Notes under the pieces: generated by a model | Databases searched by the model: none | Told to the model about the DNA's origin: nothing | What the model saw: only the letters and a program-made list of their open reading frames with translations | Shown: positions 1 to 48,309 of the stretch, piece after piece | Numbering within the stretch: the stretch's first letter is position 1 | Layout of the letters: the number at the start of each line of letters is the position of its first letter | Program-made: the position numbers and the translations under genes | Origin: Rhizomicrobium sp. | GTDB taxonomy: Bacteria; Pseudomonadota; Alphaproteobacteria; Micropepsales; Micropepsaceae | Direction of reading: 5' to 3' | Assembly: GCA_031291635.1 (NCBI GenBank) | Contig: JARLIR010000115.1 | Coordinates: 1 to 48,309 of the forward strand | DNA: 48,309 nucleotides

Positions 1-630
1 CACCGTTGCGGTGGATGTCCGCTTTTGAGGGCTAAGCGGGCGTAGGGCGGCGGACCGTTCTATGCGACCCGCTCTCATCAAACTTGAAAACGCGCGCAAG
101 CCTTCCCACATCTCTGCCGTGGCGCTGAAGGCTTGCGCATGAAGCGTTGTTTTGTCTTTTGCAGAAAGGCTTGCCGCGTTGTGGTCAGGGGGGCTTGCGA
201 AAGCCAAAGCAGGCGAGGGCGGAGCATTGCCATTCGGCTCCCAAAAATAGTTTCGCCGAACAATTATCTTGCCGAAGCGAGCTCTGGCGCAGGACCCGGG
301 CTCTTGCAATCCGCCGTCGCACTTCCCATTTCGCTGAATGCTCTTTGACCTTGTGAAGCGATGATCCAACGCCAGGCGCGTGAACGCGCCCGTTTTTGCG
401 CCGCGTTAGCAGCTTTCGTTCATCTGGCGAAAATTGTTTGAGATCAAACCATTAGAGGCCAAAACCGGTATTCGAATGCCAATTTGGACGCAGCCCCCCC
501 CTGGCTCGGCGCGATGCCCATCAGGGGCGGCTTACGGCCCGCCGTTCATCGGGCGAAAGCGTTGGATGATCAATCGCTTAAAGGCCGCGCTGCGAATTGT
601 TTGGTGGAAAAAAAACGAATGCCCCCCAAC
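1..630. other. Gene-poor stretch at window start
   Basis: No open frame here has a convincing start, ribosome binding site or recognisable protein. The only notable item is one copy of the 15-bp dispersed repeat at 257-271. The stretch ends in the terminator of the following minus-strand operon. Confidence 0.5.
257..271 (-). repeat. Dispersed 15-bp repeat, copy A
   Basis: Reads CAAGATAATTGTTCG on the minus strand. The same 15 bases occur at 29105-29119 and 29146-29160 on the plus strand. The flanks are TTCGG on one side and GCGAA on the other, so the extended unit is partly palindromic. It is AT-rich against its GC-rich surroundings and lies outside any convincing gene. Confidence 0.65.
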
Positions 631-655
631 AAAAAGGGCGCCCGCGGGCGCCCTT
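631..655 (-). terminator. Rho-independent terminator after the beta-helix gene
   Basis: A perfect 10-bp stem (AAGGGCGCCC at 634-643 with GGGCGCCCTT at 646-655) and a 2-nt loop. Read on the minus strand it ends in a run of five T. It lies about 25 bp past the stop of the beta-helix gene. Confidence 0.8.
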
Positions 656-679
656 GCTGCAAGCCCGTGAGGCGGGGCC

Positions 680-2221
680 TTAGAACAGCCAGTTGAAGCG
701 ATCGCGATTGCAGGTGTTGGCTTTCACCCGCACCGGATCGTCATTGAAGTCGTCGTCGATGCATTGGCCATGTTCGGCATAGATGGTGTTGCCCATCAGC
801 TTGCCGTTCAAGTGATGCTGGGCGCCGCCGAAGCGTCCGTCGATGCGCACGCCGGCGCGATGAGCATTGGCGATCAGATTGTTCTCCACCACCGGGCCAC
901 CGCCATCGCTGTCGATGATCGGAATGGCCGCGAAGTCGGCGAACATCGGCGGCGGGAAGGCTTGGCTCGCCAGCATGCGGATGCCGTCCTCGGCACCGAC
1001 GATCTTGTTGCTGGAGATCAGGGCCCCGGCGCCAAAGGTGGTGATGCCGGTTTCGCGGCTGTCGCTGATGACAGTGCCGGTGATCTGCGATTCCGCACCC
1101 GGCGCCACGATGATGCCGTCGCGCGCTTTGGTGATGGTCGAGCGTTCCACCGTCACCATACCAAGCTGGCCGGGCAGCAGCAGGATGCCGGTGTCGGGCT
1201 TGGTCAGTTTGACATCGGTGAGGCGCAGGCCTCGGGTTCCAGAGGAAGCCAAGATGCCAATCGAGGCGCCGATGATATTGGTGCCTTCCACGGAACCTTC
1301 GCTGCATTCCAGCGCCAGTCCGACGGAGCCGTGAATGGTGCCGCCATCGCGGTCGAGGCAATCGGTGCGTCCCAGATTGAGGAAGGCGGCGCCGTTGCGT
1401 CCGGCGATGTCGATATCGACGTTCTTCAACTCTACCGTTGCCCGGCGCGCATGCACACCGGAGAAGTCGGTTTCGATTTTGCTCTGCTCCAGCGTCAGCT
1501 CGCCGGATTCCTTAACGTCGAAGGCCCAATCGGCGCCGCGTGAATCCACTTGCGAGTTGCGCATGGTGACGTGACCGGCTTCCACCGCCACGCAAGGCGT
1601 CTCGCGCGAACGGGCAATGAACTTGATGCCGTCGATGATCAAGCTATCGCCGAGCGGGATATGGGCGGTGAGGCAGGGCTTGCCTTGCGGGGCTTGGATC
1701 ACTGCCCTGCCCGAACCATAGGTCGCCAGCGTCAGCGGCTTATGGATATGGACGGACTCGACGCAGGTCATGCCTTCGCCGGGCGGAATGATCAGGATGG
1801 TGGCGTTGGGCGAGGCCGCCTCAGCCGCTTCGTCGATGGAGAAGAAGACGGTGCGATGGCCTTCGTGATGCTCTTCGTGACGGCCTTCATGGTGGCCCTC
1901 GTGGCGATCTCCGTCATAATCTTCGTGCCAGGCTTTGCCGCAATCGACCAGCAGGGTCTCATGGCCGAGCATGCCCGGCAGTCTGGGCCCCTCGTGATGC
2001 TCGATGCGGCGATGGTCTTCGTGATAGCCCGTCGGTCGCGGGCAATAGCCACCGAAACGGCACCAGCGCGGATCGATTTCCGGCACCGCGTCGTAAGGGT
2101 TCAACTGCTGCGCAGCTTCGCTGGGATAGCCGTAAGACGGAAGGTGGTCATAGGGATCTGCACTGGCAGAGGCTGTCAGGCAGGCCGCAAACAGACCGAA
2201 GGCGAGAAGGCGTTTCATCAT
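680..2221 (-). CDS. Secreted right-handed beta-helix protein with His-rich segment
   Basis: A 513-residue exported protein of unknown substrate. It starts with a clear signal peptide (MKRLLAFGLFAACLTASASA). Residues about 65-125 are packed with His, Glu and Asp (repeats of the HEGHHEG kind), which suggests metal or polyanion binding. From about residue 125 to the end there are short, regular turns rich in N, D, G and V with phrases such as VTMRNSQVDSRG and GIKFIARSRETPC, the look of a parallel beta-helix of the pectate-lyase/NosD fold. No catalytic residues could be assigned, so enzyme activity is not claimed. The first in-frame ATG (2227) overlaps the upstream stop as ATGA, but the GAGGAG Shine-Dalgarno box sits directly against it and is better spaced for the ATG at 2221 or 2218; 2221 was chosen. 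Translation is probably coupled to the Sel1 gene. Confidence 0.75.
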   Translation of the reverse strand: MMKRLLAFGLFAACLTASASADPYDHLPSYGYPSEAAQQLNPYDAVPEIDPRWCRFGGYCPRPTGYHEDHRRIEHHEGPRLPGMLGHETLLVDCGKAWHEDYDGDRHEGHHEGRHEEHHEGHRTVFFSIDEAAEAASPNATILIIPPGEGMTCVESVHIHKPLTLATYGSGRAVIQAPQGKPCLTAHIPLGDSLIIDGIKFIARSRETPCVAVEAGHVTMRNSQVDSRGADWAFDVKESGELTLEQSKIETDFSGVHARRATVELKNVDIDIAGRNGAAFLNLGRTDCLDRDGGTIHGSVGLALECSEGSVEGTNIIGASIGILASSGTRGLRLTDVKLTKPDTGILLLPGQLGMVTVERSTITKARDGIIVAPGAESQITGTVISDSRETGITTFGAGALISSNKIVGAEDGIRMLASQAFPPPMFADFAAIPIIDSDGGGPVVENNLIANAHRAGVRIDGRFGGAQHHLNGKLMGNTIYAEHGQCIDDDFNDDPVRVKANTCNRDRFNWLF

Positions 2222-2223
2222 GA

Positions 2224-4128
2224 TCATCTCCTCGCACCCACGGGGCGGTCATGACCGCCGGAATCGGCCTGCCGCAAAAGGTCTATCAACTCGCAACGGG
2301 CGGGCTGGTAACCGGCGGCGGCGGCTTGTGCCGCATAACTGCCGGCCTTGGCCTCATCCGGTTCGATGCCGTTCGGCCCGACGCGGTAGAGGATGTAGAG
2401 ATTGTACAAGGCGTCGGGATAACGCTGATTGGCGGCCTTGATGAACCACTTTTCCGCCCGCACATAGTTTTGCGGCACGCCGACACCCTTGGCGTACATG
2501 ATGCCAAGCCGGTCCTGCGCAATGGCATCACCATCCACCGCCGCCATCTGGATCAGGCGTACGGTTTGCTCGGGCGAGAGAAAGCCCGTCGGTTCGAGAT
2601 CGAGCGCGGCCTGGAACTGCTCCACGGCCCGGCGCAAGCAGATCGGCGGCGGCCCGCAAGCCCGGCCGCGGAAGGCATAGCCGCGGAAGTCGAGGGCTTC
2701 CAAGATGGCCGGGAAGGGCAGTTCACGCACGCGCCGAAGGGCCAGCCTTTCATCCAGTGTCGGCAGGCTTTCGTCGCTGTGCAATTTGCCCTTGGCGGTG
2801 ATGCCCGGATAGTACTCATAGGGCGCCAGCCAATAGCGCGCGCGCCGCTCGGCTTCACCGATGATGCGTCCGGCGTCGGGCGTGTAATAGCGGATGGCGT
2901 TGCGGGCGTTGTTGGCATAGGCCCCGGCCAAAGGATGACCGAGCGAAGCTGCGATCTGGAAGTAGGTCAGGGCTTCACCGTCATTGGCTTCAAACACCGA
3001 CGGCACCGGCCGGAAGCCATAACCGCTCGGGAAGCCGCCGCCATAGGCGCCGCCACTGCCCGGATAGTTGCCGCCGCCCGAACCGTAGCCACTGCCATAA
3101 CTGGCTGGCGGCGGAGCGCCGCCACCAACGGCGATGGTCCCAACCTGATCGGATCCGCCGCCCGTGCTGCCACTGGCGGGCACCGTGGCCGGCCCCGGCG
3201 CACCCATTTGTGCGGACGACGACGGGCCATTGAGGTTGCCGCCCAAGCTGATCGCGCCAGCGCTCGTGGTCGGCGATGTGAGCGCGTAGTTGTCCAGCGG
3301 CTCAGGCGGAATCTCCGCGCCCATGCACTGGTAATCCGGAAAGCGACGGTCCCAGTTTTCCTGGACGTTGAGGACCCAGCTCCACACCGGCAGATGCGGA
3401 TAGGGGCGGTTCGTCAGATTGGCCCAAATCCACCACAGCCAGCCGCTATACCAATGATCCCAGCCAGAGCGCACGCAGAGCATCACGCGCGGCTTCTGAG
3501 TCGCCGAGATCGGACCACCGCCAACCCACCCTGAAGCTTGGATGCGGCCGAGCGTGATAAAGCCTTCGGCGCCTCGGCTCGACAGGATGTAGAGAATGCG
3601 CGCCCGGGCATCGAGGCGTTGTTCGAAGGTCAGATTCGAGAACAGCTGCTCGGCATTGTTCTGGGCATTGCCGCGCACGTTGTTGATCGTGTCATAGGCG
3701 TTGCCGTTGTCGTCGGCGCGATAGTCGTGGCCTTGGCGCAGTGCCAGGAAGTACCAGACATAGGCTTCGACCGGGTCATAGAAACCGGCATTCTTGCTTT
3801 CGCCGGGACCAATGGATTGCGCCGTAGAGTAAAGGTCGCCGAGGCGAATCTGCGCCAGAAAATCGTCACGCTGCCAGGCTTCTTTGCGCCAGACTTTCAC
3901 CGCGTCGGGAAGCGTCATCGCTTGTTCGGTACGCACACCATCGGCATAATCGGCGAAGAGCGGCGTGTTGAAACCAACCAACAAAACAAGGGCCGCAGCG
4001 ATTGTTAGCACCAGCGCCAATCCGCGCACCCGACGCCCCAACGCCGAACGGGGCGGCTGAGGTTGCTCAGCGTCGCCGTGCTGTTTGCCGTCTCGCGAGG
4101 CACGCCGCGATTTCAGAACCCCATTCAA
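2224..4128 (-). CDS. Membrane-anchored Sel1-repeat protein
   Basis: A 634-residue protein. After a basic N-terminus there is one hydrophobic segment at about residues 34-56 (LALVLTIAAALVLLVG), so most of the chain is likely periplasmic. A long low-complexity linker rich in Gly, Ser, Pro and Ala lies in the middle, roughly residues 290-380. The C-terminal quarter carries Sel1-like repeats, for example LGIMYAKGVGVPQNYVRAEKW followed by a second partial unit. Sel1 repeats are TPR-like protein-binding helices, so a scaffold or envelope-signalling role is inferred. The stop overlaps the start region of the beta-helix gene, so the two form an operon and may work together in the envelope. The N-terminal half, with several Trp-rich stretches, was not recognised. 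Confidence 0.75.
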   Translation of the reverse strand: MNGVLKSRRASRDGKQHGDAEQPQPPRSALGRRVRGLALVLTIAAALVLLVGFNTPLFADYADGVRTEQAMTLPDAVKVWRKEAWQRDDFLAQIRLGDLYSTAQSIGPGESKNAGFYDPVEAYVWYFLALRQGHDYRADDNGNAYDTINNVRGNAQNNAEQLFSNLTFEQRLDARARILYILSSRGAEGFITLGRIQASGWVGGGPISATQKPRVMLCVRSGWDHWYSGWLWWIWANLTNRPYPHLPVWSWVLNVQENWDRRFPDYQCMGAEIPPEPLDNYALTSPTTSAGAISLGGNLNGPSSSAQMGAPGPATVPASGSTGGGSDQVGTIAVGGGAPPPASYGSGYGSGGGNYPGSGGAYGGGFPSGYGFRPVPSVFEANDGEALTYFQIAASLGHPLAGAYANNARNAIRYYTPDAGRIIGEAERRARYWLAPYEYYPGITAKGKLHSDESLPTLDERLALRRVRELPFPAILEALDFRGYAFRGRACGPPPICLRRAVEQFQAALDLEPTGFLSPEQTVRLIQMAAVDGDAIAQDRLGIMYAKGVGVPQNYVRAEKWFIKAANQRYPDALYNLYILYRVGPNGIEPDEAKAGSYAAQAAAAGYQPARCELIDLLRQADSGGHDRPVGARR

Positions 4129-4411
4129 CCTGACTATCCCCCAATACGACTAGGTTGCGGATTTATTTAGATTATCCCTAACATTTTACACTGTTCGGCG
4201 CCATCCGGATTCCGGCGGCCAAAGCGCAAAATGCAAGGATGTTCCGTTTACTATAACGGCGCTGCGGCTGGCGTGACGCGGCAAAGACCCGGCGCAATGG
4301 ACGTAAGCCATTGTAGGTCTTGACAATGATGCGTGGATTGCAGGCGCCAACTCGGCTCTTGCGCTGTGGCGCGCGGGAGACAATGCGCCGAACAATTTCG
4401 GTGGATGACGC
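4129..4411. promoter_or_regulatory. Intergenic region, presumed promoter of the Sel1 operon
   Basis: A 283-bp gap between two minus-strand genes. The part next to the Sel1 start (4150-4195) is AT-rich and is the likely promoter, but no clear -35/-10 pair could be fixed. Nothing else was recognised. Confidence 0.35.
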
Positions 4412-5917
4412 CTAGCTGCGCGGTGGTGCAGATGATTCGCGGACCACCAGCTCATGCGCAAGCTGTTGATCTTGCGGCTTATCGTGGGGGCGCTTGTGGG
4501 CCAGAATGGCGACTGCCGCAGCGGCCATGTCCTTGATCGGCTGACGGCAGGTCGTTAGCCGTGGCCACACCACCTGCGCCACAATTGAGTCGTCGAAGCC
4601 GACAATCGACAGATCGTTGGGAATGCTGAGGTTGAAACGATGCGAAACGGCGAGCACGCCCGCCGCCATGTCGTCGTTACCCGCAAAAATCGCGGTCGGA
4701 CGGATCTTGGCGCTGAGCAATTTCTCGCCCGCTTCAAGCCCGGATTGATAGGTGAAATAGCCCTGGGCGCAGAGCTCTTCCTGGAACGATAGTCCGGCAT
4801 CGACCAGCGCCGCGCGATAACCGTCAAAGCGCAGGCGGGCGGCACCGTGATCAGGCTTGCCCTTGACGAAGCCAATGCGACGATGGCCAAGACCGACCAG
4901 ATAGGCGGTCATTTCATAGGCAGCTTTGTATTCGTCGATATTGACGACTGTGGTGCCCGGCATGCGATTGCCGGGAGCGACCCGCACAAAAGGCGTCCGC
5001 GCCGCCGAGAGTTCTTCCATGATGACGCGGTCATCGCACAAGGGCGGTGTCAGGATGACGCCGTGCAGCACCGACTCGCTTACGAGGCTGCGCACGCGCT
5101 GCGCCACATCGAGGTCCTGCAGCGGGTTCAGCAGTTCAACGATCAGGTGGTAACCCTCGTCGCGGCAGCGCGCCAGCGCACCGAGCTGCAGATCGGCGAT
5201 ATAACTGCCAGGCGCCACGTCGTGGAGCAGGCCGATCAGATACGATCTTTCGCTTGCTAGGCCACGTGCGAAGACGTTGGGTTTATAGGCCAGCGCCTCG
5301 ATGGCTGCCAAAACAGCGGTGCGTGTTGCCAGACTCACATTGGGCTGGCGGTTGATCACCAGCGACACGGTCTTGATCGAGACACCGGAGCGCTTGGCAA
5401 CGTCATAGATGCTGACAGGCTTGTCGCTATCTTTGCGGCGTACGGCTTTACCCTTGGTGATCGCTTTGGCATCGATTCCAAGGCGCACCATTTCCGGCAT
5501 GTCTGCCAAGCTCGTTTGCGACGGCTCTGTAAGGCCGGCCCGCATCAAGGTCTTCAGCTTATCGGGGGTGATGCGGCGCACCGTGGCGGCAAGAGTACTG
5601 CGCTCGAAGGCAAAGGCATGCTGGAAAAAGGTCTCGCCACACAACAACTGAAAATAAGGGTTTTCGAGCCAGCGATCGAACAGCGGCTCCTCTGCGAGAT
5701 CGTAAATCTGGCGCAACATGGCGAGGCCGATGGCGAGCCTGGCATGACTGGGGCGGCCTTGCAGGGCCGCCGTCGCACTGGTGCCTAGACGGCCCTCCAG
5801 CAGCCGCCAGTCGATGGCGCTACTGAGTCGGGCCAGCGCATGCTGCGAATCGATGATCTCGTCCAACCGCGGGCCAGGGACGTCCTTATCAACCTCCCGG
5901 CGCTGTCTTGGTCGCAT
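4412..5917 (-). CDS. LacI-family regulator fused to IS5-type transposase N-terminal domain
   Basis: A 501-residue protein against about 340 for a normal LacI repressor. Residues 1-130 resemble the N-terminal domain of IS5-type transposases (DUF772-like): IDWRLLEGRLG, GRPSHARLAIGLAMLRQIYDL, DRWLENPYFQLLCGE and FFQHAFAFERS are all in the family order. The DDE catalytic domain is absent. After a basic linker (about 131-166) a standard LacI helix-turn-helix begins (VSIYDVAKRSGVSIKTVSLV, 168-190), then the hinge and a periplasmic-binding-protein-like effector domain to the end. The start has a GGTGAG box. Internal ATG codons at 5500 and 5491 could give a LacI-only form but have poorer ribosome sites. 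It is downstream of the sugar epimerase in the mannan locus, so it probably controls that locus in response to a manno-sugar; LacI-type palindromes precede the receptor gene. Confidence 0.85.
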   Translation of the reverse strand: MRPRQRREVDKDVPGPRLDEIIDSQHALARLSSAIDWRLLEGRLGTSATAALQGRPSHARLAIGLAMLRQIYDLAEEPLFDRWLENPYFQLLCGETFFQHAFAFERSTLAATVRRITPDKLKTLMRAGLTEPSQTSLADMPEMVRLGIDAKAITKGKAVRRKDSDKPVSIYDVAKRSGVSIKTVSLVINRQPNVSLATRTAVLAAIEALAYKPNVFARGLASERSYLIGLLHDVAPGSYIADLQLGALARCRDEGYHLIVELLNPLQDLDVAQRVRSLVSESVLHGVILTPPLCDDRVIMEELSAARTPFVRVAPGNRMPGTTVVNIDEYKAAYEMTAYLVGLGHRRIGFVKGKPDHGAARLRFDGYRAALVDAGLSFQEELCAQGYFTYQSGLEAGEKLLSAKIRPTAIFAGNDDMAAGVLAVSHRFNLSIPNDLSIVGFDDSIVAQVVWPRLTTCRQPIKDMAAAAVAILAHKRPHDKPQDQQLAHELVVRESSAPPRS

Positions 5918-6052
5918 GTTCTCACCGCGAGCGGTTGGCTCGGCTTTCCGTCAGGCACCAGCACCTGACCGACGCAGGGACTGTACCGCCCCAGGCCCTG
6001 ACGTCAAAGGCAGGCAATGCCACATCCCGGGCCGCAACGCATTTGGTGGGCG

Positions 6053-7195
6053 TCACGCCACCGCCTGGCGCATGCACAGGATGCAACACATAATGTGATA
6101 GAAGGTGCTGGCGGGAGAGGGCTCGACGACGAACTGTCCGTCCGGCTCGAAGCGATCGTACCACAGGCCCTTGGTGGGCGTGTCGAGGTAGCGCCACAGC
6201 GTGGCCATTCCCTGCAAGGCGTCTTGGATCAGCGCGTCTTTTGTCGATTTGTCTTTGGCATAGGGAAGCAGGGCCAGCGCGGCTTTGATGCGCTCGGTTT
6301 GGGCCCATAACCGGGCCGTTGGCACGGTCACGGCAAAGCTGTCATCCATGGCGTGAATGGCGGCATCGCGGGCGGGGTCAATGCCGCGACAGCCATGAAG
6401 GTACAGCGTCTGCGCCGCAGGGACGGCCTCAGCGCGGCCCCGGATTTTGCCCCAAGCCAGAAGCAGCCAAGCCCATTCGAATTGATGGCCGGGTTCCACC
6501 ACATGGCCATCAGCGCCGGGCGCCGGGCTCCAATCGGCAGCAAAAAACTCGCGCAGAAATCCGCCTTGGGCATCAATGAACTTGGTCAGCGCCAGCTCGG
6601 CGACGCGATCGGCGTATTCGCCCCAATTGCCTTCTGGGTCGGCTTCGCACCACGCCAGCAGGGCTTCCAAAAGGTGCATGTGCGGATTGGAGATATAGGC
6701 TTTATCGCCGCTTTCCCGGAAACCGCCCTGCGGCAGGCTGCGGGTTTCGAGAATCACCTTGAACAAGGCTTCGGCTTCGATTTTCAGATCGCCGCGTTCG
6801 GGCATCATGCGATAGACCGAAGCCGTGGCGAGAAGCGCAAAGGCTTGGTCATAAAGCATGTGGGCCGAATCCAGCACCACACCCTGTGGGGACACCAAGG
6901 TAGAGACTTCGCCTGCGCCTTGCCGGTAGTGGCTGAAGAGGTAGTCGATGCCGTGCGCCGCCGCCTCGCGCCAAGGGCCATTCCAACCGAGCGCGCCGGC
7001 TTGGGCGTAGACGTAACTCTGGCGCGATTGTACGCGGGCACGCCGGTTGGTGGGCGGCGGTGTGTCGTCCGGCGACAGTAGTTCGTAATAGCCGCCTGCG
7101 CTGTGGTCGCCACCATTGTTCCACCACAGCGGGAGCGCACACTCTGTGAGCCAATTTTCGTATCGCTGAGTGCCTGCCCGCAACGCATCTAACAT
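6053..7195 (-). CDS. AGE-family sugar epimerase/isomerase (D-mannose isomerase-like)
   Basis: A 380-residue (alpha/alpha)6-barrel enzyme of the N-acylglucosamine 2-epimerase family with no signal peptide, so cytoplasmic. Typical features are RARVQSRQSYVYAQ near residue 53-66, NPHMHLLEALLAW, PGHQFEWAWLL, a QTERIKAALAL segment and STFYHIMC at the C-terminus. These look more like D-mannose isomerase/mannose 2-epimerase than cellobiose 2-epimerase. It would convert mannose to fructose or glucose for central metabolism. A cellobiose-2-epimerase role would fit the known mannobiose to mannosyl-glucose route next to a GH130 phosphorylase, and it cannot be excluded from sequence alone. It is transcribed away from the TonB-dependent receptor across a shared regulatory region and is followed by the LacI regulator 135 bp later. 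Confidence 0.85.
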   Translation of the reverse strand: MLDALRAGTQRYENWLTECALPLWWNNGGDHSAGGYYELLSPDDTPPPTNRRARVQSRQSYVYAQAGALGWNGPWREAAAHGIDYLFSHYRQGAGEVSTLVSPQGVVLDSAHMLYDQAFALLATASVYRMMPERGDLKIEAEALFKVILETRSLPQGGFRESGDKAYISNPHMHLLEALLAWCEADPEGNWGEYADRVAELALTKFIDAQGGFLREFFAADWSPAPGADGHVVEPGHQFEWAWLLLAWGKIRGRAEAVPAAQTLYLHGCRGIDPARDAAIHAMDDSFAVTVPTARLWAQTERIKAALALLPYAKDKSTKDALIQDALQGMATLWRYLDTPTKGLWYDRFEPDGQFVVEPSPASTFYHIMCCILCMRQAVA

Positions 7196-7526
7196 TGTGT
7201 ATTCATCCCCAATTCCATCCTACGACTCCTAAGGGGCTGGCTTGCGTTTGTCACCTAGATCAACGTCTCGCGCTTAAAATCCGTATACTGATTTGTTTGC
7301 TCCGGCGGGCGGCGCCGGTCGTTTGGCTTGTGTCGGGGTGACGCAGGGCCGGTATTTGCGGAGTTGTCGCGCTCTAAGGTGCCGATCCCACGTCACAGGC
7401 CGCTGCTGACGGCAGGACCGCTTACGGTCGCTCAATCCTCCCAAGAGGAAAAAGTAAGCGGTTGAAATCGCTCCCGATATTCACCACCGCCGAAAATGCG
7501 CGCGTGCCCAATCCTTAGGCCACAAT

Positions 7527-7540
7527 TGAAAGCGCTTACC
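7527..7540 (+). promoter_or_regulatory. LacI-type operator 1
   Basis: TGAAAGCGCTTACC contains the AGCGCT centre and fits the catabolite-operator pattern TGWAARCGYTWNCW of LacI-family proteins. It shares the 12 bases GAAAGCGCTTAC with the second site 155 bp downstream. Confidence 0.65.
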
Positions 7541-7681
7541 CCACAAGTATTAACATTATAATCTTTCTAAGATTATGCACTAAGTTACTGATAGCAATAA
7601 GAGTTAACGCTCACAATCGAGAGGGGAGTGCCTAAATAGGCACACTTGCGGCGTTTTTTAGGCGGAACTACGACGCCGCAA

Positions 7682-7697
7682 TAGAAAGCGCTTACTC
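7682..7697 (+). promoter_or_regulatory. LacI-type operator 2
   Basis: TAGAAAGCGCTTACTC repeats the 12-base core of operator 1. It lies about 90 bp before the receptor start codon. Two matching sites 155 bp apart allow DNA looping by a tetrameric regulator; that is inference. Confidence 0.65.
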
Positions 7698-7786
7698 AAC
7701 ACGATAACCTCCCCTCCATCCGCGGTGACATGGGGCAAACCCGGCATCGCCAAAAAAGTACAAATTCTTCAGAAGGGGACGTCCAC

Positions 7787-10700
7787 ATGACTACCAAAAT
7801 GCGTTTTAGTACCCAGACGGCAATTGTCGCGTTGCTGGTCGGCATCACAGGCGCGGCACAAGCCCAAGCTTCCGACAATATGGAAACCGTAACGGTCACA
7901 GGCTTTCGCGCCTCCTTGGCCAATGCGCTGAATGCGAAGCAGAACTCGAACCTGCTGATGGAATCGATCGCTGCCGAAGATATCGGCAAGATGCCGGACC
8001 AGAACGTTGCCGAGTCGCTGCAGCGCCTGCCGGGCGTGCAGATCGCCCGTGACCAAGGCAAAGGCACGCGCGTTTTGATCAACGGCCTGCGCCAGAACCT
8101 CACCACCCTCAACGGTGATGTCTTTCTGACCGGCAAAGAATTCTATGTCTCGGGCGAAGCAGGCGGCGGCGGCGCTGGTGCCAACGCGCAATACGCCTCG
8201 CTGGAAGGCATTCCGAGCGAAGAAATCGGCGGCATCGACATCTTCAAGAGCCCCAATGCATCGCTCTCCGAAGGCGGCCTGGGCGGCATCATCAACCTCA
8301 AGACCCGCAATCCTTTGGATGCGCCGGATGGCCTCTCGCTCACCGCGAATTTGCGCGGAACCTCGACGAGCTATTCTTCCTTGGCTCGCATAACGCCGAA
8401 CGCCACGTTGGTCGCTTCCTACAAGCCCAGCAGCACCTTCGCGATTACGGGCAGCGTCTCGTATGATAACGAAGACACCCATACCAAAGAATTTGAAGCG
8501 TATAACCGCAGTCCTTGGGTCATCACCGGCGCCGACGTGACCGGGTATAACGATGTGGGCAATCTGGCATGTAGTGTCGATGCCAACCACAACTGCGTTG
8601 CCGGTATTAGCGGCCAAGGCAAACTGCCGAGCGGCCAGACCTACATGATGCAGCAGTACGCGTATTTCAGCGATGTCTACGACCAAAACAGAACGACCGG
8701 TGCGACGATCGGTGCGGCATGGAATGTTTCGGATTCTGTCCAGACCAGCCTCAACTGGTTCTATTCCCATATCTCTGACAAGAACACGACCTATTCGGAT
8801 AAGGTCGGCTTCAACGGATCGGGCTCGACTTCAAACGTACCCGGTCTTTCCGCACCGGGCATTAATGCAAGTCAGCCTTTTTCTATCGACGGCAACGGCG
8901 TCGTGGAATCGGCACAGTTCTGGCTGCAGGGTGCAGAAACAGCAACATTGCTCCAGCGGCAGGGCTCGGACGCCAACAACGTTCAGTGGCACACGAGTTT
9001 TGACAACGGCGGTCCGCTCACGGCGACCCTTGATGTCTCCTGGGCACACGCAAACGCAAGCCTGAAGGCCGCCCAACAAGACATCGAACATGGCTATTAT
9101 ACGGCTACCGGAACTTCGACTTCGGCGGCGCCAACTGCTCCGGGCTGTAACAACTTCTCGGCTGCCTGCGCCGTTGGTGCTGGCAATCCGGCGATTGGGT
9201 TGAAGTGGAATAATGGCGGCGATTCCGGCCTGCCCACCGCGTCCTATCTCGCACCTTACGCCGATGTTCTCTCCAATCCGAACTATGCGTTGTTCAAGTC
9301 CGCTTGGGCATGGGCCAACGCGTCAAAGCAGGATCAAGAGGCTATTAGAGGTGCTTTGGTCTATAAGGTCCCGAGCGTCGAAGGCAGCGTCACACTTGGT
9401 TTCCGCATCGCACAGCGCAATGTCGGGGAAAATTTTGGCCGCTACCTGATCAACGGCTTTACCCAAAGCGGAGCTTATGTCGCCAACTGCTGCTACGCTC
9501 AGAATAACGGCCCGGGCCTTTACTATCAGGATCCTGGCTACGCAGCCATTCCGTACGATACGGCGGCCTCTAATCCGGCCTTGGCGCTTACCGTCAAGAA
9601 CTTCGCCTTCGGCAACATCATCGTGAAGAATCCGGTCACCGGCGGCATGAACAACCCGGCGACCTTCTACAACACGATCTGGAACCAGGCGGCGAATGTG
9701 CCGACTATGGCGCCGGCGGCCACATCGGCTGGCGTGCCTTGCACCTCGACGGCTCAGCCAGGTTGTGCCGCAAGCAAGACAGCGGTGCCGAACAATTCGG
9801 AAGCGCTTTACCTCGACACTCTCAGCTCATTCAAAGTGCATGAAAACAGCCAAGCCTTCTATCTGATGTCCGACTTGGGCAGCAAAGATAAGGGCTACCA
9901 CATCAACTTCGGTGTGCGCGTCGTGTACACCAGCCAAACCATCACGGGTGCCTCGTCGGCCCCAGTGGTCACTTCCTATGGCACCGCCACGTGGAATGGT
10001 GTGAACAGCAACAACGTGCCGTTCACGAGCACCAAAAACACGGTGGACTTCCTGCCGTCCATGAACTTGGCATTCTATCCGACAGACGATCAGATCGTCC
10101 GCTTGAGCGCGGCGCGGGTGGTATCGCCCGCCGATCTGTTCAATCTCGGCGTCGGCCAGAGCTACAACTACACGCGTGAAACCGGTGCTCGGACCAATAT
10201 CCACACCGGCGTGGCCGATGGCTTCAAGTTTGCCAACGGCAGTTCGGGCAATCCGCAGTTGGACCCCTATCGCGCCAAGCAGTTCAACCTGTCGTGGGAA
10301 GATTATTTCGCCCCAGAAGCCCTGGCCAGCGTCGGCGTCTTCTACAAGCAGATTGAAAGCTTCGAAGTCACCCAGCCCGTCAATACGACGGTCATGGATG
10401 ATTTCGGCGGCTCGGCAGGTCCGATCAACATGCCGGTGAATGGCGGCAAAGGTTCGATCTACGGCTTGGAATTGTCGGGACAGTATGTGTTCGATCTGGG
10501 CGTCGGTTTGGCGGCCAACTACACCTACAGCCAATCCAAGTCGGCTCTGACGACCGCGTTCAGCGCGCATCTGCCGATCCCTGACGTTTCGGATCACGCT
10601 GCGACTGCCACGGTGTTCTACTCGAAGTACGGCTTCGATGCGCGTATGTCCTATTCATGGCGCAGCAAGGCCGTGAATGGCGGCGTCGGCGGCTCTGTCT

Positions 10701-10936
10701 TCGCGCCCATCAACACGGCCACGGGCAATTCGGTCAACTACGGCGTCTTCACAGCCCCTTATGGTCAGCTTGATGCGCAGTTGGGTTACAACATCAACGA
10801 CAACTTCAGCGTCTCGGTATCGGCGCAGAATTTGACCGCTGAAGCCCAGCACACATATCTGCAGTACCCGAACCAGCCGTTCACCTACGACAACAGCGGC
10901 ACGCGCTACTTCTTCAGCATCAAGGCCCACATGTAA
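7787..10936 (+). CDS. TonB-dependent receptor, probable manno-oligosaccharide transporter
   Basis: A 1049-residue outer-membrane receptor. It has a signal peptide ending AAQAQA, then a TonB-box-like METVTVTGF segment and a plug domain (IGKMPDQNVAESLQRLPGVQI, VLINGLRQN, FKSPNASLSEGGLGGIINL). A beta-barrel follows and ends in an aromatic strand (RYFFSIKAHM). Length and plug motifs match the TonB-Xanth-Caul receptors that import plant-derived glycans. The start at 7787 was chosen over an upstream in-frame codon at 7730 because it has an AGAAGGGG box about 9 bp ahead and begins the signal peptide. LacI-type operators lie upstream, a strong terminator follows, and mannan-degrading enzymes surround it, so manno-oligosaccharide is the probable cargo; the ligand itself is inference. 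Confidence 0.9.
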   Translation: MTTKMRFSTQTAIVALLVGITGAAQAQASDNMETVTVTGFRASLANALNAKQNSNLLMESIAAEDIGKMPDQNVAESLQRLPGVQIARDQGKGTRVLINGLRQNLTTLNGDVFLTGKEFYVSGEAGGGGAGANAQYASLEGIPSEEIGGIDIFKSPNASLSEGGLGGIINLKTRNPLDAPDGLSLTANLRGTSTSYSSLARITPNATLVASYKPSSTFAITGSVSYDNEDTHTKEFEAYNRSPWVITGADVTGYNDVGNLACSVDANHNCVAGISGQGKLPSGQTYMMQQYAYFSDVYDQNRTTGATIGAAWNVSDSVQTSLNWFYSHISDKNTTYSDKVGFNGSGSTSNVPGLSAPGINASQPFSIDGNGVVESAQFWLQGAETATLLQRQGSDANNVQWHTSFDNGGPLTATLDVSWAHANASLKAAQQDIEHGYYTATGTSTSAAPTAPGCNNFSAACAVGAGNPAIGLKWNNGGDSGLPTASYLAPYADVLSNPNYALFKSAWAWANASKQDQEAIRGALVYKVPSVEGSVTLGFRIAQRNVGENFGRYLINGFTQSGAYVANCCYAQNNGPGLYYQDPGYAAIPYDTAASNPALALTVKNFAFGNIIVKNPVTGGMNNPATFYNTIWNQAANVPTMAPAATSAGVPCTSTAQPGCAASKTAVPNNSEALYLDTLSSFKVHENSQAFYLMSDLGSKDKGYHINFGVRVVYTSQTITGASSAPVVTSYGTATWNGVNSNNVPFTSTKNTVDFLPSMNLAFYPTDDQIVRLSAARVVSPADLFNLGVGQSYNYTRETGARTNIHTGVADGFKFANGSSGNPQLDPYRAKQFNLSWEDYFAPEALASVGVFYKQIESFEVTQPVNTTVMDDFGGSAGPINMPVNGGKGSIYGLELSGQYVFDLGVGLAANYTYSQSKSALTTAFSAHLPIPDVSDHAATATVFYSKYGFDARMSYSWRSKAVNGGVGGSVFAPINTATGNSVNYGVFTAPYGQLDAQLGYNINDNFSVSVSAQNLTAEAQHTYLQYPNQPFTYDNSGTRYFFSIKAHM

Positions 10937-10944
10937 GCTTCGGC

Positions 10945-10966
10945 AACGGGGGCTGCGGCCCCCGTT
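10945..10966 (+). terminator. GC-rich hairpin after receptor gene
   Basis: Perfect 8-bp stem AACGGGGG / CCCCCGTT with a 6-nt loop, 9 bp past the receptor stop. Only a short T-rich tract (ATTTTC) follows. Confidence 0.55.
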
Positions 10967-10990
10967 CTCCATTTTCGTAGTGCCTTCCCC

Positions 10991-11022
10991 GGCGGTCATC
11001 GCAAGATGGCCGCCCTTTTTTT
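10991..11022 (+). terminator. Strong rho-independent terminator of the receptor gene
   Basis: GGCGGTCATC and GATGGCCGCC form a 10-bp stem with one G-T wobble and a GCAA tetraloop, followed directly by seven T. Confidence 0.85.
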
Positions 11023-11030
11023 GTCCGGAC

Positions 11031-11059
11031 AAAAGAAAACGGGCGCCGTAGCGCCCGTT
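11031..11059 (-). terminator. Terminator of the GH130 gene
   Basis: Perfect 9-bp stem AACGGGCGC / GCGCCCGTT with a 4-nt loop. On the minus strand it is followed by TTTTCTTTT. It serves the mannanase-phosphorylase operon that ends at 11083. Confidence 0.85.
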
Positions 11060-11082
11060 CCGTCCCAATCTGTCTGTCGCTT

Positions 11083-12264
11083 CTATTTCAAGGCTAGGTT
11101 CTTGGCGGCGAGGGAGCTGCGCTGGGCCACGCATTGCGCCGAGGTCAGGGGATCCTCTGGCGTGTTGACCACATAATCAATCAGCCGTTCCACCGTCGAT
11201 GTCGCCACGTGTAGCCGTGTGTCGGAAGAGGCGTAATAGATGAATACATCGCCCTTCTCGTTGGCGATCCAACCATTGGAGAAGGCCACATTGGAGACAT
11301 CGCCGACGCGCTCGGCGCCTTCGGGGGCAATGAAATAGCCGCTCGGGGTGTGGGTCACGCGCCAGGGTTCGTTCAGGTCTGTCATGAACATATAAAGCAC
11401 ATAACGCAGGCCCGCTGCTGTGTTACGCACGCCATGGGCAAGGTTGAGCCAGCCTTGAGCCGTCTTGATCGGTGCCGGGCCTTGGCCGTTTTTGACCTCT
11501 TTGATGGTGTGATAGACCTTCTTGTCGATGACGATTTCGGTCTCGATCACGGCATTGGTCATGTCGTCGGCAAGGCCCCAGCCAATGCCGCCGCCACTGC
11601 CGACGCTGATGAAGCCATCTTGCGGGCGGGTGTAGAGCGCGTATTTGCCGTTCACGAATTCGGGATGCAACACCACATTGCGCTGTTGGCCGGAGCTGGT
11701 AACGAGATCCGGCAGACGCTCCCAGGCGACAAGATCCTTGGTGCGCGCGATACCGCATTGGGCGTCGGCCGCAGAGGCGTCATTGGGCAGGGACAGGTCT
11801 TTGCGTTCGGTGCAGAACAGCCCGTAGATCCAGCCGTCCTCATGCGCCGTCAAGCGCATGTCATAGACATTGGTGTCGGGGCGGTCGGTCTGCGGCAAGG
11901 CGATGGGATAATCCCAGAAGCGGAAGTGGTCGACACCGTTCGGGCTTTCGGCGATGGCGAAGAAGGATTTGCGATCCATGCCTTCGACGCGCACCACGAC
12001 GAGATATTTGCCGTCCCGATAGAGCGCTCCGGCGTTGAAGGTGGCGTTGACACCGAGCCGCTCCATCAGGAAAGGGTTCGTCGCCGGGTCGAAATCATAG
12101 CGCCAGGACAGCGGCGTGTGGTCCGCCGTGACGACGGGATGTTCCCAGCGCTGATAGACACCATTATGGGCCGCAAGCGGCTGGTTCAGTCGCGTCACCA
12201 GTGCCTCATGGGCGTCCGTGAGCGCTGCAAGGCGCGATGCAAAGGTTTCGTTGGTGGGGAACAT
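11083..12264 (-). CDS. GH130 glycoside phosphorylase (4-O-beta-mannosyl-glucose phosphorylase type)
   Basis: A 393-residue cytoplasmic enzyme without signal peptide. It would split beta-1,4-mannosyl-glucose with phosphate into mannose 1-phosphate and glucose. The segments [56 protein letters not shown] and [16 protein letters not shown] follow the subfamily-1 GH130 pattern (EC 2.4.1.281). Long open reading is also possible from 12303, but that would overlap the mannanase stop; the ATG at 12264 follows that stop by 10 bp and has an AAAGAG box. It is the second gene of an operon after the secreted GH26 mannanase, so it acts on products of mannan breakdown once they reach the cytoplasm. The exact acceptor specificity (mannosyl-glucose or mannobiose) is inferred from subfamily resemblance. 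Confidence 0.88.
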
Positions 12265-12274
12265 GGGGCGCTCT

Positions 12275-13387
12275 TTAATGCAGTTTGAGGGGGCAGATGG
12301 CATTGGGCTTGTGCAAGGGGCTCGGATTGCTCACATGCGCAGCCAAGGTGGAGCGGAAGGCCGGTGGCAATTCGCCTAAGGCCAAAATGCGCGGCAATTT
12401 GAAGAAGGCGGTTACTTGTTCGGGTTTGTTACAACTCGGGCAGTCGCCATTCCAGGTCCAGCCCACATTGAGGTTGTCACCCCACAGCAGCACATAAGAC
12501 GGGTTGGTCTCTTCCAGAACTTTGGCGCTAGGTGCTAAACCCACTTCGGTGAAGGCAAAGCTCGCGGGCCCGCCCAATTTGGTGAGATTGGTTTTGGCCG
12601 CCGCGAATTTCGGCGTGTTGGGATCGGGCTCATACATATCGGTGCCGACCAGATCGGGCTTGTGGCGTTTGGGGAAATAGCGCGCGGCATCGGCGGCCTC
12701 GCGATCCACCGAGAAGATCCAGATCAAATTGTCGAGCTTTTCATTGACGACGAGTTCGTCGTAAAGCGCATCCAACAAGTCCGGCAGCGCGTCCTGCTTG
12801 CCCCACCAGAACCAGTTGCCGTTCATCTCGTGATAGGGCCTGAGCAGCACCACCACGCCTTCGGCGCGCAGCTTATGCAGCACCTTTGCCATGGCTCGGA
12901 CGTCGGCGAGCCACAGAGCGTTTTCGCGGGTTCCGGGCGTCAACACGAGCTTCAGCGTCTCTGCACTCATCGGTTTTTTCGCGCACTCGTAGTATTCACC
13001 GCGCACGCAAATCTCGACGGGATTGCGCTGGTGCCACGACATGGTGACGAGCCCGCCCGCCGCCGATTGTGTTAAAGCGCGGTCGATCAGATGGGCAGAA
13101 TAGGGCGGGTAGGCGATGGCGTTCATCAATTCCAAGCCAAGCACCGCAGGGCGTTCGCCGGTCATCGCCTTCAGCCGGTCCGCCGAAGTGCAGTCGATAT
13201 AGACCTCGTATTCATTGACCTGCACACCCGCAAGCGTCTTTTTTTGTGCGGGCAATTCAGCGAGATAGCTGAGGATCGCGGCGCGCTTGCCTTTGATCTC
13301 TGTGGTCAGAGTCTTGGGCGCGGCAACACTCGGAATCAGAGTAAGGGCGATCATTCCCGCCGCCCCCAGCAACGCGGCAAAACGCAT
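12275..13387 (-). CDS. Secreted GH26 beta-mannanase
   Basis: A 370-residue endo-beta-1,4-mannanase or mannobiohydrolase with a cleavable signal peptide (residues 1-23, ending SVAA). The GH26 acid/base motif [14 protein letters not shown] is near residues 183-196, and the nucleophile Glu lies in AFTEVGLAP near residue 280. MSWHQRNP and GTDMYEP are further family markers. Length equals a single catalytic domain with no binding module. Its GGGAGAG ribosome site is good. It is transcribed with the GH130 gene and divergently from an aldo/keto reductase across a LacI-type palindrome. It would act in the periplasm or at the cell surface to shorten mannan chains. Confidence 0.92.
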
Positions 13388-13444
13388 GTTCTCTCCCTCG
13401 CGATATTTGTTCTGTTGCGAAATTGTAGCTATAGGATGACGTCA

Positions 13445-13458
13445 TGACAACGCTTACG
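13445..13458 (+). promoter_or_regulatory. LacI-type operator in the mannanase/reductase promoter
   Basis: TGACAACGCTTACG has the same CGCTTAC half as the operators before the receptor gene. It sits in the 87-bp divergent spacer. One half is degenerate, so binding is less certain. Confidence 0.45.
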
Positions 13459-13474
13459 CAGTGAGGGAACGGTC

Positions 13475-14344
13475 ATGTTGGGATTGTCGGAACGCGCCAA
13501 GAAGCGGCTCGCCTATGGATTTTGGCGTTACACTGAGGACCGCGTAGACGAAGCCATCGCGATGCTGTCGCTCGCTCGTGAAAGTGGCATCGACCATTTC
13601 GACACTGCCGACGTTTATGGCGGATCCAGCGGTTTTGGTGGCGCGGAACGGCTGTTGGGAGCCGTGCGCAAGAAAGCACCGAAACTGTTTGATGGCGTGA
13701 CCCTAGCGACCAAGGCGGGTTGCGACATGGCAAGCCCTTACCAATCCTCGCCCGCTTATTTGAAAGCCGCTGCCGATGCCAGTTTGTCGCGCCTCGGTGT
13801 CGCACGCATCGACCTTTTCTACATTCACCGGCCGGATCTTCTGACCCATCCCGCGGATGCGGCAGGCGCCCTCGACGATCTCATCGCAGCGGGCAAGATC
13901 GCCGCTGTCGGTGTTTCCAACTATTCCGTGTCCCAAGTCGAGGCTCTGGCCCGCTTCATGAAGGCGCCGATCCGCGCAAATCAGATCGAATTTTCGGCAG
14001 GGCATGTCGCGCCGCTTTTCGATGGCACCCTCGATCAAGCCATGAAGCGTCATATCGCCATTCCGGCCTGGTCGCCGATGGCGGGCGGACGCTTGGGCGC
14101 CCACGGCCCGGAAGCCTTTGCGGCCGTACGCACTGTCCTGGCACGGCTCGCTGAGCAGCATGACGTGACGCCCACTGCCATCGCGATTGCGTTTTTGCTG
14201 ATGCATCCGGCAGCGGTGACGCCGATCCTCGGTAGCACCCGCCCGGAGCGGTTGCGCGAGGCCTTGGCGGGCTTGAAGGTGAGCCTCGGGCGTCGCGATT
14301 GGTACGATATTGTAGAAGCCGCGCGCGGCGAGCGGATGCCCTAA
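13475..14344 (+). CDS. Aldo/keto reductase
   Basis: A 289-residue NAD(P)H-dependent TIM-barrel oxidoreductase. The catalytic Asp and Tyr lie in HFDTADVYG (about 44-52), the Lys in ATKAG (about 79-83) and the His in FYIHRPD (about 111-117). GVSNYSVSQVEAL and IPAWSPMAGGRLG are cofactor and barrel motifs resembling YdhF-type reductases. A GAGGGAAC ribosome site precedes the start. It shares a control region with the mannanase operon, so it may reduce a sugar or sugar-derived aldehyde from mannan use, but the substrate is not known. Confidence 0.85.
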   Translation: MLGLSERAKKRLAYGFWRYTEDRVDEAIAMLSLARESGIDHFDTADVYGGSSGFGGAERLLGAVRKKAPKLFDGVTLATKAGCDMASPYQSSPAYLKAAADASLSRLGVARIDLFYIHRPDLLTHPADAAGALDDLIAAGKIAAVGVSNYSVSQVEALARFMKAPIRANQIEFSAGHVAPLFDGTLDQAMKRHIAIPAWSPMAGGRLGAHGPEAFAAVRTVLARLAEQHDVTPTAIAIAFLLMHPAAVTPILGSTRPERLREALAGLKVSLGRRDWYDIVEAARGERMP

Positions 14345-14362
14345 CCGCGCCCGGCCCGCCGC

Positions 14363-15511
14363 TTACATCGCGGCTTTATAAAGTTCCAGCACCTCTGCCG
14401 CCGTGGCGGACACCGGATTGCCACCGGCGCAGGGGTCGGCCAAGGCTTTGGGCACGAAACCGGCAAGGTCGGCTTCCGTTACACCGAGTTCGGCGAAGCC
14501 TTTGGGAATGCCGACTTGTGCGGACAGCGCCCGGATCGCGTCGATTGCCGCCAGCGACGCCTGCTCTTCGGTGAGGGTGCTGATGTCGACGCCCATGGCG
14601 TCCGCAATGCGGGCAAAGCGCGCCACCGCATGGGGCCGATTGAAGGCTTCGACCACGGGTAACAGAATGGCGTTGCAGACTCCATGCGGCAGATCTTTCA
14701 CGGCGCCAGGCTGGTGGGCGAGGGCATGCACGAGGCCAAGCCCCGCACTGTTGAAGGCCATACCGGCAAGAAATTCGCCATAGGCCATCTGTTCCCGCGC
14801 CGCGAGGTCTTTGCCGTTTTCCACGGCGCGCGGCAGGTGTTTGGTGATGACGCGGATGGCTTCCAGCGCCGAATGATCCGTCAGCGGATGCGCGCCTTTG
14901 GAAACATAGGCTTCGATTGCATGGGTCAGCGCGTCCATGCCCGTGGCGGCCGTGGTGCCGCGCGGCACGCTCACCATCATCTCGGGATCGTTCACCGAAA
15001 TATCGGGAATGATATGCGTATCGATGATGACCATCTTCACTTGACGGGCGGTATCGGTAATGACGGCGTTAGACGTAACCTCGGCTGCGGTTCCTGCCGT
15101 GGTGTTGATGGCAATCAGAAAGGCGCCGTCTTTGCCCACTTTGCCGATGCCTTCATAGAGGCTGATCGGGCCGGGATTGGCGGTCAGGATGCGCACCGCT
15201 TTGGCGGTATCGATGGGGCTGCCCCCGCCAACGGCGACAATGCTGTCGCAGCGATTTTCTTGGAACAGAGCAAAGGCCGCCTCGACCACGGTCACTGTCG
15301 GATTGGGAACCACGCCATCGAATACGACGGGCGCCACATCCGCTGCCTTCAAGCCGCTCAGCAGGGGGGCCACAACACCGGCTTTCACCAGCATCGCATC
15401 GGTCACAACCAGCGGCCTGCTCAACCCATGCGTGGTGAGTTCCGCCGGTATTTCGCTCAGGCAACCAGCGCCGCTGATATTGATTTTGGGAAAGCACAGA
15501 CGAAAGCTCAT
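14363..15511 (-). CDS. Iron-containing alcohol dehydrogenase
   Basis: A 382-residue group III alcohol dehydrogenase. The nucleotide-binding signature GGGSPIDTAKA is near residue 95, and the iron ligands are in the segments TGMDALTHAIEAYVS, LVHALAHQPGA and LPHGVCNA. The in-frame opening extends 42 codons upstream, but that sequence is basic and unlike the family, so the ATG at 15511 (MSFRLCFPKINISGAG) is preferred although its ribosome site is weak. It faces the aldo/keto reductase tail to tail with 18 bp between. The substrate is unknown; lactaldehyde, butanol and ethanol dehydrogenases share this fold. Confidence 0.88.
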   Translation of the reverse strand: MSFRLCFPKINISGAGCLSEIPAELTTHGLSRPLVVTDAMLVKAGVVAPLLSGLKAADVAPVVFDGVVPNPTVTVVEAAFALFQENRCDSIVAVGGGSPIDTAKAVRILTANPGPISLYEGIGKVGKDGAFLIAINTTAGTAAEVTSNAVITDTARQVKMVIIDTHIIPDISVNDPEMMVSVPRGTTAATGMDALTHAIEAYVSKGAHPLTDHSALEAIRVITKHLPRAVENGKDLAAREQMAYGEFLAGMAFNSAGLGLVHALAHQPGAVKDLPHGVCNAILLPVVEAFNRPHAVARFARIADAMGVDISTLTEEQASLAAIDAIRALSAQVGIPKGFAELGVTEADLAGFVPKALADPCAGGNPVSATAAEVLELYKAAM

Positions 15512-15662
15512 AACCGGCACCGGATGTAGATGGCGGCCAAGCCTACTCCGGCAGCGGTAACCGGGCGACAATCGCAATGCGTGACATCTTCGCCCGCGCG
15601 GACGTACACTGAAGTCCGACCGGCACAACACAACCACCGGTCATTGTTGTGCGTTGACGCCC

Positions 15663-17183
15663 ATGGCTCACGAAATCGAAATCAAGCTTAGGGCCTCTAG
15701 TAAGGCGCTGAAAGCCGTTGCGAAGCTCGATTGGCTGATGGCCTTGGCGCAAGCTCCGCCCAAACGGAAAAAGCTGCGCTCAGTCTATTTCGATACATCT
15801 GCGCGGGCGTTGCAGCAACGCGGGCTCACCTTGCGCGTGCGTCATAGCGGGCGAAACCGTCTGCAGACGGTCAAGGCGAACAGCGCCGGAGTTTTTGCGC
15901 GCCATGAATGGGAATGCGACATCAAGGGCGACAAGCCCGATCTCACTGCTCTGCCGCAAGCGGCGCGCAAACGGCTCGGCAAATTGGAGCGCCTCCGTCC
16001 GGTCTTCGAAACCGCAGTGACGCGCACCACCATTACTCTTCTCTACGACGGCACCGCGATCGAATTGGCGCTTGATGCCGGTGTTATCAAAGCCCGGCGG
16101 CGCAGCGAGCCCATCAGTGAGATTGAGCTCGAATGGAAAGACGGTGATCCAGCTGGTCTTGCCGCCTTGGCCGAACGCTTAGCGGCCGACATCGCCGTGT
16201 CCTTCGAATGTCGCGCCAAATCCGAGCGCGGCTATGGCTTGGCAAGCGGCACCAGGAGCCGCGCTGTCCATGCACAGGATATCGAACTGAACGGCGACAT
16301 GACGGTTGCCGAAGCCTACCGCGCCATCGCGATGGAGTGTTTGCGGCATTTGTCGAGTAACGAGTCTGCGGTGCTTGCGGGGGATGCGGAAGGCGTCCAC
16401 CAAATGCGTGTGGGGCTCCGTCGCTTGCGGGCAGCGATGTCCTTGATGCGTGAGATGTTGAGCGATAGCCAAAGTCAGGCGATCCGCACCGAGCTCAAAT
16501 GGTTGACAGAACAACTCGGTCCCGCGCGGGATATCGACGTCTTCGTGCGCGACAGCCTTGCCCCGCTCGCCAAGGCCGCTCGTGGGATGACGGTTCTCAA
16601 AAAGGATATGGAACGGCAGCGGGACGAGGCTTTTACCCGTGCCCGCATGGCCGTGGCAGACGAGCGCTATCGCCGTCTCGTCTTGGCGGTCGCCTTGTGG
16701 CTCGCCAATGGAAACTGGGGCAGTAGTGAGGATCTGCTGCAGAGTGCCCATCGCGAACGCCCCATCCGCTCCTTTGCCAACGAAACGCTTACGACGCGGA
16801 CCCGCAAGGTTCTTAAGAAGACCCGCAAGCTGCAGTCTTTGCAGCCGCGGGCACGGCACAGGTTACGCATTGCTGCCAAGAAGCTGCGCTATGCAGCGGA
16901 ATTCTTTGCCATGCTCTATGACGGCAAAAAGGCCAAGGCGCGGCAGCAGAAAATGAGCGCCAATTTGGAAGCCCTGCAAGAGGCCCTAGGCCGTCTCAAC
17001 GATTTTGCGGTCCACCAGAAGATGGCCGGAAAAGTCATCGCGGCACCGACAGAGGGCAGTCCGAAAGAAGCTTATGGCTTTGGCATCGTCACCGGCCATG
17101 AGCTCAGCGAAAGTGAAGGTTTTCTCGCGGCTGCGCGTAAAGCCGGTGCGCGGCTGAAAGCGAAAAAGCCGTTCTGGACGTGA
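15663..17183 (+). CDS. CYTH and CHAD domain protein (triphosphatase/polyphosphate-binding)
   Basis: A 506-residue two-domain protein. Residues 1-200 form a CYTH domain starting with the EIEIKL signature; this fold hydrolyses inorganic triphosphate or related tunnel-bound substrates with divalent metal. Residues about 205-500 form a CHAD helical domain rich in His, Arg and Lys, with VHQMRVGLRRLRAAM, RHRLRIAAKKLRYAAEFF and related motifs, which binds polyphosphate. No signal peptide. A TTG codon three residues upstream (15654) could also start it; neither start has a clear ribosome site. A role in polyphosphate metabolism is inferred from domain content; a Ppx/GppA gene lies 20 kb away. Confidence 0.88.
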   Translation: MAHEIEIKLRASSKALKAVAKLDWLMALAQAPPKRKKLRSVYFDTSARALQQRGLTLRVRHSGRNRLQTVKANSAGVFARHEWECDIKGDKPDLTALPQAARKRLGKLERLRPVFETAVTRTTITLLYDGTAIELALDAGVIKARRRSEPISEIELEWKDGDPAGLAALAERLAADIAVSFECRAKSERGYGLASGTRSRAVHAQDIELNGDMTVAEAYRAIAMECLRHLSSNESAVLAGDAEGVHQMRVGLRRLRAAMSLMREMLSDSQSQAIRTELKWLTEQLGPARDIDVFVRDSLAPLAKAARGMTVLKKDMERQRDEAFTRARMAVADERYRRLVLAVALWLANGNWGSSEDLLQSAHRERPIRSFANETLTTRTRKVLKKTRKLQSLQPRARHRLRIAAKKLRYAAEFFAMLYDGKKAKARQQKMSANLEALQEALGRLNDFAVHQKMAGKVIAAPTEGSPKEAYGFGIVTGHELSESEGFLAAARKAGARLKAKKPFWT

Positions 17184-17195
17184 CCGTTTCGCGCC

Positions 17196-18074
17196 TCAGT
17201 GCACTTGTGTCAGTGTACAGATGATCCGCGCCCGCGCTCCGGCGGCTGCACAGTCCATCGTTTCAAAGGGCGCTTTTGCCCCTTCCAGGGGGATAAAGGC
17301 GACCAGCCCGTTCGGCTGTTCCTTGCAGCGGAATTCGACGATGTGACGCTGTTTGACGGTTTCGCGACCGATCAGATGCGAGGCCTCCACAGTACAAGGC
17401 ACATTGTGCTGTACGATAGCGTCTTTGAAGTTCTGTTCCGTAATCATGGGTGTTCCGGTGCTCGACATCGTGCAGCGAATGCCATGCTTAAAGGCATCAA
17501 CGCAGCTCTGTGCCGAGATCGGCTTTGCCGAGCCGGGCAGGGGGCTTGCAATCACAACGCCGGTGCCGCCCGTACAGGCGACTTCGGTGAGTTCGCTATG
17601 GGTCGAGACCTCTTCACCCATAGTGCGATACTTGGACACGACACAGCTGTTGCCGAGGCCTTTCAAGATATTTCCCGCCATGGCTTTCAGATCGGCATTG
17701 GCGGCAAGGACACAGCTAGGGCCGGGTGGATTGCCAGCGGCGACATCGGCTGCGCGCGTAGCATCGGCGGCGATGCAGGAAAAGCCGAGCACGGGTTCCG
17801 GTGTCTGCTCCACCAGAAAATAGCCGATGCCGCTTTTGCACGCCGTCTCGAAGGTGCGCACATGCACGTCTTTGCCGTTCACCACGGCTTTGCCATCATT
17901 AAACAGCGCCGCGTCGCTCACTTCGCAGGACAAATTGATCGACTGCACCAGCGCGGTGGCACTGGCCATCACCTCTTCCTTGCTGGGGGGCGCTTTGGCT
18001 TTGCCATAGGAGGGAACAGCAGTCTGCGCGACTGCCAAAAGCACTAGTACGAAAATCCTCGCCACCAAACGCAT
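17196..18074 (-). CDS. Periplasmic protein with three Cys-rich internal repeats, unknown function
   Basis: A 292-residue exported protein that was not recognised. A signal peptide covers about residues 1-24 (VARIFVLVLLAVAQTAVPSYG). The mature part is three repeats of about 80-90 residues, each with an N-terminal Cys, a Cys after a T-x-V/E-F stretch, a central G-x-x-x-I/L-P or similar turn, and a closing Cys pair (for example NSCVVSKY, EVACTGG, SCVDAFKHGIRC). About four Cys per repeat suggests two disulphides each. The start at 18074 was preferred over 18122 because it begins the signal peptide. It is divergent from the GH105 gene and tail to tail with the CYTH-CHAD gene. Confidence 0.7.
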   Translation of the reverse strand: MRLVARIFVLVLLAVAQTAVPSYGKAKAPPSKEEVMASATALVQSINLSCEVSDAALFNDGKAVVNGKDVHVRTFETACKSGIGYFLVEQTPEPVLGFSCIAADATRAADVAAGNPPGPSCVLAANADLKAMAGNILKGLGNSCVVSKYRTMGEEVSTHSELTEVACTGGTGVVIASPLPGSAKPISAQSCVDAFKHGIRCTMSSTGTPMITEQNFKDAIVQHNVPCTVEASHLIGRETVKQRHIVEFRCKEQPNGLVAFIPLEGAKAPFETMDCAAAGARARIICTLTQVH

Positions 18075-18257
18075 AACGCACTGTCCCCAATTTTCTGCGC
18101 ACGCCCAACAGGTTGCGGGCATGAGCCAAAGCCCAGGCTTTGCAAGGCTCGCGGCCCCGCCAGCCTGTCACAGTGTCGTGTGATTGCGGCGCTTTCCCGG
18201 CGGTCGCCGCTCTTTGTGTTACTCTGTCATCCGGCAGGAATCGTGGAGCAACTAATC

Positions 18258-19385
18258 ATGCGGCGGGGCGTATTGCTCTTATCTCTCAGCATGCTTTTGG
18301 GGGTGGTATCGGCCGCGTCAGCCGAAACGCCCGCTGCCATACTCGCCCTGAGCGAAAAGGTTGCCGACTGGCAGCTGAGCCATATCGGTGAGCCGGTGCC
18401 GCATCAGCGCCCGGAGACCTTCGCCCCCCGCGATTGGGTCATGGGCGCTTTCTACGTCGGTTTGACGGCGCTGGCCGATCAGAAGCCGCGCTATACCGCC
18501 GCCATTCTTCACGCGGGCGAGGCGCAAGGCTGGCAGCTGGGTGACCAGCTCTACCATGCCGACCATCACGTCATCGGCCAGACTTGGATTTGGTCTTATG
18601 AGAAGTCGCATGATGCCAAAATGATCGCGCCTATGCGGGCGCGCTTCGATGCAGTATTGGCGAGTCCGCCGACCAATTCGCTGCAATTTGCCGATCCTGT
18701 CAGCGGTAAGGAATTGCCTTGCCAAAGTCGCTGGTGCTGGTGTGATGCCTTATTCATGGCGCCACCCGCTTGGTTTGCGCTTTCCCGCGTCACGGGTGAT
18801 GGCCGTTACGCCGCCTATGCCGACAGCGAATACGCTCTCACCACCAAAACGCTCTTCAGCGAAGAGGATGGGCTCTTTTACCGGGACACCCGTTTCCTCG
18901 GTAAACTTGGCCTCCACGGCGAACGTATCTTCTGGGCCCGCGGCAATGGCTGGGTCTATGGCGGGCTGGCGCGCATTCTCGACATTCTGCCCGAGAAAGC
19001 GCCGGAGCGGCAGCGCTATGTTGATCTCTTCCGCAAGATGTCAGCGGCGCTGGTGAAGCTGCAAAAGAAAGACGGCTACTGGTCCGGCTCGCTGCTCGAT
19101 CCCACCCCGGACACGGTGGCAGAAACTTCCGGCACGGGCTTTTTCACCTATGGCCTTGCTTACGGTGTGAAGCATGGGCTTTTGCCGGAGCCGCGGTATC
19201 GCCAAGCGGCCGAGCGCGGCTGGGCAGCGCTGGCCAAAGCCGTGGATAGTGATGGCCGCCTCGGCTATGTGCAGCCCATCGGCTTTGCCCCCGATCAGGT
19301 CACCAAGGACGATACCCAGCCCTTCGGTGTCGGCGCCTTTCTGCTCGCAGGCAGCGCCATGGCGGCGCTGGAGCAGAAAAACTAA
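18258..19385 (+). CDS. Secreted GH105/GH88-type unsaturated uronyl hydrolase
   Basis: A 375-residue protein with signal peptide (RRGVLLLSLSMLLGVVSAASA). The (alpha/alpha)6-barrel shows PRDWVMGAFYVGL near residue 58 and WCWCDALFMAPPAW near residue 163, which carry the two Asp residues used for hydration of unsaturated rhamnogalacturonyl or glucuronyl ends. ARGNGWVYGGLARIL and ETSGTGFFTYGLAYGV are further family motifs. It would remove the unsaturated sugar left by a polysaccharide lyase, pointing to pectin-type or other uronate-containing glycans. The ATG at 18258 follows GGAG by 9 bp and begins the signal peptide. No lyase gene is in the window. Confidence 0.88.
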   Translation: MRRGVLLLSLSMLLGVVSAASAETPAAILALSEKVADWQLSHIGEPVPHQRPETFAPRDWVMGAFYVGLTALADQKPRYTAAILHAGEAQGWQLGDQLYHADHHVIGQTWIWSYEKSHDAKMIAPMRARFDAVLASPPTNSLQFADPVSGKELPCQSRWCWCDALFMAPPAWFALSRVTGDGRYAAYADSEYALTTKTLFSEEDGLFYRDTRFLGKLGLHGERIFWARGNGWVYGGLARILDILPEKAPERQRYVDLFRKMSAALVKLQKKDGYWSGSLLDPTPDTVAETSGTGFFTYGLAYGVKHGLLPEPRYRQAAERGWAALAKAVDSDGRLGYVQPIGFAPDQVTKDDTQPFGVGAFLLAGSAMAALEQKN

Positions 19386-19388
19386 GCG

Positions 19389-21617
19389 CTATACCGCCAA
19401 GGTTTTCTCATCGATCGGCAGCGAGCGTACGCGCTTGCCGCAGGCGGCGAAGATCGCGTTGGTCACTGCCGGAATCACGGGCGGCATCACCGGCTCGCCC
19501 AAGCCGGTGGGATTGTTGTCGGAGAGGACGAAGGCGACTTCCATTGGCGGCACCTGATGCATCGTCACCGGCATATGGCCATCGAAATTGGTCTGCACCG
19601 TACGCCCATTGGCAAAGGTGATCTTCTGATTGAGCACATGGCTGAGGGCGTCGACGATGCCGCCCTGGCATTGGTTCTCGGCGCCCATAGGGTTGACGAT
19701 CTGGCGTCCGACATCAACCGCTGCCCAGATTTTATGGATGGTGAGAGCGCCATCTTTGGCCACGCTGACCTCGGCCACTTCGGCGGCATAGCCGAGATGG
19801 CAATAAGAAAATGCAACGCCTAGCCCGGTGCGCGGCGGCAGGCTGCGGCCCCAGCCCGACATCTGACGCACTTTTTCAAGCACGCCGCGGGAGCGCGCGG
19901 TGGAAAAGCCGTCGCCGCGTCCCGGCAGCTTCTCATCCTTGCCGAGCAGCTCGAGCTGGTAGGTCAGCGGATCTTTGCCCGCCGCATGGGCGAGCTCATC
20001 GATGAAGGATTGGAACACCCAAACCAGCGCGTTCTCACCGGGCGCACGTAAAGGGCCCATCGGAATGCCGGTTTGAATCAGCGAAGCGCCATAAACCACA
20101 TTGGGAATGCGCCCTGCGGGATAGGAATCCGGCGACAGCCCGGCGCAGCTGGCAAACTTCTTATCCTTGCCGAAGCTGACGAAATGCTGCTTCCAGGCCA
20201 CCGGCTTGCCGTCCTTGTCGAGGCCCGCCTTGATCTGATGCCAGCCGCCAGGGCGATAAAAATCGTGCCCGATATCGTCGGCACGGCTCCACAGCAGTTT
20301 CACCGGCGCGCCCACGGTCTTGGAAATCCAAGCGGCTTCGACCATGTAGTCGTTCATCAGCCGCCGTCCGAACCCGCCGCCCGAGCGCGTCATATGGACG
20401 GTGATATTCTTCAGCTCGATACCGAGCGTATGGGCAACAAGACCGCGAGCCGCTTCCGGCAATTGCGTCGGGGCCCAGAACTCGGCTTTGCCATTGGCGA
20501 CATGCGCCGTGCAATTCTGCGGCTCCAAGGTGACGTGGGCGATAAAGGGATAGTCGTAGCGGGCTTCCACGACCTTGGCGGCGGTCTTCAAGGCGCCATC
20601 AGTGTCGCCCGTATTGCGCAAGGATAGCGTCGCGGGTTTGAGGAACAGCGCCTCGGCTTCCTTTGCCAAACTCTCGTTGGAGGTGGCGGCATAAGGGCCT
20701 TCGTCCCACACCACTTGCAAAGCTTTACGCGCCTTGTCGGCTTGCCACCAACTGGTCGCTACAATGGCGATGCCGGGCAAGAGACCCGAGGACACCGTGC
20801 CGCCTTCGGCTTCGAACACTTCTTTGCTGCCACCCTCGACGATAAACGCATCCTTCACGCCAGCCATTTTTTTGAGGACGTCGAGATTGGCGCTTTTGAC
20901 TTTGCCGCCGAACACCGGGCACTTCTGGAACACCGCGTAAAGCATGCCCGGCACGGTGACGTCGATGCCGTAAATCGGAGTTCCCTTCACGATCCTTGCG
21001 GAATCGATACCCACCGTCGGCTTGCCGATGATTTTGAAATTCTTGGGGTCCTTCAGGACCAGCGTTTTCGGATCGGGTGCCTCGTAGCGTGCGGCCGCTG
21101 CCGCCAATGCGCCATAGCGGGCGCTTTTGTTGCTGGCACGGTGATAGACAACGCTTTTATCGGTGCTGCATTCGCTCTCAGCGACGCCCCATTGCTTCGC
21201 TGCGGCTTTGATCAGCAGGGCGCGCGTGGCGGCGCCCACTTGGCGCATCGGCAGATAATTTTCGGGCGTCATCATGCTGCCGCCCGCATATTGGCCTTTG
21301 AAGACCGCGGTATCGAGATCGGCTTGCGCGATGGTGACGTGAGACCAATCGGCATCGAGCTCTTCTGCGATCATCATTGCCAGCGCGGTCTTGGCGCCTT
21401 GGCCGACTTCTGGATTCTTGGCCACAATGGTGATGGCGTTATTGGGGGCAATCGTCACAAAGGCGTTCAGTTCGCCGTCCTTCGCCGTGCGGTCTTTGCC
21501 AACCGCGTACCAGCCGACCATCAAGGCGCCGCCGGCCGCTGCGCTGGCGATGAGAACGGCACGTCGTGTCGGATGCTTCACGCCTTCCATCACCCGCTGC
21601 AATTCCGTGGGAAGCAT
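19389..21617 (-). CDS. Molybdenum hydroxylase large subunit (isoquinoline 1-oxidoreductase beta type)
   Basis: A 742-residue xanthine-oxidase-family catalytic subunit. The N-terminus has a twin-arginine-like signal (TRRAVLIASAAAGGALMVGW), so the folded enzyme is probably exported or periplasm-anchored. The cofactor motif TRSGGGFGRRLMNDY and the C-terminal active-site Glu segment GLGEPVMPPVIPAVTNA are present. The domain layout is the single-chain IorB type rather than the XdhB type. Its partner iron-sulphur gene lies 3 bp upstream in the same operon. It hydroxylates an aromatic N-heterocycle or aldehyde; the substrate is unknown. No cytochrome c subunit gene follows. Confidence 0.9.
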   Translation of the reverse strand: MLPTELQRVMEGVKHPTRRAVLIASAAAGGALMVGWYAVGKDRTAKDGELNAFVTIAPNNAITIVAKNPEVGQGAKTALAMMIAEELDADWSHVTIAQADLDTAVFKGQYAGGSMMTPENYLPMRQVGAATRALLIKAAAKQWGVAESECSTDKSVVYHRASNKSARYGALAAAAARYEAPDPKTLVLKDPKNFKIIGKPTVGIDSARIVKGTPIYGIDVTVPGMLYAVFQKCPVFGGKVKSANLDVLKKMAGVKDAFIVEGGSKEVFEAEGGTVSSGLLPGIAIVATSWWQADKARKALQVVWDEGPYAATSNESLAKEAEALFLKPATLSLRNTGDTDGALKTAAKVVEARYDYPFIAHVTLEPQNCTAHVANGKAEFWAPTQLPEAARGLVAHTLGIELKNITVHMTRSGGGFGRRLMNDYMVEAAWISKTVGAPVKLLWSRADDIGHDFYRPGGWHQIKAGLDKDGKPVAWKQHFVSFGKDKKFASCAGLSPDSYPAGRIPNVVYGASLIQTGIPMGPLRAPGENALVWVFQSFIDELAHAAGKDPLTYQLELLGKDEKLPGRGDGFSTARSRGVLEKVRQMSGWGRSLPPRTGLGVAFSYCHLGYAAEVAEVSVAKDGALTIHKIWAAVDVGRQIVNPMGAENQCQGGIVDALSHVLNQKITFANGRTVQTNFDGHMPVTMHQVPPMEVAFVLSDNNPTGLGEPVMPPVIPAVTNAIFAACGKRVRSLPIDEKTLAV

Positions 21618-21620
21618 GGC

Positions 21621-22082
21621 TCAGGCCTCCTTCGCAGCAGCAAGTTTGATTGCTTGGCGGATGCGTGTGTAGGTCCCGCAGCGGCAGATATGGCTGTCCA
21701 TCGCGGTGGTGATATCGCTGTCGCTGGGGGCGACATTGCGGGTGAGGAGGGCGGTCGCCTCCATGATCTGCCCGGCTTGGCAATAGCCGCATTGCATGAC
21801 ATCGACCTTAAGCCATGCTTCCTGCACGCGCTGACCAACGGGCGAGTGAGCCAGACCTTCGATGGTGGTGATCTTAGATGTGCCGAGGCTCGAAACCGTC
21901 ATCAGGCAAGAGCGTACCGGCTCGCCATCGATATGCACCGTGCAAGCGCCGCAGATGCCTGCGCCGCAGCCGTATTTGGTGCCTTTGAGGTTCATCGCAT
22001 CGCGCAGCACCCAAAGCAGTGGGGTGTCGGCATCGACTTCGACCGAATGGTCGGTACCATTCACATTCAGACGGTATTGCAT
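21621..22082 (-). CDS. 2Fe-2S subunit of molybdenum hydroxylase (isoquinoline 1-oxidoreductase alpha type)
   Basis: A 153-residue protein with a plant-type ferredoxin domain (CGAGICGACTVHIDG, then a fourth Cys in RSCLM) and a helical second cluster domain (MQCGYCQAGQIM and HICRCGTYTRI). Eight Cys bind two 2Fe-2S clusters that carry electrons from the molybdenum site. It is the first gene of the two-gene operon and has the usual family length. It lacks a signal of its own, so co-export with the twin-arginine subunit is likely. Confidence 0.92.
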   Translation of the reverse strand: MQYRLNVNGTDHSVEVDADTPLLWVLRDAMNLKGTKYGCGAGICGACTVHIDGEPVRSCLMTVSSLGTSKITTIEGLAHSPVGQRVQEAWLKVDVMQCGYCQAGQIMEATALLTRNVAPSDSDITTAMDSHICRCGTYTRIRQAIKLAAAKEA

Positions 22083-22185
22083 CGCACACCTCGTTGCTGA
22101 AGACCTAGCACGGGATGGGCGTTCCGGCGATGGGGGAGGCGATGGTCACATGTCGTCAAAATCGCGTGAGGACGCGCAATAGGGC

Positions 22186-22210
22186 AGGGCCCGCGCATTG
22201 CGCAGGCCCT
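22186..22210 (-). terminator. Palindromic hairpin after the carbohydrate-binding protein gene
   Basis: A 25-bp near-perfect palindrome (arms AGGGCC-GCGC / GCGC-GGCCCT) 8 bp past the stop at 22219. It has no T run, so it is a weak terminator or RNA-stabilising hairpin. Confidence 0.45.
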
Positions 22211-22218
22211 AGCCGCCA

Positions 22219-23382
22219 TTAATTCTTGGGCAAGCCGGCCGTTGCCACGCCCGGTCCCAGATTGAGGACAAAGATCGGGCCAATATCGACGCTCTGCGCC
22301 GCGGCGCCCAGCTGCAGCATGGCGTTCACGCCGCTGGCGGCGTAATCGGTCGTCGCCACGCCGCTGGCATAGACCACCTGCCACTGATTGGCGGGCAGGG
22401 AGACCGCAGTAGCGGTGGCAACCGGGGACCAGGGCGCGGTCGCCGTATGAACACCGATTTCCGCAATCTGGGCGTTGGCGTCATGGGCGCGCAAATAGGC
22501 CGCCATGAATACCGTATCGCCCTTCTTGATGTCGCCGGTCAGGACCTGCGAAACGCCATCATCCCACGGATTGGCGCCCGCTTTGGCGATCTTGGCGCGC
22601 ACGGCTTTGCCCCCGGGGACATCGGCAGCATCAATGGCTTGGCTGGTCTGATCCGGGCCATAGACATTGGGCGTCTGGCCTGGATCGGAAATCAGCTTGC
22701 CCTTCGTTGGCAGCTTGGCGCGCAGCTTGGTCAAAGCGTCGGCGAAGCGTACTTCCGGCGATGCGGCGACGGCTGTTGGCGCAGCCGCAGAGGCCACCTT
22801 GTTATGGGGCAGCTTGGTTTGATCGTAATCCGGGCCGTAATCGAGCACGAAGACCGGTCCCAGATCGACCACCTGGATATCGCTGCCCAACTGGACGTTG
22901 ACGACCAATTTGCCCGGTTTGTAGTCGGCGTCGGCCACGCCTGACGCATAGTACATCGTCCATTTGCGGGTGATCGTCGCGGCACCCTCACCAAAGGCGG
23001 TGTAAGGGGCTTTGTTGAGACCGACCGTGACGTTGGGAATGCTGACCGTCTCTTTGCCGGTGGGCGGTTCTTCGGCGCGTGCCCAATAAGCGACCAAGAT
23101 CACGTCGCCTTTGCTCACGGGCTTGACGATGGGGTCCCAAGCGGCCGAATCGTAAGGATTGGCGCCCTTCTTGGCGACGGTGATGCGCATTGCCTTTCCG
23201 GCTTGCACGGCGGGATCGTCGCGCAAAACGAAGGTGGCGCCATAGCCGGACCAGGAATCAGCCGACGGGCTGTTGATCATGCTCTTGAGCGGGTCTGCGG
23301 CTCCCGAATCGGTTTTGGTCTGGGCCTGTACCGGAAGCATCAAAAAGACGCTCGCAAGAGCCGCGAGCACGAGTTTCGGCAT
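22219..23382 (-). CDS. Secreted protein with two carbohydrate-binding-like repeats
   Basis: A 387-residue exported protein with a signal peptide (KLVLAALASVFLMLPVQAQ). Two homologous repeats of about 160 residues follow. The units match at GKAMRITVAKKGANPYDSA versus GKAVRAKIAKAGANPWDDG, GDVILVAYWARA versus GDTVFMAAYLRA, and VVDLGPVFVLDYGP versus SVDIGPIFVLNLGP. The pattern resembles the CBM4/9-like jelly-roll binding modules, but no catalytic domain is attached. The ATG at 23382 has an excellent GGGGGAG site and begins the signal peptide. A role in holding or presenting polysaccharide is inferred. A LacI-type palindrome lies about 105 bp upstream. Confidence 0.7.
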   Translation of the reverse strand: MPKLVLAALASVFLMLPVQAQTKTDSGAADPLKSMINSPSADSWSGYGATFVLRDDPAVQAGKAMRITVAKKGANPYDSAAWDPIVKPVSKGDVILVAYWARAEEPPTGKETVSIPNVTVGLNKAPYTAFGEGAATITRKWTMYYASGVADADYKPGKLVVNVQLGSDIQVVDLGPVFVLDYGPDYDQTKLPHNKVASAAAPTAVAASPEVRFADALTKLRAKLPTKGKLISDPGQTPNVYGPDQTSQAIDAADVPGGKAVRAKIAKAGANPWDDGVSQVLTGDIKKGDTVFMAAYLRAHDANAQIAEIGVHTATAPWSPVATATAVSLPANQWQVVYASGVATTDYAASGVNAMLQLGAAAQSVDIGPIFVLNLGPGVATAGLPKN

Positions 23383-23487
23383 TTTCTCCCCCTGTCTTTG
23401 CGACCGGCTCATTGCGGCTGGTCTGCTTGTTACCAAAGGGAAATATTGGCTTGAGGCGCCAAGGCTGTCGAGTTATTTCCTGATCCA

Positions 23488-23499
23488 GTAACCGTTTAC
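23488..23499 (-). promoter_or_regulatory. Candidate LacI-type operator before carbohydrate-binding protein gene
   Basis: GTAACCGTTTAC is a palindrome of the form GTAANCGNTTAC. A second, looser palindrome (TGTTACCGGTCA) follows at 23516-23527. Both lie in the divergent spacer between the carbohydrate-binding protein and ABC transporter genes. Confidence 0.4.
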
Positions 23500-23602
23500 C
23501 GGCGCTAAGGGCAAATGTTACCGGTCACGGCGCTCGCGCCTGGCGCCTTGACAGCGGCGTTAACGGCTTGAGGGCAAGAGCAACCCCCGATAGACAGGTG
23601 GG

Positions 23603-25339
23603 ATGGCTTTCGCCGCAAACAAACCAACCCAACCGCGCACCGCCTTGGCGTTTGCTTTTTTCAACGAGGTGCGCCGCTACGCCGGCCGTAAAGGCACTGT
23701 GGCAGCCCTTTGGATCGTGTTCGGCGCGCTGTTGGACGGCCTTGGCTTGGCCTTGTTGGTGCCGATGGTGAACTTGGTGTTCGGTACCTCTGGCGGCTTT
23801 CTGCACCACTACACGGATGCTTTCTTCGCCGCCTTTGGTGCCAACACGCAGTTTCAGCGCCTAGTGGTGTTGTCCCTGCTCATGGCATTGCTGGTTATGG
23901 TGCGCGCCGTGGTCTTGCGGTTTCGCGCGGTCGTGATCGCAGAGTTGCAGGTCGGTTTTGTCGAGCATCTGCGATTCTCCGCCGCCCAGTCGCTAACCCA
24001 TGCCAGTTGGCATCGCATCGCCTCGCTTCGCCACGCCCGTATTACCCATATGATGAGCGGTGACATCCAGCGGGTCGGCATGGCTGGCTACTTCCTGCTG
24101 CAAGGCATCACCGCGCTGGTGATGGTGGTAGTGCAGGCGGTTGTGGCGGTGATGCTGTCACCGCTGCTGGCGCTCTTGGCGCTCGCCATCTTGGTGATTG
24201 TGGCCGCGCTGCTTTATCCCGTGCTGACGCGTGCGCGGCGGCTCGGGGCGCATATCACCAGCGCCAATCTCAGTCTTCTCAATCAAACCACACAGTTTTT
24301 GGGCGGTCTTAAACTCGCCATCAGCCAAGATCTGCAGGAGCGGTTTTTGTGCGAATTCGCCGCTGTCCTGACGACTCTGACGCAGCGCCAGATCGATTAC
24401 ACCCGCGATCAAACCGTGGTCCAGATCGTTGCGACCTCGCTGCCAACGCTGTTCGGTTTGGTCGTGATCTTAATCGGCTATGGCAGCTTTCACATCGCGC
24501 CCGCCGTGCTCTTGGCGTTGGTGGCTGTCATGTCGCGCATGGCGGGACCCGCCCAGCAGATCCAGCAGAGCGCCCAGCAAATCGCCTTTGCGCTGCCTGC
24601 TTTTGAAGAGATCCAGCGTCTCACAGCCGATCTGACTGAGCCACAGGAAAGCGTACCGGCTCTGGCGCTGCCACCGGTCTTCACCGGGGGTATCACGCTC
24701 GACAACGTCAGTTACCGGCATGAGGCGTCCGGCCGCGGCACGGTGCCGATTACACTGTCGCTGGCGCCGGGCGCATTTGTTGGCCTGACCGGGCCTTCGG
24801 GTGGTGGCAAGACGACCTTGGCTGATCTCATGGTCGGGCTTTATCCGCCGCAGTCCGGCAGTATCCGCATTGATGACCGCCTCCTCGACGGCGCGCTGCT
24901 GCCGCATTGGCGCCGGGCGCTGAGCTATGTCTCGCAAGATTCGTATCTGATGCATACGACCGTGCGGCGTAATCTGCTCTGGGGTTGTGGCGAGGCCAGC
25001 GATACGGCCATCTGGGCGGCGCTAGCGCTGGTCGGCGCTGACGCCCTGGTGCGCGCCATGCCCGAGGGGCTCGAGACCGTTGTCGGCGAGCGTGGCACGC
25101 TGGTCTCCGGTGGCGAGCGCCAGCGTCTGGCCTTGGCTGGAGCCTTGCTGCGTCAGCCGCGCTTCCTGGTGCTGGATGAGGCGACCGGAGCCATCGATGT
25201 GGAGAGCGAGGCGGCCATTCTGGGGCGGCTGAAGGCCTTGTCTCCGCGCCCGACCATTCTGCTCATCGCCCATCGCGCCGAATCGCTGGCGTTCTGTGAC
25301 ACTGTGGTGCGGCTGGGCGACGAAGAGGCCAAAGCGTAA
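23603..25339 (+). CDS. ABC exporter, fused membrane and ATPase domains
   Basis: A 578-residue half-transporter. Residues about 35-320 hold six hydrophobic segments of the type-IV exporter fold. The ATPase domain has Walker A GPSGGGKTT near residue 398, the signature VSGGERQRLALAGALL near 500, Walker B FLVLDEATG near 522 and the switch His in IAHRAES near 555. It would work as a dimer. The substrate is not evident; peptides, lipids and drugs are all possible. It is divergent from the carbohydrate-binding protein gene and 88 bp ahead of a YceI gene that may be cotranscribed. Confidence 0.88.
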   Translation: MAFAANKPTQPRTALAFAFFNEVRRYAGRKGTVAALWIVFGALLDGLGLALLVPMVNLVFGTSGGFLHHYTDAFFAAFGANTQFQRLVVLSLLMALLVMVRAVVLRFRAVVIAELQVGFVEHLRFSAAQSLTHASWHRIASLRHARITHMMSGDIQRVGMAGYFLLQGITALVMVVVQAVVAVMLSPLLALLALAILVIVAALLYPVLTRARRLGAHITSANLSLLNQTTQFLGGLKLAISQDLQERFLCEFAAVLTTLTQRQIDYTRDQTVVQIVATSLPTLFGLVVILIGYGSFHIAPAVLLALVAVMSRMAGPAQQIQQSAQQIAFALPAFEEIQRLTADLTEPQESVPALALPPVFTGGITLDNVSYRHEASGRGTVPITLSLAPGAFVGLTGPSGGGKTTLADLMVGLYPPQSGSIRIDDRLLDGALLPHWRRALSYVSQDSYLMHTTVRRNLLWGCGEASDTAIWAALALVGADALVRAMPEGLETVVGERGTLVSGGERQRLALAGALLRQPRFLVLDEATGAIDVESEAAILGRLKALSPRPTILLIAHRAESLAFCDTVVRLGDEEAKA

Positions 25340-25427
25340 AGCCTGAGAAACGATGTGTTGCCGTCACCGGTCCTACCGGGCGCCAAAATGGTGCTACATA
25401 ATGTCCTGCCCCGAAAGGACACCCCCT

Positions 25428-26042
25428 ATGCTCCATTTTCGCAATATTACCGCCAGCTTGATTTTGAGTGCGGCCGTTCTGGCCCCCAGCGCCTTGGCGC
25501 AGGCCTCTTCCAGCGATCCCGCCGCCGTCCAGGCTGGCAGCTATGCCCTGGAGACCAACCACGCCCGCATCCTCTTCGCCACCTCTCATATGGGTTTTTC
25601 AACCTGGTATGGCGATTTCTCAGGCGCCACGGGGAGCTTGACCCTCGACCCCAAAAAGCCCGCTGCGGCGGTGCTGGAGGTTTCGATCCCGGTGGCCAGC
25701 GTATCGACCACCAATGCCAAGCTCGATGGCGAGTTGAAGAGCCCGGATTGGTTCGATGCCGCCAAATTTCCCACCATCAGCTTCAAATCCACCAAGGTAA
25801 CGCCCACCGGCCCAGCTACCGCCCTGGTGACGGGCGACCTGACCTTCCACGGCGTCACCAAGCCGGTCACGCTGGAAGCCGCCTTCAAAGCCTCGGGCGC
25901 CAATCCCATGAGCAAGGCCTTCACCATCGGCTTTGAGGTCAAAGGCAAGCTGAAACGCAGCGATTTCGGCGTCGCCACCTACGTGCCGTTGATTGGCGAT
26001 GAGGTCGATCTCACGATCTCGGCCCCGTTTGAGAAGAAATAA
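25428..26042 (+). CDS. YceI-family periplasmic lipid-binding protein
   Basis: A 204-residue protein with a signal peptide (residues 1-24, ending SALAQA). The mature part is the YceI lipocalin-like barrel: YALETNHARILFATSHMGFSTW, LKSPDWFDAAKFPTISFKS, GDLTFHGVTKPVTLEA and a GFEVKGKLKRSDFGV end are typical. The family binds polyprenyl or other long lipids in the periplasm. The start at 25428 has AAAGGA at 25413-ish and begins the signal; the open frame upstream of it lacks a signal. Confidence 0.88.
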   Translation: MLHFRNITASLILSAAVLAPSALAQASSSDPAAVQAGSYALETNHARILFATSHMGFSTWYGDFSGATGSLTLDPKKPAAAVLEVSIPVASVSTTNAKLDGELKSPDWFDAAKFPTISFKSTKVTPTGPATALVTGDLTFHGVTKPVTLEAAFKASGANPMSKAFTIGFEVKGKLKRSDFGVATYVPLIGDEVDLTISAPFEKK

Positions 26043-26060
26043 CCAGTCAGTCTGACCTTC

Positions 26061-26094
26061 CTGGGGGTAGCGGCGCCGCGAAGCACCCCCAGGC
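26061..26094 (+). terminator. Hairpin after YceI gene
   Basis: Perfect 9-bp stem CCTGGGGGT / ACCCCCAGG around a 16-nt GC-rich loop, 18 bp past the YceI stop. No long T tract follows, so it is a moderate terminator call. Confidence 0.5.
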
Positions 26095-26159
26095 GTCATT
26101 TCCTGCCTCCCAGCTTCTTGAAATCGAAAGGCAAATAGGGCTAAAGGAGCGCCCCCTGC

Positions 26160-26233
26160 TGGGGGATCGTCTAACGGTAGGACTGCAGACTCTGACTCTG
26201 CCTATCAAGGTTCGAATCCTTGTCCCCCAGCCA
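26160..26233 (+). tRNA. tRNA-Gln (anticodon CUG)
   Basis: A complete cloverleaf: acceptor TGGGGGA with TCCCCCA, anticodon stem GCAGA / TCTGC around loop CTCTGAC (anticodon CTG), T-arm CAAGG-TTCGAAT-CCTTG, discriminator G and an encoded CCA at 26231-26233. It reads CAG codons. The 3' end is the probable attachment point of the accessory DNA beginning here: the recombinase gene on the opposite strand ends inside it. Confidence 0.93.
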
Positions 26234-27841
26234 ACCCCGGTCAGAAGTATGAACCGGGGAAAGCTCGAAATCCGCTGTCGTCAGGGCTTTGTCAGCCGTT
26301 TCGGCCAATGCAGAGTCCGGTCCAGTAATGACGATCTCGTCGGGACTGACCAAGACCTGTCCAATCAAAGCCCGGAGCAGCCTCTTTTGGGCCGCTGGTG
26401 GTGCATTCTCCAGCCGTTCACGCAGTCGGCGGGCGGCGATTTCCGCATCCAACTCCTTGATTGGACGTATTTCGTCCTTTAATTGATGCTCCTCTGTTTC
26501 AATCAAGCGTTGTATGTGGTCGCGCTGTTCTAGCGTGGTTTGGAGCTTTTCGCGAAACAGATCACTGTCACCAACCACTCCCTCACCCAAAGCTGTAAGC
26601 AGGTTATTTGCTGCTAGCTTCAGCCGACTAAGATTCTGTCTCAGTCGTTCGAGAGCTTTCGTACTGCTTTCCAGTCCGGTCTGCCTCCGCTCACAAACTC
26701 TATCAATGACTTCTTTGACACGCTCGGCCGTCATCAATGTGTTGACGACAGCGCTGATCGCCATGTTGTCAAGTTGAGCTTCCCGGACTGTGTTCCGGGC
26801 ATTCTTGCATGTGCCTTTTTGCAGGCGATGTGCGCAGGCATAGTACCGGTAAATCGTACCGTTATGGCCAGTTCCATTCCTAATCGTCATGTTGCCACCA
26901 CAGAGGCCACACTTCGCGATTCCGGTCAGCAGGACCTGACTAGCGGTGATACGGGGCGGAGAAACGTATGGGCGTCTCTCGTGCATCGCGACTTGGACTC
27001 GCTGGAACTCTTCGGGTGTGACGAGTTGGGGCACCGGAATCCCGACCCACTCATCACGGGGTCGCATCACCTTCGCCTTCGAGTCTGTCTGGTTGTACCA
27101 GTATGTCCCGGTGTAGCCATCGTTCTTGAGCACGCCTTCAATCTGGCTTGTATAGAACGGCTTGCCTTTATACGTTTGCCCACGATCATTTAAATAGGTG
27201 ACGATTTTCTTCACACCTAACGTTCCGCTGGTGCCGTCGCCCTCAAGATAGAGCTTGAAGATCAACTTCACGACAGGACCATTTTGCGGGTGAATTTTGA
27301 GCTTGCGCTTTTTGCGCGTTCCGATGGTCTCGATGAGGTCGATTTCGTAACCGAACGGTGCTTTCGGCGCGGTCCACCATCCGTCCTTCGCACTAGCAAT
27401 CATTGTCCGCTTCACATGCTTAGAAGTTTCCTTGCTGTTTAGTTCGTCAACGATGCCCATGATGCGCCGCGTCAAGTCGGCCATTGCACCTTCGCCTAAA
27501 TCCTGAGTCACAGAAATTACCTGCACCCCGTTCTTCACGAGCCTGCGCCGAATGTATTCCTGTGCTACGTCATCGCGGTAGAAGCGCGACATGCTGTGAA
27601 CGATAATCGCGTCAAAGGGCGGCGGTTTAGATAATGCTCGTGCGATGATGGACTGGAATAGCGGTCGGTGTTCATCGCTTGTGGCAGTACCTGCTTCGCT
27701 AACGGTCTCGCAAATCTCGTAGTTGCGCTCGTTACAGTACGCTGTGCATTGCGCGATCTGATCTGGAACCGACAGGTCCTTACCGCAGAACAATGCAAGA
27801 CAATCGCGAAAGACTCTGCCGCGCGCCGCTGGGCTTCGCAA
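26171..27841 (-). CDS. Large serine recombinase, apparently lacking its catalytic-serine segment
   Basis: A 556-residue integrase-type protein. It has a resolvase-like N-terminal region (SVPDQIAQCTAYC, FDAIIVHSMSRFYRD, GVQVISVTQDLGEG), a recombinase domain (APFGYEID, LEGDGTSGTLGVKKIVTYLN), a zinc ribbon (KCGLCGGNM and later Cys residues) and a C-terminal coiled coil. The frame opens at a TTG. The usual N-terminal strand with the YxRxS catalytic serine is not seen: the sequence runs CLALFCGKDLSVPDQ, and none of the three frames upstream contains the motif. A deletion there would make the enzyme inactive. The final 20 codons and the stop are antisense to tRNA-Gln. It is at the edge of accessory DNA and divergent from the small HTH-like gene. 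Confidence 0.8.
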   Translation of the reverse strand: MRSPAARGRVFRDCLALFCGKDLSVPDQIAQCTAYCNERNYEICETVSEAGTATSDEHRPLFQSIIARALSKPPPFDAIIVHSMSRFYRDDVAQEYIRRRLVKNGVQVISVTQDLGEGAMADLTRRIMGIVDELNSKETSKHVKRTMIASAKDGWWTAPKAPFGYEIDLIETIGTRKKRKLKIHPQNGPVVKLIFKLYLEGDGTSGTLGVKKIVTYLNDRGQTYKGKPFYTSQIEGVLKNDGYTGTYWYNQTDSKAKVMRPRDEWVGIPVPQLVTPEEFQRVQVAMHERRPYVSPPRITASQVLLTGIAKCGLCGGNMTIRNGTGHNGTIYRYYACAHRLQKGTCKNARNTVREAQLDNMAISAVVNTLMTAERVKEVIDRVCERRQTGLESSTKALERLRQNLSRLKLAANNLLTALGEGVVGDSDLFREKLQTTLEQRDHIQRLIETEEHQLKDEIRPIKELDAEIAARRLRERLENAPPAAQKRLLRALIGQVLVSPDEIVITGPDSALAETADKALTTADFELSPVHTSDRGWLGDKDSNLDRQSQSLQSYR

Positions 27842-28004
27842 ACAGCCAAAAATATTTGAGTCAACATATTCAACCTCTAACGCGGCTTGAGGCTTGATTC
27901 ACTTGGCAATTAGCACGAAACAGGAACCGTTCCGTCTCATCACTGTTAACTTGTCAACCGTTACACCCGTTGCAAGAGTTGATCTGCCATGTCATATTGT
28001 GGCT

Positions 28005-28514
28005 ATGAGCACCGACACGACTACCCGTATGGCCGAACGCCGCCGCTATATTGAAACGCGGACGGCTGAGATTGAAAAAGAGACGGCTGAATTAGATAAG
28101 GAGCGTACCGCCTTGGTCGCCGAGGCAAATGAACTCGACATCGCGGAGCGCGTTTTACAGCGCTACAGCGAGGCCCCAGTTGTTGGCGGGACGGTCTACC
28201 GGGCATCACTTCAGGAAATGGAGACCGGTGTGTTGGACCACGATTTGGCGGAAGATCTTACGCTGCCACAAATGGTCTTCAAGATTTTAGAAGATGCGAA
28301 AGAAGCAGGGCGCAAAGGCTTAGATAGCTCTGAAATCGTTGCAACGATTCAGCGGAGATGGAAGCCCCATTTTACCGCTGACAACGTCCGACCGACCCTG
28401 TGGCGCATGGTCAAGAAGGAAGGGCGCCTTAGAAAACGCGGCAAAATATATTCTATGCCGCCCAGTTCGCCGGAAGGTGAAACGGAGCCCGTGGGGGGCT
28501 CCGCTCGCAACTAA
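28005..28514 (+). CDS. Coiled-coil and winged-helix-like protein, island cargo
   Basis: A 169-residue protein not assigned to a named family. Residues about 8-55 are a charged coiled coil (ETRTAEIEKETAELDKERT). Residues about 85-150 look like a winged helix: a helix with TLPQMVFKILEDA, a LDSSEIVATIQRRW recognition-type helix, FTADNVRPTLWRMVKKEG and a basic wing ending RLRKRGKIYSM. DNA binding is therefore likely. The ATG at 28005 was chosen because the upstream open frame looks non-coding; the ribosome site is weak. It is divergent from the serine recombinase and may be a regulator carried by the same element. Confidence 0.6.
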   Translation: MSTDTTTRMAERRRYIETRTAEIEKETAELDKERTALVAEANELDIAERVLQRYSEAPVVGGTVYRASLQEMETGVLDHDLAEDLTLPQMVFKILEDAKEAGRKGLDSSEIVATIQRRWKPHFTADNVRPTLWRMVKKEGRLRKRGKIYSMPPSSPEGETEPVGGSARN

Positions 28515-29104
28515 CCTATTGGAAAGTATAGTAGATTCCCGGCAAGGAATCTCGAAAGGCAGGTGGTACATGACAACACAATAGACGCCGTCCCCACAGG
28601 CTTTCTGCGCCCAAGTCGAAAGGCTTGGGCGCAATGCTGTTTAGCAGGATCGCGACAAAAATGGAATCCCATTCAAACCAAATTACTATGCTCGACCGTT
28701 ACCTCGCGCGCCCAGCTTAAGAGTGATGGGCAACACTACTTAGAATCTGCACATCTCAGGCGCTGGCGTCTTGCTGCGACAACCTGCCCACATTTCTTGG
28801 CAAGTGCTTGAGATTCCTCAAGCGACCGGGAAGCCCAGGCCACGCTAGCGTTAATTGCACCGGGAGACCAAGGAATCCGAAGTTCCCAGTTCATAGTTTC
28901 ATCCTGCTGGGCCAGCCAATCCTTTGCTGCCGCGCAGCGAGGGGACGGGTTACGCCCAGCACCTGACTTGCCCTGGCCGCCGCTTGGCGCGGTGCGGTGT
29001 GCTGTCCAAATTGCCATTCGAATACCGCAAGTTTGCTGTAAGTATTTGAACTACAACGAAAATCGTTCTATGACACAAAACTGTGTCCCCGGCTCGGACA
29101 CCGG

Positions 29105-29119
29105 CAAGATAATTGTTCG
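29105..29119 (+). repeat. Dispersed 15-bp repeat, copy B
   Basis: CAAGATAATTGTTCG, followed by CCGAA. Identical to copies at 257-271 (minus) and 29146-29160. Confidence 0.65.
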
Positions 29120-29145
29120 CCGAAAAAGCGACCGGGCCGCTTCCG

Positions 29146-29160
29146 CAAGATAATTGTTCG
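29146..29160 (+). repeat. Dispersed 15-bp repeat, copy C
   Basis: CAAGATAATTGTTCG, 41 bp after copy B in the same orientation, followed by GACAAAAATTAG. It lies about 155 bp before the DNA polymerase IV start. Confidence 0.65.
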
Positions 29161-29315
29161 GACAAAAATTAGAGGGGAGAGACCCGCGCCGCAGCGGGCC
29201 ATGCCGTCTTGCGCGCTTCACACTGTCAAACAGCCGCTTTGATGTGGGGAGCGGCGGGGCGGGGTTCAAGAGGCTGTGTTACAAAGTCTGCGCCCTTCAC
29301 GACTCTCCCGCTCCC

Positions 29316-30395
29316 ATGTCTTTGCAACGCAAAATCATCCATATCGACATGGACGCCTATTACGCCTCGGTGGAGCAGCGTGACCGGCCGGAGCTGGCGG
29401 GCAAGCCGGTGGCGGTGGGCTATCCCTACACGCGCGGCGTGGTGGCGGCAGCCAGTTACGAGGCGCGCAAATTCGGCGTGCGCTCGGCCATGCCCTCGAC
29501 CACGGCGCTGCGCAAATGCCCGCAGCTGATTTTTGTGGCGCCGCGCTTTGAGGTCTATCGCGCCGTGTCGCGCCAGATCCGCGCCATCTTTTTGCAATAC
29601 ACCGCGCTGGTGGAGCCCTTGTCGCTGGACGAGGCCTATCTCGATGTCACCGAGAATTTGCGCCGCGTCGCCAGCGCCTCGGAGACGGCGCAGGAAATCC
29701 GCGCCCGCATCTTCGAATGGACCGGGCTGACGGCCTCGGCCGGCATCTCCTACAACAAGTTTCTCGCCAAGCTGGCCTCGGACTACAAAAAACCCAATGG
29801 ACAATATGTCGTGACCCCCGCGATGGGGCCGGCCTTTGTCGAAGCTTTGGAGGTCGGCAAGTTTCACGGCGTTGGGCCGGTCACCGCCGAGAAGATGAAC
29901 AGACTGGGGATTTTCACGGGCGCCGATCTGAAAGCCCGAAGCCTGGAATTTCTGGTCAAGCAATTCGGCAAATCGGGCCCTTGGTATTACGCCATTGCGC
30001 GCGGCGAAGACGACCGCCCGGTGGAACCCGATAGGCCGCGGAAATCCTCCGGCTCCGAATCCACCTTCGGCGAAGATGTCACCGACCCTGCCGCCGTCGA
30101 GCAGGCCGTGCTGGAACAAGCCAATGAAGTCTGGGCGTGGTGCGAGAAGGCACAGATGTTCGGCGCCACGGTGACGGTGAAGCTGAAATATGCCGACTTC
30201 CGCCAACTGACCCGCTCGCGCACCCAAGCCCATCTGGTGACGCGGCAAGACGAACTGAACGACATCGCCCTGGGCCTGACCCGCAGCATCTACCCGCTGG
30301 AAAACGGCGTGCGCCTGGTGGGCGTGACGGTCTCGCATTTCCCCGATGAGGACGAACGCGAAGAAACGGGCCAGCTGGATTTCGATTTTGGGTGA
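29316..30395 (+). CDS. dinB: DNA polymerase IV (Y-family)
   Basis: A 359-residue translesion polymerase. HIDMDAYYASVEQRD near the N-terminus and PLSLDEAYLDVT near residue 105 hold the catalytic carboxylates. SAGISYNKFLAKLASDYKKP and the helix-hairpin-helix VGKFHGVGPVTAEKMNRLGI follow. The C-terminus (GQLDFDFG) resembles a sliding-clamp binding peptide. Normal length. The start at 29316 was chosen because the protein begins MSLQRKIIHIDMDAYY as usual; the open frame upstream is not conserved sequence. It faces the HEPN-like gene tail to tail. Confidence 0.93.
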   Translation: MSLQRKIIHIDMDAYYASVEQRDRPELAGKPVAVGYPYTRGVVAAASYEARKFGVRSAMPSTTALRKCPQLIFVAPRFEVYRAVSRQIRAIFLQYTALVEPLSLDEAYLDVTENLRRVASASETAQEIRARIFEWTGLTASAGISYNKFLAKLASDYKKPNGQYVVTPAMGPAFVEALEVGKFHGVGPVTAEKMNRLGIFTGADLKARSLEFLVKQFGKSGPWYYAIARGEDDRPVEPDRPRKSSGSESTFGEDVTDPAAVEQAVLEQANEVWAWCEKAQMFGATVTVKLKYADFRQLTRSRTQAHLVTRQDELNDIALGLTRSIYPLENGVRLVGVTVSHFPDEDEREETGQLDFDFG

Positions 30396-30447
30396 AACCA
30401 TGCCGCACGTCATCACCGCTCCTGACGTTTCTGGCTTCATTTTCCCG

Positions 30448-31242
30448 CTAGGGGAGCAACGGTACGTAGGATGGGGCTGTGCATCGACTGGCCGCGATAC
30501 GTCTATGCACTTTTGCGAGAGGAAAATTGAGGCAAGCGAGCAATTCTTCTGCGGCAGAATATAGGTCTGAAAAACCGGCGTATGAGCGGTGGTGATATAC
30601 GGTATTCCTTGCCACCCGCACGCGTTCAAATCGGCTACTGAAATCGGCCCAAGAGAACTTCTTGCCGCGTAGCACGAAACATCCCCCAAAAATGGACCAG
30701 TGCTTTTCAATAAGCGCGCTCAAATGTGAAAGTGGAACTTGTTCCAGTAGGTCATAGCCATTGTTGATCTGCGCTGGGTTAGTTTTCTTCTCGTATAGAC
30801 TGGATACAAGAAAATAGACGGATTTTGCGGCGTCTGCAGTGATTAATACGCCCCCAACAGTCTTCACAGACTTGGGATTCGCTTCTCCTCTCCTGACCAA
30901 TTCGCTGAATGGTAGCCACCACTTCGCCTCTTGATAGTGAGCCTCCAACCTGACCGCCACTGTCGAGCGCATCGCCGTTTCGAAGGAATGGAATAGAGGA
31001 AATAATTGGGCGTGCTCAGCCACTTTTCTATTGTAGACACGGTAGATGGCGTCTCTCCAGTCCCGAGCCCGTCCGCTAGCAACCGGATTGGTCGCTCTAA
31101 TTTCCAGGAGCGATGCGCGCATTAACGATGGACTAACCATGCACAAATCGGCCTCAAACTGCTCAATTTCTGCTGCGGTCGGCGTAAAATTCATATTGAA
31201 CTCAAAGAGTTCTTTCAAAAGGCTCCAGCAGGTATCGGCCAT
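30448..31242 (-). CDS. HEPN-like protein, possible RNase of a defence or toxin system
   Basis: A 264-residue mostly helical protein, not firmly assigned. It resembles Abi/Swt1-type proteins: HAQLFPLFHSFETAMRSTVAVRLE near residues 77-100 is a typical first helix pair. Near the C-terminus is RNTVYHHR (Arg212, His217), an RX4-6H motif of HEPN RNases. Base composition looks more AT-rich than the neighbouring metabolic genes, which suggests transfer. The start has a GGGGGGAA site. A perfect inverted repeat lies 27-46 bp upstream, likely an operator. No partner nucleotidyltransferase is adjacent. It sits between dinB and an orphan antitoxin-like gene. Confidence 0.55.
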   Translation of the reverse strand: MADTCWSLLKELFEFNMNFTPTAAEIEQFEADLCMVSPSLMRASLLEIRATNPVASGRARDWRDAIYRVYNRKVAEHAQLFPLFHSFETAMRSTVAVRLEAHYQEAKWWLPFSELVRRGEANPKSVKTVGGVLITADAAKSVYFLVSSLYEKKTNPAQINNGYDLLEQVPLSHLSALIEKHWSIFGGCFVLRGKKFSWADFSSRFERVRVARNTVYHHRSYAGFSDLYSAAEELLACLNFPLAKVHRRIAASRCTAPSYVPLLP

Positions 31243-31268
31243 GGTTCCCCCCGATTTTCAAACGTGAT

Positions 31269-31288
31269 TATTGACACTAACGTCAATA
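31269..31288 (-). promoter_or_regulatory. Perfect inverted repeat upstream of HEPN-like gene
   Basis: TATTGAC - 6 bp - GTCAATA, perfect 7-bp arms. It lies 27 bp before the start codon and may overlap the promoter, so autoregulation is plausible. Confidence 0.55.
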
Positions 31289-31376
31289 GGCGCTAAGCAA
31301 ACAATCACTCCGGTAGTGATGGCCCGTCCGGGACATTTCCTTAATCGGCGCTGCTTGAGTCTAAACTCACTAATTC

Positions 31377-31413
31377 AACGGTCGTCTCAGAAATGAGGCG
31401 GCCGTTTTGTTTG
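31377..31413 (+). terminator. Terminator-like hairpin
   Basis: A 13-bp stem with G-T wobbles (AACGGTCGTCTCA / TGAGGCGGCCGTT) and a GAAA loop, followed on the plus strand by TTGTTTGCT. No plus-strand gene is recognised just before it; on the minus strand it lies past the HTH gene and may serve that side without a T run. Confidence 0.5.
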
Positions 31414-31545
31414 CTGGCTTTGCTAGCGATGTCACGCGAGTTTGGTAGAAAGGAGTCGCACATTCTGCTCTCCGAAAAAACTCCATACGATACGAAGGTG
31501 GTGCGCGAAAACAGAGTTAGATAAGACTCGACCGCATCATTCCCG

Positions 31546-31860
31546 CTACATTTTGCGTTCCTCCACTGACACACGCACTTCGCGTCCAAGCCGCTGCAAA
31601 ATCGTCATCAGCCGGTCCACCGTGAACCGTTTGAGGTCTGCCTGACGTATGCGAGAGAAGTCGGCGGCGGCGGTGCCGGTGAGGTTTTCGGCCTTGCGCA
31701 CCGTCAGGCCCATCTCGTTCAGCGCTTTGATGATCTGCGCAGCGAGGACAGCTTTTAACTGAAGCAGCGCGGCATCCGGCTGGCCGAAATCGGCAAAGAC
31801 ATTGCCGCTGCCTTTGACGATTTCGAGCTTCTCGGTTGTGCGTTTGGATGCCGCCGCCAT
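31546..31860 (-). CDS. XRE-type helix-turn-helix protein, antitoxin-like, without toxin partner
   Basis: A 104-residue protein. Residues about 35-95 form a helix-turn-helix of the HigA2/HTH_37 kind: LKAVLAAQIIKALNEMGLTVR, KAENLTGTAAADFSRIRQ, LKRFTVDRLMTILQRLGREV. Such proteins usually pair with a RelE/HigB toxin encoded just upstream; here the gene upstream is the UroD-type methyltransferase, 9 bp away, and no toxin gene was found. AAGGA gives a good ribosome site. It may be an orphan regulator of the neighbouring operon or a remnant of a toxin-antitoxin pair. Confidence 0.75.
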   Translation of the reverse strand: MAAASKRTTEKLEIVKGSGNVFADFGQPDAALLQLKAVLAAQIIKALNEMGLTVRKAENLTGTAAADFSRIRQADLKRFTVDRLMTILQRLGREVRVSVEERKM

Positions 31861-31869
31861 GCTTTCCTT

Positions 31870-32892
31870 TTATCCCACCGCCTCAATAAAGGCCCGCAGA
31901 TTTTCTGTTGTCACCCCGGGCGGCATGCCACCGGCGCAGGAGGGCAGCAGGCGGGGATGGTTGGTGGTGTCGGCCAGCATCTTTTTCACGGCGGCGCGGA
32001 CCTCGTCGGGCGTGCCGCTGGCCAGCACATCGCGCGGCGGGATGCTGCCCAGGATGGTCATGCAATTGTCGGTAACGCGGTGCAATTCGTTGACGCTCAT
32101 CTGGATGCCGGGGTTGTACAAATTGATCCCCGCATCGGGATAATACTTCACCGATTGGCGGCAATCGGCATCGTTGTGGAACAGCTTCACCGCCACCGGC
32201 ACATCGAACAGCTCTTTCAAATACGGGAAAGCGAATTCCTTAAAATCGTCTTCGCCGACGAAGCCGACGATGTCGTCCAGCACCAGCATGCCGTCGATGG
32301 AATCAATCGCGTCGCGTTGGCGCGCATGCCAGTCGATCAGGAAATCGGTGATGACGCGCAAGAAGCGATGCGTCTTCTCCGGATCGGTGGCCAGCATCAT
32401 CAGGAATTCAGTGGTCCCCATCAGGAAGCTGGCGATATTCAGCGGCCCGCGCGAAACGGAAAACTTGATCTGGTGCCCCATGGCTTCGATGCGACCACGA
32501 TTGCGCACCAGCCGGTTCAGCATGAAGGGCAAGAGCCCATCGGTGGTCACATCCGGTTTCAGGTTATTGTCGACATCGTCTTCGCTGAGGATGATCTTCT
32601 CGGCGAAGGGAAACTCGTTTTCGGGGAACTGACATTTGCTGCCAAAGGCCGAGGGCTCGGTGCACATGCCGAATTCCGACCAGAAGCCGGGCAGGAAAAT
32701 GCATTCGGGAAAGGTCTCGATCGCCTTCTTGTTGGCCTGGAACCAAACCTCGTCACTTTGGAAATATTCCAGAATGCTGACGCCATACCAGTTCGGCAGC
32801 CACGGGCAATCGATGATAAAGCCAATCGGCAAAGGTGTTTTTGCTTCGCCGCGGATCGCCGCCAGAAGTTCTGCCCAATGCTGTTCGGTCAT
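31870..32892 (-). CDS. UroD-family corrinoid methyltransferase
   Basis: A 340-residue TIM-barrel protein of the uroporphyrinogen decarboxylase superfamily. In this context it is a methyl-transfer enzyme of the MtaA/MtbA/CmuA type rather than a haem enzyme. Zinc ligands are probably His239 and Cys244 (LFHNDADC) with a late Cys in PSCAGGMPPG; family proteins use His-Cys-Cys to activate a thiol. LVLDDIVGFVGEDDFKEFAFPYL is typical of the barrel. It would pass a methyl group to or from the corrinoid protein encoded at 36090. It is divergent from the homocysteine methyltransferase-like operon. The methyl donor or acceptor is not known. Confidence 0.82.
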   Translation of the reverse strand: MTEQHWAELLAAIRGEAKTPLPIGFIIDCPWLPNWYGVSILEYFQSDEVWFQANKKAIETFPECIFLPGFWSEFGMCTEPSAFGSKCQFPENEFPFAEKIILSEDDVDNNLKPDVTTDGLLPFMLNRLVRNRGRIEAMGHQIKFSVSRGPLNIASFLMGTTEFLMMLATDPEKTHRFLRVITDFLIDWHARQRDAIDSIDGMLVLDDIVGFVGEDDFKEFAFPYLKELFDVPVAVKLFHNDADCRQSVKYYPDAGINLYNPGIQMSVNELHRVTDNCMTILGSIPPRDVLASGTPDEVRAAVKKMLADTTNHPRLLPSCAGGMPPGVTTENLRAFIEAVG

Positions 32893-33020
32893 GTTGGCCT
32901 CCCATAATGTTGGGCGTGACGATCATGCCGCGCCCGGCACAAAAACAGTCCGTGAATTGTCGCGGCAGCTGTGACAGCATCCGCGAACCGTTTCGACCCC
33001 TCACAATGATAGGCGCTCGC

Positions 33021-33902
33021 ATGCATCCGCTCCTTCAGACTTTATGCGGCCATGGCCCCGTGCTCACCGATGGTGCTTGGGGCACCGAGTTGCAGGCACG
33101 CGGCCTCGCGCCAGGTGAGACGCCGGATTTGTGGAATCTCAGCCACCCCGAAGCGGTGCAAACGGTGGCGCAGGCTTATGTCGAGGCCGGATCGCAGATC
33201 ATTCTGACCAACACCTTTGGCGCCAATCGATTTCGCTTGGCCGATTGTGATGCGGCCGAGCAAGTGGCGGTGATCAACCAGGCGGGCGTGGCCTTGTCGA
33301 AAGCGGCGGCGGGTAACGACGCGCTGGTCTTTGCCTCCATCGGCCCTAGCGGCAAGCTGATTATGAGCGGCGATGTCACCGAAGACGAACTCAGCGAAGC
33401 CTTTGTCGAGCAGGCTGAGGCTTTGGCGGCGGGTGGCGCCGATGGGCTGGTGATCGAGACCATGCAGGATATCGCGGAAGCCACGCTTGCCATCGCGGCG
33501 GCCAAAGCCACCGGCCTGCCGGTGGTCGCCAGCATGGTGTTCGATTCGGGAAAGCATTTCGATCGCACCATGATGGGCGCGACGCCGGAACAAGTGGCGG
33601 CCGGGCTGATCGCAGCAGGGGCTGATGTCATTGGCGCCAATTGCGGCCAAGGCATCGCTGGTTTCGTCGCCATTTGCGCCCGCTTGCAAGCGGCTGCCGA
33701 AGGCCGTCCGGTGTGGATCAAGGCCAATGCCGGTTTGCCTCAGATGCAGGATGGCAAAGCCGTTTATGCTATGGGCGCGGCGGAATTTGCCGACATCGTT
33801 CCAGCTGTGCTGGCGGCGGGGGCGACCTTTATCGGCGGCTGTTGCGGCACCTCGCCGGCTTTCATCCGCGCCACCCACGCCATGTTGCACGCCGGAAAAT
33901 GA
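33021..33902 (+). CDS. Homocysteine S-methyltransferase family protein
   Basis: A 293-residue zinc barrel protein like the N-terminal domain of MetH or betaine-homocysteine methyltransferase. Zinc ligands are Cys208 (GANCGQG) and Cys274-Cys275 (GGCCGTSP). TDGAWGTELQARGL and ILTNTFGANRFRL are family motifs. It would methylate homocysteine or another thiol, perhaps with the methyl-corrinoid protein as donor. The start at 33021 has an AGGCG site; an ATG at 33006 is an alternative. Its stop overlaps the next start as ATGA, so translation with the DUF1638 gene is coupled. Confidence 0.87.
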   Translation: MHPLLQTLCGHGPVLTDGAWGTELQARGLAPGETPDLWNLSHPEAVQTVAQAYVEAGSQIILTNTFGANRFRLADCDAAEQVAVINQAGVALSKAAAGNDALVFASIGPSGKLIMSGDVTEDELSEAFVEQAEALAAGGADGLVIETMQDIAEATLAIAAAKATGLPVVASMVFDSGKHFDRTMMGATPEQVAAGLIAAGADVIGANCGQGIAGFVAICARLQAAAEGRPVWIKANAGLPQMQDGKAVYAMGAAEFADIVPAVLAAGATFIGGCCGTSPAFIRATHAMLHAGK

Positions 33903-34636
33903 AACGGCTGACGGTCATCGCTTGTGCCAGTCTGCGGCGGGAGCTGGAGCTGCTGGCGGCAGAAGCTGGCCCAGCGATCCGTTTTCAGCACCTGGATATG
34001 GGATTGCATCAGCGCTCTGCCGAGGCGCTGCATGCCGCGCTGCAGGCTGCCATTGATGCCTCTGAGGATGACGCCGTGGCGCTGGCTTATGGCCTGTGCA
34101 ATCGCGGTGTTATCGGCTTGCGGGCGCGCAAAGTGCCGGTGGTGGTGCCGCGGGCGCATGATTGCATCGGCCTCTTGCTCGGCAGCAGCGCGCGTTATTT
34201 GCAGGAGCTTGAGGGCGCGCCAGGAACCTATTTCCAGAGTGCGGGCTGGCTTGATCAGGCGCCCACCGATAGCGCCATCCGGCAGCCGGATTTCACCTTT
34301 GGCCCCAACAGCAATGTGACGCGTGAACGCTTGGTCGAGCGTTATGGCGAAGACAATGCCGATTATTTGCTCGGCAAGTTCGAAGACTTCACCCAGCATT
34401 ATGAGCGCCTCGCTTACATCGCCACGCCCGCGCCGGAAGCCGCCTTTTGGCAGGCGGCAGCGCAATCCCTCGCCGACCGCCGTCAGTGGCGCTTTGAGCG
34501 GCTGGAGGGTGATTTGGGCTGGCTGCGGCGGCTGCTGAATGGGGATTGGAATAGCCGCGAGTTCGTCACCCTGGCGCCCGGCGAGCGTCTCGCTTTGACT
34601 TGTGACGAACGCTTGATCGCGGCGGAACCAGGATGA
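33899..34636 (+). CDS. DUF1638 family protein
   Basis: A 245-residue cytoplasmic protein of the DUF1638 family, which often accompanies corrinoid methyltransferase genes. It starts MKRLTVIACASLRRELELL, and ALAYGLCNRGVIGLRARKVPVV, RAHDCIGLLLGSSARY and YFQSAGWLDQAP are typical. Function is unknown; the conserved Cys and His residues could bind a metal or thiol. It sits between the homocysteine methyltransferase-like and RACo genes with ATGA overlaps at both ends, so the three are strictly coupled. Confidence 0.8.
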   Translation: MKRLTVIACASLRRELELLAAEAGPAIRFQHLDMGLHQRSAEALHAALQAAIDASEDDAVALAYGLCNRGVIGLRARKVPVVVPRAHDCIGLLLGSSARYLQELEGAPGTYFQSAGWLDQAPTDSAIRQPDFTFGPNSNVTRERLVERYGEDNADYLLGKFEDFTQHYERLAYIATPAPEAAFWQAAAQSLADRRQWRFERLEGDLGWLRRLLNGDWNSREFVTLAPGERLALTCDERLIAAEPG

Positions 34637-36093
34637 GCCGCGTCATGCTTTTGCCTGCGGGGCGGCAGCTGATGGTGGCGCGCGGTACCGCCCTGCGCGA
34701 TGTCTTGTTCGAACAAGGAGTCGAGTTTCCTTGCGGCGGCGGTGGGCGCTGCAAAGGTTGCCGCGTCAAGCTGCTGGCAGGTGCGCTGACGCCCGATGCG
34801 GCAGAGCGGGAGCGTTTCACCGCCGCAGAATTGACCGCTGGATGGCGCCTGGCGTGCCGTCACGGCGTGGACAGCGATCTGACGCTGGAATTGGCGCAAT
34901 GGGAAATGCCAGTTCTCAGCGATCATTCCGCCTTCAGCTTTGTGCCGCAAACGGGTCTCGGCATCGCCATCGATCTGGGCACCACCACCATCGCGGCGCA
35001 GCTGCTCGATCTGACGAGCGGTCACGTCTTGGCGGCGCGCACGGCGCTGAACGCCCAAGCCCGTCACGGCGACGACATCATGAGCCGCATCGCTTACGCC
35101 TTACAGGGCGGCGCAGCGGACCTCACGCAGCTAATCCGTGCCCAGCTGGGCCAAATGATTGCGGAGCTGGCTGAGACGGCGCCGTCGTGCCTGGTGATCG
35201 TCGGCAATACCGTGATGCATCATTTGTTTTGCGGCATCGATGTGACGCCGCTGGCGACGCATCCGTTTTTGCCGGAGCACAAGGGCCGCATCCGTTTCAC
35301 GCCCAGCGCCTTGGGTTGGAATTTACCGGAAACGACCAGCGTGGAATTCTTGCCCTGCATCGGTGGCATGGTCGGGGCCGATATTTTAGCGGGCATCATC
35401 GCCACGGATTTGCACAAGAGTGAAGGCCTCGTCGCCTTGATGGATCTGGGCACCAATGGCGAAGTGGTATTGGCGGGGCAGGGGCGTCTGCTTTGCACTT
35501 CGACCGCGGCAGGTCCTGCTTTCGAAGGCGCCCGTATCAGCATGGGCATGCGCGCCGCCAGCGGTGCCATCAGCGAAATCACGCTGCGTGATAACGCGCC
35601 GCACTGCCGCGTCATCGGTGGCGGGGCACCGCGCGGGCTGTGCGGCAGCGGCTTGGTCGATGCGGTCGCGGCCGGGCTGGATCTGGGTGTGATCGAAGCG
35701 AATGGGCGGATGCGCGCGGAGCGAATGATGCTGGCGGAGCCCGTCACTCTCTCGGCCCAGGACGTGCGCCAATTGCAGCTTGCCAAAGGGGCGATTGCGG
35801 CAGGCTTGAAAATTCTCACGGCCCATCTCGGCGCCACGCCGTCAGACATCGACCAGCTTTACCTCGCCGGGGCTTTCGGCAATTGCATCAACCGCGTCAG
35901 CGCCGAACGCATCGGCTTGGTGCGCGGCGCCATCACCTCGGCAGGCAACACCGCTCTGCTCGGCGCCAAGCGCGCTTTGTTCGAAGATACCGCATCCTGG
36001 GAGGCGCTGGCGGATCGCGTGGAGCACATCGCCTTAAGCGAAGAGCCGGACTTCTCAGACATCTTCGCCGAAGAAATGCGCTTTCCGGATTAA
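34633..36093 (+). CDS. Reductive activator of corrinoid protein (RACo type)
   Basis: A 486-residue protein with a 2Fe-2S ferredoxin domain (Cys34, Cys40, Cys43, Cys75 in FPCGGGGRCKGCRVK and LACRHGV), a linker and a C-terminal ASKHA-ATPase domain (DUF4445) with GIAIDLGTTTIAAQLLD, VALMDLGTNGEVVL and GGGAPRGLCGSGLVD. Family members use ATP and an electron to return inactive Co(II) corrinoid to Co(I). It should serve the corrinoid protein encoded by the adjacent convergent gene. Its stop overlaps that gene's stop by 3 bases (TTAA). Confidence 0.9.
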   Translation: MSRVMLLPAGRQLMVARGTALRDVLFEQGVEFPCGGGGRCKGCRVKLLAGALTPDAAERERFTAAELTAGWRLACRHGVDSDLTLELAQWEMPVLSDHSAFSFVPQTGLGIAIDLGTTTIAAQLLDLTSGHVLAARTALNAQARHGDDIMSRIAYALQGGAADLTQLIRAQLGQMIAELAETAPSCLVIVGNTVMHHLFCGIDVTPLATHPFLPEHKGRIRFTPSALGWNLPETTSVEFLPCIGGMVGADILAGIIATDLHKSEGLVALMDLGTNGEVVLAGQGRLLCTSTAAGPAFEGARISMGMRAASGAISEITLRDNAPHCRVIGGGAPRGLCGSGLVDAVAAGLDLGVIEANGRMRAERMMLAEPVTLSAQDVRQLQLAKGAIAAGLKILTAHLGATPSDIDQLYLAGAFGNCINRVSAERIGLVRGAITSAGNTALLGAKRALFEDTASWEALADRVEHIALSEEPDFSDIFAEEMRFPD

Positions 36094-36716
36094 AGCGCCC
36101 GTGCGGCGGCGACAGCGTTGGCGGCGCCGCTGCTGTAACCGTCGGCGCCGATCTCTTTGGCGTAAGCGGCACTGACCGGAGCGCCGCCGACCATCACCTT
36201 GACCTGATCGCGCACTCCGGCGGCGATCAAGGCATCGATGGTGGTTTTCATCGCCGGCATGGTGGTGGTGAGCAGCGCCGACAAGGCGACGATGCCGGCG
36301 TTCTTTTCCTTCACAGCCTTGACGAATTTCTGCGGATCGACATTGACGCCGAGATCGATCACCTCATAGCCGCCCCCTTCCAGCATGGCCGCCACCAGAT
36401 TCTTGCCGATGTCGTGCAGATCACCTTTGACCGTGCCGATGGCGACGCGCCCGACCGGCTCCACCCCGCCTGCCGCCAGCAAAGGCCGCAGCAGTTCCAA
36501 GCCGGACTTCATGGCGCGCGCGGCGAGCAACAGCTCGGGCACGAAATATTCGTTGCGCTCAAAGCGCAGGCCCACTTCCTCCATCGCTGGCATCATGTGC
36601 TCTTGGATGATGGCAAGCGGCGCAACGCCGTCCGCAAGCGCGGCTTCGGTCAGCGCCTTAGCGGCCTTCATGTCCCCAGTCAGGATCGCGTCGTACAGAG
36701 CTTTAAGGTCCGCCAT
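36090..36716 (-). CDS. Corrinoid (B12-binding) methyl-carrier protein
   Basis: A 208-residue protein of the MtaC/MtbC/MttC kind. Residues 1-80 are the helical cap (MADLKALYDAILTGDMKAAK, FVPELLLAARAMKSGLELL). Residues 85-208 are the Rossmann-like cobalamin domain, with the cobalt-ligating His101 in GDLHDIGKNLVAAML, and GVNVDPQKFV and MVGGAPVSAAYA loops. AAGGAA precedes the start at 36716; an upstream in-frame start is unlikely. It carries a methyl group between a substrate-specific methyltransferase, absent from the window, and the UroD-type or homocysteine-type methyltransferase here. Confidence 0.92.
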   Translation of the reverse strand: MADLKALYDAILTGDMKAAKALTEAALADGVAPLAIIQEHMMPAMEEVGLRFERNEYFVPELLLAARAMKSGLELLRPLLAAGGVEPVGRVAIGTVKGDLHDIGKNLVAAMLEGGGYEVIDLGVNVDPQKFVKAVKEKNAGIVALSALLTTTMPAMKTTIDALIAAGVRDQVKVMVGGAPVSAAYAKEIGADGYSSGAANAVAAARAL

Positions 36717-36836
36717 GGGATTTCCTTGTTGCCGGAGCATCGGGCGCTGGCACTGTCCCCCCGAAGCTCGAACCAATCGCTCTGGCAACTTAACCGGGCA
36801 GCGCCGGTGTGCCGATGCCGCCAATGAACGCGGGGT

Positions 36837-37289
36837 CTACCCCCCCAGATCGGCCAGCGGTTGGAAGCCTTCCGCTTCGACGCCGCCGAGCAGGGATACG
36901 CCTTCCACAATCAGCCAAGCATGGGCGGAGAGTTTGCCATCTTCCATCGCCACACCGAAGCGGATGGTCGAGCCAAGGCCGCGGCGGCTGAGCAGCAGCC
37001 AGCCCGCAATGGCCCGGACCAGACAGGTGGTGCGAAACGGCATCTGCGGCGCGATCCGTTCCAGGCGCCGGGTGACCGAAGCGGCCCGTTTCAAGCTCAG
37101 GGAGGGGGCTGAGGCCGTTTTGCTGGGCTCAATCTGCCGCGTGCCGCCGATCAGGGCCGCGGTGTGCCGGAAGGGCATCACAAACACCAGCAGCCAAGCC
37201 AAGGCCAGGGCGAGCGTCGTCTCGCACCGCCAAAAAAGGCGCAAAAGCCGGTTTTTCACGCCCTGTACCGCAAAGTGGCCACGCCTCAT
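36837..37289 (-). CDS. Lasso-peptide B2-like transglutaminase-fold protein, orphan
   Basis: A 150-residue protein resembling lasso peptide biosynthesis B2 peptidases (PF13471). The N-terminal part has the hydrophobic stretch LALALAWLLVFVMPFRHTAALIGG; the C-terminal part has FRTTCLVRAIAGWLLLSRRG (Cys89) and KLSAHAWLIVEG (His123), the Cys and His of the catalytic set. The usual Asp position is not obvious. The family cuts the leader from a lasso precursor together with a B1 protein. No cyclase (C), B1, precursor or isopeptidase gene was found nearby. The open frame extends to 38138, but that part is the antisense of the Ppx gene; 37289 gives the family length. Confidence 0.65.
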   Translation of the reverse strand: MRRGHFAVQGVKNRLLRLFWRCETTLALALAWLLVFVMPFRHTAALIGGTRQIEPSKTASAPSLSLKRAASVTRRLERIAPQMPFRTTCLVRAIAGWLLLSRRGLGSTIRFGVAMEDGKLSAHAWLIVEGVSLLGGVEAEGFQPLADLGG

Positions 37290-37448
37290 TTCTAGCCGAT
37301 CCCGGCTTGGCTGTCTTGCTTCTGGGAACAATTCCGGCGCTGCCGCCCAATATAACGGCCTTGCAGGCGCCGCTGGACCGCCTAGCGGGGAAATGGGCGA
37401 AATGCGGGATTCAATGCCGCCGCGTTTTGCGCTAGGGATCATCCCGTC

Positions 37449-38456
37449 ATGGACAAACCAGCCAAAAAACACCGGCGCAGGCGCCAAACAGGGCGCAGAC
37501 CCGCGCCGGTTTTGGCGGCTTTGGACCTTGGCACCAACAATTGCCGCCTGCTGATCGCCTCGCCCGGCCGCGAAGGCAGCATCCGCATCGTCGATTCCTT
37601 TTCCCGCATCGTGAAGCTGGGCGAGGGGGTGGCGCATTCGGGCGTACTTTCCGAGGCCGCGATCGAGCGGACGGTGGCGGCCCTCAAGATTTGCGCCGCC
37701 CATCTTGAGCGCCACGGCGTCCGCCATATCCGGGCCGTAGCCACGGAAGCCTGCCGCCAAGCCTCCAACGCCCATGTGCTGGTGGCGCGGGCGGCGGCAG
37801 AGGCAGGCATTGCCCTGACGGTGATTTCGGCCGCGGAGGAAGCCCGGCTGGCCGCGCTCGGTTGCGCGCCGTTGATTGGCGAGGGCTTTGACGGCGCCCT
37901 GGTCTTCGACATCGGTGGCGGCTCGACCGAGGTGATCTGGCTGCGCCATGAAAACGGCCTCCCGCTGATCGTGCAATTCGCGTCGGTTCCCTTGGGCGTG
38001 ATGAGTTTGGCTGAAGGCGCCCTTGGCGCGGTGCAGCGACCCGATTTTGCCGCGATGCAGGCGGTTATGCTGTCCCGCTTTGCGGCCGTGCGCCAGCAGA
38101 TGGACCGGGTGGGCAGCTTTGACCTTGCCCGCTATCATCTTTTGGGAACCTCAGGCACGGTGACGACACTAGCCGGTGTGGCGCTGAAACTACCGCGCTA
38201 TGTGCGCGCCCGGGTAGACGGTTCCTGGCACGACAGCGCCACTATTATGCAGGTGGCGCAGGAACTGGTCGGGCTTGACCGCAAAGGCCGGGCGGCGCAG
38301 GGCTGCATTGGCAACGAAAGGGCGGATTTGATCGTACCGGGTTGTGCGATATTTACGGCCATTCACGAGACTTGGCCTTGTAGCCGGCTGAGAGTGGCCG
38401 ACCGGGGCTTACGAGAGGGTATTTTGCGAGAATTAATGGCAGAGGCGCGGCGATGA
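37449..38456 (+). CDS. Ppx/GppA family phosphatase
   Basis: A 335-residue ASKHA-fold phosphatase: ALDLGTNNCRLLIA near residue 22, VFDIGGGSTEVIWL near 153, ATEACRQASNAHVL and LGTSGTVTTLAGVAL. It would hydrolyse polyphosphate or pppGpp. The length is the short, two-domain version without the C-terminal helical extension of the E. coli Ppx. Its stop overlaps the rlmE start (ATGA), so the pair is an operon, as in many alphaproteobacteria. It starts divergently from the B2-like gene. Confidence 0.88.
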   Translation: MDKPAKKHRRRRQTGRRPAPVLAALDLGTNNCRLLIASPGREGSIRIVDSFSRIVKLGEGVAHSGVLSEAAIERTVAALKICAAHLERHGVRHIRAVATEACRQASNAHVLVARAAAEAGIALTVISAAEEARLAALGCAPLIGEGFDGALVFDIGGGSTEVIWLRHENGLPLIVQFASVPLGVMSLAEGALGAVQRPDFAAMQAVMLSRFAAVRQQMDRVGSFDLARYHLLGTSGTVTTLAGVALKLPRYVRARVDGSWHDSATIMQVAQELVGLDRKGRAAQGCIGNERADLIVPGCAIFTAIHETWPCSRLRVADRGLREGILRELMAEARR

Positions 38457-39136
38457 CGGGCAATAACGATAGACGGGTCCGCAGCACCCGCGGGCGCAAT
38501 GCCTCCTCGACGCGCTGGCTTGATCGCCAGCTCAACGATCCTTATGTCGCCGCCGCGAAGTCCAAGGGCTATCGCTCGCGCGCCGCGTTCAAATTGAAGG
38601 AACTCGACCAGCGCTTTCATCTTCTGCGCCGCAATGGCCGCGTGCTCGATCTGGGCGCAGCGCCGGGTGGTTGGAGTCAGGTGGCCGCCGAAAAGGTCAC
38701 CGAGACCGGTAAAATCGTCGCCGTCGACATTCTACCCATGGAGCCAATTAACGGCGTCGAGATTTTGCTACTCGATATGCTGGAAGAGCACGCTCCCGAT
38801 AAGATCAAAGCGGCGCTGGGCGGCGAGGCTGATCTTGTTCTCACCGATATGGCCTCGCCGACCACGGGCCATCGCGCCACCGATCATATTCGCACCTTGG
38901 CGCTGTTCGAAGCGGCGCTGGAATTGGCGATCGAGGTTTTGCACCCCGGCGGAGCTTTCGTCGGCAAGGTCTTTCAAGGCGGCGCCACAACGGAATTGCT
39001 GCTGGCGGCCAAAAAACATTTCGCCGATGTGAAGCACGTCAAACCCCCGGCCTCCCGCGCGGAATCGGTGGAACTCTATCTGGTGGCGCTCGGCTTCAAG
39101 GGCAGACGGGATCGTTCTGTTCCACCCTCGCCTTAA
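38453..39136 (+). CDS. rlmE: 23S rRNA (uridine-2'-O)-methyltransferase RlmE/FtsJ
   Basis: A 227-residue SAM-dependent methyltransferase that modifies U2552 of 23S rRNA. LDLGAAPGGWSQVAAEK near residue 63 binds SAM. The K-D-K-E catalytic set is visible in RSRAAFKLKELD, LTDMASP, GKVFQGG and SVELYLVALGFKG. The basic N-terminus is normal for alphaproteobacteria. Translation is coupled to the Ppx/GppA gene by a 4-bp overlap. Confidence 0.93.
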   Translation: MTGNNDRRVRSTRGRNASSTRWLDRQLNDPYVAAAKSKGYRSRAAFKLKELDQRFHLLRRNGRVLDLGAAPGGWSQVAAEKVTETGKIVAVDILPMEPINGVEILLLDMLEEHAPDKIKAALGGEADLVLTDMASPTTGHRATDHIRTLALFEAALELAIEVLHPGGAFVGKVFQGGATTELLLAAKKHFADVKHVKPPASRAESVELYLVALGFKGRRDRSVPPSP

Positions 39137-39160
39137 GCGGAGGGCCTTTACACCCAATTT

Positions 39161-39277
39161 GTCATGGCCCGTTACAACGGGCCATCCAGCTTTCGCGGCA
39201 CGATGCTATTGGTTCTGCAATCCCTTTGCCGGCAGAACAACACAGCCTGGATGGCCTGCTGTGGCAGGCCATGACAA
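39161..39277. repeat. Pair of inverted REP-like palindromes
   Basis: GTCATGGCCCG-ttacaa-CGGGCCATCCA (39161-39188) and its inverted relative CTGGATGGCCTGCtgtggCAGGCCATGAC (39247-39275), about 58 bp apart. Each makes its own hairpin and the two can pair with each other. Such units are typical of extragenic palindromes in alphaproteobacteria. It lies between rlmE and the formaldehyde dehydrogenase gene. Confidence 0.65.
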
Positions 39278-39297
39278 CTAAACGCCATATGCGATAG

Positions 39298-40463
<1,166 letters not shown>

Positions 40464-40464
<1 letters not shown>

Positions 40465-41300
40465 TGGAACGGATCGAGCAACACGCCTGTTTTGGCGGAA
40501 GCCAGGAAGTGTGGAAACACAGCTCCGCCGTACTGGGCTGCGAGATGCGCTTTGCGGTGTATCTGCCGCCGCAATCCCGTTTGGAAGCGCGCCCTGTGCT
40601 CTATTGGCTCGGGGGGCTGACCAGCAGCGAACAGAATTTCATCACCAAATCGGGCGCTCAGCGTTACGCCGCCGAGCATGGTTTGATTTTGGTGGCGGCC
40701 GACAGCTCGCCGCGCGGCGCTGGCGTGGCTGATGATCCGGCTTACGATCTGGGCCAAGGGGCGGGGTTTTATCTCAACGCCACAGAGGAGCCTTGGGCAG
40801 CGCATTACCGCATGTTCGATTATGTGACTGCGGAATTGCCAGCCTTGGTGGAAAGTCATTTTCCGGCCACTGACGCGCGCAGTATCGCGGGCCATTCCAT
40901 GGGCGGCCATGGCGCCCTCATCGCCACGCTGAAGAGGCCGGGTTTCTACACCAGCACCTCGGCCTTTGCCCCCATCGTGGCGCCGAGCCAAGTGCCGTGG
41001 GGGCAGAAGGCTTTCACGGCCTATCTGGGCACGGATGCGAAAAACTGGGCGGCCTGGGATGCGTGTGCGTTGCTCGCTTCAGCCGCCGACAAAGTGCGTC
41101 TCTTCGTCGATCAAGGTGAAGCCGACGAGTTTTTGGAGACACAGCTCAAGCCACATCTGTTGCACGAAGCGGCCAAAGCGGGCGGCCATGATCTGATGCT
41201 GCGCACCCATCCGCACTACGATCACAGTTACTATTTCATCACCAGCTTCATCGCTGAGCATATCGCCTATCACGCCGCCGCGCTGTCGAGCGAGCGTTAG
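40464..41300 (+). CDS. fghA: S-formylglutathione hydrolase
   Basis: A 278-residue serine hydrolase that turns S-formylglutathione into formate and glutathione. The nucleophile Ser is in IAGHSMGGHGALIATL, the His in HPHYDHSYYFITSF, and the oxyanion segment is LYWLGGLTSSEQNFITKSGAQ. PRGAGVADDPAYDLGQGAGFY is typical. It follows frmA with a TGATG overlap and completes glutathione-dependent formaldehyde oxidation. Confidence 0.95.
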
Positions 41301-41627
41301 AGGCGCCCATTCTGCTGCCTCTTTCCTCCACCGCGGTGCTCAGCACGCAGAGCTGCACAGCGATGACAGAGCGGGGGAGCCTTCGCGAGACGGAGGGGGG
41401 ATCGCTCCGCTAACACCGCTGTTTCTTCGCTCCCCCCTCCGGCTCACGGCTTCGCCGTGATCCACCTCCCCCGCTATTTGAACACCGTGCGGCATACCGG
41501 GTGGTGCACCGCAGGGGAGGAAAGAGGAGCGCAATAAGCATTTTCCCCGCATCTATTGCGCGGATTGGCCGCGCCTGGTTGCCTTCTGTTGGCCGCCGCG
41601 CGCCCCTAAACAGCGGCCCGGAAATAG
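41301..41627. other. Intergenic region with large nested palindrome
   Basis: A 327-bp gap between fghA and the formate-channel gene, filled mostly by the palindromic element at 41318-41527. The rest, 41528-41627, shows no gene; a promoter for the channel gene may lie there. Confidence 0.55.
41318..41527. repeat. Nested inverted-repeat element of about 210 bp
   Basis: Outer arms of 20 bp match at 18 positions (41318-41337 and 41508-41527, beginning CCTCTTTCCTCC). Inside are perfect 10-bp arms AGCGGGGGAG / CTCCCCCGCT (41370-41379 and 41466-41475), CGGAGGGGGG / CCCCCCTCCG (41391-41400 and 41432-41441), and a small hairpin TCACGGC-ttc-GCCGTGA at 41444-41460. The layout resembles a miniature transposable or extragenic palindromic element. 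It contains no gene. Confidence 0.6.
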
Positions 41628-42491
41628 ATGCAACCAGCGTGGACGATGATGGGCGTGGAACCGAGCAAGCAGTCTTTCGGCAGCGAGTGTTTTTCGCCGC
41701 AGGAAATTGAAGCCAATGTCGAAAAAATGGGCATCAAAAAGGCCCGTTCGCCCCTGATGGCGAGCCTGTTACAGGCGTTTCTCGCGGGTCTTTATATCGG
41801 TCTTGGCGGCCTCTTTTTCTGCATCGTGCTGGCTGACACCACGCTGGGCTTTGCGGCGCAGCGCCTCCTCGGCGGTCTGGTCTTTGCCCTTGGCCTTGGT
41901 CTTGTCGCGATTGCGGGCGGCGAGCTGTTCACCGGCAATTGCTTGATCGTCATGGCCTGGTTCCAAGGTCAGATCAGAGCTTGGGAAGTGCTCAAGAATT
42001 GGTCGATCATTTGGGTCGGCAACTTCATTGGCGCGCTCACCCTCGTCTTCCTGGTGTTCATGTCGCACCATTACGCCATGAACAATGGCGAGGTCGGCAA
42101 TGCCGTCGTCAAGCTGGCGGTCTCCAAGCTGTCGCCCGATTTCACCACCATCTTCTTCAAAGGCATTCTCTGTAACATCCTGGTCTGCCTCGGCATGTGG
42201 ATGAGCTATGCGGGCAAATCGGTGGCCGACAAGATGGCGGGCCTGGTGCTGCCCGTGGCCGCTTTCATCGCTGCCGGTTTCGAGCATTGCATCGCCAATA
42301 TGTATCTTCTGCCGCTGGCCTATGTGCTGGTGCAGCACGGTCATGTCCCCGCCGGGCTCGATGTCTCGGTGGTGACCATCCCCGCCATCATCCACAATCT
42401 GATCCCCGCCACGCTCGGCAACATCGTCGGCGGCGGCTTCTTCGTCGGCTTCATCTATTGGGCCATCTACCGTAAGGCCTATCAGCACTGA
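41628..42491 (+). CDS. Formate/nitrite transporter family channel
   Basis: A 287-residue membrane protein of the FocA/NirC family with six hydrophobic segments. GELFTGNCLIVMAW, WVGNFIGALTLVF, GILCNILVCLGMWMS and GFEHCIANMYLLPLA are the family pore and loop motifs. Its place after frmA-fghA, which make formate, suggests formate export or uptake. Nitrite, cyanate or bicarbonate remain possible from the family alone. Starts at 41646 or 41649 are alternatives; the ribosome site is weak for all. Confidence 0.88.
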   Translation: MQPAWTMMGVEPSKQSFGSECFSPQEIEANVEKMGIKKARSPLMASLLQAFLAGLYIGLGGLFFCIVLADTTLGFAAQRLLGGLVFALGLGLVAIAGGELFTGNCLIVMAWFQGQIRAWEVLKNWSIIWVGNFIGALTLVFLVFMSHHYAMNNGEVGNAVVKLAVSKLSPDFTTIFFKGILCNILVCLGMWMSYAGKSVADKMAGLVLPVAAFIAAGFEHCIANMYLLPLAYVLVQHGHVPAGLDVSVVTIPAIIHNLIPATLGNIVGGGFFVGFIYWAIYRKAYQH

Positions 42492-42564
42492 TCGAAATGT
42501 CATCGCGCCCTCGACAAGCGTTGGGGGCGCGGGCATCCTCTGCCCGCACAGGGCGGAGGGTTGA

Positions 42565-44298
42565 ATGCGCAAGCGCATTATTCTGGCGGCATTGTTGATC
42601 AGTGGGACCAGTGCTCACGCCGCGCCCGCCGACACTCAGCTCAAATCGCTCTACACCACCGAATGGGCTTGGCGTATTGCCGCGTTGCAGGACGATGAGG
42701 ACAACACCCGTCCTGTCCCCGCCCATTTGCCGCGTGTCGATGCGGCGACCCAGGCCGCGTATCTGGTCCATTGGCAGGACACGTTGGCCAAGCTGAACAA
42801 GATCCCCACCGGGCTTCTCAGCGTCAAAGAGCAGATCAATGCTCAGGTTTATCGCTTCCAGCTGGAAAATCTGATCGCGAGCGAAAAATTCCGCGATTTC
42901 GAAATGCCCGCCAATTCGGATTCCAGTTTCTGGGGCGAGTTCAATGATCGCGCCCGCCGCCCCTTCCGCACCATCGAGGATTATCGCAATTGGCTGGCGC
43001 AAATCGCCGAGCTGCCGCGCTACTTTCAGGAAAATATCGCCAATATGCGGGCCGGGATGAAACGCGGCTTCACCCCGCCGCGCGTCACCCTCACCGGCCG
43101 CGGCGATGCCATCACGGCTGTCGCCAAAGCCAAGCCCGAAACCACCGCCTTCTACGAACCCTTTAAGGAGATGGGCGCTGTTCCCGCCGCCGAGCAGGCC
43201 AAGCTTCGCGCGCAAGCGCTGAAAATCATCGCCACCCAGGTGCTGCCTGCTTATCGCGATCTCGACAAATTTTGGCGCAACGAATATCTGCCCCACACCC
43301 GCACCACGCTCGCCGCGCAGGCGCTGCCAGATGGCAAGGCCTATTACCGCCAGCAGATCATCGAATACGCCACGCTGGACAAATCGCCGGACGAGATTCA
43401 TCGCCTCGGGCTTGCCGAAGTCGCCAAGCTGCATAGTCAGATGGTGGCAGCGATGCGCGAGAGCGGTTTCAAAGGCGATTTCGCTGCTTTCCTGAAATAC
43501 TTGCGCAGCGATTCCAGCTTTGTCGCCAAAAGCCCGCAAGATCTGCTCAATCGCGCCGCTTGGATCGCTAAGGAATTCGATGGCAAGGCCGGGCTTTATT
43601 TCGGGCTTCTGCCGCGCGCCCGTTTCGCCATCCGCCCAGTGCCCGCCGACATCGCGCCGTTTTACACCTCAGGGCGTGGCGGTCCTGGCGTCTATATGCT
43701 GAACACCTACGATCTGCCGCATCGCCCGCTCTACAATCTGACGGCGCTAACGCTGCATGAAAGCGCGCCGGGCCATGCTTTCCAGATGCCGCTGGCGATG
43801 GAAGACAAGACCCTGCCGGATTTCCGCCGCCACTCTTACATCTCCGCTTATGGCGAAGGCTGGGCGCTGTATAGTGAATGGCTGGGGCAGGAGATGGGGA
43901 TGTATCACACGCCTTATGACCGCTTCGGCATGCTCGGCTATCAGATATGGCGCGCGGCGCGCCTGGTGGTCGATACCGGCATCCATGCCAAGGGCTGGAG
44001 CCGCGCCCAGGCCATCGCTTATTTCCACGACAACACCGCGCTGCCCGAGCATGAGATCGAAACCGAGATCGACCGTTATATCGGCTGGCCGGGGCAGGCC
44101 ACCTCTTACTACCTCGGCGAAATGGCGATAAGGGCGAACCGCGCCAAGGCCGAAAAGGCGCTGGGCCCCCAATTCAACATCCGCGCCTTCCACGATGCGG
44201 TGCTGCAGACCGGCTCGGTGCCGCTGCCGGTGGTCGATTGGCAAATCGCCCGCTTCATCGCCAGCGGCGGCAAAGGCCCTTACCCGGATTTGGAGTAG
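42565..44298 (+). CDS. Secreted DUF885 family protein, metallopeptidase-like
   Basis: A 577-residue exported protein with signal peptide (RKRIILAALLISGTSAHAAPA). The family motif LTLHESAPGHAFQM near residue 396 resembles the HExxH zinc helix of carboxypeptidase-like enzymes, and YGEGWALYSEWLGQEMGMY follows as usual. The C-terminal region has EIDRYIGWPGQATSYYLGEMAIR. These proteins are thought to be peptidases but substrates are mostly unknown. It is the next gene after the formate channel, with a 73-bp gap, and may have its own promoter. Confidence 0.87.
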   Translation: MRKRIILAALLISGTSAHAAPADTQLKSLYTTEWAWRIAALQDDEDNTRPVPAHLPRVDAATQAAYLVHWQDTLAKLNKIPTGLLSVKEQINAQVYRFQLENLIASEKFRDFEMPANSDSSFWGEFNDRARRPFRTIEDYRNWLAQIAELPRYFQENIANMRAGMKRGFTPPRVTLTGRGDAITAVAKAKPETTAFYEPFKEMGAVPAAEQAKLRAQALKIIATQVLPAYRDLDKFWRNEYLPHTRTTLAAQALPDGKAYYRQQIIEYATLDKSPDEIHRLGLAEVAKLHSQMVAAMRESGFKGDFAAFLKYLRSDSSFVAKSPQDLLNRAAWIAKEFDGKAGLYFGLLPRARFAIRPVPADIAPFYTSGRGGPGVYMLNTYDLPHRPLYNLTALTLHESAPGHAFQMPLAMEDKTLPDFRRHSYISAYGEGWALYSEWLGQEMGMYHTPYDRFGMLGYQIWRAARLVVDTGIHAKGWSRAQAIAYFHDNTALPEHEIETEIDRYIGWPGQATSYYLGEMAIRANRAKAEKALGPQFNIRAFHDAVLQTGSVPLPVVDWQIARFIASGGKGPYPDLE

Positions 44299-44310
44299 AT
44301 TCACCTGTAG

Positions 44311-44327
44311 TTGCGAAATATTCGCAA
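44311..44327. promoter_or_regulatory. Perfect 17-bp inverted repeat upstream of lipoprotein gene
   Basis: TTGCGAA-ATA-TTCGCAA, perfect 7-bp arms. Further partial copies of the half-site follow (TTCGCGG, TTGCGAATCG, GGCGAATTTGCG to about 44394). It is 130 bp before the lipoprotein start and just after the DUF885 stop, so it is either an operator array or a weak hairpin. Confidence 0.4.
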
Positions 44328-44457
44328 TTATTCGCGGCACAGGCCCAGTTGCGAATCGCTATCGCTTCTGACGGCGAACGAAGGGCGAATTTGCGCCTTC
44401 ATCTTTCCGTAGCGTACGGCTAGCGTTCTTGCCTTGGTAGAACGCTTGGGGGTTAAC

Positions 44458-45441
44458 ATGATGACGTTACGCTGGCTGGTCTTAGGACCGGCCCTTTTGC
44501 TGTTGCTGGCTGGCTGCAGCACCACGGTTCAGGTCCATGCCCGCTTTCCGGCCAATGATCCCGATGCAGCCCCGCTCCGCCATGTCGCGGTGGCTGATTT
44601 CGAGGGCCCTGAAGGCGATCATTTTGCTTATGCGTTCGAAGCGATGCTGGGCTCGGCCGATTTCGATGGCGCACGCTATTACACCATGATGGATGGCGGC
44701 GGGCGGGGGCGCGGCGCGGATTCGTCTGCGGCGATGCGCTATGGCCGCGATATCCGGGCGGACGGCATTTTCTATGGCCGCATGCAGGCCGCCAATTTCG
44801 ACAATTTTCCCTATGATGTGAAAGACACGCGCTGTGTGAAGAAGGACGACGCCGGCAAATGCATCCGCCACGAAGATTTCTTCCGGCCTTGTCTGCGCCG
44901 CGTCTTCCATATGGAAGTGTTTCCCATGTTGTTGCGCGTGCGCGATGGTCAGGTGGTGTATTCGTCGCGCAAATCCGCTGGCGCCGAGACCAGCTGGTGC
45001 CGCGGTGAAAACCAGCTGACCAGCGACGACGAGATGATCGACGGGGCCGTCAACACCATCCTCGCCGATGTTCGCACCGACATCGCGCCTTACAACACTA
45101 TCTTGCGCGCCACCGTGATCGAAAAGACCGATGGTCTGCCGGAGGCCGATGCCAAAGTCTTTGACGGCGCCGTCAAAGCCGCGGGCAAGGGCGATCTCAG
45201 CAGCGCCTGCCATGCCTGGGACGACATCCATCGCAACCAGCCTGGCCACGCCTGGACCACCTACAATATCGGTGTTTGTGCCGAGGCCAATGGCGATTTT
45301 GCTGGGGCGCTGGCGCTCTACGAAAAGGCTCAGGCGACGGCGCCCAAAGCCAATAGCGACATCAGCGAGTCCATCGCGCGGGCGCAAAACTTGATCGCGG
45401 CCCAACAGGAGTTGCGCAAGACCAAGAAATCCCGCAAATAA
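44458..45441 (+). CDS. Lipoprotein with TPR-like C-terminus
   Basis: A 327-residue lipoprotein. The signal peptide is followed by the lipobox LLAGC, so the mature chain is lipid-anchored. Middle sections (HVAVADFEGPEGDHFAYAFE, DIRADGIFYGRMQA, CLRRVFHMEVFPMLLRVRDG) resemble proteins that assemble a list of envelope-stress or curli-type components, but no named family was fixed. The C-terminal 60 residues form a TPR pair (AWTTYNIGVCAEANGDFAGAL). The ATG at 44458 has GGGGG ahead. The GNAT gene begins 9 bp after its stop. Confidence 0.75.
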   Translation: MMTLRWLVLGPALLLLLAGCSTTVQVHARFPANDPDAAPLRHVAVADFEGPEGDHFAYAFEAMLGSADFDGARYYTMMDGGGRGRGADSSAAMRYGRDIRADGIFYGRMQAANFDNFPYDVKDTRCVKKDDAGKCIRHEDFFRPCLRRVFHMEVFPMLLRVRDGQVVYSSRKSAGAETSWCRGENQLTSDDEMIDGAVNTILADVRTDIAPYNTILRATVIEKTDGLPEADAKVFDGAVKAAGKGDLSSACHAWDDIHRNQPGHAWTTYNIGVCAEANGDFAGALALYEKAQATAPKANSDISESIARAQNLIAAQQELRKTKKSRK

Positions 45442-45449
45442 TTGTGGCG

Positions 45450-45944
45450 ATGAGCATCACAATTCGATCGTTGTCGGAGGCGGATTTTCCGCTGGTTGTG
45501 GCGCTGGCCTATCAAATCTGGCCAGTCGCCTATGGGGGCAATTTGACCCCCGAACAGCTCGAAAATCTGCTCTCGCGCATCTATTGCGTGGAAAATCTGC
45601 AAAAAGAAGTATTGGAGGGGCATTGTTTTTGGGCCGCCTTCGATGGCGACGAGGCGCTCGGTTTTGCTTCTGGTTACCGCAAAGACGCCACAATCTGGAT
45701 CAAAAAACTTTACGTGTTGCCCGAGGTTCAAGGTCGTGGCGTAGGCCGCGCGCTGATGCAGACGGTGATCGATGCCTTTACCCCCGCGCGCGAGGTGCGT
45801 CTCTTCGTCAATGGCCAAAACCGTGCCGCGCAAGTCTTTTATGAGCGCTGCGGTTTCACCAATGACGGCGCCGTCGAAGTGCAGATGGGCGATTTTCGCT
45901 TCAGCGATTACGTCTACGCCAAGGCGCTGCCATCGACGCCTTAA
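45450..45944 (+). CDS. GNAT-family N-acetyltransferase
   Basis: A 164-residue acetyl-CoA-dependent acetyltransferase. IWIKKLYVLPEVQGRGVGRAL near residue 80 is the acetyl-CoA loop and RAAQVFYERCGFTNDG the C-terminal family motif. A GTG three residues earlier (45444) is an alternative start. It follows the lipoprotein in the same direction, and its stop overlaps the stop of the convergent HTH gene in TTAA. Substrate unknown. Confidence 0.88.
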   Translation: MSITIRSLSEADFPLVVALAYQIWPVAYGGNLTPEQLENLLSRIYCVENLQKEVLEGHCFWAAFDGDEALGFASGYRKDATIWIKKLYVLPEVQGRGVGRALMQTVIDAFTPAREVRLFVNGQNRAAQVFYERCGFTNDGAVEVQMGDFRFSDYVYAKALPSTP

Positions 45945-46789
45945 ACAAAGGGCGGGGCGCCGTCGCCAATGGTGAGCGCCCTGGCCTCTTCGACAAAGCG
46001 CGGCCATTGCCGTTTGGGCAGACCCATCGCCAGCGCCACGTCGCGCACTGCCGACAGATCGTGACTGCCATAGCCGTTGAGCAAGACGCCGCGCTGCCAG
46101 ACTTCTTTCCAGAAGCTGAGTAAAAACGTGTGCTGTGCCGGGCCATGGATGCGCATCACCGGCTGGCCTTGCGGCGGTGAGGCGGTCCAATAGCCGCCAA
46201 CAAAACAATCATCGTCGTCAAAGCTGTAACAGCCGAGAAATGGCGCAACCTCTTTCAAGCCGACGCAACACGCCTTCACGTAATAGCGCTTGCCGTCATA
46301 ACGCAGGATATTGCACAGAGTCTCCTTCAGCCGGTCCAGAGTGTAGAAGATTTCCACCCGCTGCACTTCCAGACTTCCGGCGATCAGCCGCTCGCCGATG
46401 ATGCGGCGGGCCTCGGTTTGCACATTCGCTGCTGTAGAATAGGGCGAGGCGAGGCGCAGGGCTCGGATGGTGCGGCGCACGGTGCGGGCGCGTTCGGCGA
46501 AGAGGGCCGGATAATCACCGGTGACGTCCACGATGCTGACCGTGGTCGGGTCGGCGCTCGCCTTCAGCGGCGATAAGAGTTCGGACAATTCGCAATCGAG
46601 CGCCTTTGCCAGACGGCTACGGATCGCCACACGCGGCAGGCGTTTGCCGCTTTCCCACCCGGCGATCGAACTGACATCGACGTCGATTTTTCCCGCCAGC
46701 GCGGCGCGCGACAAGCCTTTGGTCTCGCGCAAATGGCGGATGCGGCGCCCGATCGAACCGGTTTCCGTTTTCATTGCTGTGCTGGCCAT
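45941..46789 (-). CDS. XRE-family regulator with unrecognised C-terminal domain
   Basis: A 282-residue protein. Residues about 15-70 form a Cro/CI-type helix-turn-helix (RRIRHLRETKGLSRAALAGK, VSSIAGWESGKRLPRVAIRSRL). The remaining 200 residues were not recognised; they include several Cys and aromatic residues (RYYVKACCVGLKE, GCYSFDDDDCFVGGYW) and could sense a ligand or metal. Direct repeats ATTCACG lie just upstream of the start (46791-46805 region), as if it regulates itself. It is convergent with the GNAT gene. Confidence 0.75.
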   Translation of the reverse strand: MASTAMKTETGSIGRRIRHLRETKGLSRAALAGKIDVDVSSIAGWESGKRLPRVAIRSRLAKALDCELSELLSPLKASADPTTVSIVDVTGDYPALFAERARTVRRTIRALRLASPYSTAANVQTEARRIIGERLIAGSLEVQRVEIFYTLDRLKETLCNILRYDGKRYYVKACCVGLKEVAPFLGCYSFDDDDCFVGGYWTASPPQGQPVMRIHGPAQHTFLLSFWKEVWQRGVLLNGYGSHDLSAVRDVALAMGLPKRQWPRFVEEARALTIGDGAPPFV

Positions 46790-46877
46790 TCACGCAAATT
46801 CACGAATATGCACTCTTTCCGAATTCGCCTGGAACTCATAGGCGTGTGAGGGGACGCATCGTTGCGTCGGGCTCCAG

Positions 46878-47117
46878 ATGAAATCACATAGCAATACTCT
46901 TCGCACGCTTCTCAGCACGATAGATACCGCGATCCAAGCCGCGAAAGTGTCCGATCTTTCCGACACCGCGGCGCTGCTGCGGCTTGCGCGACTCGACCTG
47001 ATGCTGCGCGCGAATGGTCTGGAAGCGGACGATATAACACCTCTAACTCCGGCAAAATCGCGCCTTGCGCGAAAAGCGTCGTCTGCACGCAGCAAGAAGT
47101 CCATCAAGCCGCGGTGA
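46878..47117 (+). CDS. Small hypothetical protein
   Basis: A 79-residue protein, not recognised. It has a mainly helical N-terminal part (LRTLLSTIDTAIQAAKVSDLSD, LARLDLMLRANGLEAD) and a basic Ser/Arg/Lys C-terminus (RLARKASSARSKKSIKPR), which would suit nucleic-acid binding. The upstream spacer with ATTCACG repeats is shared with the HTH gene. Evidence is the open frame, the amphipathic pattern and its place in a gap; a 119-codon opposite-strand frame covers the same stretch, so this call is moderate. Confidence 0.45.
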   Translation: MKSHSNTLRTLLSTIDTAIQAAKVSDLSDTAALLRLARLDLMLRANGLEADDITPLTPAKSRLARKASSARSKKSIKPR

Positions 47118-47145
47118 AAATTTCTCTCATTAGGGGAACAAACCC

Positions 47146-47619
47146 TCACGCAGTGATCGCGGCCGTGATGGCATTCAGTGCCCGGACGATATCGCCCGGC
47201 GCGATCTGAGCCTGCAAGCCACGCTGGCCGCTATTGAGATAGACCTCGGCGTGCGCCAACGCCGCCTGTTCCAGCACCACGGTGAGGCGCTTCTTTTGTC
47301 CAAAAGGCGAAATGCCTCCGACGTGATAGCCGGTGACGCGCTCGGCCTCGTCGGGCTTCATCATGGTGGCGGCTTTGCAGCCTAGCGCGGCGGCCAGTTT
47401 TTTCATGCTGAGTTCGCAGTCGGATGGGATCACCGCGCAGGCGGGCTTGCCATCAGCCAGTACCATCAGCGTCTTCAACACGCGCCCGGGCGGAGCGCCC
47501 AAAGCCGCCGCTGCCGCCAAGCCGATGCTGTCGGCATGGGGATCGTAATCATAGCTGTGCAGCGTGAAGGCGATGCCTTGCTGCTTCAAGAATTGCGTGG
47601 CGCGTGTGGTCTGAGACAT
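47146..47619 (-). CDS. YbaK/EbsC-type aminoacyl-tRNA deacylase
   Basis: A 157-residue protein that hydrolyses mischarged Cys-tRNA(Pro) or similar. ATQFLKQQGIAFTLHSYDYD at the N-terminus, RVLKTLMVLADGKPACAVIPSD, KLAAALGCKAATMMKPDEAERVTGYHVGGISPFGQKKRL and LNSGQRGLQAQIAPGDIV are all YbaK motifs in order. The ATG at 47619 gives the standard start; the in-frame opening further upstream is not conserved. Divergent from the SnoaL-like gene. Confidence 0.9.
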   Translation of the reverse strand: MSQTTRATQFLKQQGIAFTLHSYDYDPHADSIGLAAAAALGAPPGRVLKTLMVLADGKPACAVIPSDCELSMKKLAAALGCKAATMMKPDEAERVTGYHVGGISPFGQKKRLTVVLEQAALAHAEVYLNSGQRGLQAQIAPGDIVRALNAITAAITA

Positions 47620-47767
47620 AGCGGGTTTATAGCGCCGCTCTCCCGCCCCGAAAAGATGACCTAACGACACGACAGCGGGGGCGAAAATATTCACAGCGCC
47701 GCGCTTGCTCGTGCTGCACATCGCCGTTTAGATGTACGTCCTATCAACAATCACGGAGCTGGGGCTT

Positions 47768-48199
47768 ATGAAATCCGTTATCGCGGCGTGTGCCGTTGCC
47801 TGTCTTGTCAGTGGTGCGGCTATGGCTGGTGCCGCCGAGGACAAATTGATCGCGCTCGAAAATAGCTGGGCGGCGGCGTTTGTCAAAAAGGATGCCACCA
47901 CCATCAGCGGCTTTCTCGCCGATGATTGGGTTGGTCAATCCGAGGGGCCGAAGCCGGAAAGCAAGGCCGGTCTGCTGGGGGACGTCAAATCGGGCAAGTT
48001 GGCTTTCACCAGCCTCAAATTGCGCGACATGAAGGTCCGCATCTTGGGCAATGTCGCCATCGTGCAAGGCTATGACGACGAAAAATCCTCTTACGACAAA
48101 AAGGATTCCAGCGGCAGCTATAGCTGGATCGATGTGTTCGAGAATCGCGGCGGCAAATGGCTCGCTGTGGCCGGGCAGGTCACCAAAGTGCAGAAGTGA
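47768..48199 (+). CDS. Secreted SnoaL/DUF4440-like protein
   Basis: A 143-residue exported protein of the NTF2-like superfamily. A signal peptide (KSVIAACAVACLVSGAAMAGA) is followed by the DUF4440 pattern: LIALENSWAAAFVKKDATTIS, FLADDWVGQSEG, LRDMKVRILGNVAIVQGY and SYSWIDVFENRGGKWLAVAGQ. These are small cone-shaped folds, often ligand-binding. The ATG at 47768 follows GGAG at 47754. Function unknown. Confidence 0.85.
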   Translation: MKSVIAACAVACLVSGAAMAGAAEDKLIALENSWAAAFVKKDATTISGFLADDWVGQSEGPKPESKAGLLGDVKSGKLAFTSLKLRDMKVRILGNVAIVQGYDDEKSSYDKKDSSGSYSWIDVFENRGGKWLAVAGQVTKVQK

Positions 48200-48309
48200 G
48201 GCGACGCCACGTCGCGCTGTAACGGCCCCCTTTTTGGGCCTAAATTACGCTTCGAGGCCGGTACCGCTTGGGCGGAGAAACCGGCCCCGATGGCTGCTCC
48301 ATGAAGCAG

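Follow-up and report, generated by a model that had tools for sequence, protein, structure and literature searches.

A corrinoid methyl-transfer cassette with a UroD-superfamily protein in Rhizomicrobium: a candidate route from 4-O-methylglucuronate to methionine

The window analysed here, a stretch of 48,309 nucleotides from Rhizomicrobium sp., holds at 31870-36716 the five genes that the first-pass annotation had grouped together, and domain searches confirm all five. On the minus strand lies the gene for a UroD-superfamily protein of 340 aa (31870..32892; PF01208, E=5e-32), which we predict to be a 4-O-methylglucuronate:corrinoid protein methyltransferase. It is divergent from a plus-strand gene for a homocysteine S-methyltransferase domain protein of 293 aa (MtgE/MetH-N-like; 33021..33902; PF02574, 3.5e-62), the putative methyl acceptor enzyme, and gene order suggests that the intergenic region between the two (32893..33020) contains the probable promoters of both genes. 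The plus strand continues with a DUF1638 protein of 245 aa (33899..34636; PF07796, 1.6e-34), a predicted partner of corrinoid reactivation, and a RACo/RamA-like ATP-dependent corrinoid reductive activase of 486 aa with an N-terminal [2Fe-2S] domain (34633..36093; PF00111, PF17651, PF14574), in which a profile search recovers the Fer2, RACo middle and RACo C-terminal domains. Convergent with RACo is the gene for a corrinoid (B12-binding) protein of 208 aa, the presumed methyl carrier (36090..36716, minus strand; PF02607 and PF02310). ATGA overlaps at both the homocysteine methyltransferase/DUF1638 and the DUF1638/RACo junctions resemble those of a translationally coupled operon. An Rfam scan of the window and five relatives gave no cobalamin or SAM riboswitch at the gathering score, its five matches being tRNAs, and a shared operator was not evident in an alignment of seven divergent UroD-homocysteine methyltransferase intergenic regions.

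The five-gene arrangement goes beyond chance, because five of the six same-genus relatives that carry the UroD gene keep the other four genes in identical order and orientations; these relatives were picked by their UroD, and cassettes without it would escape notice. The sixth carries UroD and three of the others, with no corrinoid gene in the approximately 1 kb of contig beyond RACo. Formaldehyde oxidation genes, to which the cluster had earlier been linked, are found at 39325-41300 of the window. However, the window's flanking genes recur in the nearest relative only, and we therefore place the formaldehyde genes outside the cassette and reject them as part of it: they adjoin it in one (the nearest) of the five relatives with at least about 4.6 kb on that side and in none of the other four, while the contig of the sixth relative ends too early to judge.

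The AF2 model of the UroD-type protein (pLDDT 92.7) has as its best PDB match MtaA (4ay7, Z 31.1, rmsd 2.7, 324 aligned residues) and also has the fold of HemE (Z about 30.8 by structure comparison of the model); CdmB is absent among the structure matches listed. A sequence search of the PDB gave 14 matches, all uroporphyrinogen decarboxylases, and the family is annotated only as ‘uroporphyrinogen decarboxylase’. The protein scores below both family cut-offs, with 66.5 bits against 235.4 for TIGR01463 (mtaA_cmuA) and 36.9 bits against 302.95 for TIGR01464 (hemE). The assembly has two PF01208 matches in total, and as the other sits on contig C247 (337.5 bits; presumably HemE, by its score) the window protein is a separate paralogue. 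A search of a plasmid collection returned three records, the best at 35% identity, where annotation is lacking. MtaA-type UroD proteins methylate thiols, and H-x-C...C is the zinc/metal site motif of these thiol-methylating relatives (MtaA/CmuA). In a 44-row alignment this site is replaced in the window protein's family by H-N-D...S-C-x-G-G (H238-N-D240, S317-C318), whereas four UroD2 paralogues (L059, L070, L071, L074) retain HxCG and TGC. Invariant residues are H238, D240, C318, D205 and D206. The earlier proposal that the UroD-type protein is the donor enzyme still seems likely, given its MtaA/HemE fold, though the motif of the thiol-methylating relatives is lost.

Across phyla, the UroD family is linked in its genomic surroundings to alpha-glucuronidases and hexuronate catabolism. 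When the neighbourhoods of the 80 best UroD relatives (80 loci) were clustered without a prior guess, the most recurrent neighbours were corrinoid proteins (23), homocysteine methyltransferases (21), SDR proteins (12) and MFS transporters (10), followed by ABC ATPases (9, named by eye), UxuA (9) and GH115 (8). A targeted count over the same loci gave GH115 8, GH67 2, UxuA 9, ManD 1, GH43 4, GH10 3 and XylA 2; a strict xylan/hexuronate gene is present at 17 of the 80 loci, and the DNA available for the remaining 63 shows none. For GH115, about 0.3 occurrences are expected in an equal amount of DNA, against the 8 observed (rate from 49 of these genomes). Reading frames were called with a custom score and families were HMM-checked for representatives only; a D-mannonate oxidoreductase at L065 and a D-mannonate dehydratase ManD at L050 are above their NCBI cut-offs. 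Little weight can be put on the SDR and MFS neighbours, whose families are too broad to enter the strict count: SDR neighbours like that of L065 occur at 11 loci, only 3 of them at 60% identity or more, the SDR of L046 scores highest as glucose 1-dehydrogenase, and the MFS protein of L070 is under its best cut-off. On the UroD tree, from which five of the 80 loci were omitted (L022, L023, L053, L055, L072; no usable UroD row), the association with sugar genes is scattered, with a minimum of 12 changes when gains are counted together with losses, and it spans Acidobacteriota, Verrucomicrobiota, Lentisphaerota, Bacteroidota, Ignavibacteriota, Calditrichota and Fidelibacterota. Corrinoid or homocysteine genes lie near UroD at 25 of the 80 loci, and among these the activase module is a PF02965 MetH-activation-like protein at 18 and RACo at 5.

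Some further genes were seen near UroD. A GH2 (L025) and two GH9 (L064, L074) were kept out of the strict count, and a Pfam scan assigned 20 large reading frames mostly to housekeeping functions or to no family. A ‘UROD2’ count of 38 loci was discarded, as the main UroD itself contaminates it. On contig C182, transporters and TonB receptors were identified by eye.

The association is also visible at the level of whole genomes. In the window's family GH67 occurs in all seven UroD-positive genomes and in 16 of 89 others (p=2.1e-5), and within the genus in 7/7 against 16/62 (p=2.3e-4), in both cases among relatives that are not independent. UroD is present in 7 of the 23 GH67-positive genomes of the family, and the remaining ones therefore manage without it. 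In the order of a Prolixibacteraceae genome, GH115 or GH67 accompanies UroD in 9 of 14 genomes, against 31/233 (p=3.6e-5), and the other 5 of the 14 have neither. A search starting from 50 of the 80 loci found GH115 in 34 of 49 UroD-positive genomes and missed it in 15 (2 of 14 control genomes gave matches); some of these glycoside hydrolase absences may be gaps, because most of the genomes are MAGs. The window organism is a plant-degrading soil bacterium with a large xylan/mannan-degrading gene set. Its genome has four GH115 and two GH67, and a single contig carries GH52, three GH10, two GH67, XylA, an FGGY kinase, a fructuronate-reductase-like gene and ManD. The cassette lies away from these xylan genes, and in its own clade the xylan link exists at genome level only.

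What does the cassette demethylate? 4-O-methylglucuronate, a common sugar acid in wood, is one of the chief acidic substituents of hardwood xylan, and GH67 and GH115, the enzymes that release it, are well known. Gene context makes this sugar acid the likely, newly proposed substrate of methyl transfer by UroD, corrinoid protein and homocysteine enzyme. The substrates suggested earlier, glycine betaine, methoxylated aromatics and methylamines, lack support, with aromatics surviving within an alternative discussed below. The five genes probably work together as a corrinoid-dependent O-demethylase cassette from which the methyl group would pass to homocysteine. In the scheme that we propose, GH67/GH115 alpha-glucuronidases would free 4-O-methyl-D-glucuronate (MeGlcA) from glucuronoxylan for import. 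The UroD-type protein would then use the 4-O-methyl group to methylate Co(I) in the corrinoid protein. The glucuronate so released would be degraded as a hexuronate, through fructuronate/mannonate reductase and mannonate dehydratase, and the homocysteine S-methyltransferase would accept the methyl group from CH3-Co(III) to form methionine. Whenever Co(I) is oxidised to Co(II), RACo would re-reduce it with ATP and its [2Fe-2S] cluster, DUF1638 probably helping. Sequence evidence covers the domains, the conserved cassette, the genomic tie of the UroD family to alpha-glucuronidases and hexuronate catabolism, and the failure to find MttB or a stand-alone H4folate methyltransferase in the assembly; we infer which substrate is used, which way each transfer runs, where in the cell each step takes place and what DUF1638 does. 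Methyl groups from xylan would likely exceed the need for methionine, and an overflow route would therefore be required, either reverse MetH with MetF or export. On balance we lean slightly toward a wider interpretation, namely a step of plant biomass turnover that had no assignment before: oxygen-independent, B12-dependent demethylation of MeGlcA by a new multi-phylum family of UroD-superfamily methyltransferases, with the methyl group going to homocysteine, xylan feeding methionine, and two reactivation modules (RACo with DUF1638, or a MetH-activation-like protein) serving the same core.

There is a modest chance that the same machinery acts on another plant methyl ether, such as the methoxylated aromatics of lignin or another O-methyl sugar. 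UroD would then be akin to MtvB, OdmB and VdmB, and the xylan link would reflect a lignocellulose diet. Aromatic O-demethylases are described within the UroD superfamily (PMC13222342), and both the organism's large gene set for xylan and mannan and the UroD-positive genomes that miss GH115/GH67 would fit. However, those recurrent neighbours to which a name could be given belong to xylan and hexuronate metabolism (UxuA at 9 and GH115 at 8 of 80 loci), these named families include none for aromatic compounds, and the 82% complete assembly has no MtvA-type H4folate methyltransferase.

Homocysteine, earlier suggested as the destination of the methyl group, indeed appears to be the likely acceptor. 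The assembly, 82% complete in 267 contigs, encodes as pterin-binding (PF00809) proteins only a full-length MetH and dihydropteroate synthase (DHPS), and a stand-alone methyl-corrinoid:H4folate methyltransferase (MTII) was found neither in the cluster nor elsewhere in it. With the pterin-binding set limited to MetH and DHPS, the sole acceptor whose enzyme is encoded alongside the corrinoid protein is homocysteine. The closest solved relatives of the homocysteine enzyme are methionine synthases (best 2e-39), and its NCG and GGCC cysteine motifs, which we take to have a zinc role, are also present in the distant partner at L065. MetH is complete in this genome, and the cassette would thus be dispensable for methionine as such. 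This argues against the view that the cassette is an additional methionine synthase that works without folate and receives its methyl group from MetH or another methyltransferase, while UroD is no donor and methylates a thiol. The nearest PDB fold, MtaA, is of the thiol-methylating type, and homocysteine enzyme, corrinoid protein and activase together resemble the core of a split MetH (PMC5764234). We nonetheless give this explanation a small chance, as the H-x-C...C site is changed in the window protein's family and retained as H-x-C and G-C in the UroD2 paralogues, and as the link to alpha-glucuronidases would be left unexplained.

The closest solved relative of the corrinoid protein is 1y80, a ‘predicted cobalamin binding protein’ (3e-62), and GDLHDIG and SALLTTTM stretches are common to the window's corrinoid protein and its counterpart at L064. 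In DUF1638, Cys9, Cys67 and Cys89 are invariant in six sequences; the best PDB match of its AF2 model (pLDDT 80) has a Z of 7.8, none reaching 8, and Foldseek gave no match at E <=0.001. The earlier statement that no role is known for DUF1638 in such a setting is outdated: methionine is reported to rescue mutants of a Phaeobacter DUF1638 gene, whose fitness pattern resembles that of the split methionine synthase (PMC5764234), and a Ruegeria DUF1638 protein is described as more abundant on N-osmolytes (PMC12478193). Both organisms combine corrinoid protein, MtgE-like enzyme, RamA-like activase and DUF1638 (PMC12478193, PMC5764234), and the window could accordingly hold part of an MtgBCDE glycine betaine demethylase or split methionine synthase. 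The genes for MtgD and for MtgB, a member of the MttB family, would then lie in the 18% of the genome that the assembly lacks. As noted at the outset for the cluster, an MttB/MtgB enzyme is absent, and a profile search finds none elsewhere in the 82% assembly either (PF06253, 0 matches; among 14 control genomes, Methanosarcina acetivorans gave a match); as the assembly is incomplete and fragmented, this absence is likely but unproven. An MtgD-type pterin-binding protein was likewise not found in the 82% assembly, UroD accompanies the other four genes in 5/6 relatives (chosen by UroD), and the corrinoid protein is under the cut-offs of both MtgC profiles (201.9 bits against 370 for its best NCBIfam match, MtgC_2, and 182.3 against 310), which together leave this explanation a slim chance. 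It is scarcely credible that UroD only duplicates uroporphyrinogen decarboxylase or has nothing to do with the genes beside it, despite the HemE fold, given its hemE score, the far better HemE candidate at C247, its conservation with the corrinoid genes, and the corrinoid or homocysteine genes near it at 25/80 loci.

Released 4-O-methylglucuronate is described as entering the uronate pathway in a paper whose main text is without any ‘demethyl’ word (PMC4194401), and among open-licence papers on MeGlcA with corrinoid, cobalamin or demethylation no title or abstract assigns the demethylation step. In Clostridium cellulovorans, cobalamin proteins rise on xylan, a finding for which the authors had no explanation (PMC6547498). 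If our interpretation is true, it may offer one reason for this rise, turns a family annotated only as ‘uroporphyrinogen decarboxylase’ into a testable enzyme, and ties wood decay to B12 and methionine. The cassette also supplies DUF1638 with a defined partner set for biochemistry.

How does the cassette compare with known systems? The methylcobamide:CoM methyltransferases MtaA and MtbA have the fold of its UroD in common (4ay7, Z 31.1), but UroD has 17% identity, falls far under the family cut-offs and has lost the metal motif. Type 1 mlp clusters likewise combine UroD-superfamily and corrinoid proteins with a Ram/RACE activase and have no H4folate methyltransferase; they carry several Mlps near coenzyme M methyltransferases, occur in obligate anaerobes and have been proposed to perform S/Se chemistry, whereas the cassette has one UroD without H-x-C, no Mlp2+Mlp3 pair, and a homocysteine enzyme. 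With MtgBCDE and the three-part methionine synthase of Ruegeria pomeroyi and Phaeobacter inhibens it shares the corrinoid protein, the MtgE-like enzyme, the RamA-like activase and DUF1638, but it has a UroD-type enzyme, no detected MttB-family MtgB or pterin-binding MtgD, and a MetH in the same genome. The corrinoid O-demethylases of acetogens (MtvBCA, OdmB, VdmB) and the chloromethane system CdmBCA also employ a UroD-superfamily donor enzyme, a separate corrinoid protein and an activase. In contrast to these, the cassette has a sugar-acid ether as its predicted donor, homocysteine rather than H4folate as its predicted acceptor and an additional DUF1638 protein, and its host is a member of an alphaproteobacterial genus for which a facultatively anaerobic way of life is described (PMC11596606).

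The five genes that the first-pass annotation had named at 31870-36716 are real and complete. A UroD-type protein gene (31870-32892, minus strand) is divergent from three plus-strand genes joined by ATGA overlaps, which encode a homocysteine S-methyltransferase (33021-33902), a DUF1638 protein (33899-34636) and RACo (34633-36093), and the corrinoid protein gene (36090-36716, minus strand) is convergent with them. An MttB-type enzyme is also likely to be absent, as zero MttB-family genes were found in the genome's own assembly (3.53 Mb, 267 contigs, 82% complete). The earlier observation is confirmed and is of more interest than first stated: we predict, with somewhat more confidence than doubt, that the cassette is a B12-dependent 4-O-methylglucuronate:homocysteine methyltransferase system. 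The broader prediction, in which UroD acts on the donor side and homocysteine accepts the methyl group irrespective of the substrate, is quite probable.

The window's UroD-type protein scores far under the HemE and MtaA/CmuA family cut-offs. Nearly the full length of its structural model (pLDDT 92.7) can be superposed on MtaA (Z 31.1) and on HemE (Z about 30.8). Second paralogues (UroD2) lie near the main UroD gene at loci L059 (12726-13772), L065 (10053-10829), L070 (4368-5438), L071 (10066-11085) and L074 (13809-14876) of other genomes; they look MtaA-like, and the L059 protein reaches 134-139 bits against MtaA-type models, under their cut-offs. H-x-C and G-C are kept in the four aligned UroD2 proteins (L059, L070, L071 and L074; L065 was left out), whereas the window's UroD family has H-N-D and S-C instead, invariant in 44 sequences. 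This motif speaks against thiol methylation and is in keeping with a donor-side enzyme. Aromatic O-demethylases and CdmB are described as UroD-superfamily proteins as well, and we liken the predicted donor-side enzyme to them (PMC13222342). Candidate roles for UroD2 are another methyl acceptor or a second demethylase; two of its five loci (L059, L065) also hold GH115.

On the acceptor side, the nearest PDB relatives of the homocysteine enzyme are methionine synthases, and the corrinoid protein is nearest to the MtgC/MtbC/MetH group. The own assembly holds a full MetH, including the activation domain, adjoining MetF, and one further member of the UroD superfamily, presumably HemE, at 337.5 bits against PF01208. 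Only two pterin-binding proteins, MetH and dihydropteroate synthase, were found in this 82% complete assembly; it therefore shows no candidate for the usual CH3-corrinoid:H4folate enzyme, and homocysteine is the sole acceptor encoded with the corrinoid protein. Among 25 loci with corrinoid or homocysteine enzyme genes, 18 have a PF02965 MetH-activation-like protein (Pfam-checked in two representatives), five have RACo and two, on short contigs, have neither. The five RACo-bearing loci are Rhizomicrobium relatives and the PF02965 companions occur in other phyla. The two reactivation modules thus seem to interchange around one core, which supports methionine as the product and RACo with DUF1638 as the reactivating pair. 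On the short Verrucomicrobia MAG contig L032, a UroD gene also has a RACo-like gene nearby (3-1712; 34% identity to the RACo of the window), and no corrinoid or homocysteine enzyme gene was found there.

What might the methyl donor be? A scan of 84,980 species genomes yielded 205 UroD relatives, and in the best 80 loci (54-79% identity), with neighbours grouped by similarity alone, the commonest neighbours are the corrinoid protein (23), the homocysteine enzyme (21), an SDR (12), an MFS transporter (10), an ABC ATPase named by eye (9), the mannonate dehydratase UxuA (9) and the alpha-glucuronidase GH115 (8). Targeted tblastn of these 80 loci found GH115 in 8, GH67 in 2, UxuA in 9, ManD in 1, GH43 in 4, GH10 in 3 and XylA in 2; at least one strict xylan/hexuronate gene is present in 17, and none was found in the sequenced stretch examined of the other 63. 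Representatives of GH115, GH67, GH43, GH10 and UxuA pass Pfam cut-offs, and those of L065 and L050 pass NCBI cut-offs for D-mannonate oxidoreductase and the D-mannonate dehydratase ManD, respectively. For the SDR of L046 the top-scoring model is glucose 1-dehydrogenase; the L070 MFS protein falls under the cut-off of its best model, D-galactonate transporter. Locus L046, on a single-record Acidobacteriota chromosome, has the order MFS transporter, UroD, UxuA and SDR, with GH67 in the same 19-kb stretch. In the 19-kb locus L050, which also holds GH67, ManD and an SDR, a UroD domain is fused to a thioredoxin-like domain (6360-7979, 539 aa) beside a corrinoid gene. Over 1.09 Mb of loci, eight GH115 genes compare with 0.3 expected from the density in 49 UroD-bearing genomes; the genomes used for this rate belong to the first 50 loci, and seven of the eight hits fall in the other 30. 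A rapidly built tree of 76 UroD sequences, in which 29 of the 73 internal branches are weak, shows the xylan/hexuronate neighbours dispersed; they require 12 or more changes, with gains not distinguished from losses.

The link extends to whole genomes. An order-level search gave 96 genomes, every one from the window's family; window-type UroD occurs in seven and GH67 in 23, all of the window's genus. GH67 is present in 7/7 UroD-bearing genomes versus 16/89 others in the family (Fisher p=2.1e-5), 7/7 versus 16/62 within the genus (p=2.3e-4) and 6/6 versus 16/62 once the window's genome is removed (p=6.8e-4), all uncorrected for phylogeny and genome size. Among the 247 genomes of the order to which a Prolixibacteraceae genome belongs (UroD in 14 at E 1e-50, GH115 in 36 and GH67 in 30 at E 1e-30), 9/14 UroD-bearing genomes have GH115 or GH67 versus 31/233 (p=3.6e-5), and 8/13 without the centre genome (p=1.4e-4), with the same lack of correction. 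Of the 49 genomes that supplied the first 50 loci, 34 have GH115; within the 96-genome set it was looked for in the window's genome and in those of loci L005-L009, all of which have it. Among 14 named control genomes, two match GH115 and four GH67.

The window's genome has four GH115 and two GH67 genes, and GH67 and GH115 enzymes are reported to release 4-O-methylglucuronate (PMC3879575). One 62-kb contig carries GH52, three GH10, both GH67 genes, an FGGY kinase, ManD (727 bits, cut-off 550), xylose isomerase (over cut-off), a fructuronate-reductase-like gene (under cut-off, cut at the edge of the stretch examined), and a transporter and TonB-dependent receptor named by eye. A matching locus is on record for a Rhizomicrobium MAG recovered from an anaerobic enrichment on xylan, with two GH10, GH52, two alpha-glucuronidases, xylose isomerase and xylulose kinase (PMC11596606). 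The xylan contig also encodes a NuoF-like FMN/Fe-S protein (Complex1_51K; 601-1794 of the own-genome stretch L093), possibly a hydrogenase or formate dehydrogenase partner.

Weak points of the 4-O-methylglucuronate reading are the methyl surplus and the UroD-bearing genomes that lack a known alpha-glucuronidase: 15 of the 49 behind the first 50 loci are without GH115, and five of the 14 in the Prolixibacteraceae genome's order have neither GH115 nor GH67. Among the papers that the literature searches listed, none names a demethylase for 4-O-methylglucuronate in its title or abstract. In a Geobacillus paper the released sugar enters the uronate pathway, and its main text has no word starting with "demethyl" (PMC4194401). 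A proteome study reports cobalamin proteins up on xylan and pectin, cause left open (PMC6547498), which is only a hint because pectin bears methyl esters.

A link to the nearby formaldehyde oxidation genes, suggested in the first-pass annotation, is not supported by comparison with relatives. The seven UroD-bearing contigs of the genus include one of Rhizomicrobium electricum DSM 21034 (L008 = L113), and five of the six relatives, picked through their UroD so that cassettes lacking it would escape, keep all five genes in order and orientation; the sixth keeps four, and the roughly 1 kb of contig left beyond them shows no recognisable corrinoid gene. L109, the nearest relative (UroD 95% identical), is the only one in which the window's flanking genes, those for formaldehyde included, adjoin the cassette. 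In the next four they are absent from at least about 4.6 kb of flank on the formaldehyde side; the sixth contig is too short. The stretch concerned (39325-42491, kept in L109) holds genes for a zinc alcohol dehydrogenase and an esterase, interpreted as glutathione-dependent formaldehyde dehydrogenase and S-formylglutathione hydrolase, and then a formate/nitrite transporter gene. Three relatives carry a tRNA gene close to the corrinoid end of the cassette, no more than about 120 bases away (L111 4997-5083, L112 13567-13653, L113 4806-4892), which suggests possible movement of the cassette into tRNA sites. In the window itself, a serine recombinase ORF (26171-27841) overlaps at its end with a tRNA gene (26160-26230). 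A mobile element is probable at this tRNA, because L109 has about 0.7 kb in place of the roughly 3 kb that run from there to 29300. Farther off, 4412-19385 holds genes for polysaccharide use and is probably a mannan locus, with a LacI regulator, an N-acylglucosamine 2-epimerase family protein, a TonB receptor, GH130 and GH26, and farther on GH88.

In Phaeobacter inhibens, the fitness of DUF1638 and a RamA-like protein is reported to correlate with a three-part methionine synthase (PMC5764234). One corrinoid protein is described as common to betaine demethylation and methionine synthesis in the MtgBCDE system of Ruegeria pomeroyi (PMC12478193), and Type 1 mlp clusters of obligate anaerobes reportedly combine several UroD-type proteins with a corrinoid protein and an activase (PMC10418091). 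The window's cassette has parts in common with all three and is identical to none.
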